64,000 nucleotides of DNA from Amphiura filiformis (Eukaryota > Echinodermata > Ophiuroidea > Amphilepidida > Amphiuridae): contig NC_092637.1 in the NCBI RefSeq assembly GCF_039555335.1, forward strand, positions 42,176,990 through 42,240,989. The letters are read 5' to 3'. Positions within the stretch are counted from its first letter, which is position 1, and every line of letters begins with the position of its first letter. A model generated the notes under the pieces. It was not told where the DNA came from. It was given only the letters and a program-made list of their open reading frames with translations, and did no database searches. The position numbers and the translations under genes are program-made. Shown here in pieces: positions 1 through 64,000 of the stretch.

Positions 1-743
1 TTTAATAATGTCTGTGGAATCGTTGAATCCATCTTTGCCAGTCGATGGTTCGAGTAAGAAAGTTTGAGGTACATATCAATTTGTAAGCGCTCTTTTAGCA
101 AAGTCATAGTTCATTGAATTTACAACCGTATGAAAAAAACAGGCGAAAATAGTAACTTTTTGCACAAGATTTGCAAGTTAAAGAAAATTGGCCATTGCTC
201 ATTCTAGTGACGCTAGTGTATGGACAATATAAGTGTGCTTTTTCATTTAATGACATAAAATTTGACAAATATGGTAAGGAACACTTGGGGTTTTGACTTT
301 TAAAACCTACATTTTGGTCAAAAATGCGCTTGGATAGGCGGTTTTCAACAGATATACCACATTCGCCTTGCTATAACATTGAATTGCGTTATCTGTTGAC
401 CTAGTGACGAAAAGTGTTTTTAGATGGAAGTGTTAGCTTTCGTTTGATATTATAAAAATTCTGATTGGATGAAGGGAACACTTGAGGTTTCGACAAAAAC
501 CAATCAAAGAGGCCCAATTTTCAGCTAGAAGCTCCACAGCTCTCACGTTGCTATGCACTCAACCGTGTAGTGTAATCAAAGACTGTGGTGGAGACATTCG
601 CTGCTTGTTGTTCTCTGCTTGGAAGCTCTTGGACGACAATGTGTGTTCAGGTGTATCGAGGTGGAAACTGTGCGCATGCATGATGGTTTCGTTTTTGTAT
701 GGAAACCTTTCCATGTGTGCTTACGGCGCGCTATTAATCACAG
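1..743. other. no gene seen downstream of the CDIPT-like gene
   Basis: AT-rich sequence. The open frames here carry no recognisable domain. Two short related phrases ending in 'gaacacttg-ggttt' near 270-300 and 475-500 hint at old repeat DNA. Confidence 0.4.
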
Positions 744-749
744 TTTATT
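744..749 (-). terminator. candidate poly(A) signal of the CDIPT-like gene
   Basis: AATAAA on the minus strand about 115 nt past the stop codon. It is the first canonical hexamer in a plausible place; no transcript evidence. Confidence 0.4.
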
Positions 750-863
750 TACTTCGTACTTGTTTGACTTCCGGGTCAATTCACATCCGAGTAATAGTGG
801 TTTTAATCTACATACCAATTTGAAACCAATGTTTCAAGTCTGTTATAATAACAATGTACGTTA

Positions 864-1027
864 CTATGATTCATGTGTTTTCCGTTTTTCTTCGTCTCTT
901 ACACGTTTACTCAAATCTACCAACCACCTGGTAGCAACATGTAACTTGCAAATAGAAACCAACATGTGTAAGAGATGGAATGGAAGTGTCAGCCAATAAA
1001 TCCAATAGACGAAACCAATCGAGAAAA
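864..1027 (-). CDS. CDIPT-like gene, exon 6 (terminal, stop codon)
   Basis: 164 nt, acceptor attttacag, phase 1. It encodes the last helix (YWLTLPFHLLHMLVSICKL), then a charged tail ending EEKRKTHES and TAG. The pattern W-x-T-x-P-x2-LL-x2-LxS matches the last helix of CDIPT. The plus-strand frames at 482-999 are its antisense shadow. Confidence 0.9.
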
Positions 1028-4000
1028 CTGTAAAATATAGAGACAATACAGAAACGTTAACAAAGTAGACTATATGACTTTAACCCTAATTCCCGCAGGG
1101 CTTCTTGGCAACTGGAAGGGGAAGAAGAGAGGAATAAAGAGAGAAAACAAACAAAGACGTTGTTTGCTCTGGGTGGGATTCGAACCCGAGACCCCTTGCA
1201 TGCAAACCCGGGCATGCCAAGCACTAGGTCGCCGACACGTAGCCACTGGTCTTACGCTTGCCGTGCCAGAGAAAGCGTGCCCATTAGGACTTAGGGTGGT
1301 TCCGCGAAGTTGTTAGTAGTATTTTTGTTAGCACTCAGGCCGGTTAGGGTTACTTACAACCCTGTACACACGGACATCAAAATGGCCGCCCAAATTTTAG
1401 CACACCATACTGGAAATGACCTTATTTCATTAGTTTGTCAAACATTTTGAGTTACTTAAAGGCCAAATATGTTATATATCCAATTCGTAAACATTATTTA
1501 CTTATCTACAGTTGATCTAGAAATATTGGAACATTATGAATGATAGAGGGCACTTTCAATATGGCTGCCAATTAGCCAGTTATTAATTTTACATGATTTA
1601 TTTACTGAAAAAAACATGACAAAAACGATCTTTTAAATTAAAATAACATTGATATATACTGGAGATGTTTGTTAGATAATATAATGCTCTATTTACCATA
1701 AACAAATATTTTACTGGCCACGGATATTGTTTTACAACAAATGACGTCATCAAAATGATCGCCCAAAGTGTCAAATTTTAGCACACCATACTGGAAATGA
1801 CTTTATTTTATTAGTTTGTCAAACATTTTGAGTTACTTAAAGGCCAAATATGTTATATATCCAATTCGTAAAATTATTTACTTATCTACAGTTGATCTAG
1901 ACACATTGGAACATTAGAAATGATAGAGGGCGCTTTCAATATGGCCGCCAATTAGCCAATTATAAACTTCCCCGTTCAATGCCTGTAGATGCGCAGGGTC
2001 TGAATCTGGTTGTTTCTGTTTGCATCACTTTCTTCTTGCCTACGCCAAAAATGACGACACTCTGTCGTAGCCAGTGAGAGCGTGGACTGCAGATAACACA
2101 CCACAAGCTGTTGACATAAGCAATATCACGAATGGGAATCATTCTCCGCTGGTCAATGGTTTTAGTAATCCTTTCAGTCTGCATCCGAACTCCAAGATCC
2201 GCTCGCATCCGTGGCATGTAATGTACTGATAGAACCATTACAGTGTCTGGTGATTGAATGATTACCCGTCCAGTTGCATTCTTGGAATTCATTTTCTTGT
2301 CAAAGTCCATTGAATGGAGCTCATGTGTGAGAAACAACCTGTCAACTTCAAACAAATCTGCAGATGTCACACATTTGGCTGTAAGACCAGATGTGTAGCC
2401 TCCAGTAAGGTATCTCTTATGGTTGGAATAATAAAGATTCTAGGATCTTTGTACAGAGTCTCTACAAGATAGCCTAACACATAAGCTGTCATCTGTGACT
2501 TGTTGGATGACAATCCCATAAATGATTTCCATATGGAAGTGGCCGAGCACCTTCAACCTGATACTTGTGTTTGCCGTTGGCCTTGTCTGCGGGCTCTCTT
2601 TCACCCTTTGGCGATGTTTCGTCATCATAGCGGTCAAAAACCAACATGTACCTCTTGTGCAGTTTCAAGCAACTTTGTAATATTCTTGCGGAAGGCTTCT
2701 GCAATGTCTTGGAAGGTCTGTATATTATGTTAAACATTCATGCGTTGAAACTCAGCCATACCATCTGGGATGTGTTAGGAGACATCACATTCTGTGGCTG
2801 GAAGCTGTGCCACAACTTCTTAACTGTATCTTCAAGACTGTGGAGAAGATTAAATTTGGCTGTAACACGTTTACTGCCACTCTCTTTGAACAATCTTGGT
2901 GAACAAATGTGACAGTGTAGCTTAGAACTGAAGCCAGGTTAATTTCTGGCCGAACAGTAGCTAGCGTAAGTGCTCGTGGGTAGATTTACATTCACACTTT
3001 GAGACAATGAGTGTTGCCGGTTATCTTAAATTTGGATCGCTTTTTCAGCTCGACTTGGCGATAGGGGTATAAAAGAACTTGGAGTCTTCAGTTTCTTTGT
3101 CAAGACGAGACTTTATCAAGTCACCCATCATCATTCACCCTTTATCCACACCATTCAACAGGGAGTTGCTGATTTTAGATATAGCTACTAGACCACTGCC
3201 TAAATGGTCCTAAAACTAGTAGATCCTGTTATCTCCAATATGCCCCATATGCTGGTTTTGTTTGTTCATGTGTCTCTGTTGTGGTTGACTTTGTGCCAGT
3301 GTGAAGTTGCATTGTACCACTATATTGACTACGAAGGTGGCATGTCCATCGAAGCACATCGGATCCCTTCAGGCCAATGATGGCACTATCACTCTTGGTA
3401 TCCTTAAGGGATCTAAAATGAGCGTTTATTGCGTTTCGACAGTATTTTTTATGGGACATGAGAGCACCTCAGACCTATCGAATTGCATTCTGAATACGAA
3501 GCATGTCTTTCTGATATCAAATAATTTTCATTTTTGAAAATCACAATATAATACAAATTTTATGACAAATTATAAAAATTTGATATTTTTCAAATTTTGA
3601 TATATAACAGTCCTCCAAGTAAATTATATAAATCTAATGACATATTCTTAAAGTGTATGTAGCAGGAGAGGAAAAGCCGACGGTCAATTGAAAATTTTGA
3701 CCTTTCATATTGAAGATATGGATTTTTTTCCCAAAAGACCTAATTTTTTTTTGGTGTTTTGGGAAAAAAATCCATATCTTCAATACGAAAGGTCAAATTT
3801 TCAATTGATCGTCGGCTTTTCATCCCACCTACATACACTTTAAGTATAAATCATCAGATTTATAAAGTTTACTTCAAGTACTGTTAAATATCAAAATATC
3901 AATTTTAATGATTTGCCATAAAATGTGTATTAAATTGCGAATTTCAAAAATCAAAATTATTTGATATCAGAATGACATTCTTCGTATTCAGAATGCAATT

Positions 4001-7000
4001 CGATATGTCTGATGTGCTCTAATGTCCCACAATAAATACTGTCCAAACGTTCATACCCCAGCCCTTAATGATGATGGATTCCACTCCCATATCGCTCCAT
4101 GTGCCTTTAAATTTTCCTGGAGTTTGCTTGACTGAAACTCCTTTATTGGAAACGCCTCTTGAACTGTGTCTGGTAGTGAAGATAGCAACTCTGTTGTATT
4201 ATAGTGATCGCCAACGAGAATAGTTATGCCGATCAGCCACAGAAAGGTAAGAGAGCGTATTTAACTTGAGTGCAGGGATGCAGTTCCCAATTGCCTTCTT
4301 TTTCAGCATTGATGTTGCCGAATGCCGATCCCATGTAATGAACTCTGCTAAAATTGGTAAGAGCTTCTCTTCAATCAAAGATGTCAGGGGACCAATGATT
4401 TCTGGCGTGTAACTGTCACGCCTAATGAAGGTCTTCTGTACATCATACATTACTCTACTCTCAAGATGCCTTTGATCTTCAAACCATTTCAGGAAGTTTG
4501 TGATAAAGATCTGAACAAGGGCTTCATATACCAGAGTAAGACCTCTTGTGGCTCGATGAATTTGCTTTCCAGCTAAACATATTTTCAACAGTGGCAGGAC
4601 CGTACATATCTGAATCTGCCAACATATCTTTCAAACCAAATCTCCCCAAAGTCGTCCAAAATACATTAGAAAAGATGAATGTTGAAAGATTGTGAAATCC
4701 ACCTAGCCGTAAGACAAGATAAGGAAACTCCTGTTTTCTGTTCAGCTTTACCACCTGTGCCACTGCATACAACTGTTATAATCAAAAGTGTGTACATGAC
4801 ATAATTGACCACACTTTTCAGCCAGATCTTTTCCCCTCTTTAGTGTAGTGTAAACTGTTCTCATGTCAGAAGGAGGTGCCTGAATTTATTATGGGTGGAT
4901 ATGTAGCTACAGTAACAGCATTTGAATTGGATTTGCATTGTAGCCTGTCCAAAATGGAACGACTTGAGTGCACAAAATGCACACCCTTCTGGATTGGTAA
5001 GTTTCCACGTGGTATTTGACGTAGGAGTGCCCAAGTGAGATCTTTTAAACAATGAAATAGCTCAAACCGATCAAGCTGCTCTGATACAGTGATGTTAATA
5101 CCAGGCATCGGCTTTGGTTCTGGACGATTTATGAAGTATCCAAGCTTCTGAGATCTGTACGCTGAAACTTTGTAGATTCTGTTTGTCTATCCATCAAGCG
5201 TTGTTCTTGGAATTCTACTCTTGCCATTTTGTGGTAAGCTTTTCTATCTACAGTGTCTCCATTGATATCTACATTGTCATCACCCTCCTGGCCTGGGCAG
5301 AAATCGTGGTGGTACATACACATCATCTGCAGCATATGCTATCTATTCTTCTGCTGTCGCTGTTTAAAATCTGCGAAGCTCATCATAGATGAGATAGCAC
5401 ACATACCATAAGCATTATGAGTTTTAATTAAGCTCCTGCTGTCATACTCATGAGGCAGTTGAGGCATGAGCCCAATGTGAAAGGGTAGTATTACCTGCTT
5501 CTTAAAGCGGCGACTGCAGTAGATAAATCATTCATCTAGTTTGAGGTATCGACGTCTCACATCATCTGACGACTTATATTCTTGATCTGTTGATTCAAAT
5601 GCTTTCTTATCAAAAAGCCACTGCAGAACTGTCTGAAGTGAGACATATGAACAAATGCTTATGATGCGTCAAAATCGGTTTCTTGTACATTCTTGTACAA
5701 CTTCTCCATTTCTGGACAATAAAGTATGCCAACTGCTTTATGAAGTATTTGATCTTTATTTTACTTGTCCTCTTCATGTTCGTTATTCTCCATCTGGTCA
5801 GTCTCAGCAATTTCATCCAGCTTTCTTAGCTAGAAAGATTTTACAACGCAACTGTAAAACGCTGCACGTCTTTTAGTGGGGCGTGTTTGCACCATGTACA
5901 TGTGTTGGGTGCGGTTGTGTGTAGTGGTTGTGTGTGGGGTGCGTAGGTGTTTGCCAGCAAGCGGGGACACACACACTCGCACTTCACATTTAAACCGCGG
6001 ACCACTCTGCAATGTGTGACCGTCTTTGGTTTCTGGAGGTCTTCAAACGACCGCAAATGCATGTATGATGTATTTGCGAAATACGACCTTTATCGTTATA
6101 TGAGATATAACGCCCACAGTTGCTAGGTTAAATACACACAAAAATACACAAACAAAATAGCGGAAAACGTCCTCGGTATGTCGATTACGGATTCAGACGA
6201 CCACGTTTACATAGTCCTCAACAGCGTCCACTTTTGGAGGCGATTATACGTGAATGTGTGTAGGGGATGTGGGTGAAGGGGTGTGTGTGTGTGTGGGGGG
6301 GGGGGGTGGTTGGGGTGGGGGTGTCTGTCTGGCAACCTTGTTGTATTTTATTAGTTTTCAACTTTAAGTGAAAATAGTACGTATTACGGTTTTTAAGTCG
6401 GTATATTGCCGTTATCATCCAAATTATAATAAAGCTAAACATTTTAATAACCCCATAATCAGATATTGGTTAATAAATAATATGTGACGTGTCATGTCAA
6501 AAGGAGACACTTTTGGGCAGGATCGTAAATGGAGAAATAGCCAAAAATCTACCCGGGGTGATTTTTTCACAATTTGGGTTTGTTGCGAATTTGTGATGTT
6601 ATTAACGTTAAAAATATTGTCTGATAGTTTCAGACCGGAATATAACTGGCATCTTGTATTTTTTGAGACATTTTTCAAGGTAATTCCTACTATCAACAGT
6701 GTCAATAATATTTTTAAAGGCTGATATCCCAATTTCCAAATTTTTACCAAACTTACGAACTCAATATCTTCGCTTAGGAATGTCCGATTTCACTGGGGAA
6801 AACGGCTTTGTGGAGCCAAATATCTCTATATTTAAGATACGTAAAAACCTCAAAATTGATAACCTGCCCAAAAGTGTCTCCTTTTGACATGACACGTCAC
6901 ATATTATGTGCAATTTAAAATAGTTCATATATAGGATAAATGAAGCATTATACCATCTTCCAAACATCTGCAAAGTATATGAATATCATACGTAAATGGG

Positions 7001-10000
7001 AGTAAGTTTTGCCATGTTTTGTCTGTTGAAATCATGTAAACTACATAATTGGCTAATTGGAGGCCATATTGAAAGCGCCCTCTATCATTTCTGATTTTCC
7101 AAGGTGTCTAGATCAACTCTAGATAAGTAAGGTATGTTTACAAATTGAATATATAACATGTTGGAACTTTAAGTAACTCAAAATGTTTAAAAAACTAATG
7201 AAATAAAGTTATTTCCAGTATAGTATGCTAGAATTTGTAATTTTTTTTTTTTTTTTGGGGGGGGGGGCATTTTGATGACGTCATTCCAGCATGTTCCGCC
7301 ACAGATATTTTGGGCAATTTTATATCTGGGAGATGGTAAGGACCCATACTTTTCAAAAATATAAAAATTAGCTGGTAGGACGGTAGTTGCCAGTTCCCCC
7401 TTTTTTAGAACACTTTTTGGCCATTCTCTCTTCACCTACCAATTATTTTTAAGAAATTCAAAAATATAAGAGTTACACATTTTCATGGCTATTTTTCGAA
7501 CAAGCATGAAAAATGCAGTAAAATGAGTAGACCTACAAACAAGCCCGGTATTGGTTCAATGGTTCTTGAGACAGCTCTTGATATTTTGACAAAATATCTC
7601 AAAACTTGTTCTTTCATGTTGACGAATAGTTGCCATCACGCAAAGCATTAAACCAACGTTCGGAAACTGTAAAAAAATGGCCTAATTGTTTCAACTTGAT
7701 GAAAAAAAAAAAAAAAAAAATTCGGTTGAATAGCCCGCACCTCCCACTCGGGTTATGTCACGCGAAAAGTGATCAACTGTATTTAATTTATCCCAGTACA
7801 TAAAAGTCATGATTGTCGAGATATTTCAATTAAATTCCTGGATAAAGTTATTTTATATTACTTCCGTGGTCTAGGTACTCGCTGGTGATCCGCGATCGCG
7901 TGGAAGAGGCTAGGTCTCCTCCCCTTCTACATGTTCTACGCGCCGACGACCAATGGATGAACCGTCTTGTTGTCACGACCGTTGATCAGCCAATCGGGGT
8001 TATTGCAAACCACGGATGTAATAAAAAGCAATTAACTTTTTACAACGTCATTTATACAAACCTTTTGGTCCTTCCGTGAAGCACGTAAGGTACTGAGCAG
8101 CATCGAAAAGTGTATACATTGCTATTGAAATGTCGAGAACCCACTGAAAAGAAGAGAGATATTGCGAGTAGTATTGATAATTGCAAAAAATAAAAGATAG
8201 TGAAAATGACAACGATGATGATGATAAGGATGATGGTGATGATCTGCAACCATAATGGGCCGCAATAGCTTGTAACCGTGCCAAAAATATGCGCCCCCTC
8301 TTCGACGTGCCAAAAGAAACTTAGAGGAACCCAATTTTTAAAACCTTACATTGTCATAACACAAAGATGAATCTCATTGAAAATAAAGTAATATATCAAT
8401 GGAAAGCTTTAACGTTTTTTCCGATTTTTTTGATGGCCAGTAAAGCTGAAAAATTAAAAAAATTAATACATTTTTGGTCTTTTTAAGGCGCCCAAAAAGC
8501 ACTCAAATCAATCGTCTATGACCTTGGGAATGCTCGTGACGTAAGCTCAGGGTTCGCAGTCACGCTGTACTTTGCAAGCTGCCCGACAAGTCAGCTTTTG
8601 TATGCATTTTCGCAATAAAGCTTGAAATTAGAGGAATATTTAAGTTGCAAATAATAGAATTATTGTCAACACATAGATTTTCCCTAAATTTTGGACAAAA
8701 TCAGTCGAAACTGGCTGGGTATAATTGGGTAATTGAGTTGGAATTTCGCGCTGCGATCAATTCCATGCGCAAATGCTTGCGACCGATGACCGGTCATGGC
8801 TTAATAAACATCAAATTAAATACTTGCTTGTGACATTCCCTGTTCTTGATTCATTTTAAAATATCTGATTTGAAAAAAAATATCGTCTTGCAGTAATCAA
8901 AAAATTTACAACCGCCGATTTCATTAAATCCAGCTCATAAAAGGTTTTTATATCTAGCGCCGTGATCATTCCCCGGTCGGATATCATTCATTGCGGAAAA
9001 TATTCTTTCAGAAGGACATTCTTCGTATTCAGAATGAAATTCGATATGTCTGATGTGCTCTAATGTCCCACAATAAATACTGTCCAAACGTTCATACCCC
9101 ATCCCTTAACTTCAATATTCTTACTTACTGGGTCGTAAAAGAAAGTCAGTAATGGGTATGTACCAATGCCGGTCTCCTTGTGTGAAGCTGTGCTTACCAT
9201 TGCTGAACTGTATAATTTAGTGAGAAAGAACAAAATAGAACTTGAATAATTGCTGATAATTCCAGTATAAAACTAATAATTTTGAATGAGGGGGGGTGCG
9301 CAAAAACTAATAATTTTGAACGCTGGGAGGCTTTTTGTTGCGTTAGGAAGAGCGCGCTACCTCGTTCGTCACTCAGCGATAGTATAGGAAACATAATAAT
9401 TTGGAGTCAATCTCCCAAAGTATCAGACATTTAAGGCTAGTATCGTGGTAACGATTTTCAACTGTTGCGATTTGGTTGTTCGCAGCAACCTGCGATGGCA
9501 GTGGGCTTTGGAAAAAATTGCATTGATTCATTCATATTTACAGTTAATTCTACCAGGTTCAATTCACTTTAAGTATTCATTTAGCATTTTATTTCGTTAT
9601 TTTGTATCCATTAATTGGCCACGCTCCCTTTGTTAGCCGCCAGGCGGTATAGACCTTTAATCCCTCTTTCCCATCATGCACTATTCCAGGGGGTATGAGT
9701 GTCGCAAAATACATCATCTCCCCGGGGGAGTACAGAGTTACGTTCATTACATTCTGGAATACGGACATTTCGGGTGGTGCCTTCATCACAAAAAAGGAAT
9801 CCCCTATATTCACGAAAAACAAAAAACAACATTTCTATGCCTTATGGACATGGTGTCGTCGCCAAAAAAGTTTCATGTTATTGAAACCTAACTATGTATA
9901 CATTTTATAGACCTAATGGTGAAAAACTAATGACGGGACACGCAGTGATATTTTGTCGGCGTCCGTTTCACTTTTTTCGGAGATGAAAATAAAATGTTAA

Positions 10001-13000
10001 CAAAATCTCTTACACAGATGTTCTGCATCGCTCCATAACTGCATCACTCGTGTATTCAATAATTGCATAATTCGTCGTCCGTATTCCATAGTGGCGTATA
10101 GTGGGGCGCCGCGAATAAACAACTTTTCGAGAAAATCGGGTTTGAAGAAATGCCAATTTAAAATCGAGTTGTGTAAATCAGACATTCATTATATTTTGTA
10201 AATGATGTGAAATTTCTGTAGTAAACTAAATAGATTTTATTGTTATATATTTTTCAAAAGAAATAAATACATACTATTGCTGGCAAATTGAAAATAAAAC
10301 TATACGTCACTATGGAAAACGAACAAAACGCAATACCCTAACCTAACGTTAACCGTACGCCATCTCGGTCGCCGTGTAATCCCTATGGCGTTACTTTTCG
10401 TCGTTCGTATTCCATAGTGGCGTATAGGTCCGATACGCGTACGCCACTATGACATACGATGTTTTTCATTTTTGCCGATATTTCATAATTATAAAATGTG
10501 TATAAAAAGTGGCGTATGGTCGATACGCCACTATGGAATACAAAAAATGTCACTTTGCAGCTATACGCCACATTTAATTAATTAATTACTAATTAATTAG
10601 CTAATTATGACTGATGAGACTTAGAAAAAATGAAAGAGAACATCATTAAAAACATATGTGCCAATTTTCAAAAAAATGACCAAAAATCACTATACGCCAC
10701 TATGGAATACAGCCGACGAATTAGTAACATCGATGGCCTTTCCGATAATCCGCATATATGGAATCAGTATGCCCATATTAAGACAAAATAATTGCAAAGG
10801 CCTGGCAAAGACCATCGGATGCACACGATCTATAAGGTTGATGAACTACGTCATACCCCTGGAATAGTGCATTGTGGGATAGAGGAAAAGGTCAATAGGT
10901 CACGCGACACGTGACGTACGAGGATGGCGAAAATACGAGGCTGACAGCCCCATTCAAAATAGACGGTTAGCAGTTATAAATTGAAAAACAACATACTTAC
11001 AGTGGGGTACTTTGTCGAACCCCAATGGTTTTAGAATAACATAATTTTGCTTTGACACCACATAACACATTTAGAATTGTTTGTGAAGGTTTCATGATTA
11101 GGCCCTACGTGTTAATCCAATGGCGACGTCAAAAATGGCGATATCGCATCCGCCACCGCCTGTTAGCCGCACTTTGAGCGCCACCTTGGATTTACATAGA
11201 AGGTCTGTGTGCTTGCACCTACATTGGGACAACTGAGCACACCTTGGGCTGTGTGAGAACAATGGTACCACTTTCTCAAGTGGTGCGCTTACACATAACT
11301 TTCTATTCATCACTTATTGACAGTGCACCTGCCAAGAAAACCGTTAATATGCTGTCGGGTCAGTGACCAATTTAATGGCGGAACTCCTTATTTCGAAACA
11401 ATGCATTAATGATACCACTTTTATGAATATAGCCTGTCGGCAAATCAAATCGGCATCAGAGGAACAACGCGTTACGTAATCTATTGCTTCTCTTTCCTAT
11501 CAAAGCTTCTTGATAATAACAATTGGATTCCTTCTTTCGGGTGATACCAGGTAACATTGGATTAGCTATGGAAATATTATCTGGTGTAATTCTCTAGCCA
11601 TCCCATATGATATCAGATACTGTATTTTATACCAGTGCATTGATTGGTCACCCCAGGTTAAATAAGAAATAAATAAATAAATACTACCTGGTCATGAAGT
11701 AGAAGTGCACTCCGACTTTCAGCATAATCTGCATCCAGATGTAAAATCTATACATGTGACTGTCACAAGCTGCGTATGTGGCTGTCAACATGAAACCGTA
11801 AGCAATGTGGTCAAATATGGTATCAAGTACTTGCCCCAATATCGTACCTGTCATTGAAAAATGAAGCATGACAAAGATTTCGTTACTGTCAGTTCCAAAA
11901 CCTATAATGACTATTACAAGCTGCATGATGGCGCAGCGGTACGGGCTCTACCTCGCAATCGAAGATGGTGCCCTCGTGTTGTGCACTTTGGCAAGGCGCT
12001 TTAGCTCACTTGCCTCTCTCTACCCATAGACCATGGGACAAGGCTTGCTAAGTGCTTCAGAAAGTAGTTTTCGTTCTCCCTTTCTGGGTAGAGGATGGTT
12101 TATACATAAAAATATAGCTATTATATCACTGATCAATAATATAACATTTCCCACTTTCAAAAGTTGCACGTTACTGTGTAATTTAGGAGTTATTTGGGGT
12201 TAAAAATGTGTTTTTCGTGATTTTTTTTTTTTTTTGCCCAAAAATGTCAAATATTAAAATAGCTGTAACTTTCAAAATAAATTGAGTAGAAATTTCATTT
12301 CTATTGTAGATGTTACATATTACATGGATGTCTAACACTGGTGAATAAAAATGTCACAGCACAACTCTAAAATATAAAATATAAAAAAAATGGCAAAAAC
12401 CATATTTTTGTGCTATTTCGGCCATTTTTGAGCTAAAAATGTAATTTTTGCATGGGGAAAAAAATAAATATAGATTTTATTGATTTAAAAATATGTCATT
12501 ATGTCAACCTAGTTATTCTGAACAAAAAGTTAATGATGGTGAATGTCTGTGACCTATAGTTTTTGATCTATGGCCCTTTCAAATTCATATATGGACTAAA
12601 ATAGCATGTTTTTGTTCAATATTTCCAATATTACGCCAAAATGGTCCTTTATGGCCATTTTAACCAACTCATTAGTTTTTGGAAAGTGAGAACTTCACTT
12701 AATAATATGAACATGTAATTGTACTTTAATGGTAAGCTATTTCAAGATCCACTAGTATGCCCACTACCGTGGTAGCAGCAATTTTATCTACTTTCAATGC
12801 AGTAAAATGATGACTAAAATGATTTTGCTGCATTGAAAGTAGTAAAATTGACGATATAATTGCTTCTGCCATGGAAACCGAGCTACCAGTGGATCTACAA
12901 CTAGCTTAAAATGAAAGTACTATAATATATCCATAATATATGTGAAGTTCCACTTTCCAAACACTGAAAATTTTGTTAAAATTACAAAAAGTACCATTTT

Positions 13001-16000
13001 CAGCCTAATATTGGAAAAATTGACAAAACATGCTATTTTAGTCCATATGTGAATTTGAAAGGGCCATAGATCAAAAACTATAGGTCACAGACATTCACCA
13101 TCATTAACTTTTTTGTTCAGAATAACTAGGTTGATATAATGACATATTTTTTAAATCAAGAAAATATATATATTTTTTTTTCCCATGCAAAATTACATTT
13201 TTAGGTCAAAATGGCCAAAATAGCACAAAAATATGGTTTTTTTTATTTTTTTAAATTTTAGAGTTGTGCTATGACATTTTTATTCACCAGTGTTGGAAAT
13301 CCATATGACATGTAACATCTACAATAGAAATGAAATTTCTACTCAATTTATTTTTAAAGTTACAGCTATTTTAATATTTGACATTTTGGGCAAAATGGAA
13401 AAAAATCACGAAAAAACACATTTTTAACCCCAAATAACTCCTAAATGAGTAAAGTAAAACGTGGGAACTTTTGGATATTAATTCAGACATATATTTACTC
13501 TTGATTTGTTATGTTTTTATGTTCTGCCCAAGAGTGGACTACGGAAGTGAAAGATAAATGCCCATGTCCCATAGTCTACCAGGGGTGAAATAGGGAGCTG
13601 TTACAAATATTGTCCATTGAGCGCTGCCCAAAGGTTTGAGCATGCCTTTTGCATTGTATGGGAGCTGACATATTCTAACGACAGCGGAATAAATGTAAAG
13701 CGCTTTGATACACGCGAAAGTCGTTTTTTATGTCAACATTTATTATGTGACTACTAGCGGGACACCCGCGCTACGCGCGGGTCCCCGCTAGGTGAGTAAA
13801 TGGGAGCGTTCACTAAAACAGGAGGAATTACTGAACAGGTATTTTCCGTTTCCATGTTATTTATTTATTTATTTAACCCCGTCCCCATTATTTTCTAAAT
13901 CTGTTCTTTCTTACATTTCCCTTTTAGCATCTTTTTTTATTCGCTGCTGTGATTTCCCGTTTCCATGTTTTTTACTTAATTCTGTTCTCATTATTTTAGC
14001 TTCTTTTTTTCTTACATTTCCTGATTAGTTTCTTTCCTTCTTTGTTTCGTTCCCGTTTCATTTAGTTACTTTAACCCGTTGGCCTAATTACTCGTACCTT
14101 TTTGTCCTCATTTTAATTTAATTTTTCTTTATAGTAGGCCTACCGCTTCATGTTGTTTATTCAACACACATCTTTTTCCCGTATTTATTACGTCCTCTCA
14201 TAGCGTGTCTGCGGACGTGTTCACCCGGTATCCCGTGACCTGTCCATGTACCTAGTTTGTCCTTTATTTTTCCTTCTTTCCGTATTATCATGTCCACTGG
14301 TCTCTGGCTCGCAAGTCGAGTGGCTCTGCGCCGTTTACGCGCGCATTGGCGTAATGCGCATTACGCACGCGGCGCCGACGCGCTGCCGGCCAGCTGCAGT
14401 GACGCGTAGGCTGGTAACCGATTTTCATAACAAAAACCCCGTTTTTACCCATATTTTCACTGATTTTGAGGCCAATTCTTGACCGTTTTCAACCAAATTT
14501 TCGCATAACCGTCTCGGTAAGTTACTCGATCTCCCGTATGAATTTGGCGACATTTGGATCGAAACTAACGGAGCCTTTATACATGATACATAGATACATA
14601 GATACATAGATAGATACATACATACAACATTCCCCTATTTATAGTAAGACTAGCGGGATACCCGCGCTTCGCGCGGGTCCCCGCTAGATGAGTAAATGGG
14701 AGCGTTCACTATAACAGGAAGAATTACTGAACAGGTAGAATCATTGAAAAGGTACATTTTTATTTATCTAAATCTGTCTCTTCTAACATTTTCTTTTTTA
14801 GTTTCCTCTGCTTAGCTTGTGATTTTCCGTTTCCATGTTATTTATTTATTTAACCCAGTTCCCATTATTTTCTAAATCTGTTCTTTCTTAGCATCTTTTA
14901 ATATTTGCTGCTTGTGATTTCCCGTTTCCATGTTTTTTTATTTAATTATGTTCTCATTATTTTAGCTTCTTTTTTTCTTACATTTCCTGAATAGTTTCTT
15001 TACTTCTTTGTTTCGTTCCCGTTTCATTTAGTTACTTTAACCCGTTGGTCTAATTACTCGTACCTTTTTGTCCTCATTTTAATTTAATTTTTCTTTATAG
15101 TACCGCTTCATCCCGTGACCCGTCCATGTACCTTTTTGCCCTTTATTATTTTTCCTTCTTTCCCTATTATCATGTCCACTGGTCTCTGGCTCGCAAATCG
15201 TGTGGCTCTGCGCCGTTTACGCGCGCATTGGCGTAATGCGCATTACGCACGCGACGCCGACGCGCTACCGGCCAGTTGCAGTGACGCGTAGGCCGGTAAC
15301 CGATTTTCATAACAAAAACCCCGTTTTTACCCATATTTTCATTGTTTTTGCAGCCAATTCTTGACCGTTTTCAACCAAATAAAGTTTAAACACGTCCCCG
15401 TATATTCCTCGATCTCCCGTATGAATTTGGCGACGTTTGGATCGAAACTGACGGAGCCTTTATAGGCATACATAGATAGATAGATACATACATACATACA
15501 TACATACATACATACATACAACATTCCCCTATTTATAGTAAGATAAGCACGAAACCATTATATAATTGTTTTCAGCAGTTACACTGCAAAAACAGCAGAC
15601 ACTTAATAAACACTTTAACACTTCATAAACACTTGTTTGTACAGTGAAGGTATAGGGGGTGTTAATATATAAGCACCAAAACAAGGTTTAGAAATATGAA
15701 GATGTTTATGTTTTTTAACACAAGATAGTGTTAAAAATATGTATTTAAACACTATCTTGTTTTAAAAACCATAAACATCTTCATATTTCTAAACGTGTTT
15801 TGGTGTTTATAAATTAACACGCTTGTTGCTCCTCAATGATCGCGCGATAATGCGTTCGCGTTATACACGTGCGAGAACTAAGAACGCGATGCGTGGCGGC
15901 GCGCGCCCTGACTAATATCACTATCAACTATTGTGAGATATTATACACCAGAAAACCAATCAAATTACGTGAATTCTTTACAAGAGGCACTCATTGAATA

Positions 16001-19000
16001 AGAATTAGAGAATAAATGATAGGATTTTGCCTTTTGCATATCCAATATCGTGTCATAATGGATGGGCTAGCCAATATTTTTATCGTAGTGGATACCGGCT
16101 GCGCAAAAGACAAAATCCTATCTTTTATTCTCTAAAAGCATTTACAAAGCTTCAGTTTGCCGAAATCCTCATTGAAATTGATCATTTAGTTCCAAAGATA
16201 ATAAACAGTTGAAGTGTTTCCAAAACAATGTACAACAAAAGAAATTATTGCCTTTGTTTGGCTATATCTGAAAATCAATATCCGACTTCTGTCTGATTTT
16301 GCTTGATCACATATCACATACGGTATGTGTGTTAAAGTTGAACACGATGTAACAAAATTCTATGTGTTAATATATGAACACTTCTGTTATCATTTAAACA
16401 ATATAGCTTTCATATGAACATGTTAATTGTGAATATTAAATGTTAATAAAAGCGTTCAAATGCGGCAGTGTTCATTATGCCTTACTCTAAAGTGTTTTAA
16501 CACTTAAAATATGTGAACACTTGGGATTTGCAATGTAGTGGGCTTGTATTTTACTTACATTGCTTTAGATATCTATTATCAACATTATGTACTTTGGTAA
16601 AATATGGTATCAAGTACTTGCTCAAATGCTGTCATTGAAAGCATGACAAAGACTTCGTTTCCGTCAGTTCCGAAACCTATACAATTGATACCACAAGCTG
16701 CTTATGTGGATTTACACATTCAAACCATTATGCAATATCAAGTATTATATACTTGTCTCCAGTGGCGTGCGCATGATTGTCTGATTGGGGGGGGTTACAC
16801 AATCCTGTTCCCTTAATTCCCCGAATGACTGCGCCCAAGGTTGAAAATATACCCGCCCCAATTGTGGCCTGTACACCATCCACGATAATCAACTTTTGAA
16901 AAGCACCCTAAACAAGGATTTAACCCTTGGCTAAAACGATACCCTAAACAGGTAACACGCGCCTGTCTTCACACACTAAACAGGGATTTTATTCCTTGCA
17001 TCAAATTTCATACCCTAAATTTTATTTCCGCGTATTAGCAATTGCCCGGGGGGGGCCACTGGTCATTGAAAAGGGGGTATCATGCGTGGCCATGGAGTTT
17101 CAAAAAGCACCCTAAACAAGTATGTGCAACGACTGAAAATACACCCCTAAATAAGTATAACAAGTGTAATATCCTACCCTAAACAAGTATTGGCGTTTTT
17201 TTACCCCTTAGCAAGTAAAACATATATCTTCGACACCCTAAGCATGTAATACTCCGGGTAATACTAGCCTACTTGAAGCTCCATTTTCATTGAATGGCTC
17301 TGCTACCAGGGCAGAATATGGCTATTTTAAAATTACAAAATAAACGTTACATTATTTTAAGCTGATTTATAGTATCAGAGAGCCTAAGAGGGAATTAAAT
17401 GAAAAGAAAATTTACAAAACTCTAAGAAAAAACAACAATGAAGAAACGAAAATAGAGAAAAAGAAGTCAAGAAATGTTTTTATATCATTTTTGTAGGCCC
17501 TATTAAAGTTTCGACAATTTATTCTCCATCCTCAAAATATTATTATAGACCTACAAATCATGTTTCAAAGTGAGACAAAAATCATAAAATAGTGGTCAGA
17601 TTTTTTTTTTATGACCTAGGCCTTATTGCGAAAAGATGAAAAGTGCATAGGCCTATTAATAATTTATTTTAAAAGCTTAAAATGACAACAATTAAGGCCT
17701 ACTTTTGGAAGGAATCGGATGGATAATAGTGGTATTATTTCATAAGTTGAATAAAAAGTATTAGGATGAAAATAAGTCGGTAAATAGCGACTGAGATGCA
17801 TGGTGCTCAATCAGTTCAGCCAAGACTTGCAGGATTCGTGTATGACTGCAGAATTTGATACCAATCCAAAAACGTATTTTAATTCTGCACCATATCCATC
17901 TTATATTCATTTGATGTTTTCACAATTTATTCAAAAGTTTAAAATTTGTTTTTTAAATAAAATCAAGATCACTTATTGTGACAAAATTCTGACAAAAATC
18001 TGATGCTTTTGACGATAATAACATGCATGGTTTTATTTATTTATTTTGTGGATAATAGGTCACAGGTCAAGTCAATCAATCCTCTGAGATATTTGTGGTT
18101 TTAATTGTATACAACATGAAAATTAGCTTGAAAATCTTAATTTTTATCCATAATACAAGATAGAAAATTCAAATAATAGTAAAAATATTTTAAAATGAAA
18201 TGAGAAACTTTGGAATTTATAAAGGAGAATTAAAACTCTTAAAATCAGAGTATACACGTGCTGTGCATGTACAATGTACTGCATGTGTACAACATCACCA
18301 TTGAATGTTGTAGGGTTGTGTAGCATTGAATGGGTTAATGGAAAAATATTAACAGGGCCAGCTGGGCGAAGTCGGCAATCTTTATGGACTTAAAGAAGAG
18401 ACTAAACAGAGAACTACACAGTCAAGTCTAGGGATAAACATGAAGGACATGAAACTTATGAAGGACTGGAGTCTGGACGGACCCTAAATACGTAAATCTG
18501 TTGTGAAAAAGATACCCTTTTCTCTAATTTCCATGTTTTTGACACCCTATTCACGATACGTACGTACAGTGCCTGATCGTGAAAAAAGACCCTTTTTACG
18601 TGATTTTTTTACCCCCTTGTCAATGACCAGTGGCCCCCCCGGGAGCAATTGCAATTTTGCTACACTTTTTTTTACAATTTTTAATGTTTTTGACACCCTA
18701 AACACGAAAATGTACCCAATGGAAATATTTTTTCCCGACAGAACTTGTGAATTAATGACCCAAGATGGTTTTAAAAAGTGAAGAGAAAAAATATAAAATT
18801 AATATTTTTTTTTAATTTTCTCCCAATGTTACTAATATAGGAAGCATTCGTATGACATTTCTCAAATTGAAAGTCCAGATGTACCGGATGTAACCATGGC
18901 GACCGTAGGATGTAAGTTGCAGAAATATTCCCAGTATTCGATATAACCAGCTAAGTGACTCACTACCCTAATAATTTAACCATAACATAACGGACACACC

Positions 19001-21844
19001 GTTAGATATCAAGGTATAACCAGGATTTTAGTGTGAGGGGGAAAGCCAAATTTTCATCCGCATTTGTCAATTTTTTGTCCCAGTTTTAAGTCATTTTAAG
19101 CTTAAACTCTTTACCATCCCCATTTTTTCTCTGTATATTTTCTGGAGGGGACAGCTCCTCCCTGGCTACGCCCCTGCCGTGGGATCATGTGCCACAGTTT
19201 TGAGATCCATTCTGAGTAGGTTTCAGAAGGGACAAATGCCCCCACCCCCAATTACCACGACTGTCGTGTGCGCATTTTTCCCTTAAAGTTGTTGTCAAAA
19301 TTGGGTGCTTTTTGCGTAAGGTAGGTGTATTAATTACACCAAGTAGTCGGTCGTAAAAATGAGTCGATGAGTCCGCGGACAAATCCCCTTGAAATTGTTT
19401 TAGAAGACGTACCCTCCCTACCCCCAAGTAACAATCAAACAGCGCCTAACACTACAGCATATAAGGGTGGCTATAAGGGGCTGTGCAATTATTATGTGTA
19501 CCCCGGGTGGTGAATTCTCAAAGTGATCTGCCAAAACCGCTTGCGTCTCCCCCCTTGGCCGTGCCAATAAATGTTTGCCCCCCTTTTGACGTGCCAAAAA
19601 TCTTTGCCCCCCTTTGACGTGCCAAAATCTTTGCTCCCCCCTTACCATACTGTTTACACACTAAGACTTTGGGAAACCCGAATTTAAAACCTTAAATTGC
19701 CTTTATGCGAGCGCAGCGAGCAGGACATTTTGCATATGAACGTGTTTCTAATGTTTTCCTACATCTTTTTAGGGCGTAAATATAGATACGGTGCCTAAAA
19801 TATATGTTAAAAATCGTTTGACCCCTCCCCCTTTCGACCTGCCAAAAATGCTTCCCCTCCCTTTTTAGCCTGCCAAAAAATTCCCCCACCCCTACACATA
19901 ATTGACACCATCATTTTTGCATTTTTGATGCATATTGAATATATTTAAAAATTTAAAAGCCTGTCCTTTTCCATCCCACTATTGGCTCATTATGAATATG
20001 ACCTTTTATAATATTGAGTTGATGAGGCCGTGTAGTCATGCACCAGATAGCTCTGGGTCCAATAATGTTGATCACAGATATATATATATCCTGTAATTTA
20101 TACTCTTTTTACTTACATTGCTTTAGATATCTAGCTGATATACCATCTGCGTAATCAAGGAAGACATTGAAAATATATAATGCACCAACGAGATGATAGT
20201 AGCCATCGCACCATCCCATTAGAATTATAAGAATGACTCGGCTAAATGCTGGGGAAATTAAAAATATAGTATAATAATATTGGATGAGGTTGTTATAAAA
20301 TATACTGTAAAAAATTGACCGTAATTTTTACGGTAGCATATTAATCGAGCAACTATTTAAGTTGCCAGTATTCCACCGTAAAAACTACGATTTTACAAGG
20401 ATTTCATCGTATAATTAGCACATTAGGAAACAAATTTGGAGAAAACCTTCTGTTAATAAAATACTATGATGAGCACCAGCCTGGGTGGCTCACGCTCCAG
20501 TAATTTCAGATGATTGAGCTCAGTAATACATCAAAGAATGTCTTCCAATTCATGAAAACAAATAGATAATCAGCTTATCGGATTAAAAGCTTAGAGGGAA
20601 GGTCTTGCTGCTCAGTGAGTGTTTGTAATTATCAGAAGATTTTCTCCAAATTCATTCCCTAATGATATTATACTGTATACGTATATGTAATTTATAAGTA
20701 TATATAGGCCTATAATTATAAGTATACCTTCCTCGAGTCAGTAATTTAGATATTGTGTTTTATTGTATCTCGAAATGTAATGATGAGAATTATATAAAAC
20801 TGAAGTATACATTTTCAGAAAGGAAATGATGCAAGGAATCCAATTAGCATAACAGTTCATGCAAAAATTATTAGTTTTTGAGAAAATCTCAAAATTTGAT
20901 TTTACTTTTATACTGACTCGAGGAAGGTATGCGGACTATAGCATTATACGGTATAGGCCTATAACTAGTGGAAAATTTAAAATGAGAATTCTTTCAAAAC
21001 GATGAAAATTGGACAAAAGTATGAGAATTAAAAATTTTCTCATTTATATAAAATTTTCTCATCCAAATGAATGAGAAATATTAATTACCGTGTCAACAAC
21101 CTGTCACAAGTGGTTAATTTTCTCATTTAAAACAATGTGACAGGTGGTTGACACGTTAATTGGTATTTCTCATTCATTTGAAGTTTTATATAAATATGAG
21201 AAAATTTTAAATTCTCATACTTTTGTCCAATTCTCATCGTTTTGAAAGAATTCTCATTGCAAATTTCTACTAGTGTATATTGTCGTAAATGTATATACGG
21301 GAGAATGCCCACAATCATGTATAAAATACAGTAAAATACCTGGCAACACAGTCAACAGTAAATACGAGTATTTACTATAATTGGAAGATGCAACACTATA
21401 CACAAACTCAAGTGTATGGTTATTTACTAACATGCCTATTTTCATGAAATAGTAATTCAATTTTACGGTAATAAAAAACCATACACTTGAGTTCAAGGTG
21501 GTACACCCCCTGACAAATTTTGTGTCTATAAATTTGACATTTTTCTCAAAAAATATCTACTACACACGGGTAACAAATATGTATATTATAGGGGCAAGGA
21601 ATCCAATTACTTCACTGAAATTTCAGTGATTCAAGACAAGTGGTTCATTATATGTTAAGAACCCCCCCCTTCGACCTGCCAAATGTCGCTTGTCCCCCGC
21701 CCCTTTTGACTTGCAGGGGAACACATAATTATTGTACCAAGCATGCCCATACATGGCCCCGCCCCGTGCGTGTCCATGCCAATCATGCCAATAGAGATTT
21801 GTACGTACATTCCCTTTGCCAAGTGTTTACATCAACACACGGAA

Positions 21845-21895
<51 letters not shown>

Positions 21896-22073
21896 ATATA
21901 GGCCTATTAGCTTATTTTTAGCATTATCATTATTTTATTTAGTAAAAATCAATACTACTATACTGTACAATACTATAAAGCTACAGCATACTTATGAGAT
22001 TCGGAATAAACAGTAGAATATTTTCTTCGTCATTGTCAGCCTGACGCTGTTGTCCCTTCCTGGGGCTATTCAT
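864..22073 (-). CDS. CDIPT-like CDP-alcohol phosphatidyltransferase, six spliced exons, complete
   Basis: Joined exons 22073-21992, 20248-20117, 11847-11688, 9207-9129, 8143-8062 and 1027-864 give 699 nt, or 232 residues plus stop, close to the ~213 of animal phosphatidylinositol synthase. All introns are GT-AG and all phases agree. The family signature D-x2-DG-x2-AR-x8-G-x3-D-x3-D is intact: D59, D62, G63, A66, R67, G76, D80, D84. The N-terminus ends NILLFIPNLI, as in CDIPT (FLFVPNLI). An SHK triplet follows the signature, and an aromatic WLTLP...LLHMLVS helix precedes a basic tail. The known family reaction joins CDP-diacylglycerol and myo-inositol into phosphatidylinositol in ER membranes. 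The signature reads DGISAR where typical CDIPT has DG-x-AAR, and FDH replaces TDR, so this may be a divergent paralogue with another alcohol substrate. No stop or frameshift was seen. The five introns (about 20.5 kb) are packed with repeats. Confidence 0.9.
1140..1300 (-). repeat. tRNA-headed SINE-like copy in the last CDIPT-like intron
   Basis: On the minus strand a B-box GGTTCGAATCC sits downstream of an A-box-like CTAGTGCTTGGCAT. The flanks cannot form an acceptor stem, so this is a tRNA-derived SINE head or tRNA relic rather than a working tRNA gene. Confidence 0.55.
1377..1590 (+). repeat. extra direct copy of the 1742-1970 terminal repeat
   Basis: This stretch repeats the sequence at 1745-1970 in the same direction, from 'atcaaaatgg(c)cgccca' through 'ttgatctaga' to 'gccaattagcca'. 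It lies just outside the large inverted-repeat element. It could be a nested or tandem terminus; its origin is unclear. Confidence 0.7.
1960..5640 (-). pseudogene. broken gene of the repetitive 'LGGFH / SPDT' invertebrate family
   Basis: Read from 5640 down, the minus strand gives ordered but frame-shifted pieces. Near 5620-5525: VLQWLFDKKAFEST and DVRRRYLKLDE. Near 5108: PGINITVSEQLDRFEL. At 4772-4524: FPYLVLRLGGFHNLSTFIF. At 4588-4199: AGKQIHRATRGLTLVYEAL, then NCIPALKL..VADRHNYSRW. At 2370-1960: GRVIIQSPDTVMVLSVHYMP and FGVGKKK. I recognise these motifs from long, highly repeated 'uncharacterized' proteins of echinoderms, cnidarians and molluscs. The SPDT part recalls a PIN-like fold. Stops, frame changes and an inserted hairpin MITE (3408-4064) make it non-functional. 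No function is known to me. Confidence 0.65.
3408..4064. mobile_element. hairpin MITE copy A, TTAA target duplication (piggyBac-type)
   Basis: TTAA flanks both sides (3404-3407 and 4065-4068). The ends are inverted, starting GGGATCTxxAATGAGCG and ending in CCC. The whole element folds back: the two arms meet around 3745 at 'ggtgttttgggaaaaaaa'. It interrupts the broken gene and so is younger than it. Confidence 0.8.
5880..6470. other. GT-rich and G-rich spacer inside the large element
   Basis: Contains CA/GT-rich runs near 5900-5975 and a (GT)n tract followed by 11 or more G near 6280-6310. No coding pattern or inverted ends seen. Confidence 0.5.
6477..6907. mobile_element. 431-bp MITE with long perfect inverted ends
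   Basis: Both ends carry ataatatgtgacgtgtcatg followed by 'tcaaaaggagacacttttgg', in opposite orientation. There is no coding capacity. A partial relative lies in an intron of the receptor gene at 60476-60660. Confidence 0.8.
7290..8061. other. intron sequence without a recognised feature
   Basis: AT-rich, with a poly(A) run near 7703-7720 and a C-run edge at 7258-7268. No exon, tRNA or inverted repeat recognised. Confidence 0.4.
8062..8143 (-). CDS. CDIPT-like gene, exon 5
   Basis: 82 nt, acceptor cttttcag, donor AAAAG|gtttgt, phase 0 to 1. It encodes WVLDISIAMYTLFDAAQY, then LTCFTEGPK, aligned with the LFTLCAGNELFYCLLYLFHF..EGP helix of CDIPT. The donor gtttgt is weaker than the others. 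Confidence 0.85.
8144..9009. other. intron sequence; short GATGAT tract and a C-rich repeat scrap
   Basis: A short (GAT)n-like run lies at 8213-8240. A fragment of the 'gtgccaaaa...ccccc' repeat that is common at 19.5-22.8 kb lies at 8277-8320. Nothing else recognised. Confidence 0.45.
9010..9105. mobile_element. hairpin MITE copy B, right half only
   Basis: Matches the right ~95 bp of copy A ('gacattcttcgtattcagaatg' region to CCC) and is followed by TTAA at 9106-9109. The left arm is missing. It ends about 20 bp from the donor of CDIPT-like exon 4. Confidence 0.7.
9129..9207 (-). CDS. CDIPT-like gene, exon 4 (SHK segment)
   Basis: 79 nt, acceptor tatacag, donor CCA|gtaagt, phase 2 to 0. 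It encodes SSAMVSTASHKE, then GTYPLLTFFYDP, matching the SxSHK...LRIYYTSRP stretch of animal CDIPT. A hairpin-MITE end stops about 20 bp from its donor. Confidence 0.85.
9645..10895. mobile_element. ~1.25-kb foldback element with a nested MITE
   Basis: The left arm 9645-9707 ('gcactattccaggggg' region) and right arm 10846-10892 ('cccctggaatagtgca') are inverted copies. The element at 10070-10722 sits inside. No transposase recognised. Confidence 0.6.
10070..10722. mobile_element. MITE built from inverted 'tattccatagtggcgtata' words
   Basis: The ends 'attcgtcg..cgtattccatagtggcgtata' (10070) and its inverse (10690-10722) bound the element. The same word recurs inside near 10400-10450 and 10508-10545 in both directions, giving multiple possible hairpins. 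Confidence 0.65.
10896..11687. other. intron sequence, nothing recognised
   Basis: Moderately AT-rich, without inverted ends or coding matches. A short (AAAT)n run lies at 11663-11682 beside exon 3. Confidence 0.4.
11688..11847 (-). CDS. CDIPT-like gene, exon 3 (G-x3-D-x3-D half of the active site)
   Basis: 160 nt, acceptor aatgacag, donor ACCAG|gtagta, phase 1 to 2. It encodes TILGQVLDTIFDHIAYG, completing the signature with catalytic-position Asp84, then two hydrophobic segments ending GVHFYFMT. A broken copy of the acceptor side lies at 16541-16690. Confidence 0.92.
12155..13473. mobile_element. 1.3-kb near-palindrome (foldback element)
   Basis: Two arms of about 620 bp mirror each other from 'aaaagttgcacgttact' (left) and its inverse near 13450-13470 (right). 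They meet around 12830 at 'gattttgctgcattgaaag'. There is no long reading frame. It interrupts older repeat DNA at 11940-12120 and 13500-13720. Confidence 0.8.
13753..14648 (+). repeat. repeat unit 1: GC hairpin head, CATA microsatellite tail
   Basis: Begins with a strong hairpin (actagcgggacacccgcg pairs with cgcgggtccccgctag), then ~830 bp, and ends in a (GATA/CATA)n tract at 14582-14624 plus 'acattcccctatttatag'. A second unit follows directly. The microsatellite tail suggests a retroposon or pseudo-LTR pair, but no protein was found. Confidence 0.65.
14649..15541 (+). repeat. repeat unit 2, tandem copy of 13753-14648
   Basis: Same hairpin head, same order of internal words and same tail, with (CATA)n at 15481-15519. 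Differences are scattered substitutions and small deletions, e.g. around 15100. Confidence 0.65.
15580..16537. mobile_element. MITE with TACA(C/T)TGCAAA ends and an internal hairpin
   Basis: The ends 'tacactgcaaa' (15580) and the inverse of 'tacattgcaaa' (16537) bound it. An internal hairpin lies at 15660-15830 and a second inverted pair at 16005-16135. TA next to the ends would fit a Tc1/mariner-type MITE. Part of the interior (16131-16320) resembles 44110-44300. Confidence 0.5.
16541..16690 (-). pseudogene. relic of CDIPT-like exon 2/3 splice regions inside the intron
   Basis: 16550-16580 copies the donor end of exon 2 ('acttacattgctttagatat'). 16600-16680 copies the acceptor end of exon 3 with its upstream intron ('tggtatcaagtacttgc', 'gaagcatgacaaag'). 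The two are joined with the bodies of both exons missing. Frame and catalytic residues are lost. Confidence 0.7.
16800..17037. repeat. C-rich repeat with 'accctaaaca' words
   Basis: 'accctaaacaag' and variants recur here, inside 17100-17240 and again in inverse sense near 18480-18560 and 18690, marking old interspersed repeat DNA. Confidence 0.5.
17038..18652. mobile_element. 1.6-kb element with inverted ends
   Basis: The left end 'gcaattgcccgggggggcc' with 'actggtcattgaaaaggggg' is mirrored at 18611-18652. The interior is AT-rich with only short frames. Confidence 0.65.
19180..19900. repeat. C-rich interspersed repeat, short 'gtgccaaaa-ccccc' units
   Basis: Degenerate ~25-35 bp units with 'cgacgtgccaaaaat' and runs of C. 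The end at 19467 ('aggggctgtgcaattatta') is shared with the MITE at 22335, so this is a related, decayed copy. Confidence 0.55.
19901..20116. other. intron sequence next to exon 2, nothing recognised
   Basis: AT-rich with a short (TA)n run near 20080-20090. No coding or repeat match found. Confidence 0.35.
20117..20248 (-). CDS. CDIPT-like gene, exon 2 (DG-x2-AR half of the active site)
   Basis: 132 nt, acceptor ccccag, donor AAT|gtaagt, phase 1 to 1. It encodes TFSRVILIILMGW, a second hydrophobic stretch, then LDYADGISARYLKQ, the first half of the CDP-alcohol transferase signature that binds metal and CDP in the family. Confidence 0.92.
20690..20963. repeat. inverted repeat around 'accttcctcgagtcagta'
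   Basis: 'accttcctcgagtcagta' at 20727 is mirrored by 'tactgactcgaggaaggt' at 20911. The inner ~170 bp show no coding pattern. Confidence 0.55.
20964..21274. mobile_element. ~311-bp foldback MITE
   Basis: Starts 'actagtggaaaattt' and ends 'aaatttctactagt'. Both arms contain 'gagaattctttcaaaacgat' or its inverse and meet at the two 'cctgtcac/gtgacagg' words. Confidence 0.8.
21655..21760. repeat. C-rich repeat fragment
   Basis: 'cgacctgccaaatgtcgctt' flanked by C runs, then 'acacataattattgtacc', matching the right side of the 22335-22775 element family. Confidence 0.5.
21843..21897 (+). repeat. (AAAT)n microsatellite
   Basis: About 13 near-perfect AAAT repeats, 95 bp from the donor side of CDIPT-like exon 1. 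Confidence 0.95.
21992..22073 (-). CDS. CDIPT-like gene, exon 1 (start codon)
   Basis: 82 nt encode 27 residues starting MNSPRKGQQRQ and ending NILLFIPNLI. The donor is ATAA|gtatgc, phase 1. The ATG is chosen because the cytosolic leader and the following IPNLI align with the start of animal CDIPT. The upstream frame stays open for some codons but has no obvious better ATG. Confidence 0.85.
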
Positions 22074-22334
22074 GTTCAAGTCCAACGGCGTCCAATTCCT
22101 ATTTCGATCTTCGCTTGTCTGCCAGTACGTGCATGCATTTTCACAATAATTCTAAACAAATGAGTAAGTAACCCTGAGGCAATTTTAAGCGGATTTTTAC
22201 AGCTAGGTCAAGTTCATATCCAGGTCTGCATATCTGTATAATGCATAATTATAATGGTACGAGTATACAGTACTTAGCCTACATGTAAATAAATAGGAAA
22301 TAAATATATCACCGGCCGCGGCCTACCAGTTGTG

Positions 22335-22775
22335 GGTAGGGGCTGTGCAATAATTATGAGCCATGGGGGAGGGTAAAATTGGGGGGGCAGCAATTTTTGG
22401 CGAGCCGAAAGGGGGGGCAAGCAATTTTGGCCCAGCCGAGAGGGGGGGGGCAAGCGATTTTTGGCACACATTCATGGGGCGCCTTTTAAATAAAACGCTC
22501 TAAAAGGGCTTAGGAAAACAGTACGGAAACGTTTTAATGTGCAAATTTTCCAGCTCGCTGCGCTCGCAACATATATCTAGATCTAGACCATAATAAAAAG
22601 GTTTGTAAATCGGGATCCCAAAAATTTGGCATGTGTAAGGGTGGGGGCAAAGAATTTTTGGCGGGCCGAGAGGGGGGGCAAGCGATTTTGGCAGGCCCAG
22701 GGGGGGGACAAGCGATTTTTGGCGAGCCGTTCGAAAATTTTACCCCCCCGGCTCATAATTATTGCACAGCCCCTA
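22335..22775. mobile_element. ~440-bp MITE with inverted 'aggggctgtgcaataatta' ends
   Basis: Left end 22335 and right end 22775 are inverted. The interior is made of G-rich 'ttttggcgagccg-ggggggg' words, also inverted around the centre. It lies about 260 bp upstream of the CDIPT-like start codon. Confidence 0.75.
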
Positions 22776-23363
22776 AATATGGGATCGACATTCAAGTTGA
22801 CCTAAGGGACGCACCATTAGATTCTCAGGGTGGGGATAGGAAATTTTTCAAAAAAACAAAACTTCACCCAACAAAAAAAAAAAAAAAAAAAACTTTCCCC
22901 ACCAACATTAAAAAAAAATAAAAAAAAACCTTTCCCCACCTAACTGTGTATAATGCATGAAATTAAAAAAAAAAAATTCTTCCCCGACCCTAACTTCCTA
23001 CCCCCCTGAGAGCTCCTGAGTATCAAATGGTGCGTCCCTAATTTTATTCCCTAATATAATGACCAGATGGTCGCCATGGTTACCATGATTGTGGTCAGTA
23101 GCATATAAAGCGGGCAGTCGTTGTTCACTGGTTTAGAATATACATTGGCGTGGGGTTGAAAATATGTAGGGGTCATTGCATTTTTGAAGGGGACGGGTAA
23201 AAAGTTTTAAGTGATTACGGGGGACGGAGGAGGGTAAATAGTTTTTTGGCACGTAGAGGGGTACCGTGTGGGTACTACTACAAATTTGTCAATTCCTTCT
23301 GGTCTGTAGTTTGTTTTACCTTATTGTTGACATTTTAAAATAGGCCCATTTACAAGGAAAACA
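22776..23363. other. poly(A)-rich repeat scraps, no gene
   Basis: Three A-runs with 'ctttccccacc' between them at 22860-22990, then C/G-rich words of the same repeat class. No coding or inverted-end structure recognised. Confidence 0.45.
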
Positions 23364-23365
23364 TA

Positions 23366-24676
23366 CAGTGTGGGCCAAAAACAACCCAATTTAAAAGGTT
23401 CATATCTCAAAATTAAAAAGTCTGCTTAAAATTGTTTTCACATATTTGTAAAAAACATCTTCTTAAGAGTATTTGGCGAAAAAACTATTCAAACATGTAT
23501 TAGAATAAAAACGTGACGCTAGTTTTAAATCAAAGGGTCAAAATTAACTTTGTCCACGCGAAGGCCTACTGGCTGTCGCGTCGCATCACTTGCAATAGCG
23601 AGTTCGATAGAGAATGAGAACCACTCACTATATACGCACACATTTGTTCAGCAGTTTTATATAACACAATCAAATAAATCAAACATGAACAATTTGAATG
23701 TCAAGCTACGATATTTCGTCATGATATGCAACTTTCATGCCGCAAAGATATAAAAACAATTCTCTTCAAATATGCGCAAAGCATTATTGTAACGTCAGAC
23801 CTCACCTTTTGTCATTACGAAATGCTATCTACAATATGTCTAAGAAAGAAGTTATTACACTTATTGCGTTTGTGGTATGTTCGGCAAATTGTTGCTTCCA
23901 GACCTGACTCTGGGGTTAGCTGCAAGTTCCCTTTGAACCGCTGCAATATTTGCAGCTGAACGGTCTGTCCGTTTGGTGCTTTGCATCTATTCATCACACT
24001 TCCGAGTTTGTGAAAGTTGTTCGCATATAGAGTTATGGTAGGTTTTAGCTGGACTCTTACATTCGGGAAACAAATCCGAAATTGACGCTGCACTTCCAAA
24101 AAGCTTTCTGTTCTTACGTATACCTCTGCCATAAAATTCCTCTCTTGTGTTGTGAATTGCCTTATCTGACAGCTTGCAAACCTATTTAGAAATACGCCAC
24201 GCAGTCACAAAATGCACGAAGGCCTATTTAAAATTCAAAAATTGCGCCAAGTGAACTCTTTGTAATTGTGTCATTTTTATGCAAATTGTTGGTCAATGAC
24301 AGGAGCGAAGTTCGAGTACATAACAAGTAAATGGGGATTAAAATCGATTGTATTTCGTTCATACATGTAAAACAATTATCACTTTTCAAAGACAAGCCAA
24401 ACGTTTACCAATTACATGTATGCCTAACGCAAATGCATGCCTTATTCTTAGCAATCGGACACATCCCATTGAATTACGTGTGGACAAAGTGATTTTTGAC
24501 CATCAGACGTAAAACTAGCACCATTTTGTTAATTTAGCTTCTTTTGCTTTCATTTCTTCATCACATACTTTTACAAAGATATACATTTAGAATATGTAAC
24601 AATATCATGAACAGCTCTTCTACAATTCGAGCAACCACCCTCTGAAATTGGGTAAAGTTGTTTTTGGCCCACACTG
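23366..24676 (-). mobile_element. Tc1/mariner-type relic with TA target duplication
   Basis: 1311 bp. The ends are inverted copies of CAGTGTGGGCCAAAAACAAC, flanked by TA at 23364-23365 and 24677-24678, as expected for Tc1/mariner. On the minus strand 24132-23815 still encodes MAEVYVRTESFLEVQRQFR, then an HTH-like region ending KLGSVMNRCKAPNGQTV, resembling the N-terminal helix-turn-helix of some mariner-like transposases. Only ~255 codons fit before the end, and the DDE part is not recognisable, so it is non-autonomous and decayed. Confidence 0.8.
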
Positions 24677-24678
24677 TA

Positions 24679-27236
24679 CAACCAAAAAACGTAAAAAGGG
24701 GCAAAGTTTAAAAGCTTTTAAACAATCTTTCACGTGTTTCTTTACACCATTTTTAAAACTTGGTCCTATTTAGTCAAGTCATAAGAACATGAAGAACCTG
24801 TCAAGCTCTGTCAGAAATGAAACAATTTGCATAAGTTACAGTTTTAAGGTTAGCAACTGTTTTAAACTGTTGTGATTTCTAGTTCACGGCATCTTGCGAA
24901 TGGTTGTGAGCTTTGGCAAAATTGCATTGATCATTTCATAGCGGGTGTATCATGAGAATTCAAATACCACAGATATACTTTTGTAGGTCCTGTGGTTGAG
25001 TAATGTTGTCAAGAGGGCTGAAACAACAACACTTTTGTAAAACGTACATAACTCATTAACAACAATAAATTAAGCAAGTTTGCAAAGTATATGATTTGTA
25101 GAATGAACTTGTCCAAAACATCAAAGTGTTATTTATCTAAATGTTAGCCTATTTATTTATAATATTGATTTAGATAACGAAAACCGATTGGGGGGGGCGG
25201 GGTTGCTTCGACCAACAATACCTACCCTCAGTACCCTTAAGGCTGTTCGAAAGCGGTGCAATAAGCTGCAATATGCAGTAGGATATGTATCAAATACATT
25301 GGAGAGTTTCACGTGTTTTATTTTAGAGGCCTGCGTGTTCATTTAGAATATTATATATACTGGAATACTGCGCCAAAAAAGTATCCTTACACTTAGTGAA
25401 GAAATATCCTAATTTTAGTACTAAATCATATTTGGGTAAATTTATTTATATAATAGATGCACTATCTATTCCGGCAGATTATGACACCCCATTGAATCCA
25501 ATGTGACTTTAAGAAGCAAAATTACAAGCATTTGATTAGACGAAGGTCCAGTTTTAAAAGTGACCAACTGGCCTATATGCGTGCCTTTAATTTAAAACAA
25601 AAGGAACAAAAGAAAACTGAAACAAAAGAACTGAAAAAAAATGAATGAAATAAAAATTATGTAAAGTACAAAGAAGTAAAAACTGATATAATAAAAATTC
25701 CTTTTAAAAGGAATTGGGCGAGCAAATGAAGAACTGTCACAATAAAAGGTGTAGTACAGTGTTACTTCGATTTTCATTTGTCATTATATAATAAGGAGAG
25801 GAGTGAAATTTTGATTGAAATAATTTGCTGGCCGAGTGATGATCGTCCTTGATCGTGAAGTTGATACGATTTATTGTGGTATTATATATTCATGACAAGC
25901 ATGAGCGTCAATCCCGGTGGGGGACTTGTGGCTAAATCTAGTAGTGTCAAATTCTGCTGCATTACACCGTCTGGATGATATAATTCAATTTATCGAGAAT
26001 ACACATGACAATTAACTACATGAAAACCAGCCACCAATCTTAAAATACTGCAGGCTGGCCCACGTGCTTTCCAATCAGACACGTCACAATAACCTCGGTG
26101 TGACCTCAGTCAGACATTTTTGGTTCATTTGTGATTTACTCTAACACCGTAGTCATTATTGTGTGATTTTCTTTGCCCGTACTTATAAAATCAAATATTC
26201 ATGCCGGGAGCCAGATACAATTATATCTGGTTAAATGAAGATTGATATTTTTATTCGCAGGACAATGAAGAGGACATGAATGCGAACACACAGACGGCGC
26301 CATAAGGTAAAGGCACGTGAGGTATCACATTTTTGTGACTTCAAATACTCACTTGTATTTGTGACCGTTCACGGCGAATGAGCCGTAAATTCCTCCCGGT
26401 CAATTTTGTTTTATTTCGTGTTTAAAAATAAACATCATAAACTTAAAAATGGTATATCATTTGACTTCAAACGATATCCAGAAGCGGGGTTATGGTTTGT
26501 TAAACTTTGCTCCTTCAACAAAATTATAGCTTTTACGTTTTTACATGTGTCTCTTTTTCCACATTGCTGACAATAAATATCAAACAGTCATAATTGGCGG
26601 TCATTTCAAATCATCCCCAAGTCAACGAGGTTTAAGAAAGTTCTCTCATTGTTAATTGTTGGTTATGCATACATGTACAGAATACAATGCCTGGTAACCC
26701 ACCACTTGAACAGGATTTAGCAAAAGCAAACAAAGACCAGAGCTATTAAAAGTTCTATAGCCATCTAAGGTAGAAGCTTATTATCCACTTCAACAATAGG
26801 ATTATTGATTAGTTTTTGACTATCAAAATGAGACAGATGTCGGGCCAACTTAAGTTACCGATGAATACGACCTTCGTACACATTTTACACCGTAACTCAG
26901 AATACAATTTAGGGAATTTACGGCTCATTTGTGCTGCCGGGTCACATTTCATATCTTATATATGCCCTACATGTCATGCATTTCCTTCATATTATTGACA
27001 GTAAGCTCTAAATTCGACATTACAATATCCCTTATCAAATTAGAAGACTTTCTTGGAAAAAACTATCACTGCTGCCTGATGGGATCATTGTACAATGTAG
27101 TAGTTCACCCCATTTCTGCCCATCGTGACCGCTATAGAGAGCGTTTAGGTACGATTAGCTAAACTTACGACATCTTTATCTGGTGATGTGATTATTCATA
27201 ACAGATCGATACCTAATTGCCTCACTTTGTTGGGTC
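24679..27236. other. 2.6-kb spacer without a recognised gene
   Basis: AT-rich. A run of G lies at 25189-25197. An isolated exon-like stretch at 26264-26307 (plus strand) has good splice signals but a stop codon. No repeat family was assigned. Confidence 0.4.
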
Positions 27237-27238
27237 TA

Positions 27239-27551
27239 TACGCCGTAGAAGTGACGTAGTTAATCGGATTAACTACCATAGCAATAGATGAATACAATTT
27301 TGGCTATATCGCCCCGCACTACGACGCTCATGCGGTACCGATGCATTGAACCATAGATGTCAAAGAAATGCTAATCACTTGCACCTGTAAGATTAGTCTC
27401 TTTGAAAAGAGCGTTATTGTATTCAATCTATTATATGATTGAAGACAGGTGATGAGTGCAACCTGCTGCAGTGCAGCGCGGTATATTCAAAAATTGTATT
27501 CATCTATTGCTATGGTAATTAAACCGATTATGACGTCACTTCTACGGCGTA
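27239..27551. mobile_element. ~313-bp MITE, copy 1
   Basis: The inverted ends 'tacgccgtagaagtgacgt' are mirrored near 27551 and flanked by TA. The arms of about 75 bp extend through 'accatagcaatagatgaata'. A second copy lies at 46737-47062. Confidence 0.75.
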
Positions 27552-27559
27552 TACCCGTG

Positions 27560-27800
27560 TTTTCAGGGTCAATGAATCCAATAGAGTCATACAACAGCCT
27601 GGGACCTATCATTCCAAAATTTTAAAATGGCCGCCGCCAGTGAAAATTAATTTTGCCTATATCTCGGGTGGAGAAAGTCCTAGAAGTATGATTCCGGTGT
27701 CTATACCCATGTTTATAGGGTCTAGAAATCCACTGGAATAATCTAGAACAGCACAGGATCCCAAGATGGCCGCCAAAATGTAAAAATAACCACCACTAAT
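27560..27800 (+). repeat. two degenerate direct repeats of ~120-130 bp
   Basis: 'aaaatggccgccgccag' and 'caagatggccgccaaaatg' head two similar units, each with a nearby 'gatatct/tatatct' and 'ggtctagaaatcca/ggtcaatgaatcca' word. Confidence 0.45.
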
Positions 27801-27839
27801 GCAGAATTTGCCGATATCTAATCTTATCTGTGGTTTAGA

Positions 27840-28266
27840 AGGCCTTATCCGGGTTTACGTTCCTTACCTGGGGCTAAGATGCCTTAACCTTAGCCGAATG
27901 CAGTGTAAGGTATCTAAACCCCAGATAGGGCGCCGTAACCCCAGATTAAGGGACATAGATCCCAGATAAAGCAGTCCAAACCCCAAATAAGGCGCATTAA
28001 CCCTAAATAAGAAGCATATACCCCCAGTAATGCATCTAAACCCCACGTAAGGTGCCTTAACTCTAGATAAGGGTCGTAACCCCAGATACGGCGCCTTAAA
28101 CCCAGATAAGAAACGTACACCCCAGTAAAGGCATCTAAACCCCAGTTAAGGCGCCTTAACTTCAGACGAGGGCCGTAAACCTAGGATAACACTGTCTGAA
28201 AACCCTCATCTGAAGTTGAGGCGCCTTCTGAGGTTTAGGTGTCTTATCTGGGGTTTAGATGCCTTA
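27840..28266. repeat. minisatellite, ~24-bp 'ccccagataaggcgcctta' units
   Basis: About 15 degenerate units, mostly in the 'ccccagataagg' orientation. The array is cut by the MITE at 28268 and resumes at 29424. Confidence 0.8.
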
Positions 28267-28267
28267 T

Positions 28268-29422
28268 CCCAGCTAACACACTACGTATTCACGACATTCG
28301 CTGACGTAACTCTTAGGTTGTCATTAACGTAGTAAATACGTAAATCTGTGAGTAAATAGGGTTTAATCCAGATGTTGATGCAATGTTTGACCAGACCTGG
28401 TAACAACGTTTGAATAATACGTTGTAAGTACGTAAATCTGTGAACTCGTATTCGTGTTTTGACTACGTAAAGTTCGACGTTGATTTTTGGATGATGATAT
28501 AACGTCATTATGACGTTTGGGAACGTGTTATTCAAACGTCCCTATTAAGTCCGTTAGAACGTTGTAACACCGTATAATTATAGGTTCACGTAAAGAGATA
28601 AGGTTTGTTCCAGAAGTTGATGCAATGTTTGACCAGACCGGGTAATAACGTTTCAATGATACATTGTAAATACGTAAATCTGTGAACTCGTATTCGTGTT
28701 GTGACTACGTTATTTTCGACGTTGATTTTTGGACGTTAATATAACATCATTATGACGTTGTAATGACGTTGTTTCGACGTTGATGCAATGTGTTTGACCA
28801 GACCTGGTGGCAACGTTTGAATAATACGTTCAGAAAACGTTACACAAATACGTATCTGAAACGACATGGAATAGTTTGGATGTTGAAACCATGGAATGTA
28901 AATTCTTCCATCCAAGGAGATGGTTGTCCAACCAAAATTTCTCTATCGTGTCGCCTGACGGCGTGAAACTTAGAGTAAAGACTTCTATTACTGTTCTAAA
29001 CTTTGAATTTTCATAAGCTCTCCCGGTTTGGGATTGAGCATCATTGTTGCCGGATGTTAATATAATGTCACAATCAAGTTGTCTCGACGTATAAAGCACG
29101 TGGTTAAAACGTGGTTTAAAAGTCATGAACTGACCCCGATACAACGTAATCTACGGTCGTCGAAATTACGTAAATTTGTGAACTCGTATTCGTGTTGTGA
29201 TAACGTTATTATCGGACGTAGATGTAACGTCGTAGTTTCGACGGTCACAACTTGACGTCGAAACAACGTCAAAATGACGTTACATTAACGTCCGTGAATA
29301 ACGTTGTCACTACACAAATACGAGTTCACATATTTACGTACTTACAACGTCCATATGTTACGTTTATTCCACTTTGTATAACTTTTAGACGACGTTTTAA
29401 CAACGTAAAATTGTTAGCTGGG
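28268..29422. mobile_element. 1.15-kb MITE with CCCAGCTAACA ends, nested in the minisatellite
   Basis: Ends CCCAGCTAACA and TGTTAGCTGGG are flanked by AT on both sides. Removing the element with one AT restores the host word 'gccttatctgggg' exactly. The interior has many 'acgt' palindromic words mirrored around the centre. Confidence 0.75.
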
Positions 29423-29560
29423 ATCTGGGGTCAAGGCGCCTTATCTGGGGCTAAGGCGCCTTATCTGGGGTTTAGACTGCCTTATTTGGGGTTTACGTCT
29501 CTTATCTGGGGTTTATGTCTCTTATCTGGGGTTAAGACGCCTTATCTGGGGTTTATCTGG
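29423..29560. repeat. minisatellite continued after the MITE
   Basis: Six units of 'ggcgccttatctggggttta' type in the reverse sense to most units at 27.9-28.2 kb. Confidence 0.75.
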
Positions 29561-29872
29561 ACCCTATATAATTTTATAGCAATATGTAATTTTTTTATCA
29601 TGTTTGTGTTGGTAATAAATTATAGTTCTTGAAACCCTATAAGTATAAGTTGATCGCAAGTTCCGCAGATTGGTAGTTGCTGCCGTTTTATGCGTAAGGG
29701 GTCCATATCTGCCCCCCCCCCCCCGTTACCCTTCCGAAGATGGAAAGAGCATACGCCTAATCATAACCATGACCCTTAACTTATTCTAATTTTAACCCTA
29801 ATCCTACCCCTTCAATGACGTTTTACACATTCCGCGGGCATGCATGGTCACACGATTACAATATTTTTTCAG

Positions 29873-30020
29873 TCAGTCAGTCATTTTAATAGATCCCCTG
29901 ACTTTTTTACTAGCTACTTGAGCCATAGGATCTATGATTGAGCATGAGTTAGTACTATTCCAGATGTCGGCGTATATCTCCAGCTTTCCACCAGGCAGTT
30001 TTCTCCATAAGGCCACGTAC
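29873..30020 (-). CDS. SnoaL-like gene, exon 4 (stop codon)
   Basis: 148 nt, acceptor gttactag, phase 2. It encodes YVALWRKLPGGKLEIYADIW, then a polar tail ending KVRGSIKMTD and TGA. The W-R-K..G..IY.DIWN pattern is the C-terminal strand pair of DUF4440 proteins. Confidence 0.87.
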
Positions 30021-32471
30021 CTAGTAACAGAATGAGACAAAGAAAAAAAAACCCGATGGCATGTAGAGATAAAATTGAAAACCTAATTAAAAAGACTAGT
30101 TTGCGTATGACGTTCTGTCAACCAGACCAAAAATACTGTACTGCGCAGGTCAGCAACCAATCACGCAGCACCTTTGCCCTGACGTCAGATGCAAACTAGT
30201 CTTTTTAATTCGGTCTTCAATTATAATAGTATGCGAGTGCAAGAAAGTCGTTTATGCAATAGCTGTTTTGGGCTGGGGCTAAGCCGTCCATCATTTGAAA
30301 ATTTTGACCTTTCGCCTGACCCCCTAGATGGAGTGTTTGGTACCAGTTGGGGTGGCAAAGCTGCATTGCTACCATAGGTTGTTGACCTTACGGGCTCCAC
30401 AAAAATGCCTGATTGCAATTGAACCTCAGTAGCCTTTGATGGGAAAATGTCATCGAACTTTATGCACAGGGTCAAATTTCAAACTGACTCAAATTGTGTT
30501 AAAATCATTCCAATGTATTCCGATGTTCATAAGGATTCGGAAAAAGTCATACTGCAGTTACTGTCCGTTTTCCTATACACAATACACAGTGATCTTACCA
30601 TTGACGCGTGACCTCTACAAATAGCGTACGTTAGAAGTATGTGGATTTGCCTAGTTAACGTCGCTGTGTGAAAAATAACCGGCCGATATTAAAAGTACTC
30701 TTCTAAAATTCTAGAAAATATAGTTTTGTAACATGTCCTAAATTTTTAGCTAATTTAGATGTTTGGAAATGTGCGTACTTTGGTGTTTTAGTGTATGTTA
30801 TAGGTAATAGTACATTGCCTAGTTAACGTCGCTGTGTGAAAAATAACCGGCCAATATTAAAAGTACTCTTCTAAAATTCTAGAAAATATGGTTTTGTAAC
30901 ATGTCCCAAATTTTTAGCTAATTTAAATGTTTGGAAATATTCGTACTTTGGTGTTTTAGGAAGGATATGTAAACGACAGATAACACCAAAAAATATGAAG
31001 AATTTATTTCCAAACCGTGTTAAGTCTGCAAACCACCATGCTTCTCATTTTCAAGAACGTTGGTTAACAATAAGCACGTATTGTCTCATTTCGTAAACAA
31101 AAGCCCACACAGAATTGTTCTCTAGCGTTCGCTTTATAATCGTTCACCCAACTGAAACTATAATACCAGCGCATTGCTCCATTGTACGTGTAAAGCAGAA
31201 ACATATGTTGTGTTTATTTTACCAGAGAAGATATGATTTAATCAGTTGAGCTGTTTTCAATGAGTGTTATCTTGGTTTAATAGCTTTTAATGGGGTGTAA
31301 GTCCTGCAAAGGTCGTGGTGAATTCTACTGTAGACATGACTGCATCATGTTTGGCCTATATCTATGACGTACCGTTCCTGAGTTATTACGAACGCGTGTT
31401 AACGGGGGAGTTGACATACATGATGCAGTCATGTCTACAGTAGAATTCATCTCGACCTTTGCAGGACTTAACCCCATTAAAAGCTATTAAACCAAGATAA
31501 CACTCATTGAAACAGCTCAACTGATTAAATCGGATCTTCTCTGGTTGTGCACAAGTGACTGTTTTCATGTGCGATATCGCAATAAAGCTGGTATTCATAG
31601 CTTCAGTTGGGTAACAGATTATAAAGGAAACGAAAGGAAACAATGTTATGTGTGGCTTTGTTCACGAAATCAGACAATGGCGTGCGTTTTGTAAACCAGC
31701 ATTCTTGAAAATGAGCAACATAATGATTTTTGACTTAACACGGTTTGGAAATAATTTCTTCATATTTTTGGTGTTATCTGTCGTTTACATGTCCTTCCTA
31801 AAACACAAAAGTACGACCTCTCCAAACACCTAAATTAGCTAAAAATTTAGGACATGTTACAAAACTATATTGTCTAGAATTTTAGAAGAGTACTTTTAAT
31901 ATTGGCCGGTTATTTTTCACACAGCAACGTTAACTAGGCAATGTACTATTACCTATAACATTAACTAAAACACCAAAGTACGAATATTTCCAAACATCTA
32001 AATTAGCTAAAAAATTTAGGACATGTTAAAAAACTATATTTTCTAGAACTTTAGAAGAGTACTTTTAATATTGGCCGGTTATTTTCACACAGCGACGTTA
32101 ACTAGTCATATCCCCATACTGTTAACGTAGGGCTATTTGTAAAGGTCACGCGTCAATGGAAAGAGCACTGTGTATTGTGTATACGAAAACGGACAGTAAC
32201 TGCAGTATGAACTGCGACCACTGACAAAGGCCCCTCCTCTCCCACCCCCTGCCTGCCACACACATCCCTACACACCCCTACATACTTCCCCGTTTCCATA
32301 ATTGCATCACAAGCCTTGTAATAAACGTAGTGTCCTCTTTCCCAGAATATGGTTCCTACTGGTGCAGACTCAGCTACGGGGTCAATCTCATCTGTAGTAA
32401 CACTTCCACCTGTACAGCCACTTGCGATGATATACTCAGCGTACTTCTGCAAAGCTGGTTATAATGAGAAG

Positions 32472-32546
<75 letters not shown>

Positions 32547-35500
32547 AATAAATTTTGGATTTATATAGCGCCTTTTCTCCAGATCTTAGAGGACTCAAAA
32601 CGCTGTAATTTCGCTGCCATGGTGAATCATCACAATCAGATCGCATAAACTAGGCCAGTTGCTGCCGAAAGGCGCAAACCTCTCCGCACTTAGATTGTAA
32701 CATCCACCAATTATCTGTACAGCTCCCCAAATGCCATTGGGTGAATGAAGTTTTGATAACCAAACAACTAATCACCGATTTTTGCGATACAGGAGGAAAC
32801 CGGAGATCCCGGAGAAAACCTGCGAGAACGAGCATGGAATCGGGATAAACCAAGTGCACATGAGTCCTTGGGCCGCGCCGGGGCTTGAACCCGGGACCTC
32901 AGTGGTGCAAGGCGAGGGAACAACCGCTGCGCCAACTAGCTCCCCCGTAAAGTATATGCTTCATCGTCATCATCAACATCATCATCATCATCATCATCAT
33001 CACCGTCTGAAAATGTACGTCCACTTCCACGGTATAAATATGTCGATTGAATTTCTTGCTCAGATTTACTTCAACGCGAACCTTTCATTGGTTACTGCAC
33101 CAACAACGTCTTGTCGTTAAAATCTGGACATTTATATAATCTTGATTAAAATATTATTGTCGATTAAAACCAGGTTAACAGTTATGCAAATATACCATAC
33201 TTTCAATATAATTCACTTATCACTGTCAGAGCATGACTCATTCTGCAAAAAATCAATATTAAATAAAATACGTCACTATGTGAAAAGGACTAATGTCAAT
33301 TTCGCCGTTCAAATGACAAATACGTCGCGCAAATAAGTCAGTATGTGAAACAGTTGCGCAAATACGTCAGTATGTGAAAAGGACAAAACAGCAATTTTGC
33401 CGTGAAATGACAGAGTCGCGCAAATACGTCAGTATGTGAAACGGCAAATTATTCAAATTGCAGATACGATATACTGGGCTTGCGCAGTATATGTGATCGG
33501 CAAATACGTCGTTATGTGATGCGGACAATTCAATGTTTTGTAAATACGACACAAAAATGTTAAAAATGTCGAATACGTCAGTATGTGATACGGCCGACGA
33601 TTTGTATCAATGGGCGGTCAAAAGAAGGACATGTATAAGCGACTGCATCCGCGGACTGCGTCAAACTTTCTCCCTTTTGTTTGGTCAAGTGGGTTATTGC
33701 CCACTTCAAGGTAAAAGACTCTATCTTAGGCGCTTCGTTTGAATAAATATGAGTGAGCTAAGAAGGTGTTTTGGACTTCAATAATACTTAAATTTTGATC
33801 GCTTACCGGGAACGTTTTCACAGTACCAACTGCGCCCCCCAGCCAGATGCTATGGCTCTGATGATTTATGGCTTGACAACCTTGGATGACGTCACGTTTG
33901 TAGATAACGTCAACGTCCCTGGTGGTCTTGGGTATGAGAAGGTACGTTGTCCCAAACTGGATCTAAGTCCAGCCCAGTGATGGGAGTTATTACTACTGGA
34001 GATATGCTCATGTACAGCAGTTTGGGACAACCTTCCCATACCCAAGACCACCAGGGGGATATGAGGAAGGTTGACCCAAACTGGATCTAAGTCCAGTCCA
34101 GCGTGTCTGTTCAAGTTCGGTCTTTTTTTCCTGATGTGAATGGCTTCTAGGACTCTTCTAGAAAAATCATTGGGTTATTTTTCCAGCACCTTTACGTTTT
34201 CCCAGTCTATTTGATGTGATTTATTACTACTGATGATATGCTCATGTACAGCATTCAAATTATTTGTCTGGCCTCACGAATCCCAGAAATGCAATATTTG
34301 TGTGTGTACGACATATTTCTAAGAATTTATGGGGCACACGAGGTCACATGCTTGTTGTGTATAGGTCAAAAGTCAAAGTTGCTCAAATTTTCAAAAAACT
34401 TGAGGCAAATTGTACTCCTAGCTTTCAGACAAAGAATAGTTTGTACTATCTGCGATATCTAGTTAGCATGTTACACAGCAAAGAGTCAAAAGATATGTAT
34501 AGTCAAAAGATATCATGCAGGATTCCATAGGATTCAATGGAATTGCTATTTGTCTATCATCTATCTTCTGAACTTGACACCGCAGATAGTAAAAACTATT
34601 CTTTTCCTGAATCCCTTGAATTTGAGGAACAGTTTGCATCCATTTTTAGGAAAATCGGAGCACCCATAATAGTATACAAATTGACCTTGGACCTGTTAAT
34701 CCTCACAACTTGGTAACTTTAGGACCTACGCGCAAAAATGTTTTACATTTTTGTGATCCTTAGACCCAGTAAAATAATTTGACATGTTTTTTTTAAAAGA
34801 ATTTGAAGAAGTTTTAATTTTTGCCCCCTGTATGATTAGTAGGGGGATTTGGGGTCTTTTTTAGGGTCATGAGGTTCCAATATAGCTTGGCAGACACAAT
34901 TTTTAATTCAGCATAATTAACTAAAATAATTTGGTTGCCCGCTTTTACGCAAACTTGCCGTTTGATGCTTAAACATAATTTCTAAAATAGAACCAGTCTA
35001 TTTAGAAGGGTAGGTTTTATTTAAAATGTAAATCCATTTAATTGACTTGTCGTTATTGTTACCCAGCCAGAGCGCAATGAAAGTACACACCTGCTGTATT
35101 AATGTCAAGTTAAAGGTAGTGTATTATTTTGAAATTAAATCTAATACTGGAACTGAAATTTTGCAACTCAATTTGCTACATTGCGTCCGAAAACATATCG
35201 GACTTCACCAGGCATCTGATTGATGATGGTGTGATGTCAGCCCGGGGGCACTCCCATTTGGGATGTGACGCGTATAAAGGGCTGTTAAGACCCCCTTTTT
35301 CAGGGGGTTTAATTGCTGGTCTGCCATTATGGTCTACAAAATCCATGCAGTGGCCCATTTTTAAAGTGGGGTGCAATAAGCATTACCAAGTACGAAGCGA
35401 TTGGGCTTAATTCCAGGTATGGCGTGTGGCCTGCAAACCCAAACCAGTGGCTTATGTTAAAACCTGTTGACGCTAACTGCTATCCCCAACTATACATACC

Positions 35501-38187
35501 ATCTCTTCCGTTCATTGTTTGGAATCCTGGCGGCATGATTTTGCAATCTTCCGCGAAATGGCTGGTGGCTAAGTCAGTAGTGTTACCTTCTTTCATAAAC
35601 GTGGACCATTCTGCGTGTTTTTCGGCTATGAACGCTGGTAAAGATGTGTACAATATATATATAATTTGAACTTTAGATTAAAAAAATTAAAAATGGGAGC
35701 AAAGATCGTTTGATCACAGATACTGGCATGACTATACATATTTGGTCAGAAACCCCACATACAGGCGCACACCGTCATCATCCCTATATCTTCGTGTTAA
35801 AAATTGCCGTGATAGTACGATGAATCCTCACGTTTTTCAACAACTACGCATGGTGATTTTATTCGAGATAGGCCGTGCAACTCAGGCTAAGCATACAATT
35901 TGAGATTTTGAGCGCCTGCCACACTGTTTCTATTCTATGTTTTACGATTTTCGCATGATCAATATATGGCTGGCCGTAACCGCCACAACGTGGAGCTGCT
36001 ACGCGTAGCTTACTTTTCGCTTCGCGGAGCTAAATTGACCAATCATGTTAGATCTTTTCATTACGCGGAGCCAGTGGATGCATCCTCGTTCCAGAGAGAA
36101 AACTCTTGCCAAAATTAATGTTTACTATGGGGATTTTAAATGAATCGATTGTAAATAAACCACGACCAGTTGTACAGGATCAATACCATTGTTTGATTAG
36201 TGTATAGTCAATGTTACCTTGCATGCATGTGTAATGTGTGTGGCGTGTTTGTTTGTTTGTTTGTCTACTGTGTCAGGCCAGGATCACTGACACCCACGGT
36301 ACTGATACTCTCATACTATCACGGTGATCATATTGTTGAATGTTGTTGACTTTAAAATAATCATGATGCAGTCATGTCTACAGTAGAACTCACCACGACC
36401 TTTGAAGGACTTAAACCCTATTAAAAGCTATTAAACCAAGATAACACTCAATGAAAACGGCTCAACTATGTTACATCAGATCTTCTCTGGTTAAATACAC
36501 ACTGCACTTGTGTCTGTTTTACCCCCGGTTTTACCTGTGCAATGAGCAATGAGCTGGTATTATAGTTTCAGTTGGGTGAACGATTATAAAGCGAACGCAA
36601 GGTAACAATACTGTGGGCTATTGTTTACGAAATGAGACAATAGTCTGCTTATTGTTAACCAGCGTTCTTGAAAATGAGAAGCTTAATGACTTAACACGGT
36701 TTAGAAATAATTTCTTCATATTTTTTGGTACAAAAGTACCAATATTTCCAAACACCTAAATTAGCTAAAAATTTAGGACATGTTACAAAACTATATTTTC
36801 TAGAATTTCAGAGAATACTTTAAATATTAGCCGGTTATTTTTTACACAGTAGTGACGTCAACTAGGCAATGGCCTATACTTCTAACATACACTATTTGTA
36901 GAGGTCACGCGTCAATGGTGAGCGCACTGAGTATTGTGTATAGGAAAACGGACAGTAACTACAGTATGTATGGCCTACTACTAGTATATAAAGTAAATCC
37001 GAACTGGTTTGCAGTTTGCTGAAGGTCGAATTCCGCAGGGACACCGCGCAAGTTATACAAATTAGCTCCCGGCGATACACTGCAGATCGCAGAACTGTGT
37101 GCATAGTTTACCACCACTCTGCCTAGCTATATAGTTATGAGTTTCTTATGAGTGCATGTCCATCTTAATAATAAGTCAGTTCGTACTTTTCATAAACTAC
37201 TTTTTGAATCATAACTTTCGTGACCGAGGATATCTTGCAACTACGTGACGCTCGTCTGGCAAATTCTTAATGAATAAATTCGCTTCACGTAATGAGTAAG
37301 TCGTACTTAATTAGTCAGTTTTACCTCCGAGTAATGAAAAACTCTAACATGATCATGATTGGTCAATTTGGCTCCACGGAGCAAAAAGTCAGCTACGCGT
37401 AGCAGCTCCACGTTGTGGCGGTTGCGGCCTACCATATCAGTATCCCATATGATATTTCTATTGCAAGAAAATTTTATTTGTTGTCAGGTTTTATCTTAAA
37501 TACACTAACTGGAAATTAAATACACTAATTAGTGAGGACTGGTATTTTGCTGTGGATATGTTTAACTGCAATTTTCGGGTAAAAAATTTGAAATCCTGAG
37601 TAAAAATTTTGATCATATTCAACTCTTTGAGAAAAAATTTATATAAAAGAATGCATGTAAAATCCAGCTGCAATACAATGTACATTATTGACACACTATC
37701 ACTCTCTTTATCTACGGCAATAATAGAATATCGATTTCAATCGAATTGAATACGATGCTCAGTTTTGAGTTTGTAGTTGACTACTAAGCGACCTAAGCGA
37801 TCGATTGCTAGCCAATCAGATAGAACTCCTTTTCTTGCGTTCGGTGAAATATCAGTCGCCCGTCGCTCACCAACGGAGTATTAAATTTATATTTATCGAA
37901 TAGGAAGTCGACACTGTGAGGCGTCAACATTGGGGGAGGGGATAATTGCATGGTCCATCCCCTATCACATTATTGGGGGAGATGTACCCCCATCCCCCAC
38001 CCCACCGAGCCCCCCGGGATCTACGCCAGTTCCGCGACAAACCTGCCCGGTAGGTCTGCACCGTGTACATGTGCAACCCTCATGCAGGTCCCACGTGAAA
38101 CGCTGAGGAGGACGGGGATAATTTTTAATAATTATTAAAAATTGTTATTATGTAAAAAATTAACTTACGCTTACCTTTTACTGCCAT
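29873..38187 (-). CDS. SnoaL/DUF4440-like small protein, four spliced exons
   Basis: Joined exons 38187-38175, 35634-35500, 32454-32286 and 30020-29873 give 465 nt, or 154 residues plus stop. The phases agree and all introns are GT-AG. The order of motifs follows the SnoaL/NTF2-like cone fold: an N-terminal helix with AEWSTFMKEGN, a LATSHFAEDCKIMPPGFQTM strand, NGRDA, a middle TTDEIDP strand, a WERGHYVYY strand, and finally the K-YVALWRK..GKLEIYADIWN pair typical of DUF4440. The family holds enzymes and binding proteins with varied small ligands, so the reaction cannot be named. No signal peptide or membrane segment is seen, suggesting a cytosolic protein. Exon 1 is the least certain part. 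The introns carry two giant foldback elements. Confidence 0.82.
30085..30208. repeat. 124-bp inverted-repeat element
   Basis: 'aattaaaaagactagtttgc' at 30085 and its inverse at 30208. The interior shows no coding pattern. Confidence 0.7.
30547..32212. mobile_element. 1.66-kb giant foldback with duplicated inner blocks
   Basis: The ends 'actgcagttactgtccgttt' are inverted at 30551 and 32210. Each arm holds two direct copies of a ~155-bp block ('cctagttaacgtcgctgtgt' to 'ctttggtgtttta'). The arms meet around 31380. A half copy sits at 36360-36975. Confidence 0.8.
32286..32454 (-). CDS. SnoaL-like gene, exon 3
   Basis: 169 nt, acceptor ataaccag, donor GGGAA|gtatgt, phase 1 to 2. It encodes LQKYAEYIIASGC, TTDEIDPVAESAPVG and WERGHYVYYKACDAIMETG, the central strands of the fold. 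It starts 74 bp from the end of the 1.66-kb foldback. Confidence 0.87.
32475..32552 (+). repeat. (AAT)n then (AAAT)n microsatellite
   Basis: About 21 AAT units followed by four AAAT units, 20 bp upstream of SnoaL-like exon 3 on the coding strand. The poly-Asn and poly-Tyr frames here are artefacts. Confidence 0.95.
32560..32950 (-). repeat. tRNA-headed SINE, copy 1
   Basis: On the minus strand a tRNA-like head (GAGCTAGTTGGCGCAGCGG, B-box GGTTCAAGCCC) is followed by a core shared with 43225-43498 ('ctccggtttcctcctg'), ending in 'gcgctatataaatccaaaat' and an AT-rich tail. It lies in the sense direction of the host gene intron. Confidence 0.75.
32958..33003 (+). repeat. (CAT)n microsatellite
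   Basis: About 14 near-perfect CAT/TCA repeats. Confidence 0.9.
33265..33600 (+). repeat. cluster of 'aaatacgtcagtatgtgaaa' repeats
   Basis: Six or more spaced direct copies of 'aatacgtcagtatgtga' (near 33268, 33325, 33364, 33423, 33505, 33572), several with 'cgcgcaaa' before them. Spacing is irregular, 35-85 bp. Confidence 0.7.
33910..34110. repeat. hairpin with flanking direct repeats
   Basis: 'ccctggtggtcttgggtatg' (33917) mirrors 'catacccaagaccaccaggg' (34055), and 'ctggatctaagtccag' occurs twice (33957 and 34080). A related 'attactactg-gatatgctcatgtacag' word recurs at 34218. Confidence 0.65.
34415..34615. repeat. imperfect ~200-bp inverted repeat
   Basis: 'aaagaatagtttgtactatc' near 34431 is mirrored by 'gatagtaaaaactattcttt' near 34600. 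Confidence 0.5.
34616..35499. other. intron sequence, nothing recognised
   Basis: AT-rich, apart from a 'cccgggggcactcccattt' word near 35241, a phrase typical of dispersed repeats. No exon seen. Confidence 0.4.
35500..35634 (-). CDS. SnoaL-like gene, exon 2
   Basis: 135 nt, acceptor ctttaccag, donor GAGATG|gtatgt, phase 1 to 1. It encodes FIAEKHAEWSTFMKEGN, then SHFAEDCKIMPPGFQTMNGR. This matches the 'F..GD...L..LY.EDA...PPG...GR' start of DUF4440. The 118-residue plus-strand frame here is its antisense shadow. Confidence 0.85.
35965..37436. mobile_element. 1.47-kb element with ~90-bp inverted ends
   Basis: The ends read 'ccgccacaacgtggagctgc' with 'tacgcgtagct' in inverse orientation, followed by 'ttgaccaatcatg' words. 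A half copy of the 30.5-kb foldback (36360-36975) is nested within, so this element is the older one. Confidence 0.7.
36360..36975. mobile_element. half copy of the 30547-32212 foldback
   Basis: Matches one arm of the big foldback from 'gatgcagtcatgtctacagt' to 'ggacagtaactacagtatg', but with only one ~155-bp inner block. Confidence 0.7.
37437..38170. other. intron sequence, nothing recognised
   Basis: AT-rich to 37720, then a more GC-rich part with C runs (37930-38060). No coding match. Confidence 0.35.
38175..38187 (-). CDS. SnoaL-like gene, proposed 13-nt first exon
   Basis: ATGGCAGTAAAAG|gtaagc, phase 1. Joined to exon 2 it reads MAVKAFIAEKHAEW, a natural start for this fold. It is chosen by phase, donor strength and position only. 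Another upstream start cannot be excluded. Confidence 0.5.
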
Positions 38188-38307
38188 AATGTATAAGTAT
38201 AGGCCTAGATTCGTTCTCTCGACATGGAGAAATAAAATATGAAAATCAATCCATTATTCTCATGACATAAGCTCGCTTCACAAATTCTGTGTTTGTGATT
38301 AGAGTCA

Positions 38308-38369
38308 GTCGCAGCCGGTCTGTGCTCCTTCGTCACTAAACAAACCGGCGGAGCACAAACCAGCTGCGA
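38308..38369. repeat. 62-bp hairpin upstream of the SnoaL-like gene
   Basis: 'gtcgcagccggtctgtgctc' pairs with 'gagcacaaaccagctgcgac'. It lies about 120 bp upstream of the proposed start codon. Confidence 0.55.
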
Positions 38370-39264
38370 CCGAGACTCCTATTACAATTGATAGACTATT
38401 GATCTGGGCCAGCTTATTAATACATGTGTAATTTAGAGTAATATTGCAAATAAAAATTACAAATGGGTGCAAAATAAGATGAATAATGTTATTGAAAATT
38501 ACCTTTTTCGCAGATAGAGAGATTGGTAGCGAGTGATAAAGTCTACGTTAAATACAATGCATGCATGTATGACGACATGAATATGGTGCATGCAAAATGT
38601 CATGCGCACACCCCTCTCACACGAAGTCCAGTGGTCCGTAGCTGTGCGCTGCATTGTCAAAAGCTCATTAGCAGCTGCTATAAGCTCCAAAACTGGGAAC
38701 CATTGTATACTTTTTGGGCGCCCACTACGGCGGCGCCCCACTATTGGCTTGACTTTGCAAATCACTTCAAATTTTGTTTTTTCTAGATTTACTTTGCATT
38801 TGTTTTGTTTAAAAGTAAGTGCTTAGATTAACACAACTATAAAACTTGGTTTTGATTTAATTACTGTCTACTAATATGCATTGAATGCCAAAGCAGCAGG
38901 ATTAAACGCTTGAAATACGAAATTAATGAAAATGCCTTTTAGGTCTTCTGAATACGCAAAACGCCATTACAGGCAATCAAGACATTTCAAGAGATGGCGC
39001 TATGAAGACAGAATACGAGCCAGGTGAAGTGCGGCATGATTTACTGGAATAAACAGAGACGGCATAATCGCGCACACGTATGGCACGTATTTTGTCCAAT
39101 AAAAGAGAGAGAGGGGAGACTGGTTTCCTCTGTAAAGAGCCTGGTGTCCAATTTCTTGATCCAAAAAGCTGCTTTGTCGATCAAGGAACCAAGAATTCCA
39201 TCGATAAACAAGATTTCTTATTTTAAAAAAAATCAGGGATGGTCTCATATCTCTGGAAAATCTA

Positions 39265-39600
39265 GCGCGTATACATTTCATTTCATTTCATATTTATTCA
39301 AAATAACATCGTGGCAAATAGCCAAATTGCGTTATTTTTACAATCTTAAAACATCAAAAAATTATTTACTATTATTACATATAAAAGTTATTAAAATTAT
39401 TACAAGAAATAAGCATAAGAAAAACATAAAAAATTATATTGCGCATAATTATAAAAGCTTATCTCCACACTCAACCCATCACACCACATTCACACACACC
39501 CACTCGACTCCTAAGCACACCTCTTACTCCCAAACACAGTGTCCCCAAATAATACGTGCCACACTCCAAATCAAATAAGCATCAAATAAGCATAAGAGAA
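39265..39600 (+). repeat. AT-rich repeat with a CAC-rich tail
   Basis: 'atttcatatttattcaaaat' followed by an A-rich stretch and 'ctaagcacacctcttactcc'. The tail recurs at 40858-40965. The 184-residue frame here is low-complexity and not a gene. Confidence 0.5.
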
Positions 39601-39724
39601 ACACAAATATTATATTGCACATAATTATGAAAGCAAACCCCTTAAGGATACTTGGCCATCAATTTCACACAGGGGCGTGTTTGAAAAACGGCACAGCGCA
39701 TTAGTAAAAAGAATAAAAAATACT

Positions 39725-39795
39725 AAAATTCACACCAGGGTTCGAACCACTGCCAAGGTACTATGAATGCTATAGTGACATGTGACTGCCTGTCG
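39725..39795 (-). repeat. possible tRNA-like SINE head
   Basis: A minus-strand B-box-like GGTTCGAACCC lies at about 39733-39743. No convincing A box or stems, so it is not a tRNA gene. Confidence 0.35.
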
Positions 39796-40857
39796 TGTCT
39801 GGCTGTCGTTAATGTCTGGCGATTTTCAAAGATATACATATCAACACGTTTCTAGTATATCGAATAGCAGATTTTAGCAGAAATACAGTCATAGTAAGAC
39901 ATAGGACTCTACTTGTCTGTTTGTTTTTCATTTAATACAAATTAATTATGATGAATTGAACTGGTATGACTCTTAGGACTCGTAATAAACGACGATTCAT
40001 TTTCTAATAAATAAAATAAAAACGCTGGGTCATGCACGTCATTATAATTTAGGTCAATACCCGGGGAACGACACTACGCACACATACGTGTATAGGCCTA
40101 CCTATACTCAATGATCCAGACAATAGCATTTGAATATACCGCCCTTATGGATGCATGCATCTGCTTGACATGTCTGGTATACTATACCATAATAGCTTAC
40201 AATAGATACCCCCACCGTAAATAGCTCTCTTCATTTCTTCGCTGTGCCAATATATACGCGTAATGTGCGTAATTTTGAGGCATATTTTGTTCAAAAATGA
40301 TAGGAAGGGACTGTTTTCAGCCAAAATGTTGGCTCTCAGCAGATGCTCAATGATACCGGGAAGTGTTGCAGAAGGTAAGCGTACTCTTTATTTATTCAAA
40401 ATATCACATATCAATGAATTTAAATTGGAAATCCAAAATGGAAATGTCAGGTCAAAATTCTCACCTTAGAATTATTGTGAAATAAAATCAAACCAAATTT
40501 AGGCTCCGCAAACAACGTCCAATTATTCCCATTGGTGTTTGCTACACGTGTATATAATAAATTGTGATTTGGGGCTAATTTGAGAATAGTCAATGCCTCG
40601 AGTTTCAAAATACACCGAGTGATGTTTTTGATCAAAAACCTCGACAATTCAAGACTCTGTACAAACAAATCAAGAATTATCTGGGATAATTGCAACTAAG
40701 TATAATGAAAGTTACGATCTAAGATACCAGCTGCATCATTAATTTCCTGACTATGATATTTAGTTGTGGGAAAAGAACACTTTAATGTTTTGGCGGGATT
40801 ATTTGCCGCCAAAAATTTCAACCAAAAAGAGCATGTAGCCTTAACTAATCTTATCTC
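39796..40857. other. spacer between the SnoaL-like and receptor genes, nothing recognised
   Basis: AT-rich; short frames only, no domains, no inverted ends noticed. Confidence 0.4.
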
Positions 40858-41068
40858 CACACTTATCCGCACATTATACACATCCCCTCACTCACTCTTA
40901 AGCGCACCTCTTACTTCTAAACACAGTCACCCCAAATAATACGCACACACACCAAATCACTCATATTCACACTCATACCATAAAAATTGTCACATCAAAT
41001 TAATTAAATTGCATCAAATTGTTAAACTGCATCATTGGGTGAAACAAAACATCAATTTTTAAGCATTT

Positions 41069-41122
41069 GAACTGAGCGGTTCAGAAAGAGTCCAATTGGA
41101 CTCTTTCTGAACCGCTCAGTTC
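41069..41122. repeat. perfect 54-bp palindrome
   Basis: 'gaactgagcggttcagaaag' plus 'agtccaa' followed by its exact inverse. It is centred between 41095 and 41096, about 200 bp past the receptor stop codon. Confidence 0.9.
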
Positions 41123-41288
41123 TACAAGGTAAACGAGTGATGGAATTAGAATTACATTTGTGACGTTTCTAGAACCGGGTTTTTATTCCATTTAATATAT
41201 TGTAAAATGGACACATTTTGAACATTTCGTCTTGCTTGGAAAAAATATCACCAATGCAATGGCAAACACTGATATACATTGATACCGT

Positions 41289-41294
41289 TTTATT
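41289..41294 (-). terminator. candidate poly(A) signal of the receptor gene
   Basis: AATAAA on the minus strand 30 nt past the TAA stop; it would give a very short 3' UTR. Confidence 0.4.
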
Positions 41295-41323
41295 GAAATT
41301 GTAGTAAAGCTTTATAAAAATTG

Positions 41324-41419
41324 TTATTTATGTCCTTCGTGTGTGGTCATGGTAGCAGCAGATAAAAATGAATCGCCAACTTTCACACGAGATGACCTTT
41401 GTCTTAAGAACATCAGTAC
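41324..41419 (-). CDS. receptor C-terminal tail exon with stop
   Basis: 96 nt, phase 0, acceptor catatag. [20 protein letters not shown] then [11 protein letters not shown] and TAA. A basic patch follows TM7; the tail is short for the family. Confidence 0.87.
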   Translation of the reverse strand, partial: VLMFLRQRSSRVKVGDSFLSAATMTTHEGHK

Positions 41420-44400
41420 CTATATGCAGACAAAAAATAAATACAATAAGATTAACATTTTTAATGGTGATGTTTAATAGGTTCAAAATAATATTACATT
41501 GTGTCACCCCGATGATCACGTGAAATATAGGTGGACCACATTATGCATATATACATTGTGTGATTCGGATACTGTTCTCCAGTGTGCTAAGGTACAACGG
41601 TCCAAAAAAAGGGTTTGTATTAAGGGATCTGGAATGAGCGTTTTAAGCGTTTCGACAGTATTTTTTGTGGGACATTAGAGTACATCAGACATATCGAATT
41701 GCATTCTGAATACGAAGAATGTCCTTCTGATATCAAATAATTTTGATTTTTTGAAATTCGCAATATAATACACATTTTATGGCAAATGATTAAAAATGGA
41801 TATTTTTGATATTTAACAGTACTCGAAGTAAACTTTATAGATCTGATGATTTATACTTAAAGTGTATGTAGGTGGGATGAAAAGCCGACGATCAATTGAA
41901 AATTTTGACCTTTCGTATTGAAGATTCCCAAAACACCAAAAAAATTAGGTCTTTTTGGGAAAGAAATCCATATCTTCAATATGAAAGGTCAAAATTTTCA
42001 ATTGATCGTCGGCTTTTCCTCCCAGCTACATACACTTTAAGAATATCCCAGCAAACACAAAAGATCATTCGCAAAAGGTTATAAAAGGTTGTCAGAAAAC
42101 GTTTAAATGTCGGGTTATATAAAGGGTACATTAATGGTATAAAACCTTTTCATAACATTAAATAACATTTGTTGGTAATCTACTGCACAGCAAACACAAA
42201 TGTTTTACAGAAAACATTTAAATGTCGGGTTATATAAAGGGTATAAAAACGTTTTAATAACATTCCAAAAACATTTTTGAAAACTTGGTACAAATCATTC
42301 TAAACAGAATGTTATTTTGGGGTTGAAAAAATATTTTGCAAAAAATGTTTGCCCAAAATATTTACAATGACGTTTTTAAAATGTTTTCACGACCTTTATA
42401 TAACCCGACATTTAAATGTTATTAAAACGGTTTTAAAAAACATTTTAAGAACATTTCTGTGTTTGCTGGGTGCAAATATTTTAACATAATGTTATTTAAG
42501 TGTTGACAAAATATTTGGCCAAAAATGTTTGCAAAAATAGTTTACAATGACATTTCGAAAAGATTTTAAAAATATTGTTGCAGTGTGTTTTCATACAAAA
42601 CGTTTTAAAACGATTTCATGACCTTTATATAACCCGACATTTTAATGTTATTAAAACGTTTTTACCTAAACCAAAACCCAAAATATAACTTATTTAAAAC
42701 GTTTTAAAAACGTCGTTTCTGTGTTTGCTGGGATACCATTGGATTTATACAATTTACTTCGAGGACTGTTATATATCAAAAATGTGAAAAATATCAAATT
42801 TTAAAAATATGTCATAAAATGAAAATTATTTGATACCAGAAGGACATTCTTCGAATTAAGAATGCAATTCGATATGTCTGATGTGCTCTCATGTCCCACA
42901 AAAAATACTATCGAAACGCTCCTTCCAGATCCCTTAAGTATAGTCCGAAAATAAGGGTTCGCTAGCGGACCAGGGAACCTTAGGACTTGCGGACCAAACC
43001 ATATCTCCCCATGCATGTGATTCATCTCTTGTTTTAGGTACGTAATCATGTAATGCCTTAACTCACAAAGGATTCATTTGTGAGTTACGGCTTTCTGGTT
43101 CTCAACCCTCGATGTAGGCCTAATGACAACACGACTTTCATTATACAGCCATAAAGCTAAATGCCTACTTCACATGATTCATATCAGCCAATCAGGCTCT
43201 ACATCATCTGATTCATAAGTTTTATTTTATTTTATTTATAATATTCGGCTGAAACCAGGCAAAGTGCAATAGTGCTCAGAGGCTACTAAATTCAAGGGAT
43301 GCCAAGCAGACTTTACGGGACAGGGATATAGGGAAAGGTCCAATTTTAGACACAGGAGGAAAACCGGAGCACCCGGAGAAAAACCTGCGAGGACGAGCAT
43401 GGATCGGCAACCAAACTCACATGTGGCATCGGGGGGAGTTGAACCCGGACCGACCGCAGTGGTAAGAAGACCGCTACACTAAACCGTCCTCCCGCAAGTT
43501 GGGTGCCCATTAATATGAGGCCGAAATTACTGAGGGTGCCACCGCGCCGAAGTTATCGGGGTTCCCCGTTTCTAAACCACTGGGATTTAATCCGCCAATC
43601 AGAGCCTACGTGTGATTCAATCAGCCAATCAGGCCGGTCGCATTTTGAATCAATAATAGATATACTCACATCCTTATCCAGTAAGCATTGTCCAAAGAAA
43701 ATGAAGACACCCTGAGCAGAACAGATGAAGAGGTACAATAAGATGAACAGAAACAAAGCAAATAATATAATATATTATATGATTATTTGTTGCTGATTAA
43801 AACTAAATATAAGAGAAATAGAAATTATATTTTTTCCGGCCATACCAAAATAATCAGTTTGGATGTTTACTTAAAATCCTTTAAAAGAGAATTATTGATA
43901 GCTTTATTTAAAATGGAAGGGCGTACTTTGATTCGGGCAATCCTTTGTATGCTTTTCAGCTAACAAAAGATTACCCAAGTCAAAGCACGCCCTCTACTTT
44001 TGTGCCCGCCATATTTCAAAAAGGCGAACTACATTAATCTACATATGTGATGCGATCAAGCAAAATCAGTCGGAACACGGAAACATTAAATTTTCAGTTT
44101 CTTCTAGGATAGCAAGCATTTACAAAGCTGGATTTTGCAGAAAATCCCATTGAAATTGAACAACCAGTTTCAAAGATATGAACAATTAAAGAGTTTCCAA
44201 AACAACAAGAAACAAAAGGATATATTTCTTTTGCTTTGCTGTATAATCAAAATCAATATTTCCGAGTTCCGACTGATTTTGCTAGATCGCATCACATATA
44301 AGTTTTGATGTGGCACAGCGGGGTCTCGCACATAATTATCACTGCAAACTTATTGTTTTGATGTAGTCTTAAAATGGCTTACTATTTCCAAGTTTCTCCT

Positions 44401-47400
44401 TAAGGGATCTGGAATGAGCGTTTTGAGCTTTTCGACAGTATTTTTTGTGGAAGCATGAGAGCACATCAGACATATCGAATTGCATTTTGAATACGAAGAA
44501 CGTCTTTCTGATATCAAATAATTTTCATTTTTTGAAATTCACGATATAATACAAATTTTATGACAAATTATTAAAATTTGATATTTGTCACATTTGGATA
44601 TTATAACAGTCCTCGAAGTAAATTTTATAAATCTAATGATACATTCTTAAAGTGTATGTAGCTGGGAGGAAAAGCCGACGATCAATTGAAAATTTTGACC
44701 TTTCATATTGAAGATATGGATTTTTTCTCCCAAGACCTAATTTTGTTGGTGTTTTGGGGAAAAAATCCACATCTTCAATACGAAAGGTCAAAATTTTCAA
44801 TTGATCGTCGGCTTTTCATCCCATCTACATAAACTTTAAGTATAAATCATCAGATTTATAAAGTTTACTTGAGTACTGAATATCAAAAATATAAATTTTA
44901 ATCATTTGCCATAAAATGTGTATTACATTGCGAATTTCAAAAAATCAAAATTATTTGATATCAGAAAGACATTCTTCGTATTCAGAATACAATTCGATAT
45001 GTCTGCCCTAACGTTCGTACCACACCCCTTCAGAGGAATCAGATAGCAACGTTTGCACAGTATTTTTGTGGGACTAGCTACTCGATTCGTATCGTTACCT
45101 GTAGTCCATTGCAGATCGTAAACAAATAAGAGAAAACAATACTGGACGTCTGATCAAATTGCAGAACACCAAATATCCACGTGCCGCCGAGAAGAGGTAT
45201 CAGAATTACAATTGCCCGAACACTGGCTCTAAAGATCACGATAAGTATAATGTACATTATTTACAAAAGTTCTGGTGTACAAATCCAAAAGTATTTCGGT
45301 ATAAAGATGTTAAACATACCTCGATGACGTTTCGTTCTACATCGTAGTACTTTCTCAAATCGACTGATCAATTCTCACACTCCTCGACTGTTTCCTGTTG
45401 GAACTCGACATTGGCGGCGTTTTGGAGGAAACAGACGAGGAGTGTGAGAGTTGATCAGTCAATTTGAGAAAGTACTACGATGTAGTACGAAACATCATTG
45501 GTATACAGTAGAGAAATATCCCAATTCACAACTATTTGGACTATTTATTAAGCTAATTAAAGACATACAGTCATGTTTTGGCTATGACCTTTAAAAAAAT
45601 TTTAATCCCGACCGACTGACCCAATTCTGAAAAAGTTGTGGAGGACAAGCAAACAATTTTTTTGGCCTAAATGTAGACCGCTTTGGTACATGTGCACATG
45701 TGAAAAGCGCTGTATAAATACCAACATTTATTTTCTTAAATTTTATAATGATAATAATGATGATGGGAGTTTTCCTCTATAAAATTAATTTAAGATAAAT
45801 AAATAATTTTATACTTACTTAATCCTTGCCAAATCTGATTTATCCTTATTGGTCTTTAGAGATAAATATTTGTAGATAATTATTACCAAGAAGATCATAT
45901 TAACCTAGAAAAAGAAACATAATTTTACTTATCAAAATTTTACGACGGAATAAACTGCTCACAAAAAGTATCGTTACACTTGAAAGTGTCGACGTGTTTT
46001 AAAAATTAAAAGAAGAGTATTTAGCAAATTAATAAACTCGGTGTGTGCACCATTTTATCTCGTTGAAAAAAGTTACAAGCATTTGAATGGTAAAGAGTCG
46101 GATTTCATAAGTTGCCGTATCCCCTATACACAGAATCCAGCTCAGGCGGCGGATGACATGATCGAGCCGGCAACTTGTGAAACCGCCCGGCCGTATAGCA
46201 TTTTCCAATATACTCGGTTAGTTTTCGGTTAGAATTTAAAATTCATACTCCCCCTCATGCATCCAGCGAATTTATTAATGTGCTCAATACACTTTTGGTT
46301 AAATTTTTAAAAACTGACGTGTAACAATACTTTTTTGTGAGCAGTTTAGTTGTCATATGTGAGAGGATACTGAAACAAGGTGTCACCATAATATGCTCAG
46401 CAAAAAATACTCTGTACAAAATTTATTTGACCAACACTACTAAAATAATACCAATGTTATCGTAATTGGCTTAAATTCGGCGTTTTTTTTTTTTTTTTGT
46501 AAACGTTTAACTATGTAATTCAATTTTTACAACTTACAACTGTTATAGCCAGCGCCGGTGCGATAAATGCATATACGATGCCATGTTCAATTGGTAACCA
46601 GCAGCTGCACAAGAAACATGTTAATGTGTTTAGTATTCTCTGCGAAAAAAGTCCCATTTATAATTATTTACCAGGAAAGTATTGTAAACGTAACTAAGGG
46701 GTCGTAGCCAGGGACCCCAATTGTCAAAAAAGTAAACTATTCGCCGTAGAAGTGATGTAACAGTATTAACTACAATAGCAATAGGTGAAAACAATTTTTG
46801 AATATATCGCACTGCACTAGTACGTTCACGCGGTACCACTGGACAATGCTGGATTGCACCAAAGATATCAAAGAACAAGGATAAATACCCGGATCGTAAT
46901 TCTATAGAATATTCATATCATACTGATCACTCGCACCTGTAAGATTAGTATCCTTGAAAAGAGCGGTATTATATTCAATCTATGATTGTAGACATACACA
47001 GATGATGAGTGCAACCTGCTTGTAATGCAGGGCGATATATTAAAAAATGCTATGGTAGTTAATGCTAAAAAGTATTAAAGAATGTCCAAATTAGAAAGAA
47101 AAAATAAGAAAAGGGTCACTTTTCTAATGTTCAAATTAGCCCGAAAAGTGTGTATTTTTAGGGATAGTAAGTCCACTTTTTCATGTAAGCAAATTTATTT
47201 TGGAAAAATCTACATTTTGCACGTTTTGGAAATTCCGCACACCTTTCCCCGCAAAATATCCTGGCTACGGGCTTACTAACCGTCTTCCCCAAGAATACGC
47301 ATGTTTAAGTTTGGAAAACTAATTCTTGTATGGTATTTTCTTTAGAGGTGGGCTATGAACGTTTGGACAGTATTTATTGTGGGACATTAGAGCAAATCAG

Positions 47401-50400
47401 ACATATCGAATTGCATTCTGAATACGAAGAATGTCCTTCTGATATCAAATAACTTTGATTTTTTGAAATTCGCAGTGTAATATACATTTTATGGCAAATG
47501 ATTAAAAATTGATATTTTTGATATTTAACAGTACTCGAAGTAAACTTTATAAATCTGATGATTTATACTTAAAGTGCATGTAAGTGGGATGAAAAGTCGA
47601 CGATCAATTGAAAATTTTGACCTTCCGTATTGAAGATATGGATTTTTTCCCCAAAACACCAAAAAATTTGGTCTTTTTTTTTGTCATTAGATTTATAAAA
47701 TTTCAAATATCAAAAAATTTGTATTATATCGTGAATTTCAAAAAATGAAAATTATTTGAAATCAGAAAAACATTCTTCGTATTCAGAAAGCAATTCGATA
47801 TGTCTGATGTGCTCTCATGTCCCACAAAAATACTGTAGAAACGCTCAAAACGCTCATTCCAGATCCCTTAAGATTGTACATGTATATGCTATTTAACGTC
47901 AAGCTGTGTCGATACCTACTTTGAATCGTCGATGGCATATTCCGTGATCCCCATTCCTAGTGTCACGGAAACAATGATCGCCGGCAGTCCTGAAAAAATG
48001 GTTATATGAAAAACTTGAAAGGTGGCAGTACACCAGAGGTCTTCAAACAAAGTAGGATTGCTTTAACTCTTTAAAAGGGCATTTCGTGATCCACAGCCTC
48101 ATCCCCCACTTTTCTCAAAAAAGTTGAGATTTTTATATCACTGGAAACCTCTGGCTACATAATGTTTATGTACAAAATATTTCTTGCAGATTAATTCCTT
48201 TAGCAAAGATATCGTGAAATTTGAATTTCGTTCTGGTGCACCAGAACGAAATTACAACGTATTGTCTATGGAGCAGTGTAATACACATAATCATGCATAA
48301 CTCGCAAACGCAATATCGGAATCAACTGAAATTTTGGGAATATGCTTTTTTCGTGGATATGTACTGAAAAATGTCATAAAAAGAGGATGCTAGGATCACG
48401 AAATACTCCTTTAATAAGCATTACTTTAACAACTTTTAACGAGGATTGAATCCTATCAGCAACTGAAGAATAATAATCGCCACTTAAACCTTCGCCCTAC
48501 ATCACGGTTGTTTGATGTAATCATTTATTAAATTTTCTAACAAAACATAATATTCAATTCTAAAACTATCACACTAATATTTACATACATTTCCCGCTCC
48601 TTTTAACATAGATTTTCGTTTCTTTATCAATTTATTCATCTTTTTCTGCTTTTTTTAGGTATTATTATTCTATAAACTGTATATTTGTGTACAAATTGAG
48701 GGCGCTATTTACATATATTTTAAATTTAATTTGGCCAAATAATATAAGTTATTCCTAACATTTCATAAAAAGTTTTTTTAAATTTTCATTGCTACTTGTT
48801 ACTCTTTTTCTGACGTTTTATTGCAATTATACCAGCTAGTGTCTACCCCTTGTAAAGATGAAAACACGATTTAAGATCAATAGCGCCACCATTGTTCACC
48901 TTTTCTTAAAAATAATGTGGTTTTACATGCTATCAAACAACCGTAACATAAACCTAATTTCGTACTTGTACTTGTGCCGTCCACACCAACAGTGAGCTGT
49001 GTGATGGATTATCTTCCGTAATGTCATGCCATCAGTCTGTCTCTGTTGGTTGTAAGCCTGCTATGTCTGCCAGGGTTTGTTTATAATATTGGTCAACTCC
49101 ATTGGAAATCCATACACCCCCCTATGGAAGACATAACCTTAATATACACCCCTAGTGTGGGACATTGATGTCATGTCTTCCATATATAGGTGGTGTATGG
49201 ATTTAACCAGGATCTGTGATTTAACTGTAATAGCCCACCTCTTGCTTGCCACACTTGCTTTTACACATTCCAACCATCTTTTGTTTGATCTTCCTCAGCT
49301 CTTGGGCTTTTTCGATGTGTTTTGCTTCATGAGTTATTTTGTGTATCTACTTAACCATAATCACGACCCTAAATCTAGAATCTTACCCCAAGCGATGGGT
49401 GCACAGATCTTCAGTTTCATCTTCCGCGTGATACTCGGGTTAACTTTAAGATACAGATGTATTCCTTCTACGAACATCCACATGAAAACCACCAACCACA
49501 GATAATGTAGTAATACAGTCACCGTAATGCAGGCAATCTGTGTGAATATTGCAAGAATTGCTTCACGTGTCTTTATTATTATATTTAATTTACCGTATCA
49601 ATTTCCGCACATTCCTCCACCACACACTCACCCACCCCCCTCTTGTATGAGTCCAACCCCATACACCCCACCTAACTGCACACCCTACAAATTCACATCC
49701 CTATCCACATAGGTACGGTACGCAATATTCGCTCCATACACGTGGGCACGAATACTTCAGTATAAACTTTTCAAGAAATTTTCTACCCTTGTAAGTTTTC
49801 CTTGCTCCGGATTTCTCTATTTGTACTATACAAAAGCAATCGTTTGGCTTCAAAAAGACAGACAGACAAAACCCTAAAAAACAATTAACAATAAAGACCC
49901 CCCTACACACACTCGCACAATTATTGAGTAATGACTGTATGTTAAAAAAAAAAGGAGCTCCAGTTGGCTGTACAATTTCTACAGCACTTTATAAACTAAA
50001 GAACAACATACAGAGGTAAACACGAATAACTGTTTCAGTCACCTTTGGTTTAGCGTTGATGCCAGTGACAAATACAAGTTGTGCCAGTAACAATGACAGA
50101 GCTAAGTTTGTATGGATACCAATAACTGCTTCACTCACCTTTTGTTTAACGTTAATGCCGGTGACAAATACAAGTTGTGCCAGTAACAATGACAGAGCTA
50201 AGTTTGTATGAATACCAATAACTGCTTCACTCACCTTTGGTTTAGCATTAATGCCGGTGACAAATACAAGTTGTGCCAGTAACAATGACAGAGCTAAGTT
50301 TGTATGAATACCAATAACTGCTTCACTCACCTTTGGTTTAGCATTAATGCCGGTGACAAATACAAGTTGTGCCAGTAACAATGACAGAGCTAAGTTTGTA

Positions 50401-53400
50401 TGGATACCAATTCGAACATTCTTGTATAGTCTGTGAAAGGAATACGTATAAGCTTTATTTAGATGTATAATAGACGGCTTTAAAACTCAACCGCCGGTTC
50501 CGCCCGGTCCCGTCTGGTCGGAGCCGGTTTCTATAAACAATGGAACGAAGTTCAACGGCCATCAACCGCCGGTCAACTGCCCAGATAACATGGTGATATT
50601 GGTCCGATGGTGGCCCAATATCATTTGCTCATGGGCCCAAGACTGGTCCAAGATTGGGCTTGGGCCAAATATTGGGCCTATATTGGACCAATTTAGGCTG
50701 CCACCGTGATGCCAATATGAAGATTACCGATGGTAAGCCAAGATTGGCCCAATATTGGCAGCAAAAAATGCCGATGCCAAGATTGGCGTTCGAAAACCAA
50801 CGTTGGGCCAATATATGCATGTTATCTGGGTTGTGGTTGAGTTTTGAAGCCGCCCCTAATTTAATTTGCATAATTTTCCTGCAAATGCCGTCATGGTTTT
50901 GTGAGGATCAATCGTGTGATATATACTGATTGCAGCGGATCCTTTCCTGGATGTATAATTGTAGTCACTGTGACTACAAAGATAAATAAAAAGAAAATGC
51001 TGTATTGTATCATGTACAATAATACAATTAACAAAGAAAAACAATGAGGTTCTTGCTTAGATTTGAAATTATTTTATTCCTTTTGTGTTTTCTTCTTCTG
51101 TATTCTACTCTTTGTATTCTTCTTCGTTTTCTCTTCTTCTTCTTCTTCTTCTTCTTCTTCTTCTCTTTACTCCTTCTCACGTTTATGTCGTTTTCTTCAT
51201 TTTCCTCTTCCATATCAAACATTATTGCAGTACCGATCAGCAGAACAAATTATTTCCTGCCATAATTTCAAAAACGGCATAAAGGATGGGAAATGTCGAA
51301 GGAACTAGAGAAAAGTGTACACGCACAATCAAATCAGTAATAATAACCTTTTTAATGCAATGGGCGTACAAGTACTTACTTGGAAACTGCATACAATATG
51401 ATCGTCGCAAGCAGACACACTATCGACATGGACATGGATATGTAGGTCAAATATGACAGGATCTTGACATGAACACTCGGTAATTCTTCAACCTAACGAA
51501 GTTAAAAACACTATTATCAATAAACACGGTATTTAATCGAAAGTGTTTGACGCACTGTCCTTATAGTTACTTGTAACTTCGACTCGATCCTTTCAATTTT
51601 AACCAATCCTTCTTGATAGCTCTAATTCCTGAGGTGTATGACCAAGATGGCGAATCAGTTACTTCACATGACCTTGGTAGTCCAGCTTTCCAGAAAGTGA
51701 CATTTTTCGAGTTTCGTCAAATGAGTTATTACCCACTTTTCAGCTGGAACTATAGCAACATAATTATCATGAATTATTTTCGGGCTCGGTCACCCACCTT
51801 TGCAGAGTATTTTTGGTGGGACATGAGAGCACATCAGACGCACCAAGTTGCATTCTAAATACGGGGAATGTCCTTCTGATATCAAATAATTTGGGATTTT
51901 TAAAATTAGTGATATAATACAAATTTTATGGCAAATTATTAAAAAATTTACATTTATGACATTCATAAGGGAAATTAATTAGGAAACTTCATGTATATCT
52001 TCAATACGAAAGGTCAACACTTTCATGTGATGGTCGGCTTATCATCCCAGCCACACACACATAGCATTAGATTTATCAAATCTACCTAGTCTTCTTGAGG
52101 ATTGTTAAATATCGAAAATGTCAATTTACAATAATGTCAAATTTGCCATAAAATTATATCGCGAATTTCACAAATATTTGATCGTATCGTACATGGTAAA
52201 CACTTATAAATTTTATAATGCTTCAAATTCTAGTCTTATACAATTAATAACTTTCATATCAGAACATACTTCGACTAGTTGCATAAGAACCGCAAAGCTG
52301 GTCATGTGATTACAGCCGCAAGTCACGTGAGTCTCAGTTAAGTCGGTGACCGCACACCCTTCGTCAGACCAAGTTCTATATAACCAGTAATTAAAAACGA
52401 AAAACGTTGGTAACAAAACAGGAACTATGGTTTAGTTAAATGTATTATTCAGCCAAAATACTACAAAAAAATGTGTTTATTTTCTTCAGACGTGTGTTTT
52501 GTTTATTTTTTCGATACAAAAAATAGGACATTTTGACATATTGAGCAGTGGCGTAACTAGGGGGGGGGGGGCGGCAAGGTGCCCGGGCGCTACCACTGAG
52601 GGGGCGCCAAATCGCCAAATCATAATGCCGATGCCATTCCCACACCACCGCGTCTAAGATATTCTCGGGTGGGGGTAGGGGTGCCAATTTTGTTTCTTGC
52701 CCCGGGCGCTACCAACCCTAGTTACGCCACTGATATTGAGCCAGCCAAGTTTCGTCATTTGTTTGTTTGTGTTTACTCTGCGAGTTGTGTTGTAATTGCA
52801 AATTAATACATAATTATACGTTTATTAAACAAACATATCGCTTACCCAGTTGACGTTACATATTGACATGTTGGTGCCCCTTGGTGCGCCTGACAATAAA
52901 ATACAATTACAACAAGTAATTGCAGTTTTGCACTAAAACACACGACTCTTGACTATGGTGTCAATGTTTAAATAACTTTAAAACATTTTTTTAAACATAT
53001 CCGTACGTTTACACGGTTAACCGACCGGATTGTGGTCCGTTTAAACGGAATAACTGACACCCATACAGTGACAACCGTGGTATCAAAACACTTGTTCAAA
53101 TAACTTACCGATAACAATAAGAATGTAATATAGAACAGATCCCCATTGTTATAAGAAACGGCTTGCTTGTTAGAAATATCATAGATATTAATCGCCGTCA
53201 CCTTGCTGCCCATTCCAGAATACACTCGATTTGTGTCAGAATCATTCTTCACAGGGAGATTTAATTTGAGAACAGAAATAACTACCGCGTGATCTGAAGA
53301 TTAAGAAGTGAAATGAGACCCAAATAGATAAAATAAGGTCAAGAAAGGGTAACACAAAGACTACTGCTGTTAAATACATTTGACACAACCTCACTGCCCT

Positions 53401-56400
53401 ATAATGACGGCCGGTACCAGACAGATTCTTCCTTGAACATGTTTAAAGATGCACCTTAAGGTGGGACAGGTGTAATTAGATAGGCCAAAATCATCATTTC
53501 ATCCAAAATTAGTTTTTGTCATTTTTAGACATATTAATGTATGTAGTTTTCATAACATTAAAAAAAATTTGGAAAAATTATGCAAATTGTATAAAAAGCG
53601 TGCTAATTACAACAAGAATCTTATTATTTTCTTTGTTTACGAACCCGTTGCATGACGTTTTTTACGCATTTCATTTTTTCAGCAAATATCGAATTTTGAA
53701 AAAATGTAGAGCCGCTATAGAATGTCCTATGAGGGCCATTGAGGTATCAAAATAAAGCTTATTTAATTATCTAGGGCATGGACCTAAATTAAAGTAAATT
53801 CAAAATACCTGACATTGTAATTGTGGTACCTTTTCAAAATTGCATTCACCTCAAATTGGAAAATCCAATGGGGTAACCCTACCTAACCCTGTATGTAACC
53901 AGAAGTAGGTCCATGCTCTAGATCTTTCAAATTGGCAAATTTACGCTAATTAATTATGCAAATTAGCTAATTAATATGCGTATTAATATGTAATTAAGTA
54001 TGAAATGTGTATTTCTGCATATACTTGTTTCATATACTTATTAAGGGTATGCTAGTATGTTTCCACTAGAAAAAGTGTCAACAGCATTTTCTGATGAAAA
54101 AATGTTGAACAAGAACTCAAAAGCGAGAAAATGTATAATTTAGATGTCAATTAATGTTTTGGTGTCAGAGTAATCATACGATTGCATAATAGTTACCAAA
54201 CTTAAATGACTTCGATGGAATTGCTATTTCCATTTCAGCGTTCTCGGGGTCATTCCCAACTGCATATGTTTGAGTACCGTCAGCACTGGATTCCGTGTTG
54301 GCCCTGAAGATGTATGAATCTGAAATGATAATTACTGCGTTAAAATACACCTCTTTGAATGTCGCCATTTGTAGTTTGGTATCCCATGTTATAGTTACCA
54401 TTTTTCCCCAGCATCTTGGTGGCTATCTTGAATTTCAAAATGGCCGCCATTTTCTACATATTTTGGACTATAACTGGCTCCGAGCTCCACATCAAGCTGA
54501 AAATGGTGGCACAATACGCATGTTTATGATGTCAAGGATTACAATAAAAGCATATACAAGGGTATATGTAATTTCCAGCCATCTTGGATTTCAAAATGGC
54601 TGCCATCATCAATATGTTTTTGGCTTTATGTGAAGTTGTGAGCCACATAGCCAGCTTAAAATGGTGACAATACCAATATATTAATTGTAGTTGAAGTTTT
54701 ATAACAATACAGATGACGCCGGCTAACATGTTGCATTCTGTTCTCGCCATTTGGTTCCTATGATAAACAGAAGCATTTGAAAATAATGGATATTTTTTTT
54801 TATCCTGGTGTATATTATTCATGTATATTGTCAAGAACAAAATTAATTCAAATACTGGAAGTTACGTTTTGTTAACATGACGTTTCGTTCGATACCATCA
54901 GACATCATCAGGTGACTGATTCAGGCCGATTGGTCATGTGAGAGACAGCAATCAATTCCTTTCTGTGCCTGGTCGGAAGCCTGTCGCTGAACAGGACTGT
55001 ATAGACGCTTTCAACGGTCTAACGGGAGGGACTAGGAACAGAAAGGAATTGATCGCCGTCTCTCTCGTGACCAATTGACTTGAATCAGTCACCTGACTGA
55101 TGTCCAATGGTATGGAACTAAATGTCGTGTTACCGAAACGTAAGTTCCAGTACTTTATTTAATTGAGCACTTTTGTTAAGTAATATTTTGTTTACAAGTG
55201 ACAGCAGACTAGGAAGGAATGCTAAATACGATTTATTTCTAATGCGGGTGATTTTTCTTGTTTTTTTTCTTTCCTTTCCTTTCCTTCTTTCCTTTCCGTC
55301 TTTCCTTTCCCTTTATCCTTTCCTTTCCTTCTTTAAGTGTGCGGAAAGTACACTACAAATCAGTAGGTTTTTTAGTGGGGGCTACTTACCAAAATACGCA
55401 GTTTTTTCAATTTTGGTGTCGGTTATAGTACTTATATCAGGTAAATCCAACACCAGTTTGTCAAATGATTGTAAGAAATCTTCTACGTCTATATCGCAGT
55501 CCTAAATGAGGTTAACATGTATTGTAAAACAGTCAGTTCGTTTTGATTTTATTCCAAATGGGGCCAAAAAGGTACAGACATTAAAAACATTGCTACAAAA
55601 TTACATAATAGTTGTCACATGTTTAAACCTGATGAAATACTTCTTATTATTCTTAAGACAATCTTAAAATTCCCAGATCAAATGAAAAGGCGTGTGATAG
55701 AGCATTCACCATAGACATGATAGATTCAATTTAAGAAACATTAATTATCTTAAAACCACATATTTTCCTTGATTACGACACTCAAAACGCTAGTCACTCA
55801 CCGACCAAATTCCGTGTTGAAATGAGCAAAATTGTGAGCTACATCTTTTCGCTTTAAAATGAATATTCTCAGCCAAATGAAAAGCAATAATTTTATTTTT
55901 TTATTTCAGTAAATATCAGAAGAAAACCACAATGCTCGATACTCTGAGTTTTTAAATCCAGTCAAAACGAAAACAGTATCTGCCCTGTGATTTATTAGCC
56001 GATACCGCACTTTTATGTTTTAATATTTGGGAGCTACTCCCATTCCAGACAAATAGGCAAATACTGAGCAGGGCAGAAGGACTCACCTGATCAGTTTTAC
56101 ATTTAGCAGCCATCTCCAAGGCAACCATGGCAACTTGTTGATCATTATTCAAAGTTGTCAGAACACTACCACGGCTATCGGTAACTGTTACTTGGTCAGA
56201 TGTCGTTAGCCTCACTGTGGAATGATCTGATGCTTCTGTAGATACCTCTTGATCGTCTATATCTGCAGTACTTACAGGATTGGTAATCGTTGAATGGATC
56301 TCTAATCGGGATCAGAGTCAATTTAAGATTTCCAAAATAATAAAGAAATTCTTTATTGTACCTTCTAACGTATTAGATTTTATACTAATGTTATACCGTT

Positions 56401-56714
56401 CTACCCACAAATCCATTCCGTCTTCTCCTTCATATTCATACGTATAGATTTACTAATATGCCATTTAAAACATTTAGGTTCTCTCAATTTTTCGGACTAT
56501 TTATGGTTTGCTTTTTGTTTTACCTGTGCACTGCCACCCATCGCCGGTATAGCTTGCATTACATGAGCAGTTAAAACCCGGAATCTGATTATGACAAGTT
56601 GCTCCTACATGGCAATTGTGGGTACCTTCGGCACACTCATCAACATCTGCAAATTTAATATGTATCATTGTCATGTTTTCAACTTTATCATCATCATCGT
56701 CGTCGTCGTCATCG

Positions 56715-56786
<72 letters not shown>

Positions 56787-56987
56787 CAACGTCCATCAGT
56801 TATGGTTTCTTCTTATTTACCTGTACATTGCCATCCATCGCCGGTATAGCCTGCATCACATGAGCAGTTAAAACCTGGAACCTGATTATAACAAGTTGCT
56901 CCACTATGACAATTGTGGGTACCTTCCGAACACTCATCAACATCTGTAAATTTAATATGATATCGTTGTCATGGTTCAAACCTTAGT

Positions 56988-57038
<51 letters not shown>

Positions 57039-60000
57039 GTCATCACAACGTCCATCAGTTATGGTTTCTTCTTATTTACCTGTACATTGCCATCCATCGC
57101 CGGTATATCCTGCATCACATGAGCAGTTAAAACCTGGAACCTGATTGTGGCAGGTTGCTCCAACATGACAATTGTGGGTACCTTCCAAACACTCATCAAC
57201 ATCTGCAAATGTAATGATATTGTTATCGCCATGATTATCAACTTTATTATCATCGACATCGCATCATCTCCATCACCATCATTATTATTATTATCATCAT
57301 CATCATCATCATCCTTATAATAATAACTTAATGAAATGGGAATAAAAGTACAATCATCTTTCAATTACTTTTAATCGATCCGAACAAAATGATACTTATC
57401 ACACGGCAATCTCACCTGTGCATGTTTGTCCGTTCCCTGTGTACCCCGCGTTACAAGTACACTTAAATGACCCGACGGTATTAGTGCAATCAGCATTGAC
57501 GTCACAGCTATCAGTATTCGAACTACACTCATCCAAATCTGATGAAAAATATTTATATTGAAATTAATCAATGAATTTATTTCATTTGTCATCCTCGTTA
57601 CTTTTACTTTTATCCGCTACTGGTGCCTTTCATAGCATCATGGGGAGACATATCCTTCTTCTCTGGGCAAATCGGGTCATTGTGATCCCATGTCTTGCGA
57701 GTATTTCCTTTATTCCATCTGCCAACCTCTTCTTACTCTTCCTCTTGCCCTAGTTCCTGTTGTACGGCTGTTGTAAGTTCTTGCTGCAGGTTGGCTAAGG
57801 AACACGCGCATAAGGTGGCCGAACCACCTTACTTGGTGTTTTGCTACGTAGGTGCCCACCATCTTTCTGATACCCTCGCTGCTCTTGATTTCCCTCTTGA
57901 CTTGTTAGCCGCTCTTCTTATAATTAAAGACAGAGATAAATGCAATTTATCGCGTCTGATGTCACTGTCAATTACGATCCTTGATTGGTTTACACATGTT
58001 AATCAGCGCGCACAAGGAAGGCCGATCTCTCTGGTGCTGATCGGAGAAAAGGAATAGCAGCAAATCGCGAAAAAGTTCGTACTTTTACAAGGCAAAAGCA
58101 GCTTTTCTAGGGATTGTGGACATGGTGCCTTCACCAAAGAAAGTTTCTTACTATAAAGCCCTAACTTTTGAGATGGTTTGCATGTCGAAAGGTGCAAAAT
58201 CAACAATAAGGCGCCCGGTTATAAATCCGCGTTCAGCAAGTCATCATCACGACACTTGTAAACAAACCGTGCTCGAGTTTGATTGACAGGTGACGTCAGA
58301 CGCGATAAATTGTCTTTATCTTTGTCTTTCATTATAGGCATCTCATTTTACAGGTAATGGGCTTTGGGGTTGTTCTTTTATTGAGAGTCCAGGTTTTGGA
58401 CTGGTAGCAGAGTGAAAAAGGGGCTATTTGCCTCTTTTCTTTTCCTCTAGATTTTCTCTTTCATTTTTTGTTAGAGGGGCACTTTTTTCTTTCATTTTTT
58501 TGTCAGGGGGCACTCTGCCCCCACCCTTGTAGTCTCAATGGTTTGGAAACTGCCATGAAAACGCAGACATTTAGCCTAAATGTTTTCTGGTAACATTATG
58601 TGCATCCATTTAATAATGTTATAAAAAACATTTTGGGTTATCTGGAGTATCATAATTATTATAAGTACGATGTGGGTTGACATACCAGTGCATGTTATAC
58701 CATCTCCACTATATCCGTCATTACATGCACATGTGAAGGCACCAGCAGTATTTAAACATGAAGCACCAGCATGACAGTTGTGTTTACCGGAACTACACTC
58801 GTCAATATCTATCCACAATAAAATAATGTAATTTATATTGAACAATAATGTCAGTTATGCTATTCACTCATATATACATTATGCACACTAAAACAACAAT
58901 TTATACAATTTGTGTAGATCCATTTTCTATCAGTTTCTATTGATCACGGGGAATCTTTCGTGGAGCTGTTTTCAACATAGGCCTATTTATTATCACACTC
59001 GCGTGAAAATTCAATAGCAGCTACAACGGCGATGTCGACTCTGGAGTCAAAAATTTGACTGCCAAGAGTAACCGCTGGCGGCGCATCGTATTGTGAAACG
59101 CGAGAATTATGAGGGAGCTTTTTTATTTTACTGCGTAGGGTAAAATATTGAGATAAATAACACTTCATCAAGTTACGGGTGAAATTTGAAATGTTAATAC
59201 CGTAACAATTTTACTAATTATGAAGATCACGTGAAATTGTCATGTGATCTAATAAATATTAAAAGAAGTAACACTTCATAAAATTACGAATGAAATTTGA
59301 TGTTTTGAGACAGTAAACCTTTTACTAGTTTAGATCCCCGTATTTTGTCGTCATAGATTAATTTTGACGTACGTCTGATTATAGAAGATCACGTGGAAAT
59401 GTCATTTTGAACTAGTTTTTGAATTAGCAATAAATCGCGTCTTCGATTACTACTTTACCTTTTCAGAAACATCCAAAATTATGATATGCCAACAGAAAAC
59501 GAGTCAACAGCCTTTTTCTATAATCTACCGAGCTGACAACTGATAAAAACAAAATTTATAACTAGGACATATCTCACCTGTGCATGTTTGTCCGTTTCCT
59601 GTGTAGCCCGCGTCACACGTACACGCAAATGACCCATTGACATTAGTACATGCAGCAACAGCGTCACAGTTATCAGTTCCCAAAGTACATTCATCCAAAT
59701 CTAATGCAAAACATTATAATCAGGTTATGGTGCGTGTTTTTTTGTTTTTGTTTTTGTTTTTTTTTGTTGTTTTTTGTTGTTGTTTTGTTGTTGTTGTTGT
59801 GTTTTTGTTTTTTGTTTTTTGACAACCTATCACTCTCGCATACATAAGCTCGCACAGGTAAACCCTCAATGTTAAGAACTCTTTTAAAGAACTATATACC
59901 GATAATAATTATTACATCATAAAAGTAATTCTATGTTTGTTTGTTTGTTTGTTTGTTTGTTTGTTTGAATCACTTAATTTGAACCAGAGTAAAATATTAT

Positions 60001-63000
60001 ACTTAAATTGTAAAATAATAAATAGTGTGTGGAGAATTACCTATGCATGTTACTCCGTCTCCATTATAACCGTCAATACATGCACATGTGAAGGAACCAG
60101 CAGTATTGGTACATGTAGCAGTAGTATGACAGTTATGTGTACCGTCGGAACACTCGTCATTATCTATGCAAAATATCATCATACTTATAAACTGTTGTAA
60201 GGTTTGCTTTTCAATAACAAATTTAAATTATAGAACAATGATTATTGACTCTATGTAATGTAAAACTTAATATTACGATAAACTCCGATATATAAACTGG
60301 TTATTTCAGTTGGTGGTATTTTCTTTGTTCTTTATAAAATAAACCATTCAGGAACGCAGCTCTGCACAGGTACAGCTGAGGTCCCTTGTCCAAGAGAATT
60401 CCAAGTTGGCTCAATGTTTTGTTGCAAACAAACTATCTGTGTGGCCTCGAACACGTATCGTTACACACACGGTAAGTCATGTCCAAAGGAGACACTTTTG
60501 GGCAGGTTATCAATTTTAAGGGTTTTACATATCTTAATAGAGATATTTTGCTCCACAACGCCGTTTTTTCCAATGAATTCCTGAGCGAAGATATTGAAAT
60601 CGTAAGTTATGGTATCATAAAATTTGAAATTGAGATATCGGTGCAGATATTGTGCAGATCACCGTCCCGCACGCCATGTACGTACTGTGTTATGAACTTG
60701 CGTATGCGTTCAACTAATATTTCCATCGTAATAATAAAACGACGGTTCCTGCGTTTTATTTAAAATCTCGGATTTACCTGTGCATGTCACTCCATCTCCA
60801 CTAAAACCGTCATTGCATGCACACGTGAAGGAACCAGGTATATTGGCACATGTGGCAACAGTATGACAGTGAGTATTGGTACTACATTCGTCAAGATCTA
60901 AGTAAAATATCAAAATATAATATTATTCATAATTAAAGGGCAATTACGTATGGATTTCTCTTTCAAGTATTACATTGATGATAACAACTACTATTATAAT
61001 GATGACATATGGTAACCATAACTGTACTATGTGATAATTTCAAAAACAGTTTTGAGTTTTATTAATCATATAGTGATCTATCATTTCAAGCCATATTATA
61101 ACATTTGCTGAGGAGGACGCTCTCAATATTTGTCAAAATTCTGTTTTTTACGTGATTATATTGTACTAAACCAACAAAATACCCTGCAAATATCAAGACC
61201 ATAGGTACTGTAGTTTTGTCAAAGCCCCATGTACATACAGCGTCAGTTAAAACTTGCGCAGTACCAAAACCCGAAAAATTCTCGCCTATTACGATGATTA
61301 TAAGCTGACTATAGTATAACACCATTCCCATTTGACCAGTTTAATTATTTTCTGCGCTATAATGGATCAGAGGAGTAGGCCTTACCTGTGCATGTGTGTC
61401 CGTTACCCGAGTAGCCGGCACTACAATAGCACGTATATGACCCCATAGTATTAGAGCAACCAGCATTGATATCACAGGTAGCAATACTCGAAGTACATTC
61501 ATTTAAATCTAAGACAAACACAATTAATTCATGCAATTTAATCGAATTATTTGATGTTTTGTTTTTTAGTGTTTCTTTCTTCAAGTTCTTTTTTTTTTTT
61601 TTTTCATGTATTTTTTCTAAAATCGACATAATAATATGTAATTATTATTTCCAATAAAACTATTTCGCGCCATGACCGTACGTCGTCATTTTTCAATATT
61701 AGGTGTAAAAAGTTCTTTGTACGGCCACGTGATGAATTAACACTCAAATCAATATTACGGTAAGTCGAAAATTTAACATCATTTGTATCAATCCACTTTC
61801 ATTTTACATGATTTTTTGTTCCGATTTGTATGAAGCACGCACATTATATCTTTGCTAATACCATAAGTTAAAATATACCTGTGCATGTTACTCCGTCTCC
61901 ATTATAACCGTCATTACATGCACATGTGAAGGAGCCAGCGGTATTGGTACATGTAGCAGTGTCATGACAGTTGTGTGTACCGTCGGAACACTCGTCATTG
62001 TCTATGCAAAATACCAAAGAAACAAATGCAATTGTCAGAAGTTTGTTTAAAGGTTACAAAGTAGAACTGGCGGTACAAATCGTTATTCTTATGTTGTTTG
62101 TTTATTTTTGTTGTTTTCTTTTAATGACAAGGCTAATCAAGGCAAGCAGTTATCTATTGGGCAATGCTGACAGGTTGGCGCCAAGATAGCGGTTTACCTC
62201 ACACTTGCAGCTCTGTATATCCTGGTTATACTTTTTTTTTCATGTTTCTTTTTCTAAAATCGACATTATATACTATTATTATATTTCCAATAAAACTATT
62301 TCTCGCAAGGAACGTAAGTCATCGTGTTTCAATGATAATTGTGTAAAAAGTCTTATGGAACTACGACGCGATGAATTATATGCTCTCAAGTCAGTATTTC
62401 GGTAAGGGTAAACTTTGCATCCATCCAATTTCATTATAGGTCTACATGATATAGGCTGACATTTAGATTTTCTGAATTGAGTATACTATGCTCCAATTCA
62501 GAGGAGGCTTAAAGGCGTTCCTACAATGCACTATGATTGGGAAATTTGATCAATATAACCTAATCTTAAAGGCAAAGTCCCCATTACCACACACACAAAA
62601 TGGTAATTTTAAAATTGCAACGAGCTAATAAGACTTATCAAATTAAATTGGATTTTCTTATAGAAAACATTCTTAATGTCCCACTGCATAAATTTTATTC
62701 ATAAGTCTCAATGTTTTAAATGTTAAATAAAAGGATGAAAACGCCAGATATTTACACACAGTCCCAATGCAAGGTATGGTCCACTGTGCCACACGTGTAC
62801 AAAAGCCAGACATACCAATGTCAGAAACCCCATTGGGTTATGGGAATGTCTTTATACATCCTCTGGCTCCGATTTCTATGAAGCACGCACATAATATCTT
62901 AGCTAATACCATAAGTTAAAATATACCTGCGCATGTTACTCCGTCTCCATTATAACCGCCATTACATGCACATGTGAAAGAGCCAGCGGTATTGGTACAA

Positions 63001-63955
63001 GTAGCAGTATCATGACAGTTGCGTGTACCGTCGGTACACTCGTCATTGTCTATGCAAAATACCAAAGAAACAAATGCAATTGTCAGAAGTTTGTTTAAAG
63101 ATTACAAAGTAGAACTGGCAGTACAAATCGTTATTGTTTGTTTATTTTTGTTGTTTTCTTTTAATGTCAAGGCTAATCAAGGCAAGCAGTTATCTATTGG
63201 GTAATGCTGACAGGTTGGCGCCAAGATAGCGGTTACCTTACACTTGAAGCTCTGTATATCCTGGTTGAAAACATGGCATTCTATATGCCGGCTGAATATG
63301 GGAGAAATGATCTCTTGTGAAAGTTAACTGTAAAATTTCACAGAAAGGTTACAGGAGCACCGAAGGTGTGCATCAACTGTATGACGCTCTTGTAGTACCA
63401 GGGGGCAGTAGCTGGCCTAACAAATATAGTGCTTAACTAACCATAGAACATCCGACAGCAAATGATGCTTTATTTAATATGGAACATTGAACCGGAGGCT
63501 GGAATCAAATGTTTTATTCCAAAATGTATAAAATAATATTCATCATTTTCAAGAAACTTAAAAAATTACACCATAACCACCACAAAAGGGCTCCGATTCA
63601 ATGTCCTCCTCATCCGGTATTTGTTCAGAAAAGCAAAAATAATTAGTAATGTCTCACAGGGGCATAGCAAGCGGGTGGACAGGGTGGACGAAGTCCAGGA
63701 CCACGGGAGTCAGGGGCCCCGAACAAAAGCAAAAATGAAATACGGGTGGTGATAAAGGAGATGTTAAAAGGGTCCAGTACTGCTCCTTGACCATGGGTCC
63801 CCGAAGCTCTTGCTACACCCCTAGTGTCTCACCTGTGCATGTTTGTCCGTTCCCTGTGTACCCCGCGTTACACGTACACGTAAATGACCCGACGGTATTA
63901 GCACAAACAGCATTGACGTCACAGTTATCAGTATTCAAACTACACTCATCCAAAT
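41324..63955 (-). CDS. EGF-repeat adhesion G-protein-coupled receptor (EMR/ADGRL4-like), 27 exons, 5' end outside the window
   Basis: Twenty-seven exons join to 3113 nt (about 1037 residues) with agreeing phases and GT-AG introns. Domains in order: 12 six-cysteine EGF repeats with calcium signature DxDEC or DxNEC (residues ~1-491); a compact GAIN domain (~492-752) ending in a GPS; TM1-7 (~760-1005); a 31-residue tail ending THEGHK. The GPS reads CQYV..GTWSDEGC...CGCNHMTSF with the HM|T self-cleavage site intact (~residue 742). The TM block has the class B2 marks: EGIHLYL after TM3, IAWG in TM4, CWLPIEHG before TM5, [10 protein letters not shown] in TM6 and GVFIFFGQC in TM7. Such receptors sit at the surface, self-cleave at the GPS and signal through G proteins after contact with cell or matrix ligands; the ligand is unknown. 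GAIN is short for the family, so a small exon may be missing. The TM2 exon is followed by in-frame repeats. Confidence 0.93.
41624..42933. mobile_element. hairpin MITE copy C, interrupted by a second MITE
   Basis: TTAA at 41620-41623 and 42934-42937; the ends GGGATCTGGAATGAGCG and its inverse match the family. The right arm is split by the element at 42047-42732. It lies in the last receptor intron. Confidence 0.8.
42047..42732. mobile_element. ~690-bp MITE with CCCAGCAAACACA ends, nested in copy C
   Basis: Ends CCCAGCAAACACA and TGTGTTTGCTGGG, each flanked by AT. The interior alternates 'aaacgttttaaaacg' and 'acatttaaatgtcgggttat' words in both directions. Taking the insert out with one AT restores the arm length of the host MITE. 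Confidence 0.8.
43225..43498 (-). repeat. tRNA-headed SINE, copy 2
   Basis: Shares the 'caggaggaaaaccggag', 'acccggagaaaaacctgcga' and 'gacgagcatgga' core words with 32560-32950. The minus-strand head has a B-box-like GGTTCAACTCC. It stops about 170 bp from the TM7 micro-exon. Confidence 0.7.
43670..43711 (-). CDS. receptor TM7 micro-exon
   Basis: 42 nt, phase 0 to 0, acceptor tgctcag, donor GGAT|gtgagt. [14 protein letters not shown] completes helix 7 (NGLQ-GVFIF). Confidence 0.9.
44043..44301. mobile_element. ~260-bp MITE
   Basis: The inverted ends 'atatgtgatgcgatcaagca' and 'aaatcagtcgga' are mirrored at 44270-44301. The interior resembles 16131-16320 inside the MITE at 15.6 kb. Confidence 0.65.
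44404..45029. mobile_element. hairpin MITE copy D
   Basis: TTAA precedes GGGATCTGGAATGAGCG at 44404. Two full arms meet near 44745; the right tip lost ~40 bp and its TTAA. It ends about 70 bp from the TM6 exon. Confidence 0.75.
45099..45228 (-). CDS. receptor TM6 and start of TM7 exon
   Basis: 130 nt, phase 2 to 0, acceptor tctttag, donor CTACAG|gtaacg. [20 protein letters not shown] then GVLQF and [15 protein letters not shown]. The PLLG.TW.FG core is a hallmark of adhesion receptors. Confidence 0.93.
45318..45500. repeat. 180-bp foldback in the receptor intron
   Basis: 'gtagtactttctcaaat' and 'cacactcctcg' on the left are mirrored at 45440-45485, with a ~40-bp loop. Confidence 0.7.
45819..45904 (-). 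CDS. receptor TM5 end and intracellular loop 3 exon
   Basis: 86 nt, phase 0 to 2, acceptor ttctag, donor ATTAA|gtaagt. [20 protein letters not shown] then DKSDLARI, a basic loop expected to meet the G protein. Confidence 0.9.
45905..46490. other. intron between TM5 exons, nothing recognised
   Basis: AT-rich with a T run at 46483-46498. No repeat family or exon identified. Confidence 0.4.
46538..46604 (-). CDS. receptor extracellular loop 2 and TM5 exon
   Basis: 67 nt, phase 2 to 0, acceptor ttgtgcag, donor GTT|gtaagt. [20 protein letters not shown] then ITV. The CW pair is the disulfide partner of the TM3 cysteine. Confidence 0.9.
46737..47062. mobile_element. MITE copy 2 of the 27239-27551 family
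   Basis: 'attcgccgtagaagtgatgt' and 'aacaatttttgaatatatcg' on the left, 'gcgatatattaaaaaatgct' on the right. The outer right tip is missing. Confidence 0.65.
47345..47867. mobile_element. hairpin MITE copy E
   Basis: Both arms are present; the right end 'ctcattccagatccc' is followed by TTAA at 47868-47871. The left tip is diverged. It lies 53 bp from the TM4 exon donor. Confidence 0.7.
47920..47989 (-). CDS. receptor TM4 exon
   Basis: 70 nt, phase 1 to 2, acceptor tttcag, donor TCAAA|gtaggt. [20 protein letters not shown] then DDS. A later GT would add an in-frame TAG, so the first was chosen. Confidence 0.88.
48072..48414. mobile_element. ~340-bp MITE with 'atttcgtgatcc' ends
   Basis: 'ttaaaagggcatttcgtgat' on the left and 'atcacgaaatactcctttaa' on the right are inverted. 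A central palindrome 'ttcgttctggtgcaccagaa' lies at 48228-48247. Confidence 0.65.
48498..48950. repeat. possible ~450-bp MITE
   Basis: 'acggttgtttgatgtaatca' at 48502 resembles the inverse of 'catgctatcaaacaaccgta' at 48948. The arms are short and diverged. Confidence 0.4.
48951..49386. other. intron before TM4, nothing recognised
   Basis: The plus-strand frame at 49155-49505 is antisense to the TM3 exon. 'tacacccccctatggaagac' and its near inverse mark a short inverted repeat at 49110-49200. Confidence 0.4.
49387..49537 (-). CDS. receptor TM3 to early TM4 exon
   Basis: 151 nt, phase 0 to 1, acceptor cacacag, donor TGGG|gtaaga. [20 protein letters not shown] then [13 protein letters not shown] (helix 3 with the conserved Cys), then [10 protein letters not shown] opening helix 4. 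Confidence 0.92.
50043..50330 (-). repeat. three extra 96-bp in-frame copies of the TM2 exon 3' part
   Basis: Copies end at 50235, 50139 and 50043, exactly 96 bp apart. Each reads [20 protein letters not shown], then [12 protein letters not shown] or a close variant, with no stop from the true acceptor through all four. Each end carries a donor-like gtgagt (the last is gtgact). The 'gaagcag' words between copies are not usable in-frame acceptors after TM1. Confidence 0.9.
50331..50430 (-). CDS. receptor TM2 exon (shortest form)
   Basis: 100 nt, phase 2 to 0, acceptor tttcacag, donor CCAAAG|gtgagt. [20 protein letters not shown] then [13 protein letters not shown], helix 2. The donor and the exon body are repeated three more times downstream at 96-bp steps (see 50043-50330). 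Confidence 0.88.
50475..50855. mobile_element. nested small foldbacks next to the TM2 exon
   Basis: Outer pair: 'ggctttaaaactcaaccgcc' near 50474 and its near-inverse at 50835-50855. Inner MITE 50581-50832 has ends CCCAGATAACATG and CATGTTATCTGGG and many 'attgggcc' words. Confidence 0.6.
51128..51166 (+). repeat. (TTC)n microsatellite
   Basis: About 12 TTC units in a pyrimidine-rich stretch. The poly-Phe, poly-Ser and poly-Lys frames here are artefacts. Confidence 0.95.
51380..51492 (-). CDS. receptor TM1 exon
   Basis: 113 nt, phase 0 to 2, acceptor cgttag, donor TCCAA|gtaagt. [20 protein letters not shown] then [18 protein letters not shown], helix 1. Confidence 0.9.
51786..52200. mobile_element. 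hairpin MITE copy F, decayed
   Basis: 'tgggacatgagagcacatca' and 'aatgtccttctgatatcaaa' match the left arm of copies A-E; the right arm is mostly eroded. Confidence 0.6.
52270..52375 (-). CDS. receptor GPS exon (self-cleavage site)
   Basis: 106 nt, phase 2 to 0, acceptor ggttatatag, donor GTCGAA|gtatgt. [19 protein letters not shown] then [16 protein letters not shown]. Cleavage is expected between Met and Thr, and the residues after it form the tethered agonist. The frame reads on upstream through intron, so the acceptor was placed by GPS spacing. Confidence 0.9.
52546..52732. mobile_element. 187-bp hAT-type MITE with perfect 8-bp target duplication
   Basis: Ends CAGTGGCGTAACTAGG and CCTAGTTACGCCACTG are inverted. 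ATATTGAG occurs directly on both sides (52538-52545 and 52733-52740), the hallmark of hAT insertion. The interior is G/C-rich. Confidence 0.9.
52846..52889 (-). CDS. receptor micro-exon opening the GPS
   Basis: 44 nt, phase 0 to 2. [14 protein letters not shown] supplies the first GPS cysteine. It is linked to the next exon by phase and by the C-x-Y-V..G-x-W spacing of GPS motifs. Confidence 0.8.
53109..53293 (-). CDS. receptor GAIN exon 4
   Basis: 185 nt, phase 1 to 0, acceptor tcttcag, donor TCG|gtaagt. [20 protein letters not shown] ... [20 protein letters not shown] ... [14 protein letters not shown] subdomain B strands. Confidence 0.87.
53294..54196. other. receptor intron, nothing recognised
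   Basis: AT-rich. A weak inverted pair 'tagggcatggacct' (53772) and 'aggtccatgctcta' (53919) is visible, plus TAAT-rich words at 53945-54000. Confidence 0.4.
54197..54319 (-). CDS. receptor GAIN exon 3
   Basis: 123 nt, phase 1 to 1, acceptor catttcag, donor TTTG|gtaact. [20 protein letters not shown] followed by [15 protein letters not shown], the first beta strands. Confidence 0.83.
54855..55148. mobile_element. ~290-bp foldback MITE
   Basis: 'ggaagttacgtttt' with 'aggtgactgattca' on the left is mirrored by 'tgaatcagtcacct' and 'aaacgtaagttcc' on the right. The arms meet at the 'cagaaaggaattgat' pair. Confidence 0.7.
55255..55335 (+). repeat. (CCTTT)n-like pyrimidine repeat
   Basis: Repeated 'ctttcctttcc' words, 55 bp from the GAIN exon 2 donor side. 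Confidence 0.9.
55390..55501 (-). CDS. receptor GAIN exon 2
   Basis: 112 nt, phase 0 to 1, acceptor catttag, donor TTTTG|gtaagt. [20 protein letters not shown] then [17 protein letters not shown], helical subdomain A. Confidence 0.85.
55502..56086. other. receptor intron, nothing recognised
   Basis: AT-rich; no exon or inverted repeat found, although the short GAIN domain makes this a place where a missed exon could lie. Confidence 0.35.
56087..56301 (-). CDS. receptor linker and GAIN subdomain A exon
   Basis: 215 nt, phase 1 to 0, acceptor cgattag, donor GATCAG|gtgag. A Ser/Thr/Asp-rich linker ([18 protein letters not shown]) leads into [20 protein letters not shown], a helix expected at the start of GAIN. 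Confidence 0.8.
56524..56646 (-). CDS. receptor EGF exon 12
   Basis: 123 nt, phase 1-1. [18 protein letters not shown]...[12 protein letters not shown]. Last EGF repeat before the GAIN domain. Confidence 0.92.
56694..56787 (+). repeat. (ATC)n microsatellite between EGF exons 12 and 11
   Basis: About 30 ATC/GTC units. The same microsatellite sits in the next two introns (56986-57046 and 57265-57320), marking a duplicated exon-intron unit. Confidence 0.95.
56821..56943 (-). CDS. receptor EGF exon 11
   Basis: 123 nt, phase 1-1. [18 protein letters not shown]...[12 protein letters not shown]. Middle member of the triplicate; the intron to exon 10 is only 136 bp. Confidence 0.92.
56986..57046 (+). 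repeat. (ATC)n microsatellite between EGF exons 11 and 10
   Basis: About 19 ATC units, flanked by the same words ('catcacaacgtccatcagtt') as the tract at 56694. Confidence 0.95.
57080..57202 (-). CDS. receptor EGF exon 10
   Basis: 123 nt, phase 1-1. [18 protein letters not shown]...[12 protein letters not shown]. First of three near-identical exons separated by (ATC)n introns. Confidence 0.92.
57416..57538 (-). CDS. receptor EGF exon 9
   Basis: 123 nt, phase 1-1. [18 protein letters not shown]...[12 protein letters not shown]. Near-copy of exon 1, 6.4 kb away. Confidence 0.92.
57923..58337. mobile_element. ~415-bp MITE in the receptor intron
   Basis: 'aaagacagagataaatgcaa' and 'tttatcgcgtctgatgtcac' at the left are mirrored at 58288-58337. 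Confidence 0.7.
58686..58808 (-). CDS. receptor EGF exon 8
   Basis: 123 nt, phase 1-1. [18 protein letters not shown]...[12 protein letters not shown]. Donor ACTG|gtatg. Confidence 0.92.
59160..59430 (+). repeat. two diverged direct repeats
   Basis: 'taacacttcatcaagttacg' (59158) and 'taacacttcataaaattacg' (59270) each precede a 'gaagatcacgtg' word ~70-115 bp later. Confidence 0.45.
59578..59700 (-). CDS. receptor EGF exon 7
   Basis: 123 nt, phase 1-1. [18 protein letters not shown]...[12 protein letters not shown]. Same subtype as exons 1 and 9. Confidence 0.92.
59735..59822 (+). repeat. T-rich (TTTTTG)n and (TTG)n tract
   Basis: Low-complexity sequence about 35 bp upstream of EGF exon 7 on the coding strand. 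Confidence 0.9.
59934..59967 (+). repeat. (TTTG)n microsatellite
   Basis: Eight TTTG units. Confidence 0.95.
60041..60163 (-). CDS. receptor EGF exon 6
   Basis: 123 nt, phase 1-1. [18 protein letters not shown]...[12 protein letters not shown]. An older relative of exons 2 and 3. Confidence 0.92.
60476..60660. mobile_element. partial copy of the 6477-6907 MITE
   Basis: 'catgtccaaaggagacactt' and 'ttgggcaggttatcaatttt' match one end of that MITE (inverse of 6720-6900) for about 180 bp. The other end is absent. Confidence 0.75.
60778..60897 (-). CDS. receptor EGF exon 5
   Basis: 120 nt, one codon shorter than the others between cysteines 1 and 2. [17 protein letters not shown]...[12 protein letters not shown]. 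All six cysteines present. Confidence 0.92.
61386..61508 (-). CDS. receptor EGF exon 4
   Basis: 123 nt, phase 1-1. [18 protein letters not shown]...[12 protein letters not shown]. The usual Phe of the hydroxylation pattern is Tyr here. Six cysteines. Confidence 0.92.
61879..62001 (-). CDS. receptor EGF exon 3
   Basis: 123 nt, phase 1-1. [18 protein letters not shown]...[12 protein letters not shown]. Donor gtatat; acceptor tgcatag. Six cysteines. Confidence 0.92.
62228..62868. other. receptor intron between duplicated EGF units, nothing recognised
   Basis: AT-rich sequence; no exon or inverted repeat seen. Confidence 0.4.
62927..63049 (-). CDS. receptor EGF exon 2
   Basis: 123 nt, phase 1-1. 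[18 protein letters not shown]...[12 protein letters not shown]. Tandem twin of the exon at 61879-62001, introns included. It differs by T-R for S-H and by N-G for N-D. Confidence 0.92.
63268..63832. other. receptor intron with repeat scraps
   Basis: 'caggggcatagcaag' at 63658 and 'cttgctacacccctag' at 63809 form a short inverted pair around a G-rich stretch, probably a ~165-bp hAT-like MITE. The rest is unremarkable. Confidence 0.45.
63833..63955 (-). CDS. receptor EGF exon 1 of 12 in the window
   Basis: 123 nt, phase 1-1. [18 protein letters not shown]...[12 protein letters not shown]: six cysteines, calcium-binding start, C-x-N-x4-F-x-C hydroxylation pattern. It is almost the same as the exon at 57416-57538 at DNA level. 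More N-terminal exons must lie beyond the window. Confidence 0.92.
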
Positions 63956-64000
63956 CTAAGTCAAAAATAGTATAAAAATTTATATCCAATTCCTCCTTTT

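Follow-up and report, generated by a model that had tools for sequence, protein, structure and literature searches.

An in-frame tandem array of a transmembrane helix 2 segment, with a splice donor in each copy, in an adhesion GPCR gene of Amphiura filiformis

The host gene

The window, the whole 64,000-nt stretch of Amphiura filiformis DNA that we analysed, carries an EGF-rich adhesion GPCR gene on its minus strand, and the array described here lies in the 3' half of that gene (Table 1). We modelled 12 exons (53293-41324); the first lies two exons upstream of the main GPS exon, and the last holds the stop codon. All 11 introns of this model are GT-AG, and the sole stop is the terminal one. 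When the TM2 exon is spliced from the first donor of the array (donor 1), the protein matches Pfam 7tm_2 (E 7.6e-47) and GPS (E 8.2e-12); the GPS motif precedes the 7tm_2 domain and is followed by seven hydropathy peaks in an unbroken reading frame. The closest solved structures in PDB are ADGRD1 (2.9e-60) and ADGRL3 (7.2e-58). An earlier reading of these letters without database searches (the sequence-only reading) had called the gene an adhesion GPCR; the GPS and 7tm_2 matches bear this out, and the gene is intact over the 12 exons modelled.

The first exons of the model, before the main GPS exon, are probably the GAIN region, and we take HMTSF in the GPS exon to lie at the expected cleavage site. 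The TM3 exon starts at 49537 (junction ttcttgcaatattcacacag/ATTGCC), a placement that makes the protein collinear with ADGRL3 GINRTDQPIACAVFAALLHFF with a one-residue gap. An upstream acceptor for this exon, aataataaag/ACACG, was rejected with a score of -6.38, lower than all 24 modelled acceptors. The 12 EGF exons were taken as part of the same gene based on 12 pattern matches and on EGF_3 stretches (5+2+5) in three frames, and the gene probably continues or starts past the window end. A tblastn search with the donor-1 protein (E up to 1) returned its own exons and the array only, i.e., no paralogous 7TM copies in the 64-kb window, which also holds no tRNA and no Rfam family at gathering score.

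Table 1. Features of the adhesion GPCR gene and of the TM2 array (positions in the window).
Feature	Position	Strand	Basis or comment
12 EGF exons, taken as part of same gene	56528..63950	-	EGF_3 and pattern matches
GPS exon, HMTSF at expected cleavage site	52270..52375	-	Pfam GPS
TM1 exon	51380..51492	-	spliced gene model
TM2 exon, donor-1 form, 100 nt	50331..50430	-	acceptor tattcctttcacag/ACTATA, donor AAAG/gtgagt; spliced protein matches Pfam 7tm_2
Copy 1, 78 nt exon and 18 nt with donor 1	50313..50408	-	copy alignment
Copy 2, donor 2 after 50235	50217..50312	-	1 difference from copy 1
Copy 3, donor 3 after 50139, A to V and P to Q	50121..50216	-	4 differences from copy 1
Copy 4, weaker donor 4 (GTGACT) after 50043	50025..50120	-	5 differences from copy 1
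TM3 exon	49387..49537	-	acceptor cacacag/ATTGCC; ADGRL3 fit
TM4 to C-terminus, six exons	41324..47989	-	stop codon 41326-41324

Structure and age of the array

Four gapless 96-bp copies occupy 50408-50025 on the minus strand. TRF places the array at 50025-50411 with a period of 96, 4.0 copies, 96% matches, and a score of 704, compared with a best score of 64 among 20 first-order Markov random sequences of 64 kb each. The copies differ pairwise at 1 to 7 of 96 positions, with eight variable columns and no indels. The copy ends, the unit of 96 bp or 32 codons, and the stop-free run described in the sequence-only reading are all correctly placed, with a single ORF (50486-49992) running through every copy. 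That reading had also described a whole TM2 exon followed by copies of its helix. The tandem 96-bp copies stand, but in the register used the unit does not take in the first 22 nt of the TM2 exon (50430-50409): it starts after them, covers the remaining 78 nt, and goes on for 18 nt into the intron. The array is a partial-exon-plus-donor duplication.

The sequence at the junction suggests that exonic gaATTGG and intronic gttATTcg, which have ATT in common, were the points between which the duplication arose. At columns 5 and 65 of the unit, all four combinations are present (a four-gamete pattern). Together with the low divergence, this pattern suggests youth and exchange between copies; alternatively, a recurrent C/T change could account for it. 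As only one base separates copies 1 and 2, the copy number might be an assembly error (a false expansion or two alleles joined), but this is highly improbable given the private changes in copy 3 (two columns) and copy 4 (four columns), and the joining of alleles would hardly give four in-register copies.

We found no decayed fifth copy by local alignment with the doubled unit, whether in the rest of the intron (50024-49538; score 20, reached by 93 of 500 dinucleotide shuffles), in the first 60 nt past 50025 (score 15, matched in 181 of 500), or in the upstream intron (scores reached in 292 and 302 of 500). The best stretch of the downstream intron, GTGAAGCAATTCTTG, is near the TM3 acceptor and resembles GTGAAGCAGTTATTG in the unit. 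When the final 120 nt of the intron are scored by themselves, 22 of 500 shuffles reach its score; we treat it as chance and reject a fifth copy.

Duplication is not confined to the array. EGF exons and introns at 61820-62227 and 62868-63266 are duplicates (93.9% over 408 nt), and an EGF exon/intron repeat at 56501-57324 has three copies at about 82% (552 nt at 81.9%). The gene is prone to local duplication, and the TM2 array is another such event. The array is distinct from the EGF duplications in that it includes a donor and no acceptor.

Splice donors, acceptors, and reading frame

The last exon bases before donors 1-4 are 50331, 50235, 50139, and 50043, and each copy thus ends in a donor at 96-bp spacing as proposed: AAAG/GTGAGT at donors 1-3 and AAAG/GTGACT at donor 4. 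Donors 2 and 3 equal donor 1 over all 12 nt compared. Every donor keeps the frame through the TM3 exon to the same stop codon, giving 395, 427, 459, and 491 residues (modelled part only), so the further claim that donors 2-4 stay in frame also holds. The three-copy protein matches 7tm_2 too (2.9e-48, in two stretches), which is uninformative on function. Full intron retention would add 17 residues after donor 4 before a stop.

To score the donors, we used a profile of the 22 other donors of the same gene, 10 from the modelled 3' part and 12 from the EGF exons, several of them mutual duplicates. Donors 1-3 score 8.68, compared with a leave-one-out range of -0.79 to 11.83 for the 22, half of which (11/22) fall below 8.68; donor 4 scores 5.10, with 4/22 lower. 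Donors 1-3 are mid-range for the gene, and donor 4, though weak, scores no lower than some real donors do. On a human donor profile, donors 1-3 score 11.94, donor 4 scores 8.20, and the other 22 score 5.62-11.63. We rejected the constancy of donors 2 and 3 as a sign of selection because there are few changes overall and an unchanged 9-nt donor is likely by estimate. Three of the four minus-strand occurrences of the octamer AGGTGAGT in the window belong to the array; the fourth is at 56088, where by eye it looks like the donor of an exon outside the model.

The internal gaagcag-type acceptors, dismissed in the sequence-only reading, are indeed poor. Their scores of -0.95 to -2.67 lie under the whole range of the 24 modelled acceptors (0.22-11.87). 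Six pairings of such an acceptor with a downstream donor were tested, and all six run into a stop. The remaining AG sites in the array score still lower. The copy boundaries themselves might act as dual-specific AG/GT sites, as in the polyubiquitin gene UBC, such that 96-nt units are excised as small introns and the unit number is random. Each boundary reads AAAGGTGA, the unit is a multiple of 3, and the available part of a study of UBC describes a tandem AGGT array with stochastic monomer number, dual-specific introns that are 8.4-fold enriched in tandem repeat genes, and dual-specific sites that are weaker than single-use sites (PMC10809524). As acceptors, however, the four boundary sites score -8.0 to -10.0, below the range of the 24 modelled acceptors, and plain donor choice yields the same product range; we regard excision of units as very unlikely.

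Openness and selection

As a yardstick for the open frame, we took every unit of 60-150 nt that can be placed across one of the 11 modelled exon ends with an intron part of 9-45 nt and an exon part of 20 nt or more. In-frame and open units make up 3907 of 23654 comparable units (16.5%), which overlap heavily and thus serve as a yardstick and not a test; among units with a period divisible by 3, the proportion is 3907/8029 (48.7%). Moreover, 26 of the 32 unit codons are exon codons, which stay open with any period divisible by 3, so openness is less surprising than it appears. The open frame is weak evidence of function, and in this respect the sequence-only reading is not supported.

These proportions fit a purely intronic minisatellite in copies 2-4, with donor 1 always used and the array never translated, open since it is young and exon-derived. 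The low divergence is that of a young array, TM2-TM3 length is family-like with donor-1 splicing, and fission-yeast introns of tandem 24-nt repeats are described in the accessible part of a published study (PMC3629103). Because donors 2 and 3 match donor 1 over 12 nt, however, the donor sequence does not single out donor 1, and we consider exclusive use of donor 1 doubtful.

We made the comparison of synonymous and non-synonymous differences proposed in the sequence-only reading. Over the whole unit, the eight variable columns split evenly into four synonymous and four replacement changes (P 0.124-0.234). Within the exon-derived part alone, synonymous changes outnumber replacements by four to two (P 0.044, 0.066, and 0.096 at transition/transversion weights of 1, 2, and 4), while both changes in the intron-derived part (2/2) alter residues. 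The excess of synonymous changes among copies is weak, and the exon-derived part leans slightly toward constraint on the copies. Copy 1 is under constraint as part of an exon, and its changes could be spread by exchange between copies, so even this weak synonymous signal need not mean that the extra copies are translated.

Consequences for receptor topology

TM2 of a GPCR crosses the membrane from inside to outside. By parity, if every copy inserts, donors 2 and 4 would invert TM3-TM7, and donors 1 and 3 would keep the topology. The proposal that extra helices change the topology and the side of the C-terminus thus applies to donors 2 and 4, whereas donor 3 would restore the orientation. The extra copies have a hydropathy of 1.82 each, compared with 1.72-2.71 for the seven native helices. 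AlphaFold2, given the array ORF alone (129 residues, no alignment), predicts four helices, H2-30, H32-62, H64-93, and H97-125, with a low pLDDT of 60.6 and a pTM of 0.40, and we do not count this model as evidence. Donor 2 has the same sequence as donors 1 and 3, and donor 4 alone is weakened, so no topology-driven pruning is visible in the sequence.

A functional switch, in which graded and regulated donor choice would give receptors of 7, 8, 9, or 10 helices and parity would toggle the topology, is consistent with the in-frame products of all four donors, with the synonymous majority in the exon part (P 0.044-0.096 by transition bias), with the hydrophobicity of the extra copies, which matches that of native helices, and with the eight-helix adhesion GPCR ADGRG7, as described in the available part of PMC11039983. 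We nevertheless find regulation of this kind improbable: just 4/8 of all variable columns are synonymous (P 0.12-0.23), both intron-part changes replace residues, and the receptor-inverting donor 2 equals its neighbors. In mouse, the 7TM part is described as the most stable region of adhesion GPCR genes toward alternative splicing, with significant 7TM-part splice variants in only 11.1% of the genes studied (PMC6667449, available part).

Proposed origin and splicing of the array

We lean toward a young, mostly neutral duplication with competing donors and some in-frame extra-helix messages, an explanation that we hold with slightly better than even confidence. In a working gene, a segment made up of the 3'-terminal 78 nt of the TM2 exon and the adjoining 18 nt of intron would recently have been duplicated in tandem, and unequal exchange would then have raised the number of copies to four. 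The donor site lies within this segment, so the TM2 exon now carries three donors of the same sequence and a weaker fourth, spaced 96 nt apart. Donor 1 would give the canonical seven-helix receptor. Part of the pre-mRNA would use donors 2-4, as expected of competing identical donors, and the resulting in-frame messages would encode receptors in which TM2 is joined by one, two, or three further copies of its helix. An odd number of extra helices would invert TM3-TM7, while two would form a hairpin and leave TM3-TM7 oriented as before. These extra-helix forms would be mostly unregulated by-products.

No feature of the donor sequences gives donor 1 precedence, so by default we would expect mixed use. 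Competition of this kind depends on factors such as SRSF1 and hnRNP A1: SRSF1 activates intron-proximal donors and hnRNP A1 intron-distal donors, according to the available part of PMC5585400. Several points count against the young duplication with competing donors. Donors 1-3 are merely mid-range on the gene's own profile. Costly extra isoforms should have eroded donors 2 and 3, and both are intact, though the array may be too young for this. The slight lean toward constraint in the exon-derived part of the copies, and the chance that columns 5 and 65 reflect recurrent C/T change, weigh on the same side. The splicing stability of the mouse 7TM part, insofar as the available part of PMC6667449 covers it, also counts against mixed donor use. 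Altogether, extra-helix isoforms are plausible from the sequence, and their regulation is unsupported. A stronger version, in which all four donors are used appreciably, with receptors of seven to ten helices, inverted when the helix number is even, and a copy number that varies between individuals, seems unlikely to us.

Relation to known systems and significance

The closest precedent is the AGGT splice-site array of polyubiquitin UBC, which in the available part of PMC10809524 is likewise a tandem array with AGGT at the unit boundaries, a unit that is a multiple of 3, and an in-frame unit number variable by splicing. That part of the report describes random unit numbers and presents no evidence of regulation. 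Unlike UBC, the array here straddles a genuine exon-intron junction and has its own acceptor further downstream, where donor choice would suffice, and its unit is a membrane helix in place of a soluble domain. In a model of intron gain by tandem genomic duplication with AGGT or similar motifs (PMC4974935 and PMC3629103, both in part), a segment with a splice motif is also copied within a gene and each copy provides possible sites. Here, however, no new acceptor or intron is evident, and the copied segment already had a real donor.

Among adhesion GPCRs, ADGRG7 (GPR128) has transcript variants that differ in helix number and topology, but its extra helix is N-terminal, before the 7TM, according to the accessible text of PMC11039983, whereas the extras here would be inside the 7TM. 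In EMR2 and CD97, which also bear EGF domains, repeat-unit number varies by splicing; as far as the available part of PMC6667449 describes them, those units are extracellular EGF domains and not transmembrane helices.

Three related phenomena have thus each been published: arrays of splice sites in tandem, duplications that give rise to introns, and an adhesion GPCR with eight helices. Among the matches listed from the open-access literature, we found no core GPCR helix repeated in tandem and in frame with a donor in every copy. If the downstream donors are unused, the locus would be a clean natural case in which donor 1 is preferred over identical downstream sites. If they are used, it would test how one duplicated donor wins among identical competitors, and how well a multi-helix receptor tolerates insertions of odd and even numbers of helices through splicing.

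Repeats in the receptor gene and elsewhere in the window

Four introns of the EGF-rich adhesion GPCR gene carry one interspersed repeat, whose copies are 80-91% alike. Among the EGF exons assigned to this gene, one exon-intron unit of about 259-300 nt stands three times in tandem, the units being separated by ATC/GAT microsatellites, and another EGF exon is present with its flanking intron in two copies (93.9% identity over 408 nt). This second duplication is recent.

Positions of the repeats and open reading frames in the window
Feature	Positions	Strand
Interspersed repeat, receptor introns	41648-41956; 44424-44736; 47356-47678; 51796-51963	
Tandem EGF units	56501-57324	
EGF exon pair	61820-62227; 62868-63266	
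Minisatellites	27979-28268; 29423-29577	
ORF pair	4202-4775	-
Tandem pairs, 168-169-nt repeat	30647-30959; 31798-32105	

Elsewhere, two minisatellites consist of 20-nt units (e.g., ATCTGGGGTTAAGGCGCCTT) that we judged by eye to be related. Two ORFs that overlap each other, 143 and 83 aa in length, gave no Pfam match at E 0.1 and could be remnants of a decayed gene. Finally, a 168-169-nt repeat forms two tandem pairs in opposite orientation, 94-96% complementary and with their longest arms 885 nt apart, which resemble the terminal repeats of a mobile element.
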